Position numbers and translations under genes: made by a program. Source: Motacilla alba alba (lineage: Eukaryota > Chordata > Aves > Passeriformes > Motacillidae). From it: DNA of 64,000 nt. Where the stretch lies: assembly GCF_015832195.1 (NCBI RefSeq), contig NC_052019.1, positions 47,433,016-47,497,015 on the forward strand, read 5' to 3'. The notes under the pieces are model-generated. The model saw nothing but the letters and a program-made list of their open reading frames with translations. It did no database searches and was not told where the DNA came from. Of the stretch, positions 1 through 64,000 are shown one piece after another (position 1 is the stretch's first letter; every line of letters begins with the position of its first letter).

Positions 1-1645
1 AGTAATACATTGAATCCAATACAGCTCCTATAGCTTTGCAGCATGTGTTTTACAGATCATGCTGCAGCTCTTCATGTCCAGTTTTACACCATGCAGAGAA
101 TGCCTGATGCTGCCTGCTTTCCTCAGGAAGGCAAATTCTTGAACACAAGAATACCGTACTACATCATCAGTACTTTGGCACTTCAGTCATGATGGTCTCC
201 ATGGGATGCATGCACAGGCATTTAGCAGTCAGAGGGAAGAGACCAAAACTGAGGCAGACTCAAGACATTCAGCCTTAATGGTATTTACCAAAGAAATATT
301 ACTTATATGGCAAGAAAATACTCACTCGGCAACACTTCAGATCAACAGTGCACTGTCTTTTTCATGGGCAAGAGGTGCATAGAAACATCCTGTTCAACAA
401 CATTAGAGGCAGATGACAGATTCTTTAAAAAAGAAAACCCAAAAAACAAAAACATAATTACCAGATTACTAAATAACTAAATAAAATATAAATAAAATGA
501 AACAGGAAAATAGTCACCTGTGTCATGCAGAGGACAACTATTAAAAAGCTTTTAAGAATCAAAAATCACAAACATGTGAGTTGAAACCAAAATTAACCTT
601 ACATTTCTGCTATAATTTCAACAAAAAAAAAAAGGTAACAATAACAGAAGATATTTGCATGAAGACATGCTCTTTTTCACATAATTCTAGTAGGAACTGT
701 ATTGAATTAAGCAGGCCAGCAGTTTTGTACATTACCCGAAAAAATTATGGACTTCAGCTAAGTTTTCTCTTTCATAAGCCAAAACTGCAAGCTAGAACTT
801 CTTGGGTTGAAAAAGAATTTTAATATATAAGGAAGAGCCATAAATTAACCTGAAAAGTCACCAGAATTGTCTTTATGACAAAAGCAGAAAATAATTTGGT
901 GCAGCATGGATTCAATTGTTCCTGCTCATGAATTATGGTCCTTACAGCAAGAAATACACTGGGAGATGCAGAACCAGAAGAAAATTATTTACAACTGCCT
1001 AAGGTACCAGCTTAGACTGTCAAACAGTTTTCATAACATTGTTCCTCCCTGTGCCTCGGGCTCTTTGCCAATACTGGGGGAGGAGGGAGAGGGCAAGTAT
1101 GGGTATGCTGCCCAGACTTCCTATATAAATTACAAATTATAACAATCTCTTTCCAGAGAGAAATGATCAAGCACCACTTTAACCTGGTCCTTTAGGCTGT
1201 TTTATTTTTCTCATAATGAACCTGAATCTCTACATGAACTCTAGTAAAGATGGAGTAAATTAGCTGAAAATAAATAAATCATGCTTGATCCCTCTTTCCT
1301 GAGGGAAAACCAGGTTTCATTTGGTTTCAGGTGCTGTATCTTTGCTTGCCTAAGCTCAGCTATAGTGGTGTAATGACATGCATCCTCTGGTACAAGTTGC
1401 TGATAAATTGACCTAGAACTGCTTATATAAATGAGTTTAAATTGCTATTCTCAAGGGGAGAATGGCTGTGCCTAATGGAATTCATTATTTGATTTCAATC
1501 TTGTTTTGACATACAGAAAATTCCTAGTATATTTTGAGGTACCAAGGGGAGTAGCAGGCAGGAAAACCTACTGCAGATGCTCTGAGGAAGAGTTTTCATT
1601 TAGTTTTGATTTTGTTGACCCAGATTCTCTATGCAAACTCTGAAA
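1..1645. other. Intergenic, no gene recognised
   Basis: AT-rich sequence. The open frames here (80 aa near 581-823, 78 aa near 906-1142) have no recognisable domain, start context or splice structure. I see no exon. Confidence 0.5.
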
Positions 1646-2522
1646 GAATAGTTGAGAGTGAAAGGGACCTCTATTGGTCACCTGGTTCAACCTCCCTCCT
1701 CAAGCAGGGTCACCTACAGCTGGTTGCCCAGGACTGTGTCCAGGTAGTTTTTGAATTGTTCCAAGGCTGAAAACCCCACAACCTCTCTGGGCAGCCCATG
1801 CCAGTGTTTAGTCGCCCTCACAGTGAAAAAGTGTTTCCTCATGTTCAGGTGGGATCTCCTGTTTGAGTCCATAGCCTCTTGTCTTGTCACTGGACACTAT
1901 TAGCAAGTACCTGGCTGCACCTGCTTTACACCACCTTCCTTTCAAGTATTATTCCACATTGATGAGATTCTCCCAAGCCTTCTCATCTTTCAGGTTAAAG
2001 AGTCCTGTTTCTCTCAACCTTTCCCCCTGGGAGAAATGGTCTTGTCCTTAAAATACTTGGTGGTCCTTTTCTGGACTCCTCTCCAGTAGCTTTGTATCTC
2101 TCTCGTATTTGAGAGCCCAGGGCTAAACCCAGCAATAGAGGTATGGCCTTACCAGTGTTGAGTAGAGGTGAAGGATCACCTCCCTTGACCTGCTGGCAGC
2201 AATCCTGCTAATGTAGCCCAGGACACTGCCTTTGCAGTGTGGTCATACTGCTGGCTCCTGTTCAGCCTGGTGTCCACCAGCCCTCCAGGCTCTTTTCTGC
2301 AAAGCCATCAGCGTGCAGTGCATGGGCTTGTTCCTCTGCAGGTGCAGAACTTTGCACTTTCCTTTGCTGACCTGCATAGAGCCCTTGCCAGTCCATTGTT
2401 CCAGCCTGTTGAAGTCTCTCTGGATGACCCTCTGGCATGTCAGCCACCTTCTCAGTCTGGAGTCATCAGCAAACTTGCTGAGAGCGCACGTGCCGCATCA
2501 TCCAGTTTGCTAAAAAAACCTT
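1646..2522 (-). mobile_element. CR1 LINE fragment, antisense
   Basis: The plus strand reads as the complement of a CR1 3' end: a 'gggacct..ggtca..ctggttcaacctccc' opening, then 'aacctctctgggcagcc', 'cctcttgtc..tgtcactgg' and 'ggatcacctcccttgacctgctgg'. On the minus strand, 2262-2447 encodes a fragment typical of CR1 ORF2 downstream of reverse transcriptase. The element is 5'-truncated and disabled by indels, and the 3' end lies at the low coordinate. This is the usual form of dead CR1 copies in bird genomes. Boundaries are by eye. Confidence 0.88.
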
Positions 2523-3484
2523 AAACAGATCAGGACCCACAGTGAAACATCTGTGAAACTAGAAATTTATAGCAATAAAATTTTCATCAGTTTTAAGTCA
2601 AAACAAACAAGCACAAGATCTCACAGAAGTAGTGTAGTAATAGATAATATAGTAATGGATAAATAAAGCACTTAGCTGATATCATGATTAGTGCACAGAG
2701 TTGCTTGGGAGCCTTTTAATGCCCTTCAGCAGTACAGATTTTGTTTGTGGTTTTCATTAGGTAGTATTTGAGAGACTAAGATGTGCATGAACTTCACGTC
2801 TTCAGAATACACTGAGAGAGACAAGAGGATGCAGAAGATTTAAGATGGGTTTAAGTGCTGAGCATGAAAGGAAATTAAGTAGTTTCAGGGTTATCTACAG
2901 GGCTTGGTGGACATTTACTGGCTATTTTATATTCTGCTGAAACAATGCAGTAGCATTCAATTTTATTTCGCACTATGTTCATTTTGAAGCTGTATATTTA
3001 AAACCAGTAAGTACACAAATAGCACTTTTGAAGACTTTTATGTGTTTTCAGGGATATCTTTCAAGAAGAGACAATAAACATTGTATTTCCTTTAAAATGC
3101 AATCCGACACATGCCTGAACTGTTGAAATAAAACCCAATTCTCCTGAATTGCAATTTTCTTAGGGCAGAGAAATAAAACAGTTCTGACTTAGACTGGGAG
3201 CACAAGACTAGAAGATTTCTCCATCAGCAATGAGGAGACTCCACAGAAGATGAAATGAGAAAATTTCAGTAAGAGCTGTAATGAATATCATTTAAAAAGA
3301 GGGGAAATCTAAAAGAGACTGCCACAAATTTATTGACAATTTTAAAAACTGTTTTTCAGACTTTATCAAAATGTTCCAAGATAAATTAAAAAGAGAGCTG
3401 CAGAGATATACAGTTTCCACCAGTAAGAGACTTAGTGGCAGAATTAATGACTAGTTCTATGGAGGGACAGAGGGCTGCAAGAGC
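2523..3484. other. Spacer between two CR1 fragments
   Basis: AT-rich unique-looking DNA with no coding or RNA feature that I can support. Confidence 0.5.
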
Positions 3485-4050
3485 ACATTGATGAGTTCTG
3501 TTGAGCTTCTCATCCACTAACATTCCCAAGTGCTTCTCCTCGGGGTTGCTCTTACTCTATTCTTCACCCAGCCTGTATTTGTGCTTCACCCAGCTTGTGT
3601 ATTTGTGCTCATCCAAGACCTGGAACTTGTCCTTGCTGAATATCATGAGGTTTGCATGGACCCTCCTGTTGAGCCTGCCAAGGTCCCTCTGGATGATATC
3701 CCTTCCCTCCAGCATGTCAACCCCACCACTCAGCTTGGTATCATCAGCAAACTGTCTGAGAGCACATTAAAGTTTCACTGTCCATGTCACAGACAAAGAC
3801 ATGAGAAAGTGCCAGTCCCAAGACTGACCCCTGAGGAACGCCTCTTGTCCCTGCTCTCCCCTTGGACATGAAGCCATTGACCACAACTCTTTGAGTGCAA
3901 CCATGCAGCAATTCCTAATCCATTCAGTGGTCCATCCATCAAACCCATGTCTCTCTGGTTTAGGGACCAGGAGGTTGTGTGGGACAGTATCAAATGCTTT
4001 GCACAAGTCCAGGTAGCTGACACCAGTTGCTCTTCCCTTATCAACCAACT
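3485..4050 (-). mobile_element. CR1 LINE fragment with reverse transcriptase remnant
   Basis: The minus-strand translation of 3767-4048 contains [17 protein letters not shown] followed by [15 protein letters not shown]. This is the reverse-transcriptase core region of the avian CR1 ORF2, although the catalytic FADD motif is not intact in the same frame. The lower-coordinate part continues into downstream CR1 sequence in another frame, so the copy is frameshifted and inactive. It has the same orientation as the fragment at 1646-2522 but covers a partly different part of the element, so it is probably a separate insertion. Confidence 0.88.
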
Positions 4051-7000
4051 ATGACTGAGAACTACACTTGGTCAAGTAGGGGAACTATTAAGAGTTGAAA
4101 AGGTAGACAGAAAGTGTCTATAGAAAGGCCTACCTTCTTCCAAGAACCATAGCCTGAGGTGCTCTGAAACATTTTACAATAATCTGAATAGCATAAAAGC
4201 TGCACCTTTAAAGGGACAAATTGTCAGCTCTCAAAGGCAGAGGGGAACTATCCAGTTAAATGAGGTGTAATTTTTCCTTTCAAGTGCAATTAATGTCAGC
4301 TGCCCATCAGAAAATCAAACTGTCAGTACTCAGTTTCTGCTTTCACTGAAAGCAAAGGCAGTGATCACCTAAGGAAAAATGAATATATTTTAAGCATGTT
4401 AAATCAGGAAGAAACCAAAAGAGGTTCACTTAAAAGGTCAGGTTGGTTTGTGCTGTAAATGACACTGAAGATGCTAATCTCTGGTTCTTGGCTCCCAGAA
4501 GATTGTGATATTTGGATTCAAACAAACAAATATTGAAGCCAAACCTAGTTGTCCTGGACTTTTAATTAATTTAGTTTATGAATCATTTCCCCAACATCAA
4601 TAGCACTGATGAATGAATAGTTAAATGTGCTCACTTCTAGGGCAACTCTGGATGCAACCCCAATTATCAGTGTGCCCTAGGGACATCTTTCATAGAAATT
4701 TCTAGATTCCTTCTGCATCTCAAAACCTGACTGAGTTTCTCACTCCTTACACAGTGACAGCACAGCAAGGCCTGGAGTATTGATTAGAATTAAACTAGCA
4801 CCTTCTAGCATTTACTGCTTTGAGTAATTTCTTCCTATTTGGCTTTATGGATGTCAAATTCAGCTTTGATTTTCTTGGTTCAAACCAGCAAATTACCAAA
4901 TAAAGGTATTTTCTACTCTTTCTCAATAAATGAAAGGTGCATACATACAATGATGAGAGTCAGACAGTACTTACAGAAATGTGCTGTGCTTCATATAAGA
5001 AATGAATGTAGCCGACTTGATCATCCAGGCAGAAAGGACTACTCTTCAAAAGTACAGCTTGAGAACACCAGCTGAAAATTTTATCTTACTGTCTTCTGCG
5101 CTGCACAGACTCTCCTCTGTAGATGAAGATAAGTATTAATTCCTAGGAATTTTATGCATGTGTGTGCCTACATTTTCATGGTTAACAGATCTTCAGAGAG
5201 GCACTAACATTCTTCAAGATTAGCTTCACAAGGAAAAACATAAAACTATATTTTTCAGTGATTTCCACACAGAGTAGCAAATTCTGTATAAGGATGGTAG
5301 ACACAGAATGGTACTGTGTTCTCCTCAAAACTTGAGTGCTCCCACTTCTTCCAGGTAAGATAAGTGCTACCATCAAATTGATTAGCTGATTTATGTCTGT
5401 CAGGTTGGCAGTGAACATGCCAGTGGTGTTTATTCTTGCAACAGCAGCTACTGTGTAAACCAATAGTACACAATACCCTGATAATGCAAGCTTATCAAGA
5501 GATAAAAACAACGGCAGTTGCAAGTTCTCTCAGTAAGGATTATTCCACTGGAACATATTTTACTTCAGAGGGCTTTTTGGTATTTACTACAGAGCATATA
5601 AATGTAATCCAATTGTAGTAAAGATTCATAAACTAACCAAAGGTTTCAAATTGCATGTTTGCTTCAGATCACTTTGAAAAGGATTTTCTTTTCCAGAATC
5701 CTATTTTGAATGTAAAATGCTACTCCAACACGGATGAGGTATCTATTTATAACCAAATGTTTGTGTGCAATGGTCAAATCCAAAAAAAAAAAAAAAAAGG
5801 AATTGAATGTTTATTTTAGTCTTGATTTTCTTCCAATACCTTGTGCAATTTATCCTGAAATTCTAATTATATCCCCCTATATAAACACTGCAAATATGAA
5901 AACTGAAAGGAAGCATATTTGCTAGAGCTTTTTTCCTCCTTTTTCCAAAGTAGAGATGTTTGTGGTCAAATTACTTAATGAAAAGAATTCAGTGTGTCAG
6001 CGATCATCCCAACAAAGAAAACATGTCCATTTACAGTACTGTTTAACTATTTCTATAGTTGGTGACCACATTAAATGGGTATTCAAGTGGAAGCATGCCA
6101 GATGAATGAAAACAACCTTCATGGGTGCCAAACATTAGCTCTTTCTACAAAATTGGCAAAATGTGTGCAAAATTACACACACCTACTATAACTGCTGACC
6201 TCTCAGACAACTCTATAGTCCATATCTGTGACATTATTTAAGAGATTATATGATTTTGTTTAAGACAGCAATGCCAATAAAATACACCAGGAGTTACTAT
6301 CAGCCCAACATGTCATCGTCCAAGCTTATATTGAACCATAGCAAAATATATGCCTTGTAGCTCAGGAACTGTAACACTGAAAAATGGGTGCAAAAATGGG
6401 TGTCAATTCATGAGAGAATCTACAGTGGAAGATAAAAAGCAATGTTAGCTGGACAAACCCTATAATAACCAGAAGCTTGGCAATTCCACAGCCTTTGCAT
6501 AGTTACAAAATAAAACTGAATAGAAGTTAATTTTAGGAAGTCGTCCATTGCAGACCTCAGTTGAAGGAGGGTGCCTGGGATTTGCAGTAGTGAATCAGAA
6601 CTTTGATTCTTTGGGTTGCCAACAGTGATCTGGACTTGACGCCTCTGAGAAAGGAGCAACAAAGTTTGTGATGAATAGCAGTTGGCTCAAAATTCTTGGC
6701 CTAGGTTCTAAACCATGAGGCTTCCATCCCCCATAATCCTTCCCTATCATCTATTTTAACTATGCATAACTTTGTTGTCCTTATTTAAAACCCCCTCTAT
6801 TTGAAAGCCTAATTTAAAACCCGGCTCAATGGTAGTTGTTGGGGGAAATTCCACTGGCTAAATACAAATACCACAAAGAAATATGCACGTTATAAAATGC
6901 AACCACTAAACTTTGAGTTTGCAAACTTATTGGCACCCCGAGAGCTCTACAAGAACTTGGTTATGATATCCCAGACCACCATTTTTGTATTTTATTTGCA

Positions 7001-8215
7001 AAATAGTGGGATTCTTTACATACAAGCCAATAAAATCAACTACATGATTTTCTTCAGCTTATGCTTGTGCTGTAATGTTTATTTTTCATACAGACTGAAT
7101 GGAACCAAATTGGAGATCAGCATGTCACCACAAAAAAAAACCAACCCAAACACCACGTAAGCAGCTCTTACCTCTATCAATTCAAACAGTCACAGATAAT
7201 CCATAATGGCCCACAGTCCAGGACATATCAGATTAAAAACCTTTCTACAAGCATATGGCAGAGGAGGGGACCAATTGCTAGAGGGAAAGAGTTCCACAGC
7301 TGGAGTATGTCAAATAACCATGCTCCATTCAGCTCACCCCTCTGCACATTTATGCCCCACTGCTCCTCTTCACACACCTGCACCATAAGTACCCCAGCTA
7401 TATGGAGAATATCATGCTAAAAATTCTAAAACATTGGTAGGGTAGTTACTGGATGGGGTTTTTTATATGGTTTTTTTGTATCCAAGTAAGTCAAAAATTA
7501 CATTTTAGACTTATCCATGTTTATTTCAGAGGTCAGAAAACTTACCCATTTCCTCCATGTTTGCCATTTCCCATCTTACCACAGGCACAACTTCTTTTTC
7601 CCCACTTGGGAGCAGTTCTCTAACTCATACAAGTCCATAGGAGTAAATAGGACCCATCTGAGAGTCCTGGGAGAGCTGCCTGGCATCATCATGAGGCTAC
7701 TGCTTATTGTCTGAAAGGTTGTGAAGCCTGTGGTCATTTCCCAGTAATTTCAGAAAGGTAAATCTTTCAGCCAGAAGGACCACTCAAAGGACCTATGTGG
7801 AGGTCGCTCTCATTTCCAGCCCTGGGAAAATGAGAGGAAGGCCTCTTGGAAGCCCACTAACCCAAAACATCTGTGATTTCCACCTAACTCTGCAGCTTCC
7901 TTGAGAAATGGGTATCATCTCCCCACATAAACTCTAAAACTGATTTTTTTCCATTCTTCTTGCAATATCATTTCAAAAACACTTGACTTATCATTCTCTA
8001 ATCATTACAAAATTATAGATGTGTGACGGGAGACGTGCCAAGGCCTTTGATATATCGCTGTTTACATGTGAATGAAATTACAGAAATCCAAAGGAAAAAA
8101 ACACTAAAACTGAGAAGGACATAAAAAAATTTGGTTTCAAGACAATGCTGGAAGTAAGGAAAGTTTTGTTGTCAGTTTTCTGTATCATGGCAGAAGGAAT
8201 TTACAGCTGCATTTT
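4051..8215. other. Intergenic sequence up to the tandem duplication
   Basis: AT-rich. It includes a run of A residues near 5783-5798. Short open frames (up to 113 aa) lack recognisable motifs. No exon, RNA gene or mobile element could be supported. It ends where homology to the second duplication unit begins. Confidence 0.45.
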
Positions 8216-8875
8216 TTACCTGAGATCTGCCTTTGCTTCTTCATTACTTTTGTATAACAGAATAATTTTCAGTCCTCTCTTATGTCCAGTTATTATATCT
8301 CTGGACAATTGCATTTCTCTTCAGTGGAACTTAGGGGATCATGCTGCTCTAATTGAAGGAACTGGAGCTACAACACAGTTGTACTGCCAGCAGCTCCAAG
8401 TCAGTAACCAGCTTCAGACGTTCAAAAAGACATTCCTTCAAAAGCCTCCAGATTCTAATTCTAATGCAACCTTACAACACTAAAAGCAGCAGTTTGTTAA
8501 TGTACCAGCTCTTCTCAAAGAACCTTGCTTTCTTTGGATGTGTGCACAGCCTGCTACTCTTTCCATCTTCTGAGCAATGAAATCATGATATTTTCACCAA
8601 AGCGTGCACCAGAGTCTGCCCTGAGAAATCAAATCCCTCTCACCCCAAGCAAGGCCTGTTTCTTTTTCCCTGTACAACACACTCTGGCCACAAGAACCAC
8701 AAAGCTGGTGGCTTTAGCACATTGGCCCCAGATCAATGACTACAGGGAGATGAAAAGAACAAACTTCTGACTGCTCCAAACAAGAGCCTTATTTCCACCC
8801 GTTAGACATCATCTCTGTCTATCAGCACAGTGCAACACAGAAGAGCAGGCAGGCTATATTTAAACTATTCAAAAC

Positions 8876-8881
8876 TTTATT
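8876..8881 (-). promoter_or_regulatory. Polyadenylation signal of RNF4-like copy A
   Basis: AATAAA on the minus strand, about 105 nt downstream of the stop codon at 8985-8987. The equivalent site in copy B is at 21,724-21,729. This implies a short 3' UTR. Confidence 0.6.
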
Positions 8882-8984
8882 TAAATTGAACAATTGAAAA
8901 ATGAAACTATATACAGGAAGAACTATATACATAAAGAAACGAGCCTATTGTCCAAGCTCCATCTGAGTGTGTCCTGAGAAGCAC

Positions 8985-9134
8985 TCATAAATAAATGGGA
9001 ATATACAGATCTGGAGTAAGTTCCTCCCTGCATGTTGGGCACATGCCGACAGTCTCGAGGGCAACAGGGAGGCACTCGCTGCAGAAGACATGGCCACACA
9101 TGGTTGCCACCATCAATCGTCCACTTTGCACAAT
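8985..9134 (-). CDS. RNF4-like copy A, last exon: RING C-terminal half
   Basis: 50 codons including TGA. It reads IVQSGRLMVAT then CGHVFCSEC (zinc ligands C3, H4, C5, C6), CPTC (C7, C8) and ends PIYL, very close to the RNF4 C-terminus, which ends in HPIYI. Splice acceptor ctccag, phase 0. The ending is important in RNF4, whose C-terminal residues lie at the dimer interface (family knowledge). Confidence 0.95.
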   Translation of the reverse strand: MVQSGRLMVATMCGHVFCSECLPVALETVGMCPTCREELTPDLYIPIYL

Positions 9135-12100
9135 CTGGAGGAAAGAAAATCACAACAGGTATTGGGAGGAAATCATTTGAGTTTGCTGCTTTATTGGCAC
9201 CAAGCAAATGAGACTTAAAGCATCTGGAATCAAAATTACGGGGGACTCTGAGATCTGCCAGTGTCGCTTTACCAAGAAGTGACTTGTGGAGCTTCACAGC
9301 AAGGGCTGTGCTTCCAGCCAGCTGCCCACAGCACCACACATCATCCAACAGACTTGTGCAGCTCCCCCTCTGGCTTCCTCCTCCCACAAAGCAGAAAGGA
9401 CAACAACAGGTGGATCCTTACCTCTGAGTAAGTATCCATACAAATCGGACACCTAATAACAACTCCTTGCTCCGCACTAGAGGAAACAGAACTAGAAAGA
9501 AAGTACAGCTGTTAAGATCACCACACTTCAATGGTTACTGATATATGAAATCTCATATAATCATGCAGCTGCACTGACTAGCCATGACACATTTCCTTTG
9601 AGGAACCCTGCTGTCTTTAAGTCTCTGTTTCCTGCATTTAATGAGGATTTGGGGTCTCCCTGCCCTGAAGGAAGGTGTGTCCTGGTTTCACTAGGAGAAA
9701 GGTGTAGTCAGTCACCCAGTTCTCAGATTTCACACAATTCCCATTCTTTGCCATAACCCCACACTCATATCTAACCCTCTGTACAAAGGTGTACATCTGA
9801 CTTGGGCTGCATTTTTCTCCCAAAATGCAAATGGCATCATTTGATCATCATGCAACATGGGAGAAGGAGGGAAATATATAGAGTATGGGAAGGCTTGGAA
9901 GATAAACCAGGCATTATCGTATAACTTAGTCCTATACAGAAAACAAAAAAAGGTAAAAAATACCATGTTCAGTAGGGCATGAGCAATACGTACTCTGAAA
10001 GTGCAGTTCCCTCCTCTACTGCTCCCTGTTCTGCAGGGGCTGAGTCAGCCGCAGGTACATCATTAGCTCCTGTTCCATTACCAGAGCCATCTACCTGTCC
10101 ATGTCTCTTCAGGGTGGCCTTTCTCCTTTGCTGTTTATGAACTGTAATTTAATTTTCATAAGTTATATCTGATACAAAATGTGGAATATGTGAATGATTT
10201 CTTAAGGAAGGATGCTCTTTGTATTCCTATGTTTGATCCTTGTATACTTTCAAGCCAAATCAACCAGAAGGGAGATTTATTCCATTAAATGGACAACAAC
10301 TCACGAAGAGGATCTAAGTGATGTCCATGGGGCAGAAAAACAAATTCCTTGTTGGTAGAATTGCCTTGTTAAGGTTCAGGGCTTGACATGCTTCAAGAAA
10401 CTCAGACCCAGGGAAGGCTTAATAAAGCTTGGGGAGAAGGATGCCCACTGAGAGTGGACGCAAAGAATGCAGAATTGAGGGGCCAAATGGACATCTGGCA
10501 CAACTCCCAAGATAAGGAAGAAACTAAGAAACCCAACTCCCTGAAACCAGCTCTGACTGGTAAAAAGTAATTCCTGCAGGGGGAGATTGCGACCACCGAC
10601 TCATGGAGCAGCAACTCAAGAAACTCCCCAGCCCAAAGGAAGAGGGAGACTGAGCAATGCACTGAGTGCACTAATTACAGTGAGAAGTGAGACAGAAGAA
10701 GGCACAATACTAGCTAAGAAGATAACCATGTCCCTTGTAACCAATTAATGCTAATTTCTTTGCTTGTTTAAATTTATAAATAGTAAAAGTTATTTTGATA
10801 ATGGGTATGTCTGATTTGTGAAATACCACTGAGCACCCAGACTGGTGAAACACTGAAACAAACAACCAATGTCTCTCTCAAGTGGATCGTTATTTACCTG
10901 TTGCACCCCAGTAACAAATCCAATTTTTGTGGACAGCAGATTGACCAAGTTACAGGGAGAACCACTTTTAATGGCCTGGTCTGTAACAGCCCCCAACAGG
11001 GTCAAGAAATGCTGTTTGCTCTTTAACTCTCAGAAACCACAGGCCACGCTGACCTCTGCAACTCCAGTCTCCATTTCACACTAATCAACCACTAATCAAT
11101 TAAAATTGCAGAAAGTGTTACCAAATTAAAATTCTTTCTGCATTAAGTATTCAGCTACCACTTTTATTGCAGGGATTTCCCGCTCTGACTGACAGAGGCT
11201 GTCACACACACACTGCATCCGTTCTCTGAGACACTGGCCAGAGGCTTTAGCCCTGTGCTTTGCCTTTTGCTACAAAGCAGTTTCAATCCCTGCTGCTCGA
11301 CTTTCTGGGAAAAGAACAACAAAAATAACTTCTACATTTTAGATAAAAGTCCATTACCAGCTGTATAACATCAACTCACCTTGAAGAAGCTTCAATCGAT
11401 GCACATGGAAAGGGATAGAAAAGAAGATACAATTAGATTTGATGAGCCCCCCTGGTGCTGCACACAAACCTCAGCTCAGAAAGCAGTTACAGCAGGGGAG
11501 GTGAGGAAGGGTAAGGTATCACCCTCTATGCTTCGTTAAGAGCATTCAAAGCAGTAGCACAAAGAGCTGCTGCCCTGAGAAATAAAGAAGTGGGTGCTGC
11601 TGATTCTGCTCTCACTACTGCAACAGGGTAGAAACAGAGGCAGCTTAGGAACTTCCTGAACACCCTCCTCCCTGGTCCGCTGTTCCCTGCTTAGATTTGA
11701 CCTGGAGCTGTTTCTTTCCCTTGTTAGCCCCAAAACTGGCAAATTCTGCTATGATAACCTTAACACTTCATGTTAGATGTACAGCTGCTGAAGAAAGGAA
11801 ACCACAACAGAAATTTGGGAGTAAAGAATTCTATCTCTCAATGCTAGAACTACAAAGAACACACCGATCTGCCAGTGCCATCCTGGCAAGGGCTTCTCCC
11901 TCTATGGACACCACCAAGGAGGGGCTTGGAGAAATGGGCAAGCTGGAGCTTCCCAGCAAGGGCTGTGCTTCCAGCCAGCTGCCCGTGGCACCCACCTAAA
12001 ACAACTGAGTTTAGCAGCTCCTCTTTTGTCTCTTCCCCTCCCACAAATCAGAAATTACAACACTATGTGGATCCTTACCTGTGAGTAGCAACTCATGCAT

Positions 12101-15100
12101 ATCACGCAGAGGAGACTACTAGAGGGCCTTCTGTTATAGAGAACAGATGCAGAAAGAACATGCAGCCATTAATTTCACCATGTATGACAGGTTACTGATA
12201 CAGAAATGCCAAAAAGTAAAACACCCCTTATTCTGATTTTGCAACATCCCAGCCCAATTTCAATTACTTTTTATGTACCTCAGCCTCTTCAGTGTTACTT
12301 AAGTGTTACTGAAAGATACATTTAATTAGGATTTTTTGAACAGAGAGAAGAAAAACCATAAAGCTTGGCACAAAACTGTTTCTATCATATATCAGAGATT
12401 AAACTTCGAAGAGACACTTAATCTGCCACATACATTTCAATATCTTGTTCTTCCTCTTCACTCTCATTTGCCAGTACTTCAGCTGCATTCTCTGCTGCTC
12501 TGGAACCAAGTGGGTTTTGCTGGCTCTGCTCCCAGCAATGGGGTAAAAATGGAAACAGATTAGGAGCTGCCTGAATATTCCTGAACAACTTGCTCTCCTG
12601 TATCAGTTCCCTAAGTTGATTTGGCCTGGAGTCTTTTCTTTCCCTCTTTCTCCACCAAAAGGACCAATGATTAGCCTAAACACTGTGTTAGAAGGACAGC
12701 TGCTAAAAGCCAGAAACCACAATAGGAATTTGGAGCACAGAATTCCAGTTCGCAGCTCTATTGGCACCAGGCAAATAGGACTTGGGCTATGTGCAGTCTG
12801 TCACTCAATGCTACAGAACTATAAGGAACACAAAGATCTGCCAGTGCATCCTGGAAAGGGCTTCTCCCTCAGTGGACACCATCAAGAAAAGACTTGGAGC
12901 AATGGGCAAGTTGGAGCTTCCCAGCAAGGGCTGTGGATCCTCACCTCTGCATTGTCATCCTCACAAATCGGAGGACTAATGACACGTGCTGTCCATGCAC
13001 TAGAGAGAGCAGAACAAGAAGAACATGCAGCTGTTAATTTCACAGTTCATAGAGGGCTTCCAAGACATAAAATTGCAAAAATTGAAACAACCTCTTATTC
13101 TCATTAAGCAACATCCCAGCCCAGAAACTCAGTCAGTGAAAGAGCTTTTATGTATTGCAAGCATTTCACGGTATCGCAATCCATAATTTAAGAAACATTG
13201 AATAATGACTTCCTGAATGGAGAAGAAAGGTTTCTCCTGCATTTGCTGGTTTTTAGAGTTTTCTTTCTGTTACTTCTCTTCCAGACAGGCCACTATGGGT
13301 CAAGTCAGATTCCATCACACAGAGTCAAGCAGAATGCAACAGTTTGGCCAAAAAACCTGTGTCTATCGTATATCAGAAATTGCACTTTGGAGGGACACTT
13401 CATCAGTCACATACTCATTGTTATCTCTTGGTTCCTCTTCATTGTCACTCGCCCGTAGCTCAGCTGAACTCTCTGTCTGTCTGTCACCAAGTAGGTACTG
13501 CTGGCTCTGCTCCCTGTCCTGCACCTGTGAGTTGTCACCCTCACTCATGGGAGGACTAGCAGGACCAGCTGGCCATGCACTAGAGAGAACCAGAAAGAAC
13601 ATGCAGCCATTTGAACAAGGAGTCAATAATTTCACTGCGGACAGAGAGTTACCAACACGTAACACCTATTCTGATTTAGCAACATCCCAGCCCAGCACCA
13701 CAATTGTTTCCTGAGCTGCTATGTGCTGCAGGCATTCAGCACATATCAAGCCATACTATAACAAATATTCAACCACGACTTCATGAAAAGAAAAGAAAGG
13801 ATTCAGCTGGATTTTCCTATGTGTTTTTTTGATTCTTTTACATACTTCTCTGCCAGACAGGCCACTATATTCCAGGTCTGAAGTCTCTGCACAGACTCCA
13901 GCAGAACCCAGAAGCTTGGCAAAAACCTGTTCCTACCATGCATCAGAAATCAGAATTTAGAGAGACATTTTACTCTCACATACCCATCATTATCTCTTGG
14001 TTCCTCTTCATCATGAGTTGTCACTGCATCAGCTGAATTCTCTGCTGATCTGGAAAGATGCAAAAGCTCCTGGTTCTGCTCCCAGGCCTGCAGTGGGGTA
14101 AAAATGAAGACAGAGTAGAAACCACTCAAAACAACTCTATCCTCCTTCCCTGTATCAGTTCCCTGATTGGATTTGGGCTAGAAGCTTTTCTTCCCCTTGT
14201 TAGCCCCATAACAGGCAACTTCTGCAGTCATAGCCCTAAACACTTCATCATGTTGGATAAACAGCTGCTGAAGAATGGAAACCACAACAGAAATTTGGGA
14301 GTAAAGAATTCCAGTTTGCTGCTCTCTTGGCACCAGGCAAACTGGACTGGGAGTATGTGCAATCTGCTGCTTAATGATAGAACCACAAAGAACACACCGA
14401 TCTGCCAGTGCCATCCTGGCAAGGGCTTCTCCCTCTATGGACACCACCAAGGAGGGACTTGGAGGAATGGGCAAGCTGCAGCTTCCCAGCAAGGGCTGTG
14501 CTTCCAGCCAGCTGCCCATAGCACCCACCTAAAACAACTGAGTTTTGCAGCTCCCCTTTTGTCCCTTTCCCTCCCACACACCACAAAGGACAAGAACATG
14601 TGGGTCCTCACCTCTGAGTCCTCATCTGACCAAAACGGACGATCAAAATCAAATCGCAGCCAATCACTAGAGAGAGCAGAACCAGGAGAACATGCAGCTG
14701 TTTAAACATTTATTTCACTGGGCACCAAAGGTTACCAACAAAGAAAACGCTGGAACTTAAAACATCCTCTATTCTGATTAGGTAACATCCCAGGCCAGAA
14801 ACTAATCAATCCAAGAATTTTTATGGACGGCAAGCATTTCAATGTGGCCAGCCATTCTCTCACATTCAATGTTAGATGGACAGCTTCTAAGAAGCTAGGG
14901 CTTCACAAACAGAGAGAAAAAAGGATTCTGCTGGATTTTACTGGGTTTATTTTAATTCCCTTCTAGGCAGGCCACTATATTCCAGGTCTGAAGTACTTGC
15001 ACAGACTTAGGCAGAGCCCAGAAGCTTGGCCAAAACCTCTTACAACCACTTATCTCAAATTAATGTTTTGATAGACACATTCACATACTCATCCTCTTCT

Positions 15101-17488
15101 ATTGGCTCCTCTTCATCATTCCTTGCCAGTGGCTCAACAGAATTCTCTGATGCTATGGGAAGATGTGGCTGCTGCTGGCTCTGCTCCCTGTCCTGCAATG
15201 GGGGAGAAATAGAGGCACTTAGGAACCACCTGAACACTGTACTTCCTAATTTCCCTGCTTCAGTTCCCTAATTGGGTTTGGGCGGAAGCCATTTCTTCCT
15301 CTCTCTCTCCTCCAAACTGGCAATTTCACCTGTGATAGCCTGAACACTACTTATTATCTCAACAGCTACTAAAGAGAAAAAACCCCATACCCAAACCTGC
15401 TCTTGTGTTTAGTGCGCGTGGACCTGGGCCATGCAAATCCTGTTGTAAAATGTCAGGCCTTTTCTTTGCAAAGGTTCAGGATCAACCCTATCAGGATATA
15501 TCTCCCATGCTGCTTGCTGCACATTTCTGTTTTGCACAGCAGCAGTGGCATCCCAAATTTGAGCAGATGCACTGCACTGTGGGCTGGATGCAAGCATATT
15601 CTTTTAAGGCAGTAGGGGGAAATGAAAAAAATCCAAATGTGACCCTTTTAAAGAATTCTTGGAAGAAGAAACCACTGTAGTGTATACCTCAGGCAGCTGC
15701 AGTTGCATTTTACACCTCAATGACAGAGGTACCTTAAACTGATGTTACAGCTAAAACACTTCTTACTTAGGAAGTCCAAAACTTCTTGTGCTCTCCTTTA
15801 AATCTCGGGAGCAACAACCTCTTTTAGACTATTCACCTACTCGCTGCAAGCAGTTCTCAGGCATGCTGATGTGTCCATGAATGTGTTTGTGGCTGACTGG
15901 AAATTGTGCCTAAAGTGATAAATCAGGGTCTTCTTTCAACCTTTGAGGCCAGGGTACTCAGTAAGATTGCAGAAGATAGGCAAGAAAACTACTTTGAATG
16001 CAAGACGGAGAGGAGTGCGCCAGTCACTACTTACCAGAGAAGACTCATTATCACTGACGGTGATGACTTCAGGCTCAGAAGATTCACCTGTGAGATCTAT
16101 GAATTCTCCACCAGCTGAAAAGAGAGAACATTAGAGCCAAGGTCAGAGATTGCAGAGGAATGCAATGGGTAGCCACTGTAGAACAGGCTGTGGTTGGATT
16201 TCATTGTGCCCTTGGTCTCTTTTTTTCAGGAACGTGTCCAACATTTCACTCAAGCTTTCCCCTCAACAGTCCACAAGGAGCAATGCCAGCCCTGTCCCTC
16301 TGAAGGGGCAAAACAAGAGGAAGAGCAGCTGAGCTCCTCACAACTTCTCTTGGATGACACCACCTTACAGGATGTTCACATCAACAAATGATTCATTTCA
16401 TATAGGGGAATGCTTAGCACACAGGGGGAAAAAAACCCAACCAACACTAGAGGGGATACCAATTTTATGGTACCATGCTCTAGATTGGTTCCTTGAAGGA
16501 TGGGGCACAGCTAATGGCAGGTTTTCCTCATCTTCATCCAGCTTGGGAGATCCCAAACTCAGCTTGCCACCCTCCACTGTGGCAGCTGCAGTGACTGCCA
16601 GCTCATCAGAACACACAGGCAGGTCTTTGAGCAGCACTTGAGGACCTTGGCTACACAGCTCCTCTCCCACTAGCAGCCAGTGTATGGAGCTCAGTAACAA
16701 ACCAGAACAGTTCTCAGAAGGCTTGCTGTTTAGGGATGCCATACCAGATGCTTCCTCAATCCCAAGGTTTCCCTTTCTCCCCAGTAAAGGACCTAGAAAC
16801 TGGCAAAAGCACATGGCCAGATGGTCTTCAACCCTCCAGAAGCAGCTTCTGCTCTCACCAGGCTCAAAAGCAGGTGCACCACTTTCCTCAAGCTCTATTG
16901 GCTCTGTCTGCGAAGTTCCACCTGCGCTGGAGGGCAGCAGCCTGCTCCGTTTCCGAGCTGGTCTGGAACCAACTGCTCCTCCAGGGCGCTTTCGGCAACG
17001 CTGAGAGGGAAAAAAGCTTTAGCATCTTCTGTGGCACTAATCTTAACACGGCCCTCAGTTTTTGCAACACCAATGACAGCACACAAGGATACAGAAAACT
17101 CTCCTGCAAAGGCTGGAATGCACACAAATGGTGCTCTGGGCCATTCCCACCTGAGCACAGGGATCACATCAGGGAAAAGACATCACCCCTGATCTCCCAC
17201 AAGCTGCCTCCCCAAGAAAGAGCCTGTCCCAGTGGCTTGAGAATGAGGAGACCAGTTCCCAATTCCAGCAGGTTGCTGCTCACACCGTAAGCATTTCTGC
17301 ACTACAGCTAGCACCCACAGAGATTCAAAACCTTCACTATTCCAGAACATCAAGTGACATCAAGTTTTCAAAGGCTTCTGTTCTTATGCATTTGCTACAA
17401 ACACTCTTGAAATCCTTTCTAGAAGTACTCTGGAAAATGTTTTAAGAATCAGATTTGCATTGAGTAGCAAAGTACTTACTGTGCTCAT
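8985..17488 (-). CDS. RNF4-like SUMO-targeted ubiquitin ligase, copy A (spliced gene)
   Basis: Whole coding span, exons listed separately. The model starts at ATG 17,486-17,488 and ends at TGA 8985-8987. It joins 17480-17488, 16859-17000, 16035-16114, 15089-15192, 14612-14666, 13984-14087, 13415-13579, 12945-12999, 12434-12528, 12079-12118, 9994-10094, 9422-9476 and 8985-9134, giving about 384 aa in one frame. RNF4 reads SUMO chains on a target through SIMs and attaches ubiquitin through a dimeric RING, mainly in the nucleus. Visible here are MST then a basic RKR-type N-terminus, EPIELEE, one FIDLT SIM, a VITV element, a chain of acidic exons and a full C3HC4 RING. The arginine-rich motif that follows the SIMs in RNF4 is missing. 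The 5' end of the 9994-10094 exon is uncertain. Expression is untested, and this could be a recently duplicated gene under decay. Confidence 0.82.
9422..9476 (-). CDS. RNF4-like copy A: RING N-terminal half exon
   Basis: 55 nt, entered in phase 2 and left in phase 0 with donor GTAAGG. It encodes AEQGVVIRCPICMDTYSE. CPIC supplies zinc ligands C1 and C2, and the run matches the RNF4 CPICMDGYSE block. It joins in frame to IVQSGRL of the next exon. Confidence 0.94.
9994..10094 (-). CDS. RNF4-like copy A: acidic exon before the RING
   Basis: Encodes VDGSGNGTGANDVPAADSA then PAEQGAVEEGTALS, leaving phase 2 at donor GTACGT. Copy B has the same frame with a 3-nt length difference, which supports coding. 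The 5' edge is uncertain. The copy B acceptor position is mutated here (ACAT in place of CCAG), so I use the next in-phase AG. A clean upstream acceptor (attacag, exon start 10141) would enter in phase 1. Confidence 0.6.
10142..11513 (-). other. Intron of copy A, highly conserved with copy B
   Basis: About 1.4 kb with almost no differences from 24,490-25,810 in unit B. The open frames here (60-89 aa) are repeated in both copies only because the DNA is repeated. No exon with family similarity was found. Confidence 0.55.
11514..11617 (-). pseudogene. Decayed acidic exon, copy A
   Basis: After an acceptor-like ctgttgcag, the sequence aligns with the start of the acidic exons (..GAGCAGAAxCAGCAG..). 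It opens with TAG TGA in the homologous frame and has further stops, and the acidic end and donor are lost. It was probably once a module exon and is now skipped. The copy B counterpart at 25,811-25,914 has the same stops, so the decay predates the segmental duplication. Confidence 0.65.
12079..12118 (-). CDS. RNF4-like copy A: degenerate RING-N exon retaining CxxC
   Basis: 40 nt, 5 codons shorter than the 55-nt family but in frame, with donor GTAAGG. It encodes SLLCVICMSCYSQ. The CxxC pair of the RING survives with one extra cysteine. The corresponding RING-C half exon is not recognisable downstream, so a complete second RING is unlikely. Confidence 0.68.
12434..12528 (-). CDS. RNF4-like copy A: acidic module exon
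   Basis: Encodes QSQQNPLGSRAAENAAEV then LANESEEEEQDIE, leaving phase 2 at donor GTATGT. The usual cag/GAC acceptor is lost (ttgctgggag). The nearest AG gives a 95-nt exon that keeps phase 0 to 2. If the exon instead ran past the donor it would hit a stop after MYVAD. Confidence 0.66.
12945..12999 (-). CDS. RNF4-like copy A: degenerate RING-N exon
   Basis: 55 nt, phase 2 to 0. Encodes AWTARVISPPICEDDNAE, aligning residue for residue with AEQGVVIRCPICMDTYSE. The first RING cysteine has become proline and the second is kept, so it cannot bind zinc in the RING manner. Confidence 0.74.
13415..13579 (-). CDS. RNF4-like copy A: fused RING-N/acidic exon
   Basis: A 55-nt RING-N-type exon (AWPAGPASPPMSEGDNSQ) and a 104-nt acidic exon (DREQSQQYLL..ASDNEEEPRDNN) are separated by only GTGCAG (13519-13524), the two ends of a lost intron. 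It reads in frame as VQ, so the two are probably one 165-nt exon. No zinc ligand remains. It leaves phase 2 at donor GTATGT. NEEEPRDNN followed by YVT resembles the DDEE..RD.DVYVT stretch of RNF4. Confidence 0.78.
13984..14087 (-). CDS. RNF4-like copy A: acidic module exon
   Basis: 104 nt, acceptor cactgcag, donor GTATGT, phase 0 to 2. Encodes AWEQNQELLHLSRSAENS then ADAVTTHDEEEPRDND. The DEEEPRDND end is the best match to the acidic stretch of RNF4. Confidence 0.78.
14612..14666 (-). CDS. RNF4-like copy A: degenerate RING-N exon
   Basis: 55 nt, phase 2 to 0, donor GTGAGG. Encodes DWLRFDFDRPFWSDEDSE. It has the exact length and splice phase of the RING-N exon but all cysteines are replaced, and it is now an acidic, aromatic linker. 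Confidence 0.74.
15089..15192 (-). CDS. RNF4-like copy A: first acidic module exon
   Basis: 104 nt, acceptor cccattgcag, donor GTATGT. Encodes DREQSQQQPHLPIASENS then VEPLARNDEEEPIEED. It follows the SIM exon directly, where RNF4 has its arginine-rich stretch. That basic stretch is absent. Confidence 0.78.
16035..16114 (-). CDS. RNF4-like copy A: SIM exon with a single IDLT unit
   Basis: 80 nt, enters in phase 1 and leaves in phase 0 at donor GTAAGT. Encodes (A)GGEFIDLTGESSEPEVITV then SDNESSL. FIDLT and VITV are hydrophobic cores flanked by acids, as in RNF4 SIMs (IVDLT, VVIV). It is the ancestral-looking state of the 39-unit exon in copy B at 30489-31471. Confidence 0.9.
16859..17000 (-). 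CDS. RNF4-like copy A: N-terminal basic exon
   Basis: 142 nt after acceptor ctctcag, donor GTGAGA. Encodes RCRKRPGGAVGSRPARKR then SRLLPSSAGGTSQTEPIELEE. It matches the RNF4 N-terminus (MST then RKRRGGA.NSRQ, later EPIEL). The basic cluster is a likely nuclear localisation signal and PIELEE overlaps the first RNF4 SIM. The frame remains open for about 150 further codons into the intron (see findings). Confidence 0.92.
17480..17488 (-). CDS. RNF4-like copy A: start exon, MST
   Basis: ACC-ATG-AGC-ACA then GTAAGT. A three-codon coding part with a consensus donor, joining to CGT to give MSTR, the exact RNF4 N-terminus. A candidate acceptor (ctgcag) lies at 17,586-17,591, so the exon may start near 17,585. 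That part is uncertain. Confidence 0.88.
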
Positions 17489-17840
17489 GGTGTTTTGTGA
17501 TCAAAAACCACCAGCAAAGTAAGTGGGGCAAATGCCAAAAAAGGAATGTCAGGGATCAATCCCTTTGGTCCCTTTAGGCAGCCCACTGCAGATTTTTCGG
17601 AGTGTCAGGAAACTGCTCTTCCAAACCTATCAGAAAAGTAGAGGGGAGATTACCTATTTGGAATGCCAGTTTTCTTGAACACCCCCATGCCCCAAGACTC
17701 CCATTCCCGAGTCCCCAGATCCTGTCCAAAGCTAGAGGGGAAGTCTGTGACTCTGCTACTTGAGCCCACCTGCAGCCCATCCTGCAGCCCAGCCCAGCCC
17801 CTCAGCATCAGAAGCCTTTCCAAGAATTGTCTGCACTCAC

Positions 17841-18130
17841 CTGTACAGTCAGTCCAGAGTTTGGCTCGCAAATGTCAGCAAATCGCTCTCTATTCCCACC
17901 CGGGATGGAGAAGACGGATGCTCCACGTCTGCTGCGCAGCAGAGAATCCATCAACTGGCTCAACAGACTCCGTGCCAACAGAACCTTGGGAGCAGGAGTG
18001 CCCCTGGCAACCGGTGGCAACATTCCATGCCCAGGTAACGGGTGTCCGCTGCGCCCACCCATGGAGTTCCAGAACACCAGCCATGGAGGCACCTCAACCA
18101 TCCCCTGCTGCTGCTGCCAGCCACCAGATC
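17841..18130 (-). other. Candidate 5' noncoding exon of copy A
   Basis: A strong donor (TGTACAG/GTGAGTGC) at 17,840/17,841 is preserved in copy B at 33,212/33,213. Upstream sequence is moderately GC-rich. The transcription start is not visible, and the upstream limit given is simply where CR1 sequence begins. Confidence 0.4.
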
Positions 18131-18600
18131 AGGGTGCTCGGGGCCCTGCCCAGCCCGGCCTGGAACGTTCCAGGGACAGGGCACCCACAGCTTCTCTGGG
18201 CAGCCTGTTCCAATGTCTCATGACCCCCACAGCTCTTCCGAGTCCCTGATCCCAATTTCCCCCTGCTCGCCTGAAACCCTTCCCTCCCGCCATCGCTCTC
18301 TGCCCCCTTTGGGCACTGCCAGGCCGCAGTGAGGCCTCTCCGGACCCTGCTGCTCCACAGGCTGGACAGCCCCGGCTCTCCCAGCCTGGCTGCAGAGCAT
18401 GGCTGCTCCAGGCCTCCCCTCATCCCCACGGCCTCCTCCGGCCCCGCTCCACAGGCACATCCTGCTGGCGCTGGGCACAGCCGGGCCCAGCTCCGCACGT
18501 GGGGCCTCCCGGGGCAGAGCAGGGACAGAGCTGCGCCTCCCGCCGCCCTCAGCCTCAGCAGCCCCAGCGTCACTGAAGCCTTCCTGTGGCTAAAGGAACC
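18131..18600 (-). mobile_element. GC-rich CR1 LINE fragment, unit A
   Basis: The plus strand shows the CR1 complement signature: 'ggcctggaacgttccagggacagggcacccacagc', 'ctctgggcagcctgttcc', then 'ggctggacagccccggctctcccagcctggctgcagagc'. It explains the GC-rich block that would otherwise look like a CpG-island promoter. It is shared with unit B, so it was present before the duplication. Confidence 0.75.
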
Positions 18601-18729
18601 CCACCAAACCACAGCTCCCCAAATCAGAAAGAAATTTAAACCCTTCCTTAACCCTCCTCCTCTGTTGCTGTTTTAACTCTTATCAGAGTGTTTTAACTTT
18701 AGCCCTACTAAATAGCAATTAAAACAAAA

Positions 18730-19452
18730 TCAAAGTTTGTTGGGTTTTTTCCAAACTGTTGAAAGCCTTACAATTCTGTTCCTTATTTCAAGTCTCTGAA
18801 GTCTTGACATTTTCAGGTGTTTAAGTACTCCACTAGCACAATTGACCAACAGGCCTGAGGAGTTTTGCTCTGCTCCCAGGGACAGTACCTTCCTCCTGAG
18901 GCCCTGCTCTGCTATGGAAGGTGACACAGCAGAAAAAGCAGGATTATTGTTCAGTTTTACCTTCCAGCCATTCTGCCACGGGACCTGTGTTCAGAAGGAA
19001 GGGCTGTGGCTCCTGAGAGCAGCAGGGAACCCATCTCAGCCCTGCCAGATACAGGGCTGCTCCTCAGGCATGGTCACGTTGGGTGCTCTGTGCTATGGGG
19101 AGAATTGTGGGAATTGACCCAGTGCTGTGGAGAGCACAAGGATATGTTCAGCTCATGCTCTACATGAGGAGGCTCATTTCTTACAAAAGTTTCTCTGTTA
19201 TTACATTCATCCTTTTGGGTAATTGACATGTTGAGCATTGATGAATGGCAGAGATGACTTATCCGTTTTTTGAAAAATCCCAAAGGAGATTTAACACTTT
19301 ATATTAAAATGCTAAGACACTAAAGCAATTCCAAATATACAGTTAATATATGAATAAATAAGCACCTTGTATGACACCCAAAGCACTGATTATGAGAAAT
19401 GAACTATGCAAATATGCTGTCTTTCTGGTCTGGGTTTTCAAAGCTCAAAAAA
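18730..19452. other. Unit A-specific segment
   Basis: About 0.72 kb between 'caattaaaac' and 'cacttctcctatgcc', which are directly adjacent in unit B near 34,100. It is either an insertion in A or a deletion in B. No gene seen. Confidence 0.5.
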
Positions 19453-19608
19453 CCCACTTCTCCTATGCCTACATATCAATGATGAAATGAGCTGAAAATG
19501 TGTTTTTCCTTCTGCTGACAACTATTCACCAAGACTGAAACCAATCCTTCAACTGTTCCATTACTTTTTGCTAATCAGTGCTTTTCTAGATCAATATTTT
19601 CTAAAAAT

Positions 19609-19646
19609 TATATATATACATATATATACATATATACACACACACA
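19609..19646. repeat. (TA)n(CA)n microsatellite
   Basis: Alternating TA runs followed by a CA run. The orthologous tract in unit B is at 36,024-36,070. Confidence 0.85.
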
Positions 19647-20022
19647 TTGAAAGGGTTAATTATTAACCATATACCAAAATGTTAAAAGAAAATTGCCTCA
19701 GCTTATGGTGTTGAGCCATAGTAACATCTGTTTAAACCTACTGTAAAATCAGCTCAGTGTCATTTCATTGCAGGTTACTTAAGATCATACTTACTTTACC
19801 ATAAAGGTTACTTAAATGCTCTTTTTACTGAGAATACCTGGCATTGCATGTCACCTAGGAATACAGCTTTTTGAAAGACATTTAGACAATTTAGAAAGGC
19901 ATTTCTGCTGACTGTCATTGCATCTACAAAGTAGCTAAAAGTCTAGCAAAAATGAGCAACAGAAAACATCGGTCTCAAATTTATGGCCATCCTGTAAGTA
20001 AATAATTTTATTTGTGCCTGTT

Positions 20023-20692
20023 TGTGGGAACCCAGGACATCCCTCTGAGTGCCCTGGATGGCCAGAGCTGCTGGCAGGGGGCTCTGAGACCCTGGCATTC
20101 AGCCAAAGACACTCTTGGGGTTTTGATCTTAGCCTGTGGAGCAAGTTACCAACTCTGTATGAAGAATTACAAGCCACACACACAAGTTTAGGTATTGTAG
20201 TAGAAGTAGTCACGAAGTGAAAGGAAGGATTTTTGAGTGCTGTACAGGGGTGTTTAAGCCTTGTACGCAGGGGTCCAAGTTTTGTACATGGGGGTCAAGG
20301 GTTCTAAGATGGAGGGATTTGGGTGTGCCCTGTCCTCTTTCTTTCTCCTTCCTAGCCTCCATGTCTTTGGTGATGTCGGCACTCACAGATTGGTTTAGTG
20401 TAGAAAGTCACCATTCAATATAGATAGTAGGCATTGGGGAAAAAGTATAAAACTGTAGTATGTAATGTATGATATAAAAGATGGCACCAGCCCCCTGGGA
20501 GGGCAGAGTGCCTTTGTCTGACCTGCTGAACGGGCCACAGCAGTTCAGGAGAAGAATCTTTTAGATAACCAACAATAAACTACCTTGAGACCAGACAACA
20601 GAAGACTACTGAGTCTTTCTTCGAAGGCACGGGTTGGAAGAGGGACTTTTCCATCTTTCGGGGTCACCCCAATCTGGGGGTGAAACCCCACA
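20023..20692 (+). mobile_element. Solo LTR of an endogenous retrovirus
   Basis: 670 bp bounded by TGTGGG and CCCACA (perfect 6-bp terminal inverted repeat) and flanked by the direct repeat CCTGTT at 20,017-20,022 and 20,693-20,698. A TATA box (TATAAAA, 20,473-20,479) and AATAAA (20,574-20,579) fit U3-R-U5 order on the plus strand. The 6-bp target-site duplication suggests an alpharetrovirus/ERVK-like family. There is no internal region, so it is a recombined solo LTR. The homologous site in unit B near 36,400 is empty. Confidence 0.9.
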
Positions 20693-21723
20693 CCTGTTGA
20701 AGGATTATCTTTGAATAATTTTGACAACTCAAATAGTTTTCTTAAAAATGAAAATCAAAAGATCACTTTATCAGGGTAATGCTAATGTTTTCATTTTCTG
20801 ATTAAGATCAAGCCACATAAAAATTAGGGGGTACAATGAACCTTGTTTATTACCACCTCTGCCTAAATATGACAATAGTAAGACATCTTCAGATATGACT
20901 GAGGAAGCAGATAACACACTAAAGACAAAAATGAAAAACCAAAATAAAGGATACAAGTCCACGTCCACACAGATGACCAACTTTTAACACACAGAGGAGC
21001 TCAGTTCAGTTTGGTTATCTGAGTTTTCTGTGTCACAGCACAAGGAACTTACTGTTCCAATGGTTACCTGAGATCTGCCTTTGCTTCTTCATTACTTTTG
21101 TATAACAGAATAATTTTCAGTCCTCTCTTATGTCCAGTTATTATATCTCTGGACAGTTGCATTTCTCTTCAGTGGAACTTAGGGGATCATGCTGCTCTAA
21201 TTGAAGGAACTGGAGCTACAACACAGTTGTACTGCCAGCAGCTCCAAGTCAGTAACCAGCTTCAGACGTTCAAAAAGACATTCCTTCAAAAGCCTCCAGA
21301 TTCTAATTCTAATGCAACCTTACAACACTAAAAGCAGCAGTTTGTTAATGTACCAGCTCTTCTCAAAGAACCTTGCTTTCTTTGGATGTGTGCACAGCCT
21401 GCTACTCTTTCCATCTTCTGAGCAATGAAATCATGATATTTTCACCAAAGCGTGCACCAGAGTCTGCCCTGAGAAATCAAATCCCTCTCACCCCAAGCAA
21501 GGCCTGTTTCTTTTTCCCTGTACAACACACTCTGGCCACAAGAACCACAAAGCTGGTGGCTTTAGCACATTGGCCCCAGATCAATGACTACAGGGAGATG
21601 AAAAGAACAAACTTCTGACTGCTCCAAACAAGAGCCTTATTTCCACCCGTTAGACATCATCTCTGTCTATCAGCACAGTGCAACACAGAAGAGCAGGCAG
21701 GCTATATTTAAACTATTCAAAAC

Positions 21724-21729
21724 TTTATT
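21724..21729 (-). promoter_or_regulatory. Polyadenylation signal of RNF4-like copy B
   Basis: AATAAA on the minus strand about 115 nt past the stop codon at 21,845-21,847, matching the site in copy A. Confidence 0.6.
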
Positions 21730-21844
21730 CATAATTGAATAATTCAGAAATGAAATTATATGCAGGAAGAACCATATACATAAAGAAACAAGTCTCTACA
21801 CCGCCTATTGTCCAAGCTCCATCTGAGTGTGTCCTGAGAAGCAC

Positions 21845-21994
21845 TCATAAATAAACGGGAACATATACATCTGGACTGTGTTCCACCCTGCAGGTTGGGC
21901 ACACTTGAGAAGTCTCCAGGGCAATAGGGAGGCATCTACTGCAGAAGACATGGCCACACACGGTTGCCACAAGATGTCGTCCATGTTGCTTAAT
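21845..21994 (-). CDS. RNF4-like copy B, last exon: RING C-terminal half
   Basis: Encodes IKQHGRHLVATVCGHVFC then SRCLPIALETSQVCPTC and ends SPDVYVPVYL. All six remaining zinc ligands are present. By eye it differs from copy A at 16 of 49 residues although the adjoining intron is essentially identical. Confidence 0.94.
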   Translation of the reverse strand: MKQHGRHLVATVCGHVFCSRCLPIALETSQVCPTCRVEHSPDVYVPVYL

Positions 21995-24900
21995 CTGGAG
22001 GAAAGAAAATCACAACAGGTATTGGGAGGAAATCATTTGAGTTTGCTGCTTTATTGGCACCAGAGGCTCTATTTAGAGCATCTGGAATCAGTTAGAACAA
22101 TGAGGGACCCATAGATTTGCCAGTACCATCCTGGCAAGGGCTTCTCCCTCTACATCTCCTTCACCATCAAAGAAGTGACTTGTGGAGCTTCACAGCAAGG
22201 GCTGTGCTTCCAGCCAGCTGCCCACAGCACCCCACATCATCCAACAGACTTGTGCAACTCCCCCTCTGGCTTCCTCCTCCCACAAAGCAGAAAGGACAAC
22301 AACAGGTGGATCCTTACCTCTGAGAAAAATTCCATGCAAATTGGACACCTAATAACAACTCCTTGCTCCGCACTAGAGGAAACAGAACTAGAAAGAAAGT
22401 ACAGCTGTTAAGATCACCACACTTCAATGGTTACTGATATATGAAATCTCATATAATCATGCAGCTGCACTGACTAGCCATGACACATTTCCTTTGAGGA
22501 ACCCTGCTGTCTTTAAGTCTCTGTTTCCTGCATTTAATGAGGATTTGGGGTCTCCCTGCCCTGAGCTAAAGGGTGTCCTGCTTTTCACCAGGAGAAAGGT
22601 GCAGTCAGTCACCCTGCTCTGGGATTTGAAGTAACAGCAGTCTCCAGCACTGGCCAGTTTCTGTATGGCGACTTGGACTTCCAGCAGGTCATCAGTAACA
22701 AAAGCTTTGTAACTACAGCATCCAGCTGTCCTCTGGGAACTATTCACCCCAGAATATTCATTCCAGGATCCAGTTCTAAATTACAGAGTTATACGGCTCT
22801 GGCAAGATCCAGCCCTGGGAAGGAGCATTTGGTCAATTTTAAATTGACCTCAGTGCTGCAGCACTGAGCTCTTTCAGCCTTACCTAAACAGAGCAGTTAC
22901 ATTCAGTGACTGAGAAGCTTGAGACTGAAGGAACGAAATATTCCTTTTTTATATTAAGCAAGGGGTGGGGTTTGTTCACTAACAGACTTAACAACCAAAA
23001 CTTAAACATCTACAAATTCATTGGCAAAATGCATTATGGTTTAGAATAGTAGAAGCCCTTTAGTGGCACATTTAAGGCCTGACATCTAAAAAGTTCCATC
23101 CTGAAGTTTTCTCCTATATTGCCTTTCCAAAAGGCTCAAAGCACACCAGGTTTATTAAAAACCTGTGTCTTTCCCCCCACCCCCAAAAAACACTTCAGAA
23201 AAGCTTATACCATAATGCTCATGTTCTTTGTCTTCCCTAGTGACACAGACACCTGGTTTAATTTAATCAGTCTAATGAATTGCATCTTTCTTATCCTGAT
23301 GGAGTGCTTCTACAGCAGGCCTTTCCTGTTTCTCTGCAGAATGAGGATTTTACTGTGCAGACATCCAACCTGAACTGCAAGATCTCCACCACAGAAGCAA
23401 AACAAATCAGGGCTTGTGACATCCAGCACTGGCCATAAAAGCATGACCTCCACAACCACTTATGTGCAAGTCTACCTTGGGAAGAAGGACTCCAGCTCCA
23501 GGAGAAAGGCAACCAGCTGGCACCATTCCAGCAGGGAATTTCTGCTGGAGTTTGCCCAGCTGCTGTCTGCCAGTTCCACGATGCCAAGCTCAATGAATTA
23601 CAATGGAAGCATTTCCATATCTAACATCACTACTAGAGCTTGTCAGAAAAAGCAAATGCAATACTGAGCTATGGCCTGTGACCAATCCCCCTTCCTGGCC
23701 ATACCCCCACACTCATCTCTAACCCTCTGTGCAAAGTTGTGCATCTGCTCTGGGCTGCATTTTTCTCCCAAAATGCAAATGGTATCATCTGATCATCATG
23801 CAACATGGGAGAAGGAGGGAAATAAGCAGAGTATGGGAAGGCCTCACAGATAAACCAGGCATACCTGTAAACCCTAGTCCTACACAGAAAAGAAAGAAAG
23901 GCACAGAATTCTGTGTTTGGTAGGGCATGAGCCATACATACTCTGAACTTGCAGTGTCCTCCTCTGCTCCCTGTTCTGCAGGGGCTGAGTCAGCCACAGG
24001 TGCATCATTAGCTCCTGTTCCATTACCAGAGCCATCCACCTGCTCCTGGCTGTTCAGTGTAACATTTCTCCTTTCCTGTCCATGCACTGTAATTTAATTT
24101 TCAGAAGTTAGATCTATTATTCTCCCTCTCCCTGGAGCTACCCTTGAAATGAGTTATATAAATAGTCAGCAAATTATTTTAATTTTTTTAATGGACTCTA
24201 TTCAGCTGGATTGAAAACAATCTTAAACAAACTACTTTCCCAAATACTAAGACTGGACCCTTCCAGACATTGTGACTCTTCTGCTACAAAACAACACAAA
24301 GTATTTGCTCTGTTCAGCCTCCAAACAGCTAAAAAAGGAGACCAGAGAGGTTCTCAAGGACAGTCCATGAAAACTATAAAATTACTTGGAGCAGTATGCC
24401 CTCAGACCTTAGAAATTGTCATCATCTTCCTCCTTTATTAAGATATTTTGAAAATGGATTTATATGTGATGCAAAATGTATATAATGTGAAAGATTTCTT
24501 AAGGAAGGATGCTCTTTGTATTCCTATGTTTGATCCCTGTATACTTTCAAGCCAAATCAACCAGAAGGGAGATTTATTCCATTAAATGGACAACAACTCA
24601 CGAAGAGGATCTAAGTGATGTCCATGGGGCAGAAAAACAAATTCCTTGTTGGTAGAATTGCCTTGTTAAGGTTCAGGGCTTGACATGCTTCAAGGAACTC
24701 AGACCCAGGGAAGGCTTAATAAAGCTTGGGGAGAAGGATGCCCACTGAGAGTGGACGCAAAGAATGCAGAATTGAGGGGCCAAATGGACATCTGGCACAA
24801 CTCCCAAGATAAGGAAGAAACTAAGAAACCCAACTCCCTGAAACCAGCTCTGACTGGTAAAAAGTAATTCCTGCAGGGGGAGATTGCGACCACCGACTCA

Positions 24901-27900
24901 TGGAGCAGCAACTCAAGAAACTCCCCAGCCCAAAGGAAGAGGGAGACTGAGCAATGCACTGAGTGCACTAATTACAGTGAGAAGTGAGACAGAAGAAGGC
25001 ACAATACTAGCTAAGAAGATACCCGTGTCCCTTGTAACCAATTAATGCTAATTTCTTTGCTTGTTTAAATTTATAAATAGTAAAAGTTATTTTGATAATG
25101 GGTGTGTCTGATTTGTGAAATACCACTGAGCACCCAGACTGGTGAAACACTGAAACAAACAACCAATGTCTCTCTCAAGTGGATTGTTATTTACCTGTTG
25201 CACCCCAGTAACAAATCCAATTTTTGTGGACAGCAGATTGACCAAGTTACAGGGAGAACCACTTTTAATGGCCTGGTCTGTAACAGCCCCCAACAGGGTC
25301 AAGAAATGCTGTTTGCTCTTTAACTCTCAGAAACCACAGGCCACGATGACCTCTGCAACTCCAGTGTCCATGTCACACTAATCAACCACTAATCAATTAA
25401 AATTGCAGAAAGTGTTACCAAATTAAAGTTCTTTCTGCATTAAGTATTCAGCTACCACTTTTATTGCAGGGATTTCCCGCTCTGACTGACAGAGGCTGTC
25501 ACACACACACTGCATCCGTTCTCTGAGACACTGGCCAGAGGCTTTAGCCCTGTGCTTTGCCTTTTGCTACAAAGCAGTTTCAATCCCTGCTGCTCGACTT
25601 TCTGGGAAAAGAACAACAAAAATAACTTCTACATTTTAGATAAAAATCCATTACCAGCTGTATAACATCAACTCACCTTCAGGAAGCTTCAATCGATGCA
25701 CATGGAAAGGGATAGAAAAGAAGATACAATTAGATTTGACGAGCCCCCCTGGTGCTGCACACAAACCTCAGCTCAGAAAGCAGTTACAGCAGGGGAGGTG
25801 AGGAAGGGTAGGGTATCATCCTCTATGCTTGGTTAAGAGCATTCAAAGCAGTAGCACAAAGAGCTGCTGCCCTGAGAAATAAAGAAGTGGGTGCTGCTGA
25901 TTCTGCTCTCACTACTGCAACAGGGTAGAAACAGAGGCAGCTTAGGAACCTCCTGAACACCCTCCTCCCTGGTCCCCTGTTCCCTGCTTAGATTTGACCT
26001 GGAGCTGTTTCTTTCCCTTGTTAGCCCCAAAACTGGCAAATTCTGCTATGACAACCTTAACACTTCATGTTAGATGTACAGCTGCTGAAGAAAGAAAACC
26101 CCAACAGAAATTTGGGAGTAAAGAATTCCAGTTTGCTGCTCTCTTGGCACCAGGCAAACTGGACTGGGAGTATGTGCAATCTGCTGCTTAATGCTAGAAC
26201 CACAAAGAACACACCGAGTTGCCAGTGCCATCCTGGCAAGGGCTTCTCCCTCTATGGACACCACCAAGGAGGGACTTGGAGGAAAGGGCAAGCTGCAGCT
26301 TCCCAGCAAGGGCTGTGTTTCCAGCCAGCTGCCTGTGGCACCCACCTAAAACAACTGAGTTTTGCAGCTCCCCTTTTGTCTCTTCCCCTCCCACAAATCA
26401 GAAATTACAACACTGTGTGGATCCTCACCTCTGCGTTTTCATCCTCCCAGTTTGGAGGACTAACAAACCTCCTCCTTAGTCGTTCACTAGAGGGAACAGA
26501 ACCAGAAAAACATGTAGCTGTGAATTTCACAGAGCACAGAGTTACCAAAGAAACATATAATTGAGGAAATTTAAATAACCCTTTGTTCTGATTTTGCAAC
26601 ATCCCAGCCCAGAAACACAATCAAGTGCAAGAGCTTTTATGTACTGCAAGCATTTCAGTGTATCACAATCCATAATGTGAGAAACATTTACTAATGACTT
26701 CCTGACAGAGAGGCAATGTTTCTCCCGGATTTTACTGGTTTTTAGGTTGGTGCATCAGAAATTACACTTTGGAGAGACACTTATCTGTCACGTACAATTC
26801 AATATCTCGTGGTTCCTGCTGAAGGTTGCTCGCCAGCAATTCAAGCGAATTCTCTGCTGACCTAGAACGAAGTGAGTACTGCTGGCTCTGTTCCCAGTCC
26901 TGCAGAGGAGTAAAAATGGAGACTGAGTAGGAACCACTTGAAGCCACACCATCCTGCCTTCCTGTTTCAGTTTCCTGACGGGCTAGAAACTTTTCTTTCC
27001 CTTGCTAGCCCTAAACATTTTGTGTTGGATAAACAGCTGTTGAGAAACAGAAACCACAACCACAGGAATTTGGGGAAAAAAGTTTGCTGCTCTATTGGCA
27101 CCAGGCAAACTGTATCTGGGGCGTGTGCAGTCTGTCAGTCAATGCTAGAACTACAAGGAACACACAGATCTGCCAGTGTCATCCTGGAAAAGGCTTCTCC
27201 CTCTGTGGACACCATCAAGAAAGGACTTGGAGGGATGGGCAAGTTGGAGCTTCCCAGAACGGGCTGTACTTCCAGTCAGCTGCCTGTGGCATTCCACCTA
27301 GGACAACTCAGTTGTACAGCTGCCCCTCTGTCTCCTCCCCTCCCACAAATCAGAAACGACAAGAACGTGTGATAAGAACACGGTGCTTACATCTGTAATA
27401 TCATCCCGCCATGTCGGAGGACTCTCAAAACGGTCTGGCCATTCATCAGAGTTAACAGAACTAGAAGAACATGCAGCTGTTAATTTCACAGTTCATAGAG
27501 GGCTTCCAAGACACAAAATTGCAAAAATTGAAACAACCTCTTATTCTCATTAAGCAACATCCCAGCCCAGAAACTCAGTCAGTGAAAGAGCTTTTATGTA
27601 CTGCAAGCATTTCATGGTATCGCAATCCATAATTTAAGAAACATTGAATAATGACTTCCTGAATGGAGAAGAAAGGTTTCTCCTGCATTTGCTGGTTTTT
27701 AGAGTTTTCTTTCTGTTACTTCTCTTCCAGACAGGCCACTATGGGTCAAGTCAGATTCCATCACACAGAGTCAAGCAGAATGCAACAGTTTGGCCAAAAA
27801 ACCTGTGTCTATCGTATATCAGAAATTGCACTTTGGAGGGACACTTCATCAGTCACATACTCATTGTTATCTCTTGGTTCCTCTTCATTGTCACTCGCCC

Positions 27901-30900
27901 GTAGCTCAGCTGAACTCTCTGTCTGTCTGTCACCAAGTAGGTACTGCTGGCTCTGCTCCCTGTCCTGCACCTGTGAGTTGTCACCCTCACTCATGGGAGG
28001 ACTAGCGGGACCTGCTGGCCATGCACTAGAGAGAACCAGAAAGAACATGCAGCCATTTGAACAAGGAGTCAATAATTTCACTGCGGACAGAGAGTTACCA
28101 ACACGTAACACCTATTCTGATTTAGCAACATCCCAGCCCAGCACCACAATTGTTTCCTGAGCTGCTATGTGCTGCAGGCATTCAGCACATATCAAGCCAT
28201 ACTATAACAAATATTCAACCACGACTTCATGAAAAGAAAAGAAAGGATTCAGCTGGATTTTCCTATGTGTTTTTTTCATTCTTTTACATACTTCTCTGCC
28301 AGACAGGCCACTATATTCCAGGTCTGAAGTCTCTGCACAGACTGCAGCAGAACCCAGAAGCTTGGCAAAAACCTGTTCCTACCATGCATCAGAAATCAGA
28401 ATTTAGAGAGACATTTTACTCTCACATACCCATCATTATCTCTTGGTTCCTCTTCGTCATGAGTTGTCACTGCATCAGCTGAATTCTCTGCTGATCTGGA
28501 AAGATGCAAGAGCTCCTGGTTCTGCTCCCAGGCCTGCAGTGGGGTAAAAATGAAGACAGAGTAGGAACCACTCAAAACAACTCTATCCTCCTTCCCTGTA
28601 TCAGTTCCCTGATTGGATTTGGGCCAGAAGCTTTTCTTCCCCTTGTTAGCCCCATAACGGGCAACTTCTGCAGTCATAGCCCTAAACACTTCATCATGTT
28701 GGATAAACAGCTGCTGAAGAATGGAAACCACAACAGGCATTGGGAGTAAAGAATTCCAGTTTGCTGCTCTCTTGGCACCAGGCAAACTGGACTGGGAGTA
28801 TGTGCAATCTGCTGCTTAATGCTAGAACCACAAAGAACACACCGATCTGCCAGTGCCATCCTGGCAAGGGCTTCTCCCTCTATGGACACCACCAAGGAGG
28901 GACTTGGAGGAATGGGCAAGCTGCAGCTTCCCAGCAAGGGCTGTGCTTCCAGCCAGCTGCCTGTGGCACCCACCTAAAACAACTGAGTTTTGCAGCTCCC
29001 CTTTTGTCCCTTTCCCTCCCACACACCACAAAGGACAAGAACATGTGGGTCCTCACCTCTGAGTCCTCATCTGACCAAAACGGACGATCAAAATCAAATC
29101 GCAGCCAATCACTAGAGAGAGCAGAACCAGGAGAACATGCAGCTGTTTAAACATTTATTTCACTGGGCACCAAAGGTTACCAACAAAGAAAACGCTGGAA
29201 CTCAAAACATCCTCTATTCTGATTAGGCAACATCCCAGCCCAGAAACTAATCAATCCAAGAATTTTTATGGACGGCAAGCATTTCAATGTGGCCAGCCAT
29301 TCTCTCACATTCAATGTTAGATGGACAGCTTCTAAGAAGCTAGGGCTTCACAAACAGAGAGAAAAAAGGATTCTGCTGGATTTTACTGGGTTTATTTTAA
29401 TTCCCTTCTAGGCAGGCCACTATATTCCAGGTCTGAAGTACTTGCACAGACTTAGGCAGAGCCCAGAAGCTTGGCCAAAACCTCTTACAACCACTTATCT
29501 CAAATTAATGTTTTGATAGACACATTCACATACTCATCCTCTTCTATTGGCTCCTCTTCATCATTCCTTGCCAGTGGCTCAACAGAATTCTCTGATGCTA
29601 TGGGAAGATGTGGCTGCTGCTGGCTCTGCTCCCTGTCCTGCAATGGGGGAGAAATAGAGGCACTTAGGAACCACCTGAACACTGTACTTCCTAATTTCCC
29701 TGCTTCAGTTCCCTAATTGGGTTTGGGCGGGAGCCATTTCTTCCTCTCTCTCTCCTCCAAACTGGCAATTTCACCTGTGATAGCCTGAACACTACTTATT
29801 ATCTCAACAGCTACTGAAGAGAAAAAACCCCATACCCAAACCTGCTCTTGTGTTTAGTGCGCGTGGACCTGGGCCATGCAAATCCTAAAAAAAAAAGTCA
29901 GGCCTTTTCTTTGCAAAGGTTCAGGATCAACCCTATCAGGATATATCTCCCATGCTGCTTGCTGCACATTTCTGTTTTGCACAGCAGCAGTGGCATCCCA
30001 AATTTGAGCAGATGCACTGCACTGTGGGCTGGATGCAAGCATATTCTTTTAAGGCAGTAGGGGGAAATGAAAAAAATCAAAAAAATCCAAATGTGACCCT
30101 TTTAAAGAATTCTTGGAAGAAGAAACCACTGTAGTGTATACCTCAGGCAGCTGCAGTTGCATTTTACACCTCAATGACAGAGGTACCTTAAACTGATGTT
30201 ACAGCTAAAACACTTCTTACTTAGGAAGTCCAAGACTTCTTGTGCTCTCCTTTACATCTCGGGAGCAACAACCTCTTTTAGACTATTCACCTACTCGCTG
30301 CAAGCAGTTCTCAGGCATGCTGATGTGTCCATGAATGTGTTTGTGGCTGACTGGAAATTGTGCCTAAAGTGATAAATCAGGGTCTTCTTTCAACCTTTGA
30401 GGCCAGGGTACTCAGTAAGATTGCAGAAGATAGGCAAGAAAACTAATTTGAATGCAAGACGGAGAGGAGTGCGCCAGTCACTACTTACCAGAGAAGACTC
30501 ATTATCACTGACGGTGATGACTTCAGGCTCAGAAGATTCACCTGTGAGATCTATGACGTCGTCACCTGTGAGATCTATGACCTCGTCACCTGTGAGATCG
30601 ATGACTTCGTCACCTGTGAGATCTATGACTTCGTCACCTGTGAGATCTATGACTTCATCACCTGTGAGATCGATGACGTCGTCACCTGTGAGATCTATGA
30701 CGTCGTCACCTGTGAGATCTATGACGTCGTCACCTGTGAGATCGATGACTTCGTCGCCTGTGAGATCGATGACGTCGTCGCCTGTGAGATCGATGACGTC
30801 GTCGCCTGTGAGATCGATGACGTCGTCGCCTGTGAGATCGATGACGTCGTCGCCTGTGAGATCGATGACGTCGTCGCCTGTGAGATCGATGACATCGTCG

Positions 30901-32854
30901 CCTGTGAGATCTATGACTTCGTCGCCTGTGAGATCGATGACTTCGTCGCCTGTGAGATCGATGACTTCGTCGCGTGTGAGATCGATGACGTCGTCGCCTG
31001 TGAGATCGATGACTTCGTCACCTGTGAGATCTATGATGTCGTCGCCTGTGAGATCGATGACTTCGTCGCCTGTGAGATCGATGACTTCGTCGCCTGTGAG
31101 ATCGATGACGTCGTCGCCGGTGAGATCGATGACGTCGTCGCCTGTGAGATCGATGACGTCGTCGCCTGTGAGATCGATGACGTCGTCGCCTGTGAGATCT
31201 ATGACTTCGTCACCTGTGAGATCTATGATGTCGTCGCCTGTGAGATCTATGATGTCGTCGACTGTGAGATCTATGATGTCGTCGCGTGTGAGATCGATGA
31301 TGTCGTCACCTGTGAGATCTATGACTTCATCGCGTGTGAGATCTATGACATCGTCGTGTGTGAGATCGATGACTTCGTCGCGTGTGAGATCGATGACTTC
31401 GTCGCGTGTGAGATCGATGACTTCGTCGCGTGTGAGATCGATGATGTCATCACCTGTGAGATCTATGACTTCTTCAACAATTAAAAAGAAAAAGTTAGAG
31501 TCAGGGTCAGAGATTGCTAAGGAATTAGGTGGGCTGCCACTGTAGAACAGGCTGTGGTTGGATTTCATTGTGCCCTCGGTCTCTTTTTTTCAGGAACATG
31601 TCCAACATTTCACTCAAGCTTTGCCCTCAACAGTCCACAAGGAGCAATGCCAGCCCAGTCCCTCTGAAGGGGCAAAACAATAGGAAGAGCAGCTGAGCTC
31701 CTCACAACTTCTCTTGGATGACACCACCTTACAGGATGTTCACATCAACAAATGTGAAATGATTCATATAGGGGAATGCTTAGCACACAGGGGGAAAAAA
31801 ACCCAACCAACACTAGAGGGGATACCAATTTTATGGTACCATGCTCTAGATTGGTTCCTTGAAGGATGGGGCACAGCTAATGGCAGGTTTTCCTCATCTT
31901 CATCCAGCTTGGGAGATCCCAAACTCAGCTTGCCACCCTCCACTGTGGCAGCTGCAGTGACTGCCAGCTCATCAGAACACACAGGCAGGTCTTTGAGCAG
32001 CACTTGAGGACCTTGGCTACACAGCTCCTCTCCCACTAGCAGCCAGTGTATGGAGCTCAGTAACAAACCAGAACAGTTCTCAGAAGGCTTGCTGTTTAGG
32101 GATGCCATACCAGATGCTTCCTCAATCCCAAGGTTTCCCTTTCTCCCCAGTAAAGGGCCTAGAAACGGGAAAAAGCACATGGCCAGATGGTCTTCAACCC
32201 TCCAGAAGCAGCTTCTGCTCTCACCAGGCTCAAAAGCAGGTGCACCACTTTCCTCAAGCTCTATTGGCTCTGTCTGCGAAGTTCCACCTGCGCTGGAGGG
32301 CAGCAGCCTGCTCCGTTTCCGAGCTGGTCTGGAACCAACTGCTCCTCCAGGGCGCTTTCGGCAACGCTGAGAGGGAAAAAAGCTTTAGCATCTTCTGTGG
32401 CACTAATCTTAACACGGCCCTCAGTTTTTGCAACACCAATGACAGCACACAAGGATACAGAAAACTCTCCTGCAAAGGCTGGAATGCACACAAATGGTGC
32501 TCTGGGCCATTCCCACCTGAGCACAGGGATCACATCAGGGAAAAGACATCACCCCTGATCTCCCACAAGCTGCCTCCCCAAGAAAGAGCCTGTCCCAGTG
32601 GCTTGAGAATGAGGAGACCAGTTCCCAATTCCAGCAGGTTGCTGCTCACACCGTAAGCATTTCTGCACTACAGCTAGCACCCACAGAGATTCATAACCTT
32701 CACTATTCCAGAACATCAAGTGACATCAAGTTTTCAAAGGCTTCTGTTCTTATGCATTTGCTACAAACACTCTTGAAATCCTTTCCGGAAGTACCCTGGA
32801 AAACGTTTCAAGAATCAGATTTGCATTGAGTAGCAAAGTACTTACAGCACTCAT
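21845..32854 (-). CDS. RNF4-like SUMO-targeted ubiquitin ligase, copy B, with 39-SIM array (spliced gene)
   Basis: Whole coding span, exons listed separately. The model joins 32846-32854, 32225-32366, 30489-31471, 29534-29637, 29057-29111, 28430-28533, 27861-28025, 27391-27460, 26796-26899, 26429-26486, 23942-24045, 22318-22372 and 21845-21994. This is 2,103 nt and 700 aa, every junction keeping phase. Order: MSA start and basic N-terminus (1-50), 39 tandem SIMs of 8 aa (about 51-361), a VITV element, alternating acidic and degenerate RING-N modules, then a complete C3HC4 RING ending PVYL. RNF4 itself is about 190 aa with four SIMs. Expected role, from RNF4: capture poly-SUMOylated proteins and ubiquitinate them for proteasomal degradation. 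No stop or frameshift is seen. Transcription and array length in the living animal are unproven. Confidence 0.82.
22318..22372 (-). CDS. RNF4-like copy B: RING N-terminal half exon
   Basis: 55 nt, phase 2 to 0, donor GTAAGG. Encodes AEQGVVIRCPICMEFFSE. CPIC is intact. The three residues after the zinc ligands and Met are EFF in place of DTY in copy A. Confidence 0.93.
22630..23690. other. Unit B-specific intronic segment
   Basis: About 1.05 kb in the RING/acidic intron with no counterpart in unit A, where the flanks lie adjacent near 9,715-9,755. No terminal repeats or coding motif recognised. Insertion in B or deletion in A is undecided. Confidence 0.5.
23942..24045 (-). CDS. RNF4-like copy B: acidic exon before the RING
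   Basis: Exactly 104 nt, phase 0 to 2, the length and phase of every other acidic module exon, with donor GTATGT. Encodes EQVDGSGNGTGANDAPVAD then SAPAEQGAEEDTASS. The acceptor (gaacagccag) has a weak pyrimidine tract. An alternative acceptor at 24,087 (attacag) would enter in phase 1. Confidence 0.7.
24110..25810 (-). other. Intron of copy B
   Basis: The first about 370 bases are unit B-specific, and the rest is nearly identical to 10,190-11,510 in unit A. No family exon seen. Confidence 0.5.
25811..25914 (-). pseudogene. Decayed acidic exon, copy B
   Basis: Same remnant as 11,514-11,617: after an acceptor-like ctgttgcag the homologous frame starts with TAG TGA. It is skipped in the model. 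Confidence 0.65.
26429..26486 (-). CDS. RNF4-like copy B: degenerate RING-N exon
   Basis: 58 nt (one codon longer than the 55-nt type), phase 2 to 0. Encodes ERLRRRFVSPPNWEDENAE. No cysteines. The new RLRRR cluster is basic, unlike the other modules. Confidence 0.72.
26796..26899 (-). CDS. RNF4-like copy B: acidic module exon
   Basis: 104 nt, acceptor cctctgcag, donor GTACGT. Encodes DWEQSQQYSLRSRSAENS then LELLASNLQQEPRDIE. It is less acidic than its siblings. Confidence 0.74.
27391..27460 (-). CDS. RNF4-like copy B: degenerate RING-N exon with shifted acceptor
   Basis: 70 nt, phase 2 to 0, donor GTAAGC. The family acceptor (tctag just before the conserved T) is mutated. The next AG, 15 nt upstream (cttctag), restores the frame and adds five codons. 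Encodes SVNSDEWPDRFESPPTWRD then DITD. Confidence 0.66.
27861..28025 (-). CDS. RNF4-like copy B: fused RING-N/acidic exon
   Basis: Same structure as 13415-13579, including the GTGCAG scar in place of an intron. Encodes AWPAGPASPPMSEGDNSQ, VQ, then DREQSQQYLL..DNEEEPRDNN. Confidence 0.78.
28430..28533 (-). CDS. RNF4-like copy B: acidic module exon
   Basis: 104 nt, phase 0 to 2. Encodes AWEQNQELLHLSRSAENS then ADAVTTHDEEEPRDND, the same protein as copy A exon 13984-14087. Confidence 0.78.
29057..29111 (-). CDS. RNF4-like copy B: degenerate RING-N exon
   Basis: 55 nt. Encodes DWLRFDFDRPFWSDEDSE, identical to copy A exon 14612-14666. Confidence 0.74.
29534..29637 (-). CDS. RNF4-like copy B: first acidic module exon
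   Basis: 104 nt. Encodes DREQSQQQPHLPIASENS then VEPLARNDEEEPIEED, identical to copy A exon 15089-15192. It follows the SIM array directly. Confidence 0.78.
30489..31471 (-). CDS. RNF4-like copy B: giant SIM exon, 39 tandem IDLT motifs
   Basis: 983 nt, phase 1 to 0 as in copy A (80 nt). It encodes 39 consecutive 8-residue units of the form D/E-V/I-I-D-L-T-x-D, followed by ESSEPEVITVSDNESSL, which is shared with copy A. The core IDLT is the same in all 39 units. x is mostly G, with R, H and V concentrated near the 5' end. Each unit is a classical SIM core with acidic flanks, so the exon should bind poly-SUMO chains with very high avidity (inference). The acceptor is a NAGNAG type (gaag/aag) that would add or drop one Glu. 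No stop codon in 327 codons. Confidence 0.93.
30540..31471. repeat. 24-bp coding minisatellite (SIM array)
   Basis: About 39 head-to-tail 24-bp units, plus-strand consensus near GATGACGTCGTCGCCTGTGA plus GATC. Units differ by point changes only (CGAT/CTAT, GTC/TTC/ATC, GCC/ACC/GCG) with no length change, so the frame is kept throughout. Many units contain three or four CpGs, making a CpG-dense island inside an exon. The plus strand is also open for 382 codons as a by-product of the 24-bp period. Confidence 0.95.
32225..32366 (-). CDS. RNF4-like copy B: N-terminal basic exon
   Basis: 142 nt. Same product as copy A exon 16859-17000: RCRKRPGGAVGSRPARKR, later TEPIELEESGAPAFEP. Donor GTGAGA, leaving phase 1. 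Confidence 0.92.
32846..32854 (-). CDS. RNF4-like copy B: start exon, MSA
   Basis: ACC-ATG-AGT-GCT followed by GTAAGT. It joins to CGT to give MSAR, so the Thr of copy A and RNF4 is Ala here. Confidence 0.87.
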
Positions 32855-33212
32855 GGTGTTTTGTGACCAAAAACTACCGTCAAAGTAAGTGGGGCAAATG
32901 CCAAAAAAGGAACGTCAGGGATGTGATCAATCCCTTTGGTCCCTTTAGGCAGCCCACTGCAGATTTTTCGGAGTGACAGGAAACTGCTCTTCCAAACCTA
33001 TCAGAAAAGTAGAGGGGAGATTACCTATTTGGAATGCCAGTTTTCTTGAACACCCCCATGCCCCCAAGACTCCCATTCCCGAGTCCCCAATTCCTGTCCA
33101 AAGCTAGATGGGAAGTCTGTGACTCTGCTACTTGAGCCCACCTGCAGCCCATCCTGCAGCCCAGCCCAGCCCCTCAGCATCAGAAGCCTTTCCAAGAATT
33201 GTCTGCACTCAC

Positions 33213-33502
33213 CTGTACAGTCAGTCCAGAGTTTGGCTCGCAAATGTCAGCAAATCGCTCTCTATTCCCACCCGGGATGGAGAAGACGGATGCTCCACGT
33301 CTGCTGCGCAGCAGAGAATCCATCAACTGGCTCAACAGACTCCGTGCCAACAGAACCTTGGGAGCAGGAGTGCCCCTGGCAACCGGTGGCAACATTCCAT
33401 GCCCAGGTAACGGGTGTCCGCTGTGCCCACCCATGGAGTTCCAGAACACCAGCCATGGAGGCACCTCAACCATCCCCTGCTGCTGCTGCCAGCCACCAGA
33501 TC
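33213..33502 (-). other. Candidate 5' noncoding exon of copy B
   Basis: Same strong donor as copy A (TGTACAG/GTGAGTGC). The upstream limit is set by the CR1 fragment. The transcription start is not visible. Confidence 0.4.
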
Positions 33503-33972
33503 AGGGTGCTCGGGGCCCTGCCCAGCCCGGCCTGGAACGTTCCAGGGACAGGGCACCCACAGCTTCTCTGGGCAGCCTGTTCCAATGTCTCACGGCCCCC
33601 ACAGCTCTTCCGAGCCCCTGATCCCAATTTCCCCCTGCTCGCCTGAAACCCTTCCCTCCCGCCATCGCTCTCTGCCCCCTTTGGGCACTGCCAGGCCGCA
33701 GTGAGGCCTCTCCGGACCCTGCTGCTCCCCAGGCTGGACAGCCCCGGCTCTCCCAGCCTGGCTGCAGAGCATGGCTGCTCCAGGCCTCCCCTCATCCCCA
33801 CGGCCTCCTCCGGCCCCGCTCCACAGGCACATCCTGCTGGCGCTGGGCACAGCCGGGCCCAGCTCCGCACGTGGGGCCTCCCGGGGCAGAGCAGGGACAG
33901 AGCTGCGCCTCCCGCCGCCCTCAGCCTCAGCAGCCCCAGCGTCACTGGAGCCTTCCTGTGGCTAAAGGAACC
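33503..33972 (-). mobile_element. GC-rich CR1 LINE fragment, unit B
   Basis: Counterpart of 18,131-18,600 with only a few substitutions, for example 'tctcacggcccc' for 'tctcatgacccc'. Confidence 0.75.
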
Positions 33973-34136
33973 CCACCAAACCACAGCTCCCCAAATCAGA
34001 AAGAAATTTAAACCCTTCCTTAACCCTCCTCCTCTGCTGCTGTTTTAACTCTTATCAGAGTGTTTTAACTTTAGCCCTACTAAATAGCAATTAAAACACA
34101 CTTCTCCTATGCCTACAGATCAATGATGGAATAAGC

Positions 34137-35912
34137 TGTTTGGGGACTTGGGGTTTGCACCCCCCCCTTCGTGGGGCATGCACCATATACTGCTTGGAGG
34201 AATTTGCACAGGAGTCATTCCTGTGCCATCTGTATTCTGGAAAACACATCCCTGCCTTTCTCCACGTGGCTTTGTTAAAAACTGTCCTTTTCAACACAGC
34301 AGGGCTGGTCAGCTGTTGTGGTGCTTTGTGCACACATTCAGCTTTTAACTCCACACAGGTCTTAAATTAAATCCAAAGTATAAGAAGGAGGAATCCTGAC
34401 ACTGAAAATGTCAGTGGGGTTCTTGCATCCCTGAGGAAAGCAGATGTGAATTTATGCACCTGTGCATCCTCTGGGAGAACAAAATAAAGCACGTCACCCT
34501 CTATTTTCCTGAGCTGCACTATGTGATCTGATAATATTGCAGCTGACAGAGGTGTGGGTCAGAAGAAGAGAGAAAGATCTTTGTTCTGCACTTGGAAACA
34601 AACTTGTCTGAAAAACTGCAGCTTTCCAAGCCTTGATGTGGATTGCAGAAATAAGGTGACATCTAGATCCAGAAATGTTTGATTAAAAATATTCCGGACT
34701 CTTTCCCCACCCATTAAATGAGGACACCTATCACACTGGTTTACTGTGCCAGTTTTGGACACTGTCATTAGGATTCAGCTCCAGTGCAAAGACAATGCAC
34801 TAACCTTAGCTGAGCTTCAGTCATTAAGCACATATTTCTATTTCCCATAGCTGTGTCTGACATAAACAACATTTATTTTGCCCCTGTGTGTTGAAAGCAG
34901 AAGTAATTAGTGTATAGACAGCATACCTGGTAAAGCAAAATAAGGAAAAGGTAAGGGCTAAAATTACCACAGCAAGAATTTCAGGTATTTAAGGTTGGGA
35001 AGAAACCCTAACTATTATTGATCAAATAATCTCACAGCTTTCAGAGGTCTCTTTCCAATGGAGCACATGAATACCTGGAGTCTGTGTTTTCTAAGAGAAA
35101 ATTAGTGACATTATTCCCACATTACCAAGGGGGAAAAACAAGAGTGAAAGAGCTTCACCTTGCCAAGGCATGGCACATGCCTGTGGTGGGGACAGGGACA
35201 GCAGCCATTCAAGGCTCACTCCTGTTTTACTCTGCAGGTTTCATGCCCAGGAAAACACATTTCAGGCCTGAAGTCTGGCAAGTCTAAACAGAAAACAGGG
35301 GAAATTGTAACAGCTGATCATCTTTTTAGAGGCTAATACTGGGATAATGTTAACTCCTCTCCTTTTATTGTTTAAATTGACCTAAGTGATTTATTATAAA
35401 ACTATGCTCAGCACCATCCTCTATTTTGAAAATTCAAGTATTTTCTTAAATTCACTATAAGAAGACTGCAGAGAAGGGTACTTCTTTACTCATGTAATTT
35501 CTAATTAAATAAAAGCTACAACCAAAGAAAATTAAGCTGCTTCCAGCTTTACTATTTGTATAGAATCGTAATATATTATTGACTTAGAAAATGGACTTTC
35601 TTTTAATGATAGTTGTAGTAAGCTGAAACTTGCTAAGCACAAGCCACTGAAAGGAAACCTTGGTAACCAGGTAGTTTAAGTGCTGGTCTGAGCATGGAAA
35701 GTTCAGAGGTTTTCTTCATTTTATTAGGGGCATGTAAGTAACACTAGACATATAGACAGGTAAATGCATGATACCTAGGTTTCAATTTTGTTTAAAAAAT
35801 GGTAATAAAACCACAGGAACTTAGACTGAGATTGTACACGAGGAACTTGTTATGACAGGCAAATGGTCCGAGGCAAAAGCACTGAAAGTAGTACTTGATA
35901 ATGCTTAAAGGA
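34137..35912. other. Unit B-specific 5' flank segment
   Basis: About 1.8 kb absent from unit A at the equivalent point (near 19,490). It begins with a G/C-rich stretch with a run of nine C around 34,159 and continues as AT-rich DNA. No gene, LTR or CR1 recognised. Either a deletion in A or an insertion in B. Confidence 0.45.
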
Positions 35913-36023
35913 AAATGTGCTTTTCCTTCTGCTGACAACTATGCACCAAGACCGAAACTAATGCTTCACCTCTTCAGTTACTTTTTGCTAATCAGTGCTT
36001 TCCTAGAGCAATATTTTCTAAAA

Positions 36024-36070
36024 ATTATATATACGTATATATATATACACACACACGCACACACACCACA
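36024..36070. repeat. (TA)n(CA)n microsatellite
   Basis: Counterpart of the tract at 19,609-19,646, with interrupted CA units. Confidence 0.85.
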
Positions 36071-36750
36071 TTTCAAAAGGGTTAATTACTAACCCTATAC
36101 CAAAATTTTAAAAGAAAATTGCCTCAGCTGGTGTTGAGCCATACTAACATCTGTTTAAACCTAATATAAAATCAGCTGAGTGCCATTTCACTGCAGGTTA
36201 CTTAAACTTATTTGACCATAAATGGTTTCTTTAAATGCTCTTTTCAATGAGAACACCTGGCATTGCATGTCAGCTAGGAATACAGCTTTTAGAAAGACAT
36301 TTCTGCTTACTGCCACTGCATCCACCAAGTAGCTAGAAGTCTAGCAAAAATGAACAGAAAACATTGGTCTAAAATTTATGGCCACCCTGTAAGTAAATCA
36401 TTTTATGTGTGTTTCTCTAAGGATTACCTTTGAGTAACTTTGACCACTCAGGTAGTTTCCATTAACAGCAAAAATCAAAAGATGGCTTTATCAGAATAAT
36501 AGTAACATTTTACCTTTTTTGTTTAGATCAAGCCACATAAAAATTAGGGGGCACAATGAACCTACTAGGAATGTCCCTTGTTTATCACTACCCCTGCCTA
36601 AATACGCAATAATAAGATCTCCTGAAATATGGCTGAAGAAGCAGATAAATAACACAATAAAGAATAAAATGAAAAACCAAAAACAAGGATACATGTTCAC
36701 GCAGATGACTAACTTTTAACACGGCTTGGTCATCTGTTTCCTGTTATAAG

Positions 36751-39224
36751 GTTACTTTTGCCAGCATCACAGGCTACAAGGGAAACATAAAAGGAAACTG
36801 TCAAGATAATGGAAAATCATGACTATGCTAGGACAGCATTTTGTTCACCCTATAGCTGGTCCCAATGGGCCAGACAAATGAAAAACACAAATAGTATTTA
36901 GATATGCACCTTGGACATCAAGATAGCTCCTTGCATAACTAGCTGCTAGAACAAGAGTTGTTCACTCACCAGGACCACACTGTCTAGTCACCTTGTTTAG
37001 GCAATTTTAGGCTCTATTAATTCCATACCATTTATGTATACAGAAACATAGGACAAAGTAATATACCCAAAAATTAATACAATTGAGTTCATCTTTCTAG
37101 AGAAAAGTACATGCCACAGTTCAGCAATTTATTCTGTGGTGAATTAGGTATTATCTCTTGCTGCAAATCTTGATTTTTATGCTTTTTTGTTATCTGCTTC
37201 TCTTCAGTTTTCAATAAGCATCAGTTCATTTGAAGCATAGTTCAGGCTTTACTATTCATAGTAACATAACTCCATCCTTGGACATGAGAAAGATTCAGTT
37301 CTCCTGAGAAGAAACCGAGCCCATTCATGCCAACAGCAACAAGCTCACACCAGTATCACAAATGGAATGCAGCCTCACTAATCCTGTAAGCCACCAAGAT
37401 GATGGATATTGTGAGATGCCATTAAAATATTCCTGACTTTGGGAAGGAAAAAAAATTGTCATAAACTCACTTTGTATAGTTTGGCTCATCCAAGACAAAA
37501 TGGGATGTCATCATGCATATAAACACAGCACTACTTCTGCAGGTTTTCTCCCTTGCTTCTATAAATCTTTTCTTCCTGTGAAGCCTACTTCTTTGTGGGG
37601 TTACAAAATAATACTTAAGTATTATTAAGGATAAAAAATAATTTACTTAAGTCACAAGTAAAGCAACACCTGTGGGAAACTGTTAACTTCATTAACATGA
37701 AAACAGGTACTTCAATAAAATGGAAAAAAATGGGAAACAGAGATTGGTATTTGGATTCTTGTTTGACTTTACCTGTTTTTCTAGACCATCTGAAGCACCT
37801 AATAAACGCTTGGTCATTTGTCCAAATAAGGTTCCTTTTCCACCTCTCCTTTTAAGAAATCCTGGTGGGTTTGCCTGTTAAAAAGCCCCTTTTTATCTTT
37901 TATTAAGTAGCACACACGTTCCCCTGTTGTAGACCCCAAATGTATTCCTTCTTTTCAGGTAGATCCAAAAACTATTACAGACTATTGATACAGACATTGA
38001 AAAAAAAAAAAAAAAAAAGTGAAGCATGTAAGAGTAGAGAATTCTGCTCTACTGAAAGCTCTGTATTATTGCATTAGTATCAAACCATGCCAAATGCTCA
38101 ACAGCACCATAATTAAAACAGTGATATTGCTACCCATTGCCTGGAGCAAAGTGTGAAAACCCTTACTGTAAACAGCATCAGTTTCCAACTGCCTCACCTT
38201 GACAAGTTCTTCCTTCAGCACAAGGGGGTCATAAAGAGATATTTGCTCACTCCAGAAAAGCAATTTAACATGACTAATGTTCAGATTGATATACCACTGA
38301 TTTAAAAACTGAATTCTCATTGGGCAAGTATTGCAGAAAACTCTGTAGACAACTGGTATCGCCATGTATTTTGTATTTGCTATACATTCTTTAAAATTCT
38401 AGTTCCTCCTGTAACCACGAATAGCTGCAGAAGTTATTTCATCATTATCTATGGAAGAACTCAAGCTAAAGGTAGGAATTCACTCCTACTTGCTCACTCT
38501 TGTGTATTTAAAATAAGTGGGTAGTGTTCCATGTGTTCACATTAAAAAAACCCCAAATATTTAGATCTTTTAGATATCTAATTCCCATTAATAATAAAAT
38601 ACTTTCAGACTCTTTTTTTGCTCCAATACCTATTGTTTGTAATTCAGTTAGCCACGTCCGGAAGCTAACAGTTTTCAAACTTCAGATTATTTAAACTGAA
38701 ACATGGCAGAAATCACAGATGTGTAAAACCCCTAAACATGCAGTAAAAATCTCATTAGGAGCTACCTTTCATTGTGTTTATGTCAACAGGTGATTTAAAA
38801 TTAGAGGGAAAATGGAGCACAGGAGACTGTTTATTTTCATTTTAGAGCAGCGTAACTGCAATTATCTTTTCAACTGGTTCCACACTGCAACTTTTGTCAA
38901 ATTTTAAACTGAATATAAAATCAGTGACGATGATGCATGCAGACACGCGAACTGTTCTTAAATATTTCTTCTGGACAGGAAGTTTCTTATGAATAGGAAT
39001 CAACACACTTTTGTTACCAATGGAACAGTGAAGGATCCATTCACTAACATCATGTCTAGCTCCCACTTTCTGGTCAATGGATAATGAGGAGTTTGGTTTC
39101 TTTAAGCCAAATGTCAAATGCCGGGTTACAGAATCCTTGCATAATATTTAAAGGTAATTCTGAACTATTTTTAAATTATTATTGGCAAGGTATAATACAT
39201 TTTTAATAAGCAGACTGAGGCTCA
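36751..39224. other. Intergenic between RNF4-like copy B and GSTCD
   Basis: AT-rich. It includes a run of 19 A at 38,000-38,018. A 99-codon minus-strand frame at 38,066-38,365 has no recognisable motif. Both neighbouring genes point the same way, so this holds the 3' flank of GSTCD and the distal 5' flank of copy B. Confidence 0.45.
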
Positions 39225-39241
39225 AAGTATTCTGATGAACT

Positions 39242-39247
39242 TTTATT
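39242..39247 (-). promoter_or_regulatory. GSTCD: Candidate polyadenylation signal of GSTCD
   Basis: AATAAA on the minus strand about 520 nt after the stop codon, giving a plausible short 3' UTR. Other AATAAA sites exist in this AT-rich DNA. Confidence 0.4.
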
Positions 39248-39768
39248 AAAAACAATCTTCCTGCAGTAGTATGGAATTCTTTAGCAAAGACAGGCCACCA
39301 CCTGTTGCACAGCCATCTTCAGTAACACAATAAATTTGGTCTTCTCTGTTCCTCTGGTGATCAGCACTGCTGGCTGATAACTGCTCTGCTTATGAGCACA
39401 AATGCTGTTTTGACCACGAATGCAATTTCCAAGCAGCCAAGACACTTTCCTTTACTGGAAAGGAAATCACCTTTCCTTCAACAAAACCAGTTTTTTCTAA
39501 ACTTTTACAGATGGATATAATTCCATGCGCAGTCATTAGATCCAGAAACTTCTCAGTATGAGAACCAACAGTTGCTCAATGACACATTACAAGTTGATTT
39601 GTGATGCTCTGCATGCAGTTTGCTTTTTAGGACTTTGGGGGCTCCTTCCCTTTCCGAAGGCAATGCGTTCAAGATGCAGGATGTCTGCTTCCCAGCGCTG
39701 CCTCTATCTGCTGGATGTCATTATGCACTGAAGATTTATGTTCACCTTCAAATCGAATGCAAGTTTCA

Positions 39769-39905
39769 TTAAGTAGGGATGCCCACAAACATATTGTTCT
39801 TTGGAGAACAACTCTCTGGCTCCATAGATATAACTTGGACAGAGTAGTTATGTTCTTCTGCAGCCCATGCCCGATCCAGATCCACAAGCCCCATACACTG
39901 CTTTC
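39769..39905 (-). CDS. GSTCD: GSTCD last coding exon
   Basis: Encodes (G)KQCMGLVDLDRAWAAEE then HNYSVQVISMEPESCSPK and ends MFVGIPT with TAA at 39,769-39,771. Acceptor cattttag. Confidence 0.94.
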
Positions 39906-42900
39906 CTAAAATGAGAGCAAGGAAGAGCACAGAAACTCAAAATGTAGAAACATTATCAGAAACGTACACATAATGTTAGGAAAACACATCATTAAGCCAT
40001 CTAAAAAATAAGTTCCAAATCTACTTTTAAAAATATCTTAATCTGTTTTACGTTCCAAATCACATCTGTAACTTGTAACCCTCATTTAGCAAAGACCTTG
40101 AAGAGATTATTAACTCTTTATATATAAGAAAGGCACAACTATTTAAAAGTATTCTCAAAACTTACAGAAAAACTCATGCTTTAATGTAAATGAGAAGAAG
40201 AAAAATGCCTAGTTTACCTCTTAGCCCTCTGAACTGCCAGGCTTCTAGTCCCTTTATAACCATAGCTGTTTCCTTCCTGTACTTTCAGCTAAAATCTGAA
40301 AATCTCTGGTAATTGAACAGTAGACTAAAATACCAAAAAGTGATCCAGTGTAATTGATTTGAGACGTATTACTGTAACTATTTATAAACAAACATACTAA
40401 ATTGGTATTGCAAAATAAGCTTATTTATATTTACCTGCAGAAAAAAAACCAAGAAGGATAGAGGGTTTTTCTGCTTAGAAGTTTTTTATTATGATACATC
40501 CATGACAAAATGATGGGGCCATTTGTCTTTACTTATTTACTCATTATAATTGATTATTATGTTCTGAAAAACAGAATTGACTTGTCAGATTGTAGTTTCA
40601 GCAGCTTGAAACTCTATTGAAAGAAAAATTTAATGCTACTTTGAAATGTTTTATCACTAGTAGTTACAGTCTCAAGTCTCAAGTCAACAGGGCACAATCC
40701 TGTTCAGTCTCAAACACAACAATCCTGCCTCTTCCCTTGTTCCTGGCAAAATTGTATAGTTAAATGTATTTGGGGTCTGAGATGAAGAGACAGGAGCACT
40801 TCCTGTTTGACTCTGGAACAGGAGTCTGGCATTGCAAACTACCCTCTGGAACAGCTTAGCTCTCTTCCCTGAATACATAATGAGCTTTTGTGCCTGTATC
40901 ATTACCAGCCCTGTTATGCACCTTGGTCAGGTGCCTTTAGAAGTTTTGGGCAGGTGGCACCAACACACCCTGCAGGTATCCTTGTATTTCAGAAGACTTG
41001 GTGCACATCACAATTGAATGCAGGGCTCAGTCCAACCTACTCTGTCCACAGTGAGTCCACAGCCAGGACTATCTTCTCCTTCTCAGCTGGATTCCTTAGT
41101 TACAAAATAATTTCACTGCTTTGAATTCACTATTATGACATTTGGCCTCAGTTCTGTTGGTGGCTTGAGATTTGAGAGGGGTAGTAATTGGGTTGGAGAC
41201 AATTTAAAGTCCAACACTAGTAAGTGAATACTGACCTTTTAAAAAATTGTTTTTCAAATATTGTGATGATAACAAAAGAAGCTGACAAATTTACTGTCAG
41301 CTTTTATACAGAATCTCTATTATTTTCTTTTTGTGCAGCAAATATAAGAAATATTTTCAATTGTTCAAATTAAGTTTCTCAAAAACATTATGCTTATTAG
41401 CTAGTACTGCTTTCATATACTTTGCAAATGTTTCTTCTAAGCCAAAAAAACCAGACTTATATCTAAGCAGACTTAGAGTTCCTAGCCCCTTCTGTCTTTT
41501 CTGACCTGGAAGCTAGTTTACAGCTTCCATCAAAACAACAATACCAGACAGTAAAATGCAAACTGTCACTTTAATATTGATGATTTTGGAAGAAGAAAAA
41601 CATTTCTATAGCAAGAAGAGAACAGCAAGATGTGAAATGTGACAAAAAAATTTTTCAACTGTTATCTGAAGACATCTACTTAATGCCCCATTCATAAATG
41701 TCCTACTTCTTCCTTGTTACAGAAAGGTAAAACCATTACTGGAATGGTTTGCACAACAGCTGCAGAAATTCATACCAATTAGCCGGCGTTCAGGTGGAAG
41801 CTGAACAGCTGTCTGATCTGCAAATCTGCAAAGGATCATGTGCTCCTATAAAAAAGACAAAAAAAATTCATCAAGAAAAATCTGATTAAATGCTTAAGTG
41901 TATCAGAAATGCTACCACATTGAAGACAGTATTTCTAAAAAAATTCACTTGTGTGGAAATCTCAATTTTTCTATTGCAAATACTTGTGTAGGTCAAGTGT
42001 TTGTAATCACTGCCTCATTTCTCCTCATGAGTATTTATTTCTTGCTAAACTTCCTAATTCTTTGCAGCAGTTAAATGGGATGCAATGTATACAAGACAGC
42101 ATTCTTCAAAGACATCCTGCAGAGTAACTTTTCCTTCAATAACTGATGAGCAACACAGCCATCTTCTTGCACAGTCATAATAGGGCAACCTCCCTGCATC
42201 AATAAGCAGCTGAGACAAAATTCTTTAACCATTGATTTGAACATTTCTCCCAAGCAGTGATTTTGAATCCCAGGATAAGCTGGTGGGTCAAACTTCCTCT
42301 GCCCCACCAAATCCAATCAGATCCTGAAGGCAAAAAAAACCTGCCTGTGAATAGGAAAGTTTTCTCCAACAAAAGGAGCGCAATTTACTTTCAAACTACC
42401 CTGGTTCCATTAAAATTTTCTGCAGACACTTCTACAGAAGAATTCCTCCCTGCCCACTCAGACAGGGGATGGTGCAGGGGAGGGAGGGGGCAGCAGCAGA
42501 GCCCCGTCCTCACTTGCCTTCAATGCCCACTGCCCGTGCCAGCACAACGGCCCCTCAAAGACCAGCCAAGCCAAGGAAGGCAGGTTAGCCAGGTGGAGAG
42601 AGGAAGAGCCTTGCAGGTGTGGCAGTAGAATTACTGGCTCTGATAACAGCTGACAGCTGTGCTTTGTGGGACAGCTGCAATTCTCAGTACAGGGCAGAGT
42701 AAATCACAACCATCTTAGAATCACACAACGTTCCCAAGTCTCCCTCAATGTCATGGGGAGAAAACAGAAATGGGCAACAACACAAAGTGCTCTCCTAAGC
42801 AAAGCTTCCAGAGCTACAGCTCTGAAACAAGGATATGTGTCTTGCAACAAAAAGGTTTCTTTTTTATTCTTGCCTGATATAAAACTATGATTTTAAAGAT

Positions 42901-45900
42901 TTGGTTCTTGTAACAGGTGGAGAGAGCAACCACACCTAAGGATACTTCAGGTTCTTTCAGTATTCTGAAGTAAGGATACTTACTCCAGCTTTTTTTAAAG
43001 GGCCATAAACACCCAAGCCTTCACTCCACAAAAAATCCTTCATATTAAATCAAGATGGCAATTCCTCCGGTACACTCCACCCAATTCATAAACACACACC
43101 TGACCGCAAAAAATTTTCCCATATATTATAAAATAAAATATTATCATCGCTTGATACACAAATATTACTCATTTAATACATTTATAATACCATGACGCAA
43201 GGACACTTGTTCCCTAGTACAGGGCACTGACATGAAGGTTTCCAGCTCACAGCTTCATAAAAAATATGGAATTAAAACAAGAACATGTTATAACACATTT
43301 AGGGCCTTAAACATGTTAGACCCAGTCAGTTCAGGTCAAATGTGGCTACTCCTGTAGTACAAATGAGGTGAAAATGTTAAACCCAGATGTGACCACTGAA
43401 GAACAAAGAAGGGTGCCATGGACAATGTGGCCACTGTTAGGAGAGAAGCAGCAGTCACAGGCAGCTTGGGGAGAAAAAGAGGGATTTAGAGGAGAGGGAG
43501 AAGACCCATGTTGCACACAACTCCTCACCAGTCTTCAGGCACCTGACAGAATTTGGCTCTTTGCAACAGCAAGTTCCCAGCTCTTTGGACCAGACCAGAG
43601 CCAAGGTAAGTCTTGTCACTTAACCTGACCATCTGGACTGACTCCAATACCTATAGTGTGATCCAAAAATATAAACTAGAGCCTGTTATGACTACATTGT
43701 TTCCCCCTGGCACAATGATTAAATTGTTATATTCCCTGTTGGCTAGAAATGTAATCATTACATTTCTAAAGTAATGATTAGAAACTTCCCAAAGTGTGCA
43801 TAAACAGTCAACTTGTTTACTAGAACACCCACCTGTTCCATTTCTATTAAATTTCCAAAGCTTTATTTGTAAATTTATGCAGTTCTACTTTCCAATTCTC
43901 CTTGTATCTTGACAGAGTCTTAAAATGTATCATAGTAGAAATCTACAGCTAGCATAACCTTATTCCTTGCAACTATAAACAAATGAATTACAGCATAATG
44001 TTCTCATCAAAAAAGTTTTGGAAATGTCAAACTTCTGGATGTCTTTTTAGATCTCACTAAAATGAAAGATAAGAGAAATTAATTTAAAATGTGAACTGGA
44101 GTGGGTGACACAGACAATGTCTGGCTAACACATGGCAGCTTTGGCTGCTAGCCAATAACCTATAAGAATTTATTAATATGAAATATAAAAACACATACAG
44201 CTAGCTGCATAACAGAAGTTATTTACAACTAGGATTATTTGAGGCACCAACCAGCCTGGACCAATTGTATAGACTCTCACGTTACTAAGAGCAGCAGTAT
44301 TTTTTTAGCCTTATCTTTGACTCCTGTGCCCTTCTGCAATACAAATAATAAAATTCTGTAGCTTCTGCAATATTGACAAATCCTGTGATTTAAATCTCCG
44401 TGGTTTAACAGATTAAGAAGAAATTCACTGAGTTGCAATGAGATTATACACACTATCCTAATCTAGGCATCCTTGACTTTACAATTGACACCATCTCTCT
44501 CTGTATTGTCAGCAAGTTTAATAATGCTAGTAAATTTTTTTTTTCTGAACTGAAACCAGAGTTCTTTGAGATTATGTCACAGAGATGCTGAATAAAACAT
44601 TAATCATGGTGAAAAATAATGGTGGCTCCAAATCCATCATGTGGCTTTTGGCATCTCAATCTTTGGGCATTTATTACCTGATAACTGAACTTCCCTTATA
44701 AGATGGCTGGAGATTTTCTGAATTTTTATAACTCCCTGTAATTTAGGGATTAAAAAGGATAATCTCTATTTTCCTGCCACATACATTATCTTTGCACTGC
44801 CCACTGTTTCCAAAAGCATTTGGATATTAGAAACACCCTCCTTCATTTCCATATTTCTGTTACAAAGAATTATTCTGCACCTCCAAAAATCACTTCTATA
44901 TTGTAAAAGCCAAGAGTCTTGTCTAGGATTTGAGCTGTAAGTTTAGTAATTTCTACATAACCTTGTTTATCTCAAAAGGAAACATGTTTTTTCCATGCCA
45001 CATTAAGTGCCTCTAACCTTCAAATTTCGGGTTGCTCATCACTAACTAGTTTAAACTCACAAGACAAAACTTAACAGATCAGTACCAGTTTTCTGCTGCC
45101 CACCTGTCTGCTCTTGTCCTTTTCCACTCTCCTGTTACCCTTCACTCTGTAAGATCTGTATGCTTCAGCGATAATTTCTCCTGTGTTTCTCTCAGATTAT
45201 CTCCACAGACCCCAGCTGCTCAGGGTCAAAACACACCTTAACATTTTAAAAATATTTTTGAACAATATTTTAAAAGCTGTATAAAATATAAATACTGTAT
45301 TAAATTCTTGCTGATTTGTTTAAACTCTTCCCACTTACAATGTCCAATGTTTTAGACATAAATTAGGGGGGGGAATCTAATGTTTATTACAACAGTTGTA
45401 TTTAACATCTAAACAAATTGGTATCCTGTAATTTTTAACTGATACACATTGAAGTACCTTAGGAATGGCTCATTTATACATTTTGACAAAAATGTGTTTT
45501 TTTTTAGTGGAGTAACTACTTAATTTTGTTGCAGAAAAAAAGCCTTTAAAATGGATGGTGGAGAGAAAACACAAGGGAACCTGCACTAATAATGAACATT
45601 TCATATAACACATGCCCCTCCTCACAATTTGAAGATAACCACCTATATTTTTTTTAATAAGAAGATCCAGTGAAATGCAGGAAACTGCACATAAACATCT
45701 TCCCTCTGTCCTTTTACATACCTTGTAGGACAAAATTTCTTTGAACTGATGACTGAAAAAAAAATAAATAGATCAATTCAATTCACATCTGAAAACAGCA
45801 AAGGTGGAAAATAGAAGCAATCATTATATACTTGAACACATTTTAAAAAACCAGCAATATCTTTATCATACAGAAAGGCTTTAAAAAATACCAAAACCCA

Positions 45901-48900
45901 CTACAGTTCCAGTTCACTAGAAAAGTGTATTTAGTGGTGGTTTTTTTCCTAGTATTAATAACAATTCTCTCTTTAAACATTATAAATGCTAACACATGTA
46001 CTTACTGTGGTTTTCTCACTGTCACACAAACACTTCACATATATTTAATAATACACACATATATTTTGTTTGTGTCACAAAGCTAAAGGGTCTTTACAAT
46101 GGAATTGAGTACAGAACACAGCCACTATGGGGATATGGCCAGGCTATCATGTTTTATGATCGTATAACAAAAGGAAAAAAAGAAAAAGCAAACCCTAAAA
46201 TCTAGCTCAAGATCAGGCTGATAGTATTTCATGGATTTATGAAGTTAGATTGAAAATTTCAGCGAACACAAATATTCTTGCAACATCCACAGCAACAAAA
46301 ATTTTCTAAGTGATCATTTCCAGTCGTTGTGGTCTAAAAATGTAGCTGATGAAAAGTTAAACATTAACCAGCCAATTTTAAAACAAATCTACTGAGAAAA
46401 ATTATATGCCTGTTAATTTTAGAAGGCTTGGAATTTGATTGCCTCTTCATTAGAAGAGTTATTTGTTTTACTGTGTCACAAGAGAAAACAAAAGGGACAC
46501 ACAAAGTTGGAAGTATCAAATTGACTAAGAAAGAACAGTTAAATGAAAAGGTTATCAAACTGACAAATTATAAAGAATTACTTTCTACACGCTTCTGTGC
46601 AACAATGCCTTGATATTACAGAAAAGTATGAAAAATATGTCACATGAATGCATAATATCTCTTTAGATTTGTTGATACATTTTAAGACTGCATGTTTCTT
46701 ATTTTAGCAAATATATACTTAAGACATTGATGTAATTCCTGGTAGAATTTAATCTAATTTAATACATCTAATTCTAGTCTAATCTAATTCATACATCCAA
46801 ATGCAAAGCTCAGTTTTATGAACAGAAAAAAAAACAACCAACCAAAACAGAGCCCTTTTCCTCCACCTAGCTCTGACTCAGAAGGCTGTTTAACCTCTTA
46901 TCTTCTGCCACTTTATGCTTATCTTTTACATTTTATTTATATCAAAGGCATTAAAATTCCTGAGCATAAAATATATTAGTATCTCCCACAAAGCAGATTT
47001 GAAGACAAAATACATACACAATCCATTGAAAAAGTATTAAAAATATGAACTGAAACACAGGAGAGCTTATCTACTTGGGAATAAATCAAAGGAGTTCTAC
47101 AAGCAGTGAACTGTGGTATAAAGCAGACCCATTTCTTTAAACTGACTGCTTACATCTTCCTCCAACATTAAAATGTCAATTCCCCTCCTTAAAGTAATTT
47201 TCATGAGTTTTCTATTAACTTTGTGATTTTAAGGTAGAAGGTCTGCATATAGGATACCATATCTACTATGTTGATTGTATAAAGCCTTCTGAACCATGAA
47301 TAGATAAACCCAGAAAAAGAAAAAATCCAGGAATTACCAATCTGCCTGTGAGGATGGGTTGACAAACAGGAGGAAACAGTTTCATTGTAAGTGTGAATCA
47401 GCTTAGCCTGGTCACTCTCAATGACCCCCAAATGATTAATTCTATACTCTTCTAGGATTTTATTCCCTCAATTAAGTTGTTATTTTAGGGCTTATCTTGA
47501 AGCTTTAGTTTACCTCCGTGGATATTTGAACTTGACTGTATTTTGAATGAAGCCGTAGCAGCAGGGGGAGATGACAAAGGCTGCCCGTGCCCTGAGGCAG
47601 TGCTCAATCACCATGTCTGTGGCCACCCCGCAGGCGTGCAGGGCCACCTACAGAAGGAAAAACAACCAAGGAAACAAGAAAATTCATCATTGGAACATTC
47701 TAAATACAATCCAGCATTTTTTTAGTTTACTTAGTTAAATGCATGAGGAAGTTTTTGCAACTAAAGCTGTTACACCAAAGGCCTGGTCCTTAATTCTCCA
47801 GTTTTTCATTCCTCTCTTTCATATCTGTGTTGAGAAAAATTTGGGGCTTATTTCATTAACAAAGAATCAACACTGAAGAAGGGTCACTCACCAAAAGCAC
47901 TCAAAAGGCAGGTGCATTGCATTGTGATATCAAATAAACTAAACACAAATCTCCAGAAAAGTAGTAGTTGTGCACACTAATAACAGAAAAGCTATGTGGT
48001 GATGATTTGTGAAAAGTTTTTGTCAAGCAAAAAGGACTCAGAAATACAAAGAACTATGTCAAAACTGGATTTCAACTAAGCAGCATGAGAAGAAGCAGAT
48101 AAACCTGAAGGTCACATCTACAGGAAAAAATTATGCTATTATGCTAATCTTATTTAAATTTAGATAATTTGATTTTCAAGTACTGAGTAAAACCTATAGG
48201 AAACACACACTGGAGCAGGGGGAGGCATCAAATACAACTTGCCCTCCTTTAATTTTTTTTTTCCCCTCTCCTTAATCTTTTATTTCTTCTGAGTGAGGGG
48301 CTCTTCAACTAAAACTAAAATAACATTTGATCACAACTACCTGTGAGCACTGACATGTTTGGGCAACACACAGGTTGTACCCAAATTCTTTCTGCTCTCC
48401 TGTAGAAAAGCAAATGACTGCAGTACTCAATATACTGCAAGGGAATGCAGGCAGCTCTCTCCTGTCTATACCTGGGATGCCAAATGCACTACTGAAATGG
48501 GGCATTACCTTATCTGCCTCCTCCCAGGCGCTCAGCACCTCAAAGAGTAGGCCTGGTGCATACTTAAACTAAGGACATTTTTGAGGTATATTTGTGATTT
48601 TATGCAGCAGTGTGGATTTATGAAATTACATTGTTTGCTTTGCTTTTTGTTCACCGTACGTTTAGAGAAGAGGTTTAAGACTGCACAGCTCAGATTTCAG
48701 GGTTCAAAGCTGTTTTTCGAGGTAGAGCAACTGGAAGATAAAAACTTTGCTCTCAGATATAGATTAAAACAAAGTCTTTTTTGTTTCCAGTCTGCTTGCT
48801 GTAAGCTCAGCTGAGGAGACCATTAATCATCAACTGAACTGTAATTGCATACAGATGGAAACAAATAGTCTTGTCTCAGGCAGAACACTAAAAAATTAAC

Positions 48901-51006
48901 AAGAAAATAATTGCACAATGAAATTTTCTGCTCATATGAATTTAACAACAAAAATAAAACTAGTTTAACATCAGAAACAGAATCTTGATATCACAGCTAT
49001 CAGATTATCACGGAATGCAATTATAGATACTTCCTCATCTATCCAAGTAGAAAACAAAGCTCTCTGTTTTGCTTGCAAAAAAAGAGACCTTAAAACAGCA
49101 GCAGGTAAACCAGTAGCTTTGCTGACCCTGTATGACCTGTTACACCAAATGATTTCTTCTTTGGCTTTCTGAAAACCCATTTAGTTAAGAAAAAAATCCC
49201 AAATAAAATTAAAGACAAAGCTTTCTCAGTATACCCTACATATTGAATTCACTGTCTGAAACAAAATAAAATGTGAAGACTAATGCAGATATTTGCAAAT
49301 GAAGGGCTGGAAAAGAAGAACTTCCAAGTGAACTCTTCTGACATATACTTCAATATCTCCTTGTCACAAAACTTGAAAGAGAGAATATAATACTTCTATT
49401 ATTAAATAAAAACTCCAGAGAGTTAACATGGTATTAACCTTTAAAATGGGCCCCCAGAAATCAAAAGAAGAATTCCAATGACCACAGAATTGGAGACTCA
49501 CTTCATAAAACAACTATTAAGCATTTCACACACACAATTCAGTGTATTATTCATGAGATCCTGGTATTTTGAAATAGCTCTCTAGTTCACCCACTGAGAT
49601 TTATATGACAATGTAGCACAGAAAATAAAGCTAGAGAATTGGAAATTTACACTTGGAAGGACAGGGCTGAAACCATTTATTCTCTCCTCTTTCTCCTGCA
49701 CTGAATTTCTTTTCCTTTCTTAAATAAACCAACCAAACAGTTAAACAGCACTACTCATGTACCATAAACCTTCAGCATTACCTATCCCCAGCTACAGTCA
49801 AAACAGGCTTTTAGATGGATGATTTAAAGAACAGTCAGTCTTGCATGGAAAGCTTGCACCTTGCCACAGAGGTTCATATTCTATTAACAGCATAAAAAAA
49901 TAGATGACAGGAATATTTACAGAGCTACAAAATACTATTTATGCCTTATTCCTCACTAGGGCTGCAAATTTCTAGATAGGACATCAATCTCATTTACTGT
50001 GACAGTCTGTAAGGACATAGAGAATATTATTCTCTCATGTATAGCAGTTGTTTTAAGAATAATTAATCAGACCCTGAAGTTTTGAAGTGGAAAAGTTATA
50101 ATCACTTACCCCGATGTTAAAAGTCCCATTAAAATAGTCCAAATTTGCTTGAATGAACCAAATGTTGTTTAAACCCAGTTCATCACTTCTGTCTTTAGCA
50201 CGGATCAGAGACAGCTCCTTATTTTCTATGAGTACCACCTAGATTCCACACATAGGAGAAAGTAAGGCAAAATAATACTGAGAAATCAAAGTACAACATT
50301 GGCAAGCAGAAAACTTTGTAGTTTGTTGAGAAAACCTCTGAATCACTTGTGGCACAGTCTGAGATCTACAAAATGATTAGCTGGAAACCTGGCAACAATC
50401 GAAGGCATTTAATACTTGCCAATATTAATCAGCTTGAAAATATTTTATATTTTCCTACAAGTTTTGTCTTCTCTGGAAAGCACCACATACATTCGGGGAT
50501 TATGCTAAAAATTTGCATGTTTCAAACCTGAGTCCTCCACTGAGACAACTGTGACTTCTATTTGTCCTCTCTACAAACACATCTTTTTAAGATGACTACC
50601 AGAAACCTTTTTATTGAGAATTTACCTGACATGATGGCATCATATAAGCAAGAACAATTCCAACATGGCCCTGTGAAAACAGAAACAAACAACAAAATCT
50701 GAGTCACTTTTCAGTGTTCCCTGTTGTTCATTCATTATGTGATGAGCATCCCCATACCGATGAGAGATCCTTTGAAAGCAGCTAAATTTCAGCACCTGCA
50801 CGTCTGCTTTTCTTTGTAACAGCAACCACCTAGTACTGCAAAGATAAAAGGTGAAAGACATTGCACCACGTAAACAAAAATATACATTACCCCTCCACTG
50901 CAAAAATCCACAATCAAATCTCCAGGTTTCGCAAGCTTTGTCACTGCTGCTACCAAATTATTCAGCTGCTGCTGCTTCCTGAGAGCCCGGTCTCGAGACA
51001 TCTTTC
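39769..51006 (-). CDS. GSTCD: GSTCD, C-terminal seven coding exons (5' part outside window)
   Basis: Exons 50891-51006, 50626-50670, 50110-50238, 47514-47647, 45722-45752, 41776-41845 and 39769-39905 join without a phase error and give about 219 aa ending in TAA. The product matches the C-terminal half of vertebrate GSTCD: RALRKQQQLNNLV, IVDFCSGGGHVGIVL, ENKELSLIRAKDRSDELGL, NIGVALHACGVATDMVIEH, SPCCYGFIQNT, HMILCRFADQTAVQLPP and VISMEPESCSPKNN. DFCSGGGHVG is the glycine-rich SAM-binding loop of a class I methyltransferase fold, and PCCYG is characteristic of this family. The N-terminal GST-C-like part lies beyond 64 kb or in exons I could not find. The enzymatic substrate is not established. 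In humans the locus is associated with lung function. Confidence 0.95.
39906..41775 (-). other. GSTCD intron
   Basis: 1.87 kb of AT-rich sequence. Nothing coding seen beyond unsupported short open frames. Confidence 0.7.
41776..41845 (-). CDS. GSTCD: GSTCD exon
   Basis: 70 nt between acceptor tttatag and donor GTATGA. Encodes EHMILCRFADQTAVQLPPER then RLI, leaving phase 1. Confidence 0.94.
41846..45721 (-). other. GSTCD intron with a perfect palindrome
   Basis: 3.9 kb. It includes a G-rich patch near 42,460-42,500 and the palindrome at 43,744-43,768. No exon or full mobile element recognised. Confidence 0.6.
43744..43768. repeat. 25-bp perfect palindrome
   Basis: Two 12-bp arms (TAGAAATGTAAT and its exact complement) around a single C. 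It is followed within about 10 bp by a further partial copy of the inner core. It could be the end of a degraded DNA transposon or simply a hairpin. Confidence 0.7.
45722..45752 (-). CDS. GSTCD: GSTCD micro-exon (31 nt)
   Basis: After acceptor ttttttcag it encodes (S)HQFKEILSYK and ends at donor GTATGT. It matches the EQFKKTLSYK segment of the family. Confidence 0.9.
45753..47513 (-). other. GSTCD intron
   Basis: 1.76 kb, AT-rich, with a locally repetitive taatctaat stretch near 46,745-46,800. No gene seen. Confidence 0.65.
47514..47647 (-). CDS. GSTCD: GSTCD exon
   Basis: 134 nt, acceptor ttctgtag, donor GTAAAC. Encodes VALHACGVATDMVIEHCLRA then RAAFVISPCCYGFIQNTVK and FKYPR, leaving phase 2. 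The local base composition is much more GC-rich than the introns. Confidence 0.95.
47648..50109 (-). other. GSTCD intron
   Basis: 2.46 kb, AT-rich, no supported feature. Confidence 0.65.
50110..50238 (-). CDS. GSTCD: GSTCD exon
   Basis: 129 nt, 43 codons, donor GTAAGT. Encodes VVLIENKELSLIRAKDRSD then ELGLNNIWFIQANLDYFNG and TFNIG. The acidic E of IENKE sits at the end of strand 2 of the fold, where SAM-binding acids usually lie. Confidence 0.95.
50626..50670 (-). CDS. GSTCD: GSTCD exon (45 nt)
   Basis: Encodes GHVGIVLAYMMPSCQ between acceptor tttcacag and donor GTAAAT. It completes the DFCSGGGHVG loop. Confidence 0.94.
50891..51006 (-). CDS. GSTCD: GSTCD exon, first one inside the window
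   Basis: 116 nt, acceptor atccccag, entering with two bases of a split codon. Encodes KMSRDRALRKQQQLNNLVA then AVTKLAKPGDLIVDFCSGG. The donor is GTAATG. The internal Met is not a start, since upstream exons are expected. Confidence 0.93.
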
Positions 51007-54000
51007 CTGGGGATGACAGAGAAAATGCCTAAGTAGTGATCAGCAGTTCTCAAAACTGACAATTTTACATGGGTAACTGCAAAGCACCACAAATGCAATT
51101 TACAGCTGAGATTAAAAACCACTGGAACACTCGCACATCTTAATCCATTTCAATCTAAATTCATATTTAACATATTAAATATTTGGTAGAACCTTCTCCA
51201 AAACTAACTTTCTAGTTGTTGCTGTTAACGTATCCTTATGAACAAACTCATATAAACTTAATGTAAAGCAATCAAACTCGTGTAAGATCTGGCCTAATTC
51301 TCCTCCAATCCTGTCATGCTCAGAGACAGAGTTCAAACACATTCATGGTAAGGTTGCCAAAATAAATCCTCATTTACTGTACCTATATACAATATCCTTA
51401 AGCATTTTGGTTTTAAAACTTGTCCTCTTTATACTGTCAATTTTTACTTTTGATATTAACTGGCCCTATTTATTTAAATGACTGCACGTGCAAGGAGGTA
51501 CTTCTCAAAGTGACTATTTCTACATAGCAAAGACTGGCTTTCCATCACACCTGTAACAACCAGAACTGGAAAAACTATTAATTTCTTTAAAATGTGCTTG
51601 GTAAAGTCCAACACAGAGTTGCTTCAGATACAGTGAATTTGTTGAGTCAGCACTTATGTATTTGTAAGGCTGTGTTTTGTCTCAGTGGGGCTGAGTGCTG
51701 ACAGACCTATTAAAGACTCCTTTTGCTTGTTCAGAAAGCAGAGTTTGACACAGATATTGGCAGCTCATCTTCACAATAAGATAAAAGTACTGAAATGACT
51801 CTTTAGTACTAAGAACTACTCCTGAAAACACCATCAAATTTTCATACTGTGCAAAATTAGCAAATAGATTCTAGGATCCCTAAAAATCAAAAAGTAAAAT
51901 AACAATTTTCATCAGCAAAAGCAGATCCTCTACTTAGTACTCAGTCGATCTCTTGAGTATTAAATTAATAAGAAAAAGAATTTTTTAAGAATTAGCCTAC
52001 AGTCTTCAAAAACTCTAGCAATTAACACTTCATAGTCACTGACTAACAAGGTTCATCCTCCTTTACTGTTCAGGCAATAAGTAGTAAATACTCCCTTAAA
52101 AGATGGATAAAATCAAGCTTAAATCAATAGGACTTTTGCCTGCTCTACCTCTGTATTTTGAGCGTGGTAGCCAGAATTACAGAAACACAGCAAGCTGTGA
52201 TGTGGCCTGCAGAGAATGTTAGTTAGCATAGCTAACTAGTCCTTCATTACAGCAAATAGGAAATAAATTCAACCAAAACTTCTGCATCTAAAAATATTAC
52301 AGTTCACTTTGCATTTCACCAGCTCTGTGATAGTAAACAATGCTAATTGCTGTCTTCAAGAACAGTAAGAACAAAAGTAGTTTGACATTTAGCCCCACAA
52401 GGCAAAACCTTGAAGAACTTGTCATTTTTATATAATACACTGAAAGGCCCCCACAAAATTATTTGCTTCCTTCATGAGAACCCAACTAATAAATTGCCAT
52501 GCAGTACCAGAAAAATTAATTTTCAATAAACAGTCACAACAAAAATATTTTATTTGGTTTCACAAATCCAACATTACTGTTAATTCAGCCCATGTCAAGC
52601 AGAACTTTAAAGTTTCTGTGGCATTTAGAGGTCTTGCACTTTGGCACAAATAAATATCAACTTTTCAGAAGGCAAAGCCCCCTTTATTTCTGTATTACCT
52701 TGGTCAGCATTCAAGTTCGTATAATCCTTTAGTCCTCAAATAATTCTTTCATACTTCTCAAGTTAAACTTGAAAAGTCATTAAAGTACCCTTAAAAAAAC
52801 CACACCCCATATATCACCTCTAAGAATTTAACTCTCTCCAACTTCCAAGTCCTACCACAGTACATCTGCACGCACAGCTAGCAACACGTACATATAACAC
52901 AGCACATGCGTTCTCCTATTACATACAGTAGAGTTGCACACTTCTATTGTTTCAGCACAAGTATCTTTTTCATTTCACATAAGCCTTGGTAAACTAAGTG
53001 ACAACATGATTCTACTTTTCATGGAAATTCAGGGGAAGTGTATTCATTGCTATACGGTTTAAGAACAGCAAAAAGGCTCAGTACAAAACAACAGAGATCA
53101 TTTTGCACTAAACTGAACAAGTTTTTCTGAAACCAATGCTTTTCTTAATGGTAGTTCCTTAGATAATTCAGGATATTCTAATTATTTCCTAACACCCAAA
53201 ATATCTTCTGCTAAACTCTTTTTGATACCTGTTGGCAGGTAGGGGGTGTTATTTGCTTCACTGTTGTGGGGATTGTACTTTTGTGTCATGGTGTTTTGTG
53301 TCTACACAGAGTATTAGTCACATTAATACAGTGGTTCCCATGCAACCACTAGAAAAAGCAGAACTCAAAAAAGATGTAAGGAATCCAGCTCAGCTGACAT
53401 TTATTTACAAAGAAATACTCTCAATTAAAAAATAATACCACCTTCTTCCAATGAACTCTGCCAAATCTTGAAATAAATACAATTGGCAAAGCCAATAACT
53501 TTGCTGAGGTCCATTGGTCACCTTGGTTACTTGAACAATGTTCTTCTTCAACTTTAGCTGCTGTTATCATATCTGTGTGGGCCAGTGCTGAAAGCTCAAG
53601 ATCTGCCCTCCCCTTCTCCAGCCTGGGACCACATTCCAGCAGTTCCCTTCCTCTCCTCCCAAGCAGCAACCTGCTAGCTTTCAGCAACACCTGTTCCCTA
53701 CTTGTTGCATGACCAGAGGAGAGAGGTGAAGTATCAGGAGATGGGCCAGCCAGCCTCAGCATCATCTCCAAGGATGCCCTGGCAAAGACCCAGTGGAATC
53801 ACAGTCTGAAATACACTCTACATTAAAAGGCCAAGAGGCATGCAGAAGGCAAATGTGTCTCAATTCTCCTCTATATTTTGCAATAGTGGAGGGAGACAAC
53901 TTTGATTTGGCAAAAAATGATGATAGATTATTATATTTTTGAGCACTATTTGAATTCAATACAGCAAATGGTGTGTCTGTGGCTCATTCACTTGGGCATA

Positions 54001-57000
54001 ACTCAAAGCAGGAGACCCAGCAAGCATGGCTGTTGAGAGAGAAGTTGGACCAGAGCCTGTTTTGGGACTGGAATACTTCCTCATTGATATAAATCTGTCC
54101 ATTTAAAAACAAAAAGCTACATTCTTATGGTTTCAGCTTTGGGAATAAAGCAGACTTTCACTCCAGAGTAGCCATAAAACAATTAACACCACAAAATGTC
54201 TCTAACCAATTCCTCAATGCAATCTAGAATGTAGAATGACACTGACCTTGGCTCTCCACTTGTCAGACTCAGTATAAATTGTTTTCCTTGTGTTCAACTC
54301 CCTTACAGTTGTGAATTCAGTCTGGCTGTTTGAGTGATACTGGACTAAAAAGTATCCGTCACTGGAAGTCTGCCTCTTAGTTACAAATGTCTGTTTTACT
54401 TTACTATGTGTGTTAAGCCTAAGGATAGACTTTGAGCTCTGACCTGAATGCAGAATTCAAAGGCTGGCCTCTAAAAGAGCAGTTTTAAAAAACCTGTTGA
54501 ATTTGATCATTAAAGTCTTTCTTATAATGTGGGATACCTAATCTGCTGGAATTCATAAAGAAAACATCATCGAATTAGAAAAAAATTTACATTTTTTGAT
54601 CCATCAGAACTCTTTAAAATCTAATGCAACTAACTCACAATAGATGAATTTCCAAAATTCACTCTCATTGAAAAGTAAATGGGACATTTAACTCTGAACA
54701 GCTTCAAGAAATTTTAAATTAGGTATTTAATCAGCATTTTCATTGTGTTGAGATAATATTTCTGTGTTATCCTACCTTCAGCAGTGTAGAAGTCTAATTC
54801 ATATTTTGGAAGGCCAGGGAAAAGAATCATCAGAAAGAAAAAAAAAACACTTTGAAGCACCATGAGGTATCAAGTATCCTAGCAGCCAAAGCTCTATGCT
54901 GGACCTTTTTTTTATTTAGAGAAAACTACAGCAAACCTTATTTTTTTTCCTTTTTCATTCTATTGATCTTGTTGCTTTACCAAAACTTTATTCCCAAGGT
55001 GTACCCAAAAGGAACCTGTAGGTGGGAAAGTATATGGTTTCTGGCTCTGCAGAGAATCTCACAGTTACAATGTGCTATGAAGGCAGAGGGGCCAGAGACC
55101 TCTGAATACCACCAGGAGAACTAAATGCTCACACCTTTTCAAAAGGCACATCTACAAGCTGCAGCAGAAAGATGCAGTTAACACAAGATGATGTGGCAAC
55201 TCTGCTGGTTTTCTGAGCAGTTTGAGCCCTGTTACTGCAGAGGTAAACAAATAATTCCTTTCTCTACCATTCCCTTGTCAGTACTACTACTTCTAGGGAT
55301 GCCCAGGCTCTCTGTGGGGTGCTACACCACTCCATATGGTGTGGGTCTCTCACTGCTTGTTGAACTATGTCCCAATGCTGCACTCCATACGTACACAGCA
55401 TATGTACACTTCAGCTTCCTCATTGGCCTTCTCCAGGCCAGTGTGTACTGTGACACTGGCACAGAAAGCCAAACAGCTTTTAGCCCCAAACAGAATTGTT
55501 TTGGGCTTACAAAGAAAGATTGTCATAATTCTTGTAGGGTTTTTAATGCACATGGTTATGACTGAAGCCCTCAGCAACTCATTTCTTCTCTTTAATCAGG
55601 TATAAACTCCTATGCAAGGACTAAAGAATATGCTTTAGTATTTGTGTCACCAAGAGACAATATTTACCAACCTTTTTCCCTAAATTTGGATATAATATTA
55701 AAAGAATTGCAAGGTAAAAAAAGGGAGCTTGCTCACAGAACAACTCTCAAGAGAGAACATAGTGTAAAGCAGAATAGCACCTATGGTAACTGCCTACTTC
55801 CTAAATCTGCTAACACAGATGACTCACAACAATCTATCATTACATTTTAGTTCTTGAGTTCTTGATTAAACAGAAGTCTATTATATTATAACTAAACTGA
55901 TGTGTTTGTTTACAAAGGCTAAAACATTTGTTCAACCAGATACAAGATCAGATAGCTTAGGGTTATTATTGATTCATTTGCTCTTTCTTCACATTTGAAA
56001 ATTGTTATTCTGATCTCTCTTTTAACACAGTGGATATGAAAATACTGACTTCCTCTTAAAACACTTTTCTGATTTAAGTTCAAAAGTAATGGAGTTGGGG
56101 CAAATTTAAAAAATCAAACCATCTAGTTCTGATTCTATAAATATTTCCTTACTTTTGCAACAGAGTTTTAATGCATTAGTCCTATCATGAAATATACCAC
56201 TTTATCACAGACACTGAAAAAAAAAACCACCCAGCAACACTAACCAAAGGGCTGTGCTTTTATTACTGTCCTCCAGACTTCACCTCCTCCCATTTTTAAG
56301 TTCGCTCTCCACCCACTCTTAGAGATTTAAAATATGAGCTAGAGATTCAGTGAAAACACTGTTTCATAGATGAGGCTGTAATGCAGAAAACCTAATTTTT
56401 CTTTCTTTTTAATACTAACTTTTTATGGAATAGCTTGTTTTATATTACATCTGTTTGAAGCAGAAGCAAGCATATCCTGAAGGCCAGAGAGTATTTTTAT
56501 GAATAAAAGCAATCAGCAGCCACATTTATCCACTCAGTTCAGATGTAAGTAAGTCGTTGGGCTTTTGTTGTTGTTTTTGTAAGCTTTTTTCCACCCTGCT
56601 GGATGATTATCAAAACATACTCTGGAACTATGAGGTTTGGAAACACCCCACATGCTATTACCAGTTGATAAAAGGGCATGCAAATGCTTACTTTTTTAAG
56701 AGGCACATATGCCAACTCTGCAGCTTCACATATTTCTAAAAGCAGCAATCTCTATTAAATGAACAAAATTGCTATTAAGTTGTCTTGGCATAGCTGGAAT
56801 GTGTATTCACCATTTCCTATCAAAGCACTCCATTAATTTAGTTCATCCCAACAATTATTAGACTTTCAGGAAAGTTGTGCTTTGTTTTTTAACCAACCTA
56901 TGAGAAGCTTGGGACTAACAAATGGCCAACATTTTTTGCCTGGAGCCTCCTTACAGCTGAGAACACATGGCTACTCTGCACTTGGCAGCTCAGAAGGCAT

Positions 57001-60000
57001 CAGTTCCATTCTGCAAAGACCAGATTTGGAACACTTGAATATTCCTGAGAAGCCTCAGAGAATGAGCAGCTTTCCTAAAGTTACTCATGTGCACGTATTG
57101 TAAAAAAGCCTTAGCATTCACTGGGCTGGGGGAAAACAAGCAAACAAACAAGACCTCCTAAACATTACAAATGAAGCCTATAAATCACCCCTCTAGAGAA
57201 TGTGCAGCATGCACTTTGAGTCAACAGGTAAGGCCAGAAAATAAAATCCCAGAGGTCACATTACTTTTTATTACATAAAGATTTTTATGATGAAATGTGA
57301 TGATGTTTTAGCTACAGCTAAGGGAGTAGAAGAGAATGCTACAATGCATGATTTAAAATATATTGGGCAATAATCAAAAGGACAGGAAAGACAACTGCAC
57401 TCCATGAGAGCATTTTATTGGGTTTTTTTAGATAGGAGTCCCTCCTGATGTTACTAACCAATCTGCTCTTTATTAAGGCAAGCTGTGCAAAATAGTTTTA
57501 TCACTTCAGGCACAAAAACCCCCTACATCTCACATACACTATCTTGGTGTAGTCTAAAAAGGTCAGACAGCTATGAAAACTGACCCTTGACAACCTAAGC
57601 AGGAACTTGGCCTGCTTACTTTTTTTTTTCTTTTTTTTTTTTTTTTTGCATTTAAGTATTTTAAGCAAGAAAAGAGTAAGGCGCCTTTAAAAACCATAAA
57701 GGCATACAGCCACTAGTAAAAAGAAATGAAAATTAATGTTGAGGTCCCCCTGAATGTAACTATGTTCTACTTTAAGAAGCCTTGTGGTTTGGTTTGGTTT
57801 TTTTCCCAATTAATTATCTTCAAAACTTTTCTTCTAAATATTCAGCAAAAAGCAAACTAGAAAACAAAGACCTAACACAATGTTAACACATTAATCTACT
57901 GTTTACACTATTTTAAACTATTTTGTATTAGATTATGAAGCCTCTATGTGTACTTAAATTAATAAGTGCTATCCACATTAGTACGTTTTTTCTAGCCATG
58001 CTCTTCCAAGTTTTTCACCTTATAATATTGCCAACAGCAATCTTCACAAAAATCATGTGTCAGCACCTTTCACAAAACATTTGATTAGTTGCAAAGTTCT
58101 CAGCTCCCACACATTTAAGCTAAATGACGCCTGTTCACCCTTCTTCTCATTCAGAAGTCTTTGAGATTCATACTTCCAAGCTACTTTTCTAGAATCCCAA
58201 AGATTAGGGAATTATTTTGTTTTAAAATGTCATGACAGAATTATGGGCAGAAACAAAAGACTCTGCAGTCACCCTTCTTCCACTTTGCACATGTATTCAT
58301 ACACACTACCTCTCTCCCACTCCTCTTTCTTCATCTTTGTGCCTTACCTTCACTCCTTTAGGGTCAAGATTCCATCAAGCCAGCTATTTTGCCTGTATCT
58401 TATGCTCCTTAAGTGCCCAAACCCACCTATCGCTTATGGTGAAGTGTTCAAGATGTGAGGAAGAAAGCACAGCAATACAAAACTTAAAAAGTGAAAGATA
58501 ATAAAACATTTGGGGAAGAATAAAGGAAAGGGAAAAGCAGCCTGTGCTGTACTAAATGTGGGAAAAGGTCTCAAACCCCAAAAGGAGTGCTGTTCTACTT
58601 ATGCACAGTGTTATGCCACATGTCAGCAACACCCAGGCTTGGGAGGCAGGGGTTGCTCGCTTTCTGCAAAATATCTTCAAATGAAGATGTCACTGCCTGA
58701 CAAGGAAACCAGAATCAAATGTTTTGTTTACCTCTCACAAGCCTAATATACTGATTAACAGCTACTGTCTTGCTGAGAAAGGGGAATTGAAGTTAGTTCT
58801 CACCGGGGACTAGGAGTGCTTGTCCTTGTAAAAACAGGAGAGCTCCTTCCCCAGCAGGCACCAGAGGCAGCTGCTGCCGAGGTCAGAGCAAGGGCCAGGA
58901 GCCCCTGCCATTCACACTCACAGCTGGCCAGCAGCAGCTTGCCTGCAGGGGACCAGCTCTCAGCAGTTAAGAGGCAGCAGGAACAGAGATTTCCCTTTCT
59001 GAGCTCCTTATGCTGAATTGTTTAGAACTGATTGTTAAGGAACAGGTAAGGACTGAATTGCCTCTGTACAGGAAGTTGTGAATTGAAGAACTAAAGAAAA
59101 GCCCAAAAGACCTCTTCTGATACATTGTATATACACCAACTCATGAATTCCCATCGCCAGCTCCAATTAAGAAAAAAAAATACATATTAGCTATATTGAT
59201 AATTTGGATGATTCCTGTCTTTGATTTACTTATCAATAAGAGTGAGAGAGCCTGAAATAATAAACCAGAAACAAAAAAAAAAGCTGCTTGGAAGATGGAC
59301 ATGCTTCATTTAGCTCTTATGTTTCAAGCAATTGGACAACTGGCTGCAGGACAAACAGCAGGACTTTCAGCTCAACTTCACACATTATGCCTGTTTACTT
59401 TACAAAGATGAATGGCTGGAAGAATTCCTCCAGAACATCCTGATGAAAAGGAATCTCATCCTTGAAATTTCATCCTGAATTTCAGTCATTACGAAAATTA
59501 AATCCCATACTGCAAAGGTTTGATGACATTTCAACATGCAAATAACATCATTTCACAATGGCTGTATATAACTTCCAAACAAGGGCATTCAAGTTGCACA
59601 TGGAAAGGCCAAGGTTACACATTTCTCCATTCTCTGAAGTCTGTCTGATCTACACACTGCAATTATTACAGCACTTACAGCTTGATCCTGTATAAATCTG
59701 GAGTTTATGAAAATTTTAGGAAATTCAATCAAATTTGCTGTATGAAATGAGTGTCTTTGTTATTCATGTGCTTTATGTTACCCAAAAGGGCTGAAAAAAC
59801 ATTCAAGAGTTCAGAGGGAAATACAGGAATTACTAAACTCCATCATAAGGTTTTAATTCAGTAATAGTAACTGCTTGACCACTCAACCTTTTTCCTTTAA
59901 TTTCTTTTTTTTCTAATTAATTTTTGAAGCAAAGTTGGGGCAGAGGGGAACCAAAATGAACCGCAGTTTAGATAGCAAACACAATTATTTCCTCTGAATA

Positions 60001-63000
60001 CATAGCTAAGTAGGATATTTTCTATAAAATTTAAGCGAGCTTTGGGTAAGTGTTCTTTTAATCTCTGATGTTGAATATCAATATCTGCTTGTGCCAGGTT
60101 ACCAGCTTACCACTGTAAACGCTGATGATCAACATTAAAGTTTGTTTAACTTCCAGAATAAATAAGCTTTTGCCATTAGTAGTTTGCATGACAGATTTTA
60201 GAAAAGCAAACAAACTAAACCACCCCTAAAAAAAAATTTTTCCATCAGCATTTCTCTTTCCACACTCTTTCTCAGACTATGAAGGCACAATGAGTAAGCC
60301 CCAAGTTGCTGAGGTGGCAGTCCTTCAGCCACAATTAAGTGCCTGTTACAGAATGCCTGCTGTGCAACTTTGCAGGTAGCATGCCAGGGCCAAGTACAGC
60401 TCCTAAATTGCCCTGTAAAACGTCCATGGTGCTCTTAGTAACCAGTTTGGGTTGGAATCAACATGTATCTCAGCATTCTCAGCTTGGAGAAGTGCTGTAA
60501 CTATGTAGAAAGAACCAGACCACTTGCTAATCAAGATTGGCATTTACTATTAGAGACAATAACCCAGGCTTTGTAATAAATGTATTCTTAAAGACAGCCA
60601 GGCCATTGGTACCCCCACCACCTTTAAAGCTGTAACAGATATTTATCCACACCAACAGAATCAGGGCATTTTGCAGAATGCTTCTGTTCCAAGTGCTCCT
60701 TTTCATTGTTGTCAGTAATCCAAATGATCCATTCAAATCCTGCCAAGCTAGGTAAAGCACAAACTGACAATAATCAGCACAAACTATGATGCAGTGGAAG
60801 ACAAACCAATGAAATAAGCAAATGAAATATCCACTTCTTTCGTTTTAATATATAAAAATGATGGTGTGGTCATCTGGATCATATTACATAGCAATAATCA
60901 CCCAGTACCAACTAATGCTACTTTATTGCACCCTTTATGTCAGAAAGATTGTGAAGTTAAACAATCCTGCCATCAATAGAAATTCTTCATGACAAATCAA
61001 AAACATGCAACATGAAGACAGTAACATTTCACATCAAGTTTAGAAGATGAAAATTAAATAAAATTTCAATCTGTTTTAATGCATTTCTGAAGGACTACAC
61101 ACTAAAAGAAGATGGAAATGCCTCTGAAATAACACAGAACTGTCAGCTTATGCTACACAACACATCACAAATACATTCCTAGAAGGTTTTCAGAGCATGT
61201 ATAAAATACCATTTAAGAGACAAGTTGATTATATCAATTCAAAAGCTGCCTAATGATGGATTTTTTTTAAAATTCTGTCAAATCCAATGTAAGATAACCT
61301 CAGAAACACTGATGAAAAGCTAGTTGTGCACACAGTTCTCCACTACCTACATACTTGCTTGACAAAAGAGCAGAAGAAGGTGTTCTGTTATTATAAGGAA
61401 TAAAAGTACCCAAGCTTGAAAATACTGTCACAGGTTAATTCATTTTCCTGAAATCCAAAGCAGAGGCAAAAGTGAATTTCCAAGACAATAAATACATAAA
61501 ATTGGTACTTGTTGCCCAATCAATGGTTCTAATAATAAAAGGCTCCTTTTTCTTGTGTCATAAGCAGCTTTGTGCCAGGTGGCCTTTTGTATTACTCTTA
61601 CATAGTTTATAAAAGCAAATAATCAAGAAAATCCATAAATCTCTTCAATCATCTTTGAAACAGAGACATGGATTTAAATGGGGGGCAAAAAACAGTTAAT
61701 GAAACTGTGGGCACCAGCCCAGTAGTGCACTCCAGCTCCCCAGGCTTTTCAAGTGGGAGCATTAGGAAACAAAGTCATGACTTCATTTGGCCCTTCCACA
61801 GCGAGCGGCTTGGAGCAGCTGGCTGCAGACACAGAGCAGCACTTTCTGCTTTACACATCACTTCTGTTTATTCTACAAACTACCAGCATACTTAAGGCCA
61901 CCTAACTAAACAGGAAGGTCATCCATAAATTCATCTCCCACTAAAAAACCCTGTGCTAATTAGTGAAGGAGAGAAAATGTACAACAGGATCCCCTTCATG
62001 TCCTCATTTTGTTACTTTATAACAGTTTTGAGAGGGTAGAGACAGAGAAACTGCCCGGGATGAACCAAAGTCAATTCAAACAGCTTGCTGAATTTTTATA
62101 AATTGAAGCCAACAGAAATGAAAAATTATGAACTCTTTTCCAACAGAAATTAATCAGCTCTGTCAACTAAACAAAGACTCAGACTAAAGAAATATCTGCC
62201 TTCAGAAACTTAAAAAGAAAATATATCTCCCACTAACTGCCAGAAGGCATGTTCGTGAAACATCTGCCTTAATGAAAAAATACACGACTAAACACAGACT
62301 TATAAACCTAAGATATTCAAACAACAGATAATTATTTGTAGCTTGTTGTGTAGCAAATGGGCTTTGACACAAACTTTATGTGCCAGTATAATGTCAAAGG
62401 AGCCAAAAGCTGGAAAACAAACAAAAAAACCCAGCAGAAAAAGGCATCACAGCAACTTTTTTTTGGGTAAGACCTCTGGAGGCCCTACTGCCCTTCTAGT
62501 GCAAAAACCATCTCAGAGCTCCTTTTCCTTCACCATCACCAAATGTGGATAAAGAGCTGTGGTACTGGAGGTCATACAGGCACATTTACTCTGTCATCAT
62601 CTTTTAATGCTGATGCAGCAACTGATCTAATAGGTAACCAAGTATCTGCAGCTACAGACCTCATCAACAGCTAATAAACTGAGAGAGGGGATGTCTAGCA
62701 TTGAAACAAATGAAGAGTTTGGAGACTTTATAGCAGTACCTGTTCAAGAAATGCCTCAGCAGTGCATCTGCTAGGCACTGCCTCAGCTAGCAGCTCTTAA
62801 ACATAAAATCTGTTCTAATATATATAAGCATACATTTTTGATAAGTGGCTATAGGAATGCTTCACATCATTTAAAAATGAGATTATTCTAAAATCACTAC
62901 GTAAGGAGGAAAATAAAACTTCTAGACTGCAAGGATTATTTGGTATATTTTGTGTGTCACATGCACACACACAAACTGGGCTTAAGCAAATGCATATTAA

Positions 63001-64000
63001 GCTCAGACAGCAATAGTCACCTTCAGAATGCGGTAATAGTTTGCATGGTCTGTCACCCTACTGTCCTAAGTCTTCCTATTCACAAACTCCACACAGAAGA
63101 ATCTGCAAGATTCCTACTGCATCCCATTCTACACACAGTGTACACACTGACAGCCAGCATTCTTTCTCTGGACTTATAACTGTACAGGGAATTGAAAAGA
63201 TCTCAGTAATACTGGTCTCAAGGAAATAAAAGCTCCCCTAAGTAGGAGAAAGGAACTGAGAAACACAGGGATCCTCCACCTTTGCACGGACACCACCTTT
63301 GAGAGCAGGGCACATCCACACTCCTGTTGGGAGCTCTGAGACAGATGTTCTGCAGATGCTCGAGCCCTGATTTACCCAGAGAGCAAGGGAAGCATTTGGA
63401 GAACAGTAAGCTAATGGGGTATGGATGTTGTGTGCAAATTCTCCTCAAGCCAAAGGCACAAAACTGTTCTGACAGTAACTAATGCAGCACAGCACAAAGC
63501 CTAACCCACAGTGAGAAGGTTCATCAGTCAAATCAATAGTGTTATACAAATAAAATCCTTAAAATGGGTGTTTCTGCTTTTAAGAGTGGGATTATTTTGT
63601 AGCACTTTGACGGGATTATTTTACTTACATTAAACCACTTCTGGAGCAAACCAAGCTGAGAAGACCCAAAGTCAGAACAAGCATATCTACAATAAAAATT
63701 ATATTGCAATTACTACAATGGAGGAAAAAAACTGTATGGGACTACAGAAGTATCCTTAACTGAGTATTCAGTAATTTTAAGAGGTATTTTTAATACAAAA
63801 AGCCATGAAAACCTGAGCCGCAAAATAGTAATCACAACCTCCATTGTGTAGCTGCATAATGGCAAATAAAATTGGCAAAAAAAGGCAAGATAGTCTACAG
63901 GCATTGAAATTTGAGGATGGAAGAGAATCAATGGTTTTCCATTCAATTCCTCCCTTAAGTACAAAGGAATTCAAGATCCTTTGATAAATCAAAGTCTGTA
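51007..64000 (-). other. Probable large GSTCD intron, no exon recognised
   Basis: 13 kb of AT-rich sequence. I looked for the GSTCD segment expected just upstream of GKMSRDRA and did not find it, so the next exon probably lies beyond 64 kb. It contains a long interrupted T run at about 57,620-57,647. Open frames such as 116 aa at 53,421-53,771 (minus) and 125 aa at 55,188-55,565 (plus) match no family I know. Confidence 0.55.

What the first reader, a model, noticed from the sequence alone, without database searches (positions are those of the whole stretch)
30489..31471. RNF4-like ligase exon encoding 39 tandem SUMO-interacting motifs
Seen: 39 in-frame 8-residue units D/E-V/I-I-D-L-T-x-D plus a VITV element, in a gene that otherwise follows RNF4 (MST-type start, basic N-terminus, PIELEE, C3HC4 RING). 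Established: RNF4 has four SIMs and uses them to read poly-SUMO chains. Inference: this is a STUbL with exceptional poly-SUMO avidity, able to scaffold or condense SUMOylated proteins. I know of no described vertebrate STUbL with such an array.
Basis: partly seen in the sequence, partly recalled or inferred. Interest (0 to 1): 0.95.

Follow-up and report, generated by a model that had tools for sequence, protein, structure and literature searches.

The report
Songbird RNF4-like gene with 39-SIM array
A songbird genome, likely the white wagtail's, carries an extra RNF4-like gene in which one exon encodes 39 back-to-back copies of a predicted SUMO-binding motif, so its protein would likely grip many SUMO tags at once and mark their carriers for destruction; shorter versions of the array occur in related songbirds' gene models, and our paper searches found no description of it.

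Summary
In detail: exon 31471-30489 (minus strand) encodes 39 consecutive SIM-like units in frame, then VITV. The window holds two tandem RNF4-like genes. Copy A has the array and an open, predicted 717-residue product from 14 exons; copy B has one FIDLT, and pieces of it spell a Motacilla alba protein exactly, 170 of 170 residues. Both belong to a passerine RNF4 paralog family published as RNF4L1-L7 without the word SUMO; RNF4 itself is a separate gene. Arrays of six or more units also occur in gene models of two Vidua species and canary; two Vidua models join array and RING. [quoted passage not shown] One correction: the 8-residue spacing equals that of an RNF4 linker-deletion mutant thought unable to bind a chain linearly, so perhaps every second unit serves one chain. 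Against: no transcript seen, no wagtail protein for copy A returned, and a weak acceptor before the array exon.

The parts
30489..31471 (-). Copy A exon 3: 39 SIM-like units plus VITVSD; 983 nt, entered in phase 1, left in phase 0
32846..32854 (-). Copy A exon 1, MSA start (GTAAGT donor)
   Evidence: several homologous models begin MSSRQRKRPGG
33213..33452 (-). Copy A alternative first exon, homologous to the start of canary P0123 and Hirundo P0131
   Evidence: P0123 residues 1-80, 87.5% identity
32225..32366 (-). Copy A exon 2: basic N-terminus and PIELEE (SIM1-like); identical to copy B over 142 of 142 nt
29534..29637 (-). Copy A module exon M1a (acidic, DEEEP)
   Evidence: aligned by P0121, P0123, P0125
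29057..29111 (-). Copy A module exon M1b; by eye it resembles the first RING exon in place and length but has no cysteine
28430..28533 (-). Copy A module exon M2a
27861..28025 (-). Copy A fused module exon M2b/M3a
27391..27460 (-). Copy A module exon M3b
   Evidence: aligned by canary P0123 residues 397-422
26796..26899 (-). Copy A module exon M4a
26429..26486 (-). Copy A module exon M4b
25677..25686 (-). Copy A 10-nt mini-exon (LPE); its copy B twin is needed to spell P0003
23942..24086 (-). Copy A exon 4: weak basic stretch and linker
22318..22372 (-). Copy A exon 5: first half of C3HC4 RING (CPICM)
21845..21994 (-). Copy A exon 6: second half of RING, ends PVYL and stop
8985..17488 (-). Copy B, tandem RNF4-like paralog with a single FIDLT plus VITV (exon 3 at 16114-16035); exons 17488-17480, 17000-16859, 16114-16035, modules between 15192 and 12945, 11389-11380, 10141-9994, 9476-9422, 9134-8985
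   Evidence: pieces of it spell Motacilla alba P0003 exactly

Best explanation
[quoted passage not shown] Shown: array, frame, open 717-residue (with duplicated modules) or 497-residue (without) product, AG/GT ends of the internal exons, RING with its eight zinc ligands and key contact residues, tandem paralog without array, arrays of the same kind in gene models of three other passerine species. Inferred from RNF4: each unit carries the VIDLT core (or IIDLT) with acidic neighbours and would bind SUMO; SUMO chains would gather several molecules, let RINGs dimerise, and the carriers be ubiquitinated. Inferred and specific to this array: with 8 residues from core to core, neighbouring units probably cannot hold adjacent SUMOs of one chain, so about every second unit would serve one chain while the rest allow rebinding or bind other chains. 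The array would then cross-link SUMOylated proteins rather than grip one chain 39 times. The last unit and VITV keep RNF4's 12-residue spacing, so a normal SIM2-SIM3-like pair likely remains at its end.
For: Array and frame. Copy A core and full products open, internal exon ends AG/GT. RING of copy A matches RNF4 chains best, E 4.5e-38 to 4ap4 and 1.9e-19 to 2xeu, and passes the cut-offs of five Pfam RING models, scored in a version whose array I had shortened to two units. Residues named in PMC3991395 for human RNF4, placed by me on the alignment: M136 and R177 (E2 binding) and Y189 (ubiquitin contact) are kept in copy A (CPICM, CPTCR, PVYL); I188 (dimer) is V. Splicing exon 2 straight to M1a shifts the frame and stops at residue 70, in A and in B. 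Models P0121 and P0122 of Vidua macroura hold N-terminus, array (18 and 13 strict units), modules and RING in one protein. Units keep IDLT in 39 of 39; of 6 nonsynonymous variant types 1 lies in the five-codon core, V to I (hypergeometric P 0.033, ignoring shared ancestry of units). The PIAS VIDLT core is described as among the tightest SIMs. Ten PIASx SIMs with (GGS)4 linkers plus five SUMOs phase-separate.
Against: No transcript or protein seen. Three searches covering about 104-333, 270-857 and 394-1254 residues returned no protein named Motacilla alba for copy A (one search listed only the best 120 of 185, searches scored only 7997 candidates each). Copy B's acceptor before exon 3 is changed in A; the one needed scores 0.53 against 6.61 for B's, and 171 of 906 AG sites in the gene span score as high, although the mini-exon and E4 acceptors needed to spell P0003 score lower still (-4.15, -8.56). 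13 CAG|GTGA donor-like sites lie in the coding sequence. 8-residue spacing may hinder linear chain binding. The array adds net charge -111 and copy A's basic stretch is weaker than B's; RNF4 mutants of more extended shape ubiquitinate less (abstract). The synthetic polySIM needed about 150 uM modules to phase-separate at pH 7. A-B RING dN 0.195, dS 0.285: loose constraint only.
Confidence: 0.5

Rival explanations
1. The array product mainly acts as a poly-SUMO sponge or shield: isoforms or copies with the array but no RING bind SUMO conjugates and protect them from RNF4, or nucleate SUMO bodies.
For: Eight of the ten array models with six or more strict units list no RING: canary P0123, Vidua macroura P0124, V. 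chalybeata P0129, P0130, P0133-P0136. The very acidic long array (net -111) and weak basic stretch could hold SIMs and RING apart; more extended RNF4 mutants ubiquitinate less (abstract). E2-binding and dimerisation mutants of RNF4 formed very large SUMO-2 foci after SENP6 depletion.
Against: Copy A keeps an intact RING with M136, R177 and Y189; RING-less models may be incomplete annotation, and several are isoforms of the same locus.
Confidence: 0.25
2. Copy A is a silent or nearly silent tandem duplicate; the array is a minisatellite that grew with little selection after the exon lost its normal acceptor.
For: No M. alba protein for copy A; acceptor weakened; array length varies widely between relatives and is degenerate in zebra finch P0125; the 2014 study considered pseudogenes possible and lists no expression for RNF4L1, L2, L6 and L7.
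Against: Entire 717-residue frame open over 14 exons; IDLT unchanged in 39 of 39 units while flanks vary; homologous array exons are included in deposited protein models; zebra finch RNF4L3, L4 and L5 show expression in embryo, muscle, skin, spleen or testes.
Confidence: 0.2
3. The array, or the second gene copy, is an assembly artefact.
For: Neighbouring copies share long stretches at 97.5-98.3%, and the 2014 study thought most zebra-finch-only tandem pairs, which tend to be above 95% identity, likely to be misplaced alleles.
Against: The copies differ strongly at the 3' end (exon 6: 118 of 150 nt identical; intron E5-E6 80.7%), so they are not alleles; arrays of the same unit occur in gene models of three other species; units differ at many sites (20 distinct of 39).
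Confidence: 0.05

Closest known systems
RNF4 (vertebrate SUMO-targeted ubiquitin ligase)
   Same: Order of parts (basic N-terminus, PIELEE, SIM region, C-terminal C3HC4 RING); core product of copy B is 197 residues; the last two SIM-like cores are 12 residues apart in copies A and B by my count, as in canary RNF4 and the RNF4 SIM2,3 peptide.
   Different: RNF4 has four SIMs of which three were judged functional; copy A has 39 units at spacing 8; separate gene and clade (seven RNF4 rows, 99/100).
RNF4L1-L7, passerine RNF4 duplicates (PMC4377847; passages read)
   Same: Passerine RNF4 paralogs on zebra finch chromosome 4 with one RING near the C-terminus; L3-L6 lie close together at 22.41-22.55 Mb, far from RNF4 at 62.48 Mb. 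Copies A and B belong to such a family by homology; which of L1-L7 they correspond to was not established.
   Different: The paper does not contain the word SUMO and its passages report no SIM array; some copies are described as truncated.
Array-bearing models in Vidua macroura (P0121, P0122, P0124), V. chalybeata (P0129, P0130, P0133-P0136, isoforms of a few loci), Serinus canaria (P0123)
   Same: Same N-terminus, FEP-E junction into the array (in the eight of ten that I read), 8-residue units, module exons, and in P0121 and P0122 the RING.
   Different: 6 to 21 strict units instead of 39; Vidua units partly 9 residues and more degenerate; named only 'uncharacterized' or 'coiled-coil domain-containing protein 1-like'.
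Synthetic polySIM (10 PIASx SIMs, (GGS)4 linkers; PMC10859935, passages read)
   Same: Many PIAS-type SIMs in one flexible chain.
   Different: Man-made, ten motifs with long neutral linkers; here 39 motifs with four residues (T-x-D/E-D/E) between VIDL cores and a ubiquitin-ligase domain.

Membership tests
SUMO-targeted ubiquitin ligase (STUbL) | Catalytic RING related to RNF4 with zinc ligands and E2-contact residues | tested here: met
   residues named, placed by me's alignment
SUMO-targeted ubiquitin ligase (STUbL) | SIMs in the same polypeptide as the RING | tested here: inconclusive
   Open joined frame in copy A and joined in Vidua P0121 and P0122, but no transcript for copy A
SUMO-targeted ubiquitin ligase (STUbL) | Binds poly-SUMO and ubiquitinates SUMOylated substrate | not testable with these tools
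   needs protein biochemistry
RNF4 orthologue | Groups with vertebrate RNF4 rather than with paralogs | tested here: not met
   Seven RNF4 rows form a separate clade (99/100) in a 47-row RING tree of 62 columns; most other forks weak, and no starred set holds copy A or B. Canary and V. chalybeata have both genes
Passerine RNF4L family | Closest relatives are passerine RNF4-like proteins | tested here: met
   best hits; P0003 identical to spliced copy B pieces
SIM (hydrophobic core with acidic flank) | hhXh core of I/V/L with acidic residues beside it | tested here: met
   39 of 39 units read (V/I)IDL with D or E just before the core and again three residues after it; consensus as given in PMC8616421
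SIM (hydrophobic core with acidic flank) | Measured SUMO binding | not testable with these tools
   A search for solved chains like the unit gave only weak unrelated matches (chains under 20 residues are not held)

The most novel reading that the evidence does not exclude
Songbirds have evolved natural poly-SIM scaffolds fused to a ubiquitin ligase: fast-growing SIM arrays in tandem RNF4L copies that gather SUMOylated proteins into bodies and destroy or hold them there, with valency set by repeat number and tuned between species by expansion and gene conversion, perhaps in conflict with viruses or selfish DNA.
Probability: 0.2. Interest if true: 0.9.

Novelty: new variant of a known kind. Interest (0 to 1): 0.72.

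Why it matters
RNF4's ability to read SUMO chains was found to rest on three working SIMs and their spacing. A natural series of relatives whose models hold 1, 2, 3, 4, 6, 10, 13, 18, 20, 21 and 39 units (the 3 by the looser pattern) gives an evolutionary titration of SIM valency and spacing in one ligase framework. The only comparable poly-SIM met in our reading is a man-made ten-motif protein used to study condensates. If expressed, these genes would let one test whether high SIM valency makes a better ligase, a sponge, or a condensate scaffold, and why songbirds in particular changed their SUMO-reading machinery.

Tried and rejected
Rejected: that an open frame alone shows coding (three of six frames are open, so openness of the array was not used as evidence). 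Rejected: that copy A is RNF4 itself. Rejected: alleles instead of paralogs (exon 6 identity 118 of 150 nt). Tried without result: Rfam and tRNA scans of the window (0 matches); Pfam on eight flanking ORFs (0 families at E 0.01), so no neighbour gene was identified and synteny with the zebra finch chr4:22.4 Mb cluster is not shown; PDB search with a stretch of SIM units gave only weak unrelated matches, best E 0.05; Pfam matches of the array (DUF7443, THUMP, SocA_Panacea) are below their cut-offs and taken as low-complexity matches. The RING tree has few columns: it separates RNF4 from the paralogs but does not settle which paralog copy A is orthologous to; Vidua array copies and copy A are not neighbours in it, so arrays may have arisen or moved more than once. 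For that tree I chose 49 of the 154 proteins then listed plus the two window copies; four of these 51 rows were dropped (Origma, Dasyornis, Elachura, Hirundo P0131) because the script found no RING or too short a one. My first exon guesses for M3b, M4a and E4 read stops or missed the mini-exon and were replaced; the queries were made before that and lack the mini-exon. A simple rule that copies without array have the junction FEPAGGE is wrong: P0131 and P0005, with one unit, and P0126, with one unit per repeat, do not. Structure prediction was not used: a spliced product is not a letter-for-letter stretch of the window.

Paper reading: PMC4377847, PMC4083429, PMC3901395, PMC12751080, PMC3991395, PMC8616421, PMC10859935 and PMC7393505 by passages; PMC13204468 outline and abstract only; others by search listing. 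'Not described' rests on searches of the open-licence PMC library only. The position of RNF4 residues on copy A and the resemblance of module exons to the first RING exon are my reading by eye.

Full report
WHAT IS THERE. The minus-strand exon 31471-30489 is 983 nt long and reads 39 uninterrupted eight-residue units (D/E)(V/I)IDLT(G/R/H/V)(D/E) followed by SSEPEVITVSDNESSL. Tandem Repeats Finder gives a 24-nt unit, 38.7 copies, 93% matches and no indels. There are 20 distinct nucleotide units among 39; neighbouring units are slightly more alike than distant ones (0.926 at lag 1, 0.888-0.901 at lags 7-12), as expected of local duplication. Openness is weak evidence because a 24-nt unit keeps its frame and three of the six frames are open through the array.

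TWO GENES, NOT ONE. A self-comparison shows two tandem copies on the minus strand, sharing long stretches at 97.5-98.3%. Copy A (32854-21845) carries the array. Copy B (17488-8985) has an 80-nt exon 3 with one FIDLT plus VITV. Exons 2, M1a and M1b are identical between A and B (142 of 142, 104 of 104, 55 of 55 nt), while exon 6 is identical at only 118 of 150 nt. So, by inference, the 5' halves were recently copied or converted and the 3' halves are older. RING dN is 0.195 and dS 0.285 between A and B.

THE PRODUCT OF COPY A. With a 10-nt mini-exon and the duplicated exon modules, copy A gives a 717-residue open product over 14 exons; without the modules 497 residues. Internal exon ends are AG/GT. 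The modules come in pairs, an acidic exon and an exon that by eye resembles the first RING exon but lacks its cysteines; module blocks start and end in phase 0, so they can be skipped in frame. Exon 3 cannot: splicing exon 2 to M1a shifts the frame and stops at residue 70 in both copies. The RING matches RNF4 best among solved chains (4.5e-38 to 4ap4, 1.9e-19 to 2xeu). On that alignment it keeps the residues that I equate with human M136, R177 and Y189, whose mutation removes E2 binding or ubiquitin contact; the dimer residue I188 is valine.

WHOSE GENOME AND WHICH FAMILY. Pieces of copy B, spliced, spell the 170-residue 'RNF185-like' protein of Motacilla alba exactly (P0003). The window is therefore most likely white wagtail. 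Best hits are passerine RNF4-like proteins. RNF4 itself is a separate gene: canary and Vidua chalybeata have both, on contigs of equal length (71,467,394 and 73,120,142), which suggests the same chromosome, and seven RNF4 rows form their own clade. A 2014 study described the family as RNF4L1-L7 on zebra finch chromosome 4, L3-L6 within 22.41-22.55 Mb, with RNA-seq signs of expression for L3, L4 and L5 and none for L1, L2, L6 and L7; the word SUMO does not occur in it.

ARRAYS ELSEWHERE. Of 155 proteins listed by the three searches, 10 have at least six strict (V/I)(I/V)DLT units: Vidua macroura P0121 (18), P0122 (13), P0124 (21); canary P0123 (20); V. chalybeata P0129 and P0130 (10 each), P0133-P0136 (6 each); several are isoforms of one locus. 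In those measured spacing is mostly 8, in Vidua sometimes 9 and once each 13 and 16. P0121 and P0122 contain array and RING in one model; the other eight list no RING domain. Zosterops P0140 has 4, Zonotrichia P0141 2, Melospiza P0145 3 by the looser pattern; zebra finch P0125 has a degenerate array with one unit left; Hirundo P0131 has one unit and Cyanistes P0126 one in each of two repeats. The eight array models that I read enter the array as FEP-E, like copy A; FEPAGGE, as in copy B, occurs in copies without array (P0148, P0008), but other copies without array (P0126, P0131) lack it too, P0145 reads FEPGEE and P0140 AGGE. Outside birds and squamate RNF4, searches returned only short or irregular matches: P0150 (four units, no source name), P0153 (no source name) and a fungal protein P0154 (three); these two calls scored only the 7997 candidates sharing most words.

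HOW IT LIKELY WORKS. The core VIDLT with acidic neighbours is that of PIAS, described as one of the tightest SIMs, and fits the published consensus. In RNF4, SUMO chains gather monomers so that RINGs dimerise and become active. An array would be expected to do this more strongly. Spacing, however, matters: RNF4's SIM2 and SIM3 cores are 12 residues apart (peptide, my count; canary RNF4 also 12). Deleting four linker residues, which by my count leaves 8, lowered tetra-SUMO2 pulldown only slightly but significantly slowed SUMO-targeted ubiquitination, and the authors thought linear chain binding was prevented while non-linear or intermolecular contacts remained possible. A second group concluded that RNF4's closer SIM3-SIM4 pair is too close for two adjacent SUMOs. 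All 38 intervals of the array are 8. I therefore expect alternate units to serve one chain and the rest to bind other chains or rebind, making the protein a cross-linker. The last unit and VITV are 12 apart, a normal pair. This is inference; nothing was measured. Condensation is less sure: the synthetic ten-SIM protein needed about 150 uM modules at pH 7.

AGAINST. No protein named Motacilla alba was returned for copy A in the length ranges of about 104-333, 270-857 and 394-1254 (one search listed 120 of 185). Copy B's acceptor before exon 3 is altered in A; the one needed scores 0.53 against 6.61 in a small matrix made from 12 acceptors of these genes, and 171 of 906 AG sites in the gene span do as well, though the mini-exon and E4 acceptors needed to spell P0003 score -4.15 and -8.56. 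The AGs between 31520 and 31440 are all in frame with it, so the exact choice among those inside the exon costs only a few residues. Selection on units is suggestive only: 1 of 6 nonsynonymous variant types falls in the five core codons (P 0.033), and units are not independent. The acidic array (net -111) and the weaker basic stretch may hold SIMs and RING apart; RNF4 mutants of more extended shape ubiquitinate less (abstract).

VERDICT. New variant of a known kind.

Noticed in passing
window 29637-26429 and 15192-12079: Repeated exon pairs between SIM exon and RING in both copies; by eye the second exon of each pair resembles the first RING exon (CPICM...SE) but mostly without cysteines, except copy B's 12130-12079 which still reads LLCVICMSCYSQ.
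   Followed up: partly
window 13442-8985 (copy B): The public Motacilla alba model P0003 starts inside a module exon, reads the next module in another frame and is named RNF185-like; RNF4-like products of 197 or 358 residues are open in copy B.
   Followed up: yes
P0123 (Serinus canaria), P0148 (Vidua macroura): An array protein with 20 strict SIM units is named 'coiled-coil domain-containing protein 1-like'; a Vidua relative without array is named 'microtubule-associated protein futsch-like'.
   Followed up: no
P0137, P0138, P0142 (Pipra filicauda): A suboscine relative has another tandem array, EVTDVES-like units, just before its RING, so this family grew different repeats in different birds.
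   Followed up: no
P0141 (Zonotrichia albicollis): The module block is repeated three times head to tail in one model, with two SIM units.
   Followed up: no
window about 20017-20699: Stretch that interrupts the similarity between 19494-20990 and 35911-36722, consistent with a later insertion between the two gene copies.
   Followed up: no
P0150: Protein of unnamed source with four VIDLT-like units, some 8 residues apart, and no RING listed.
   Followed up: no
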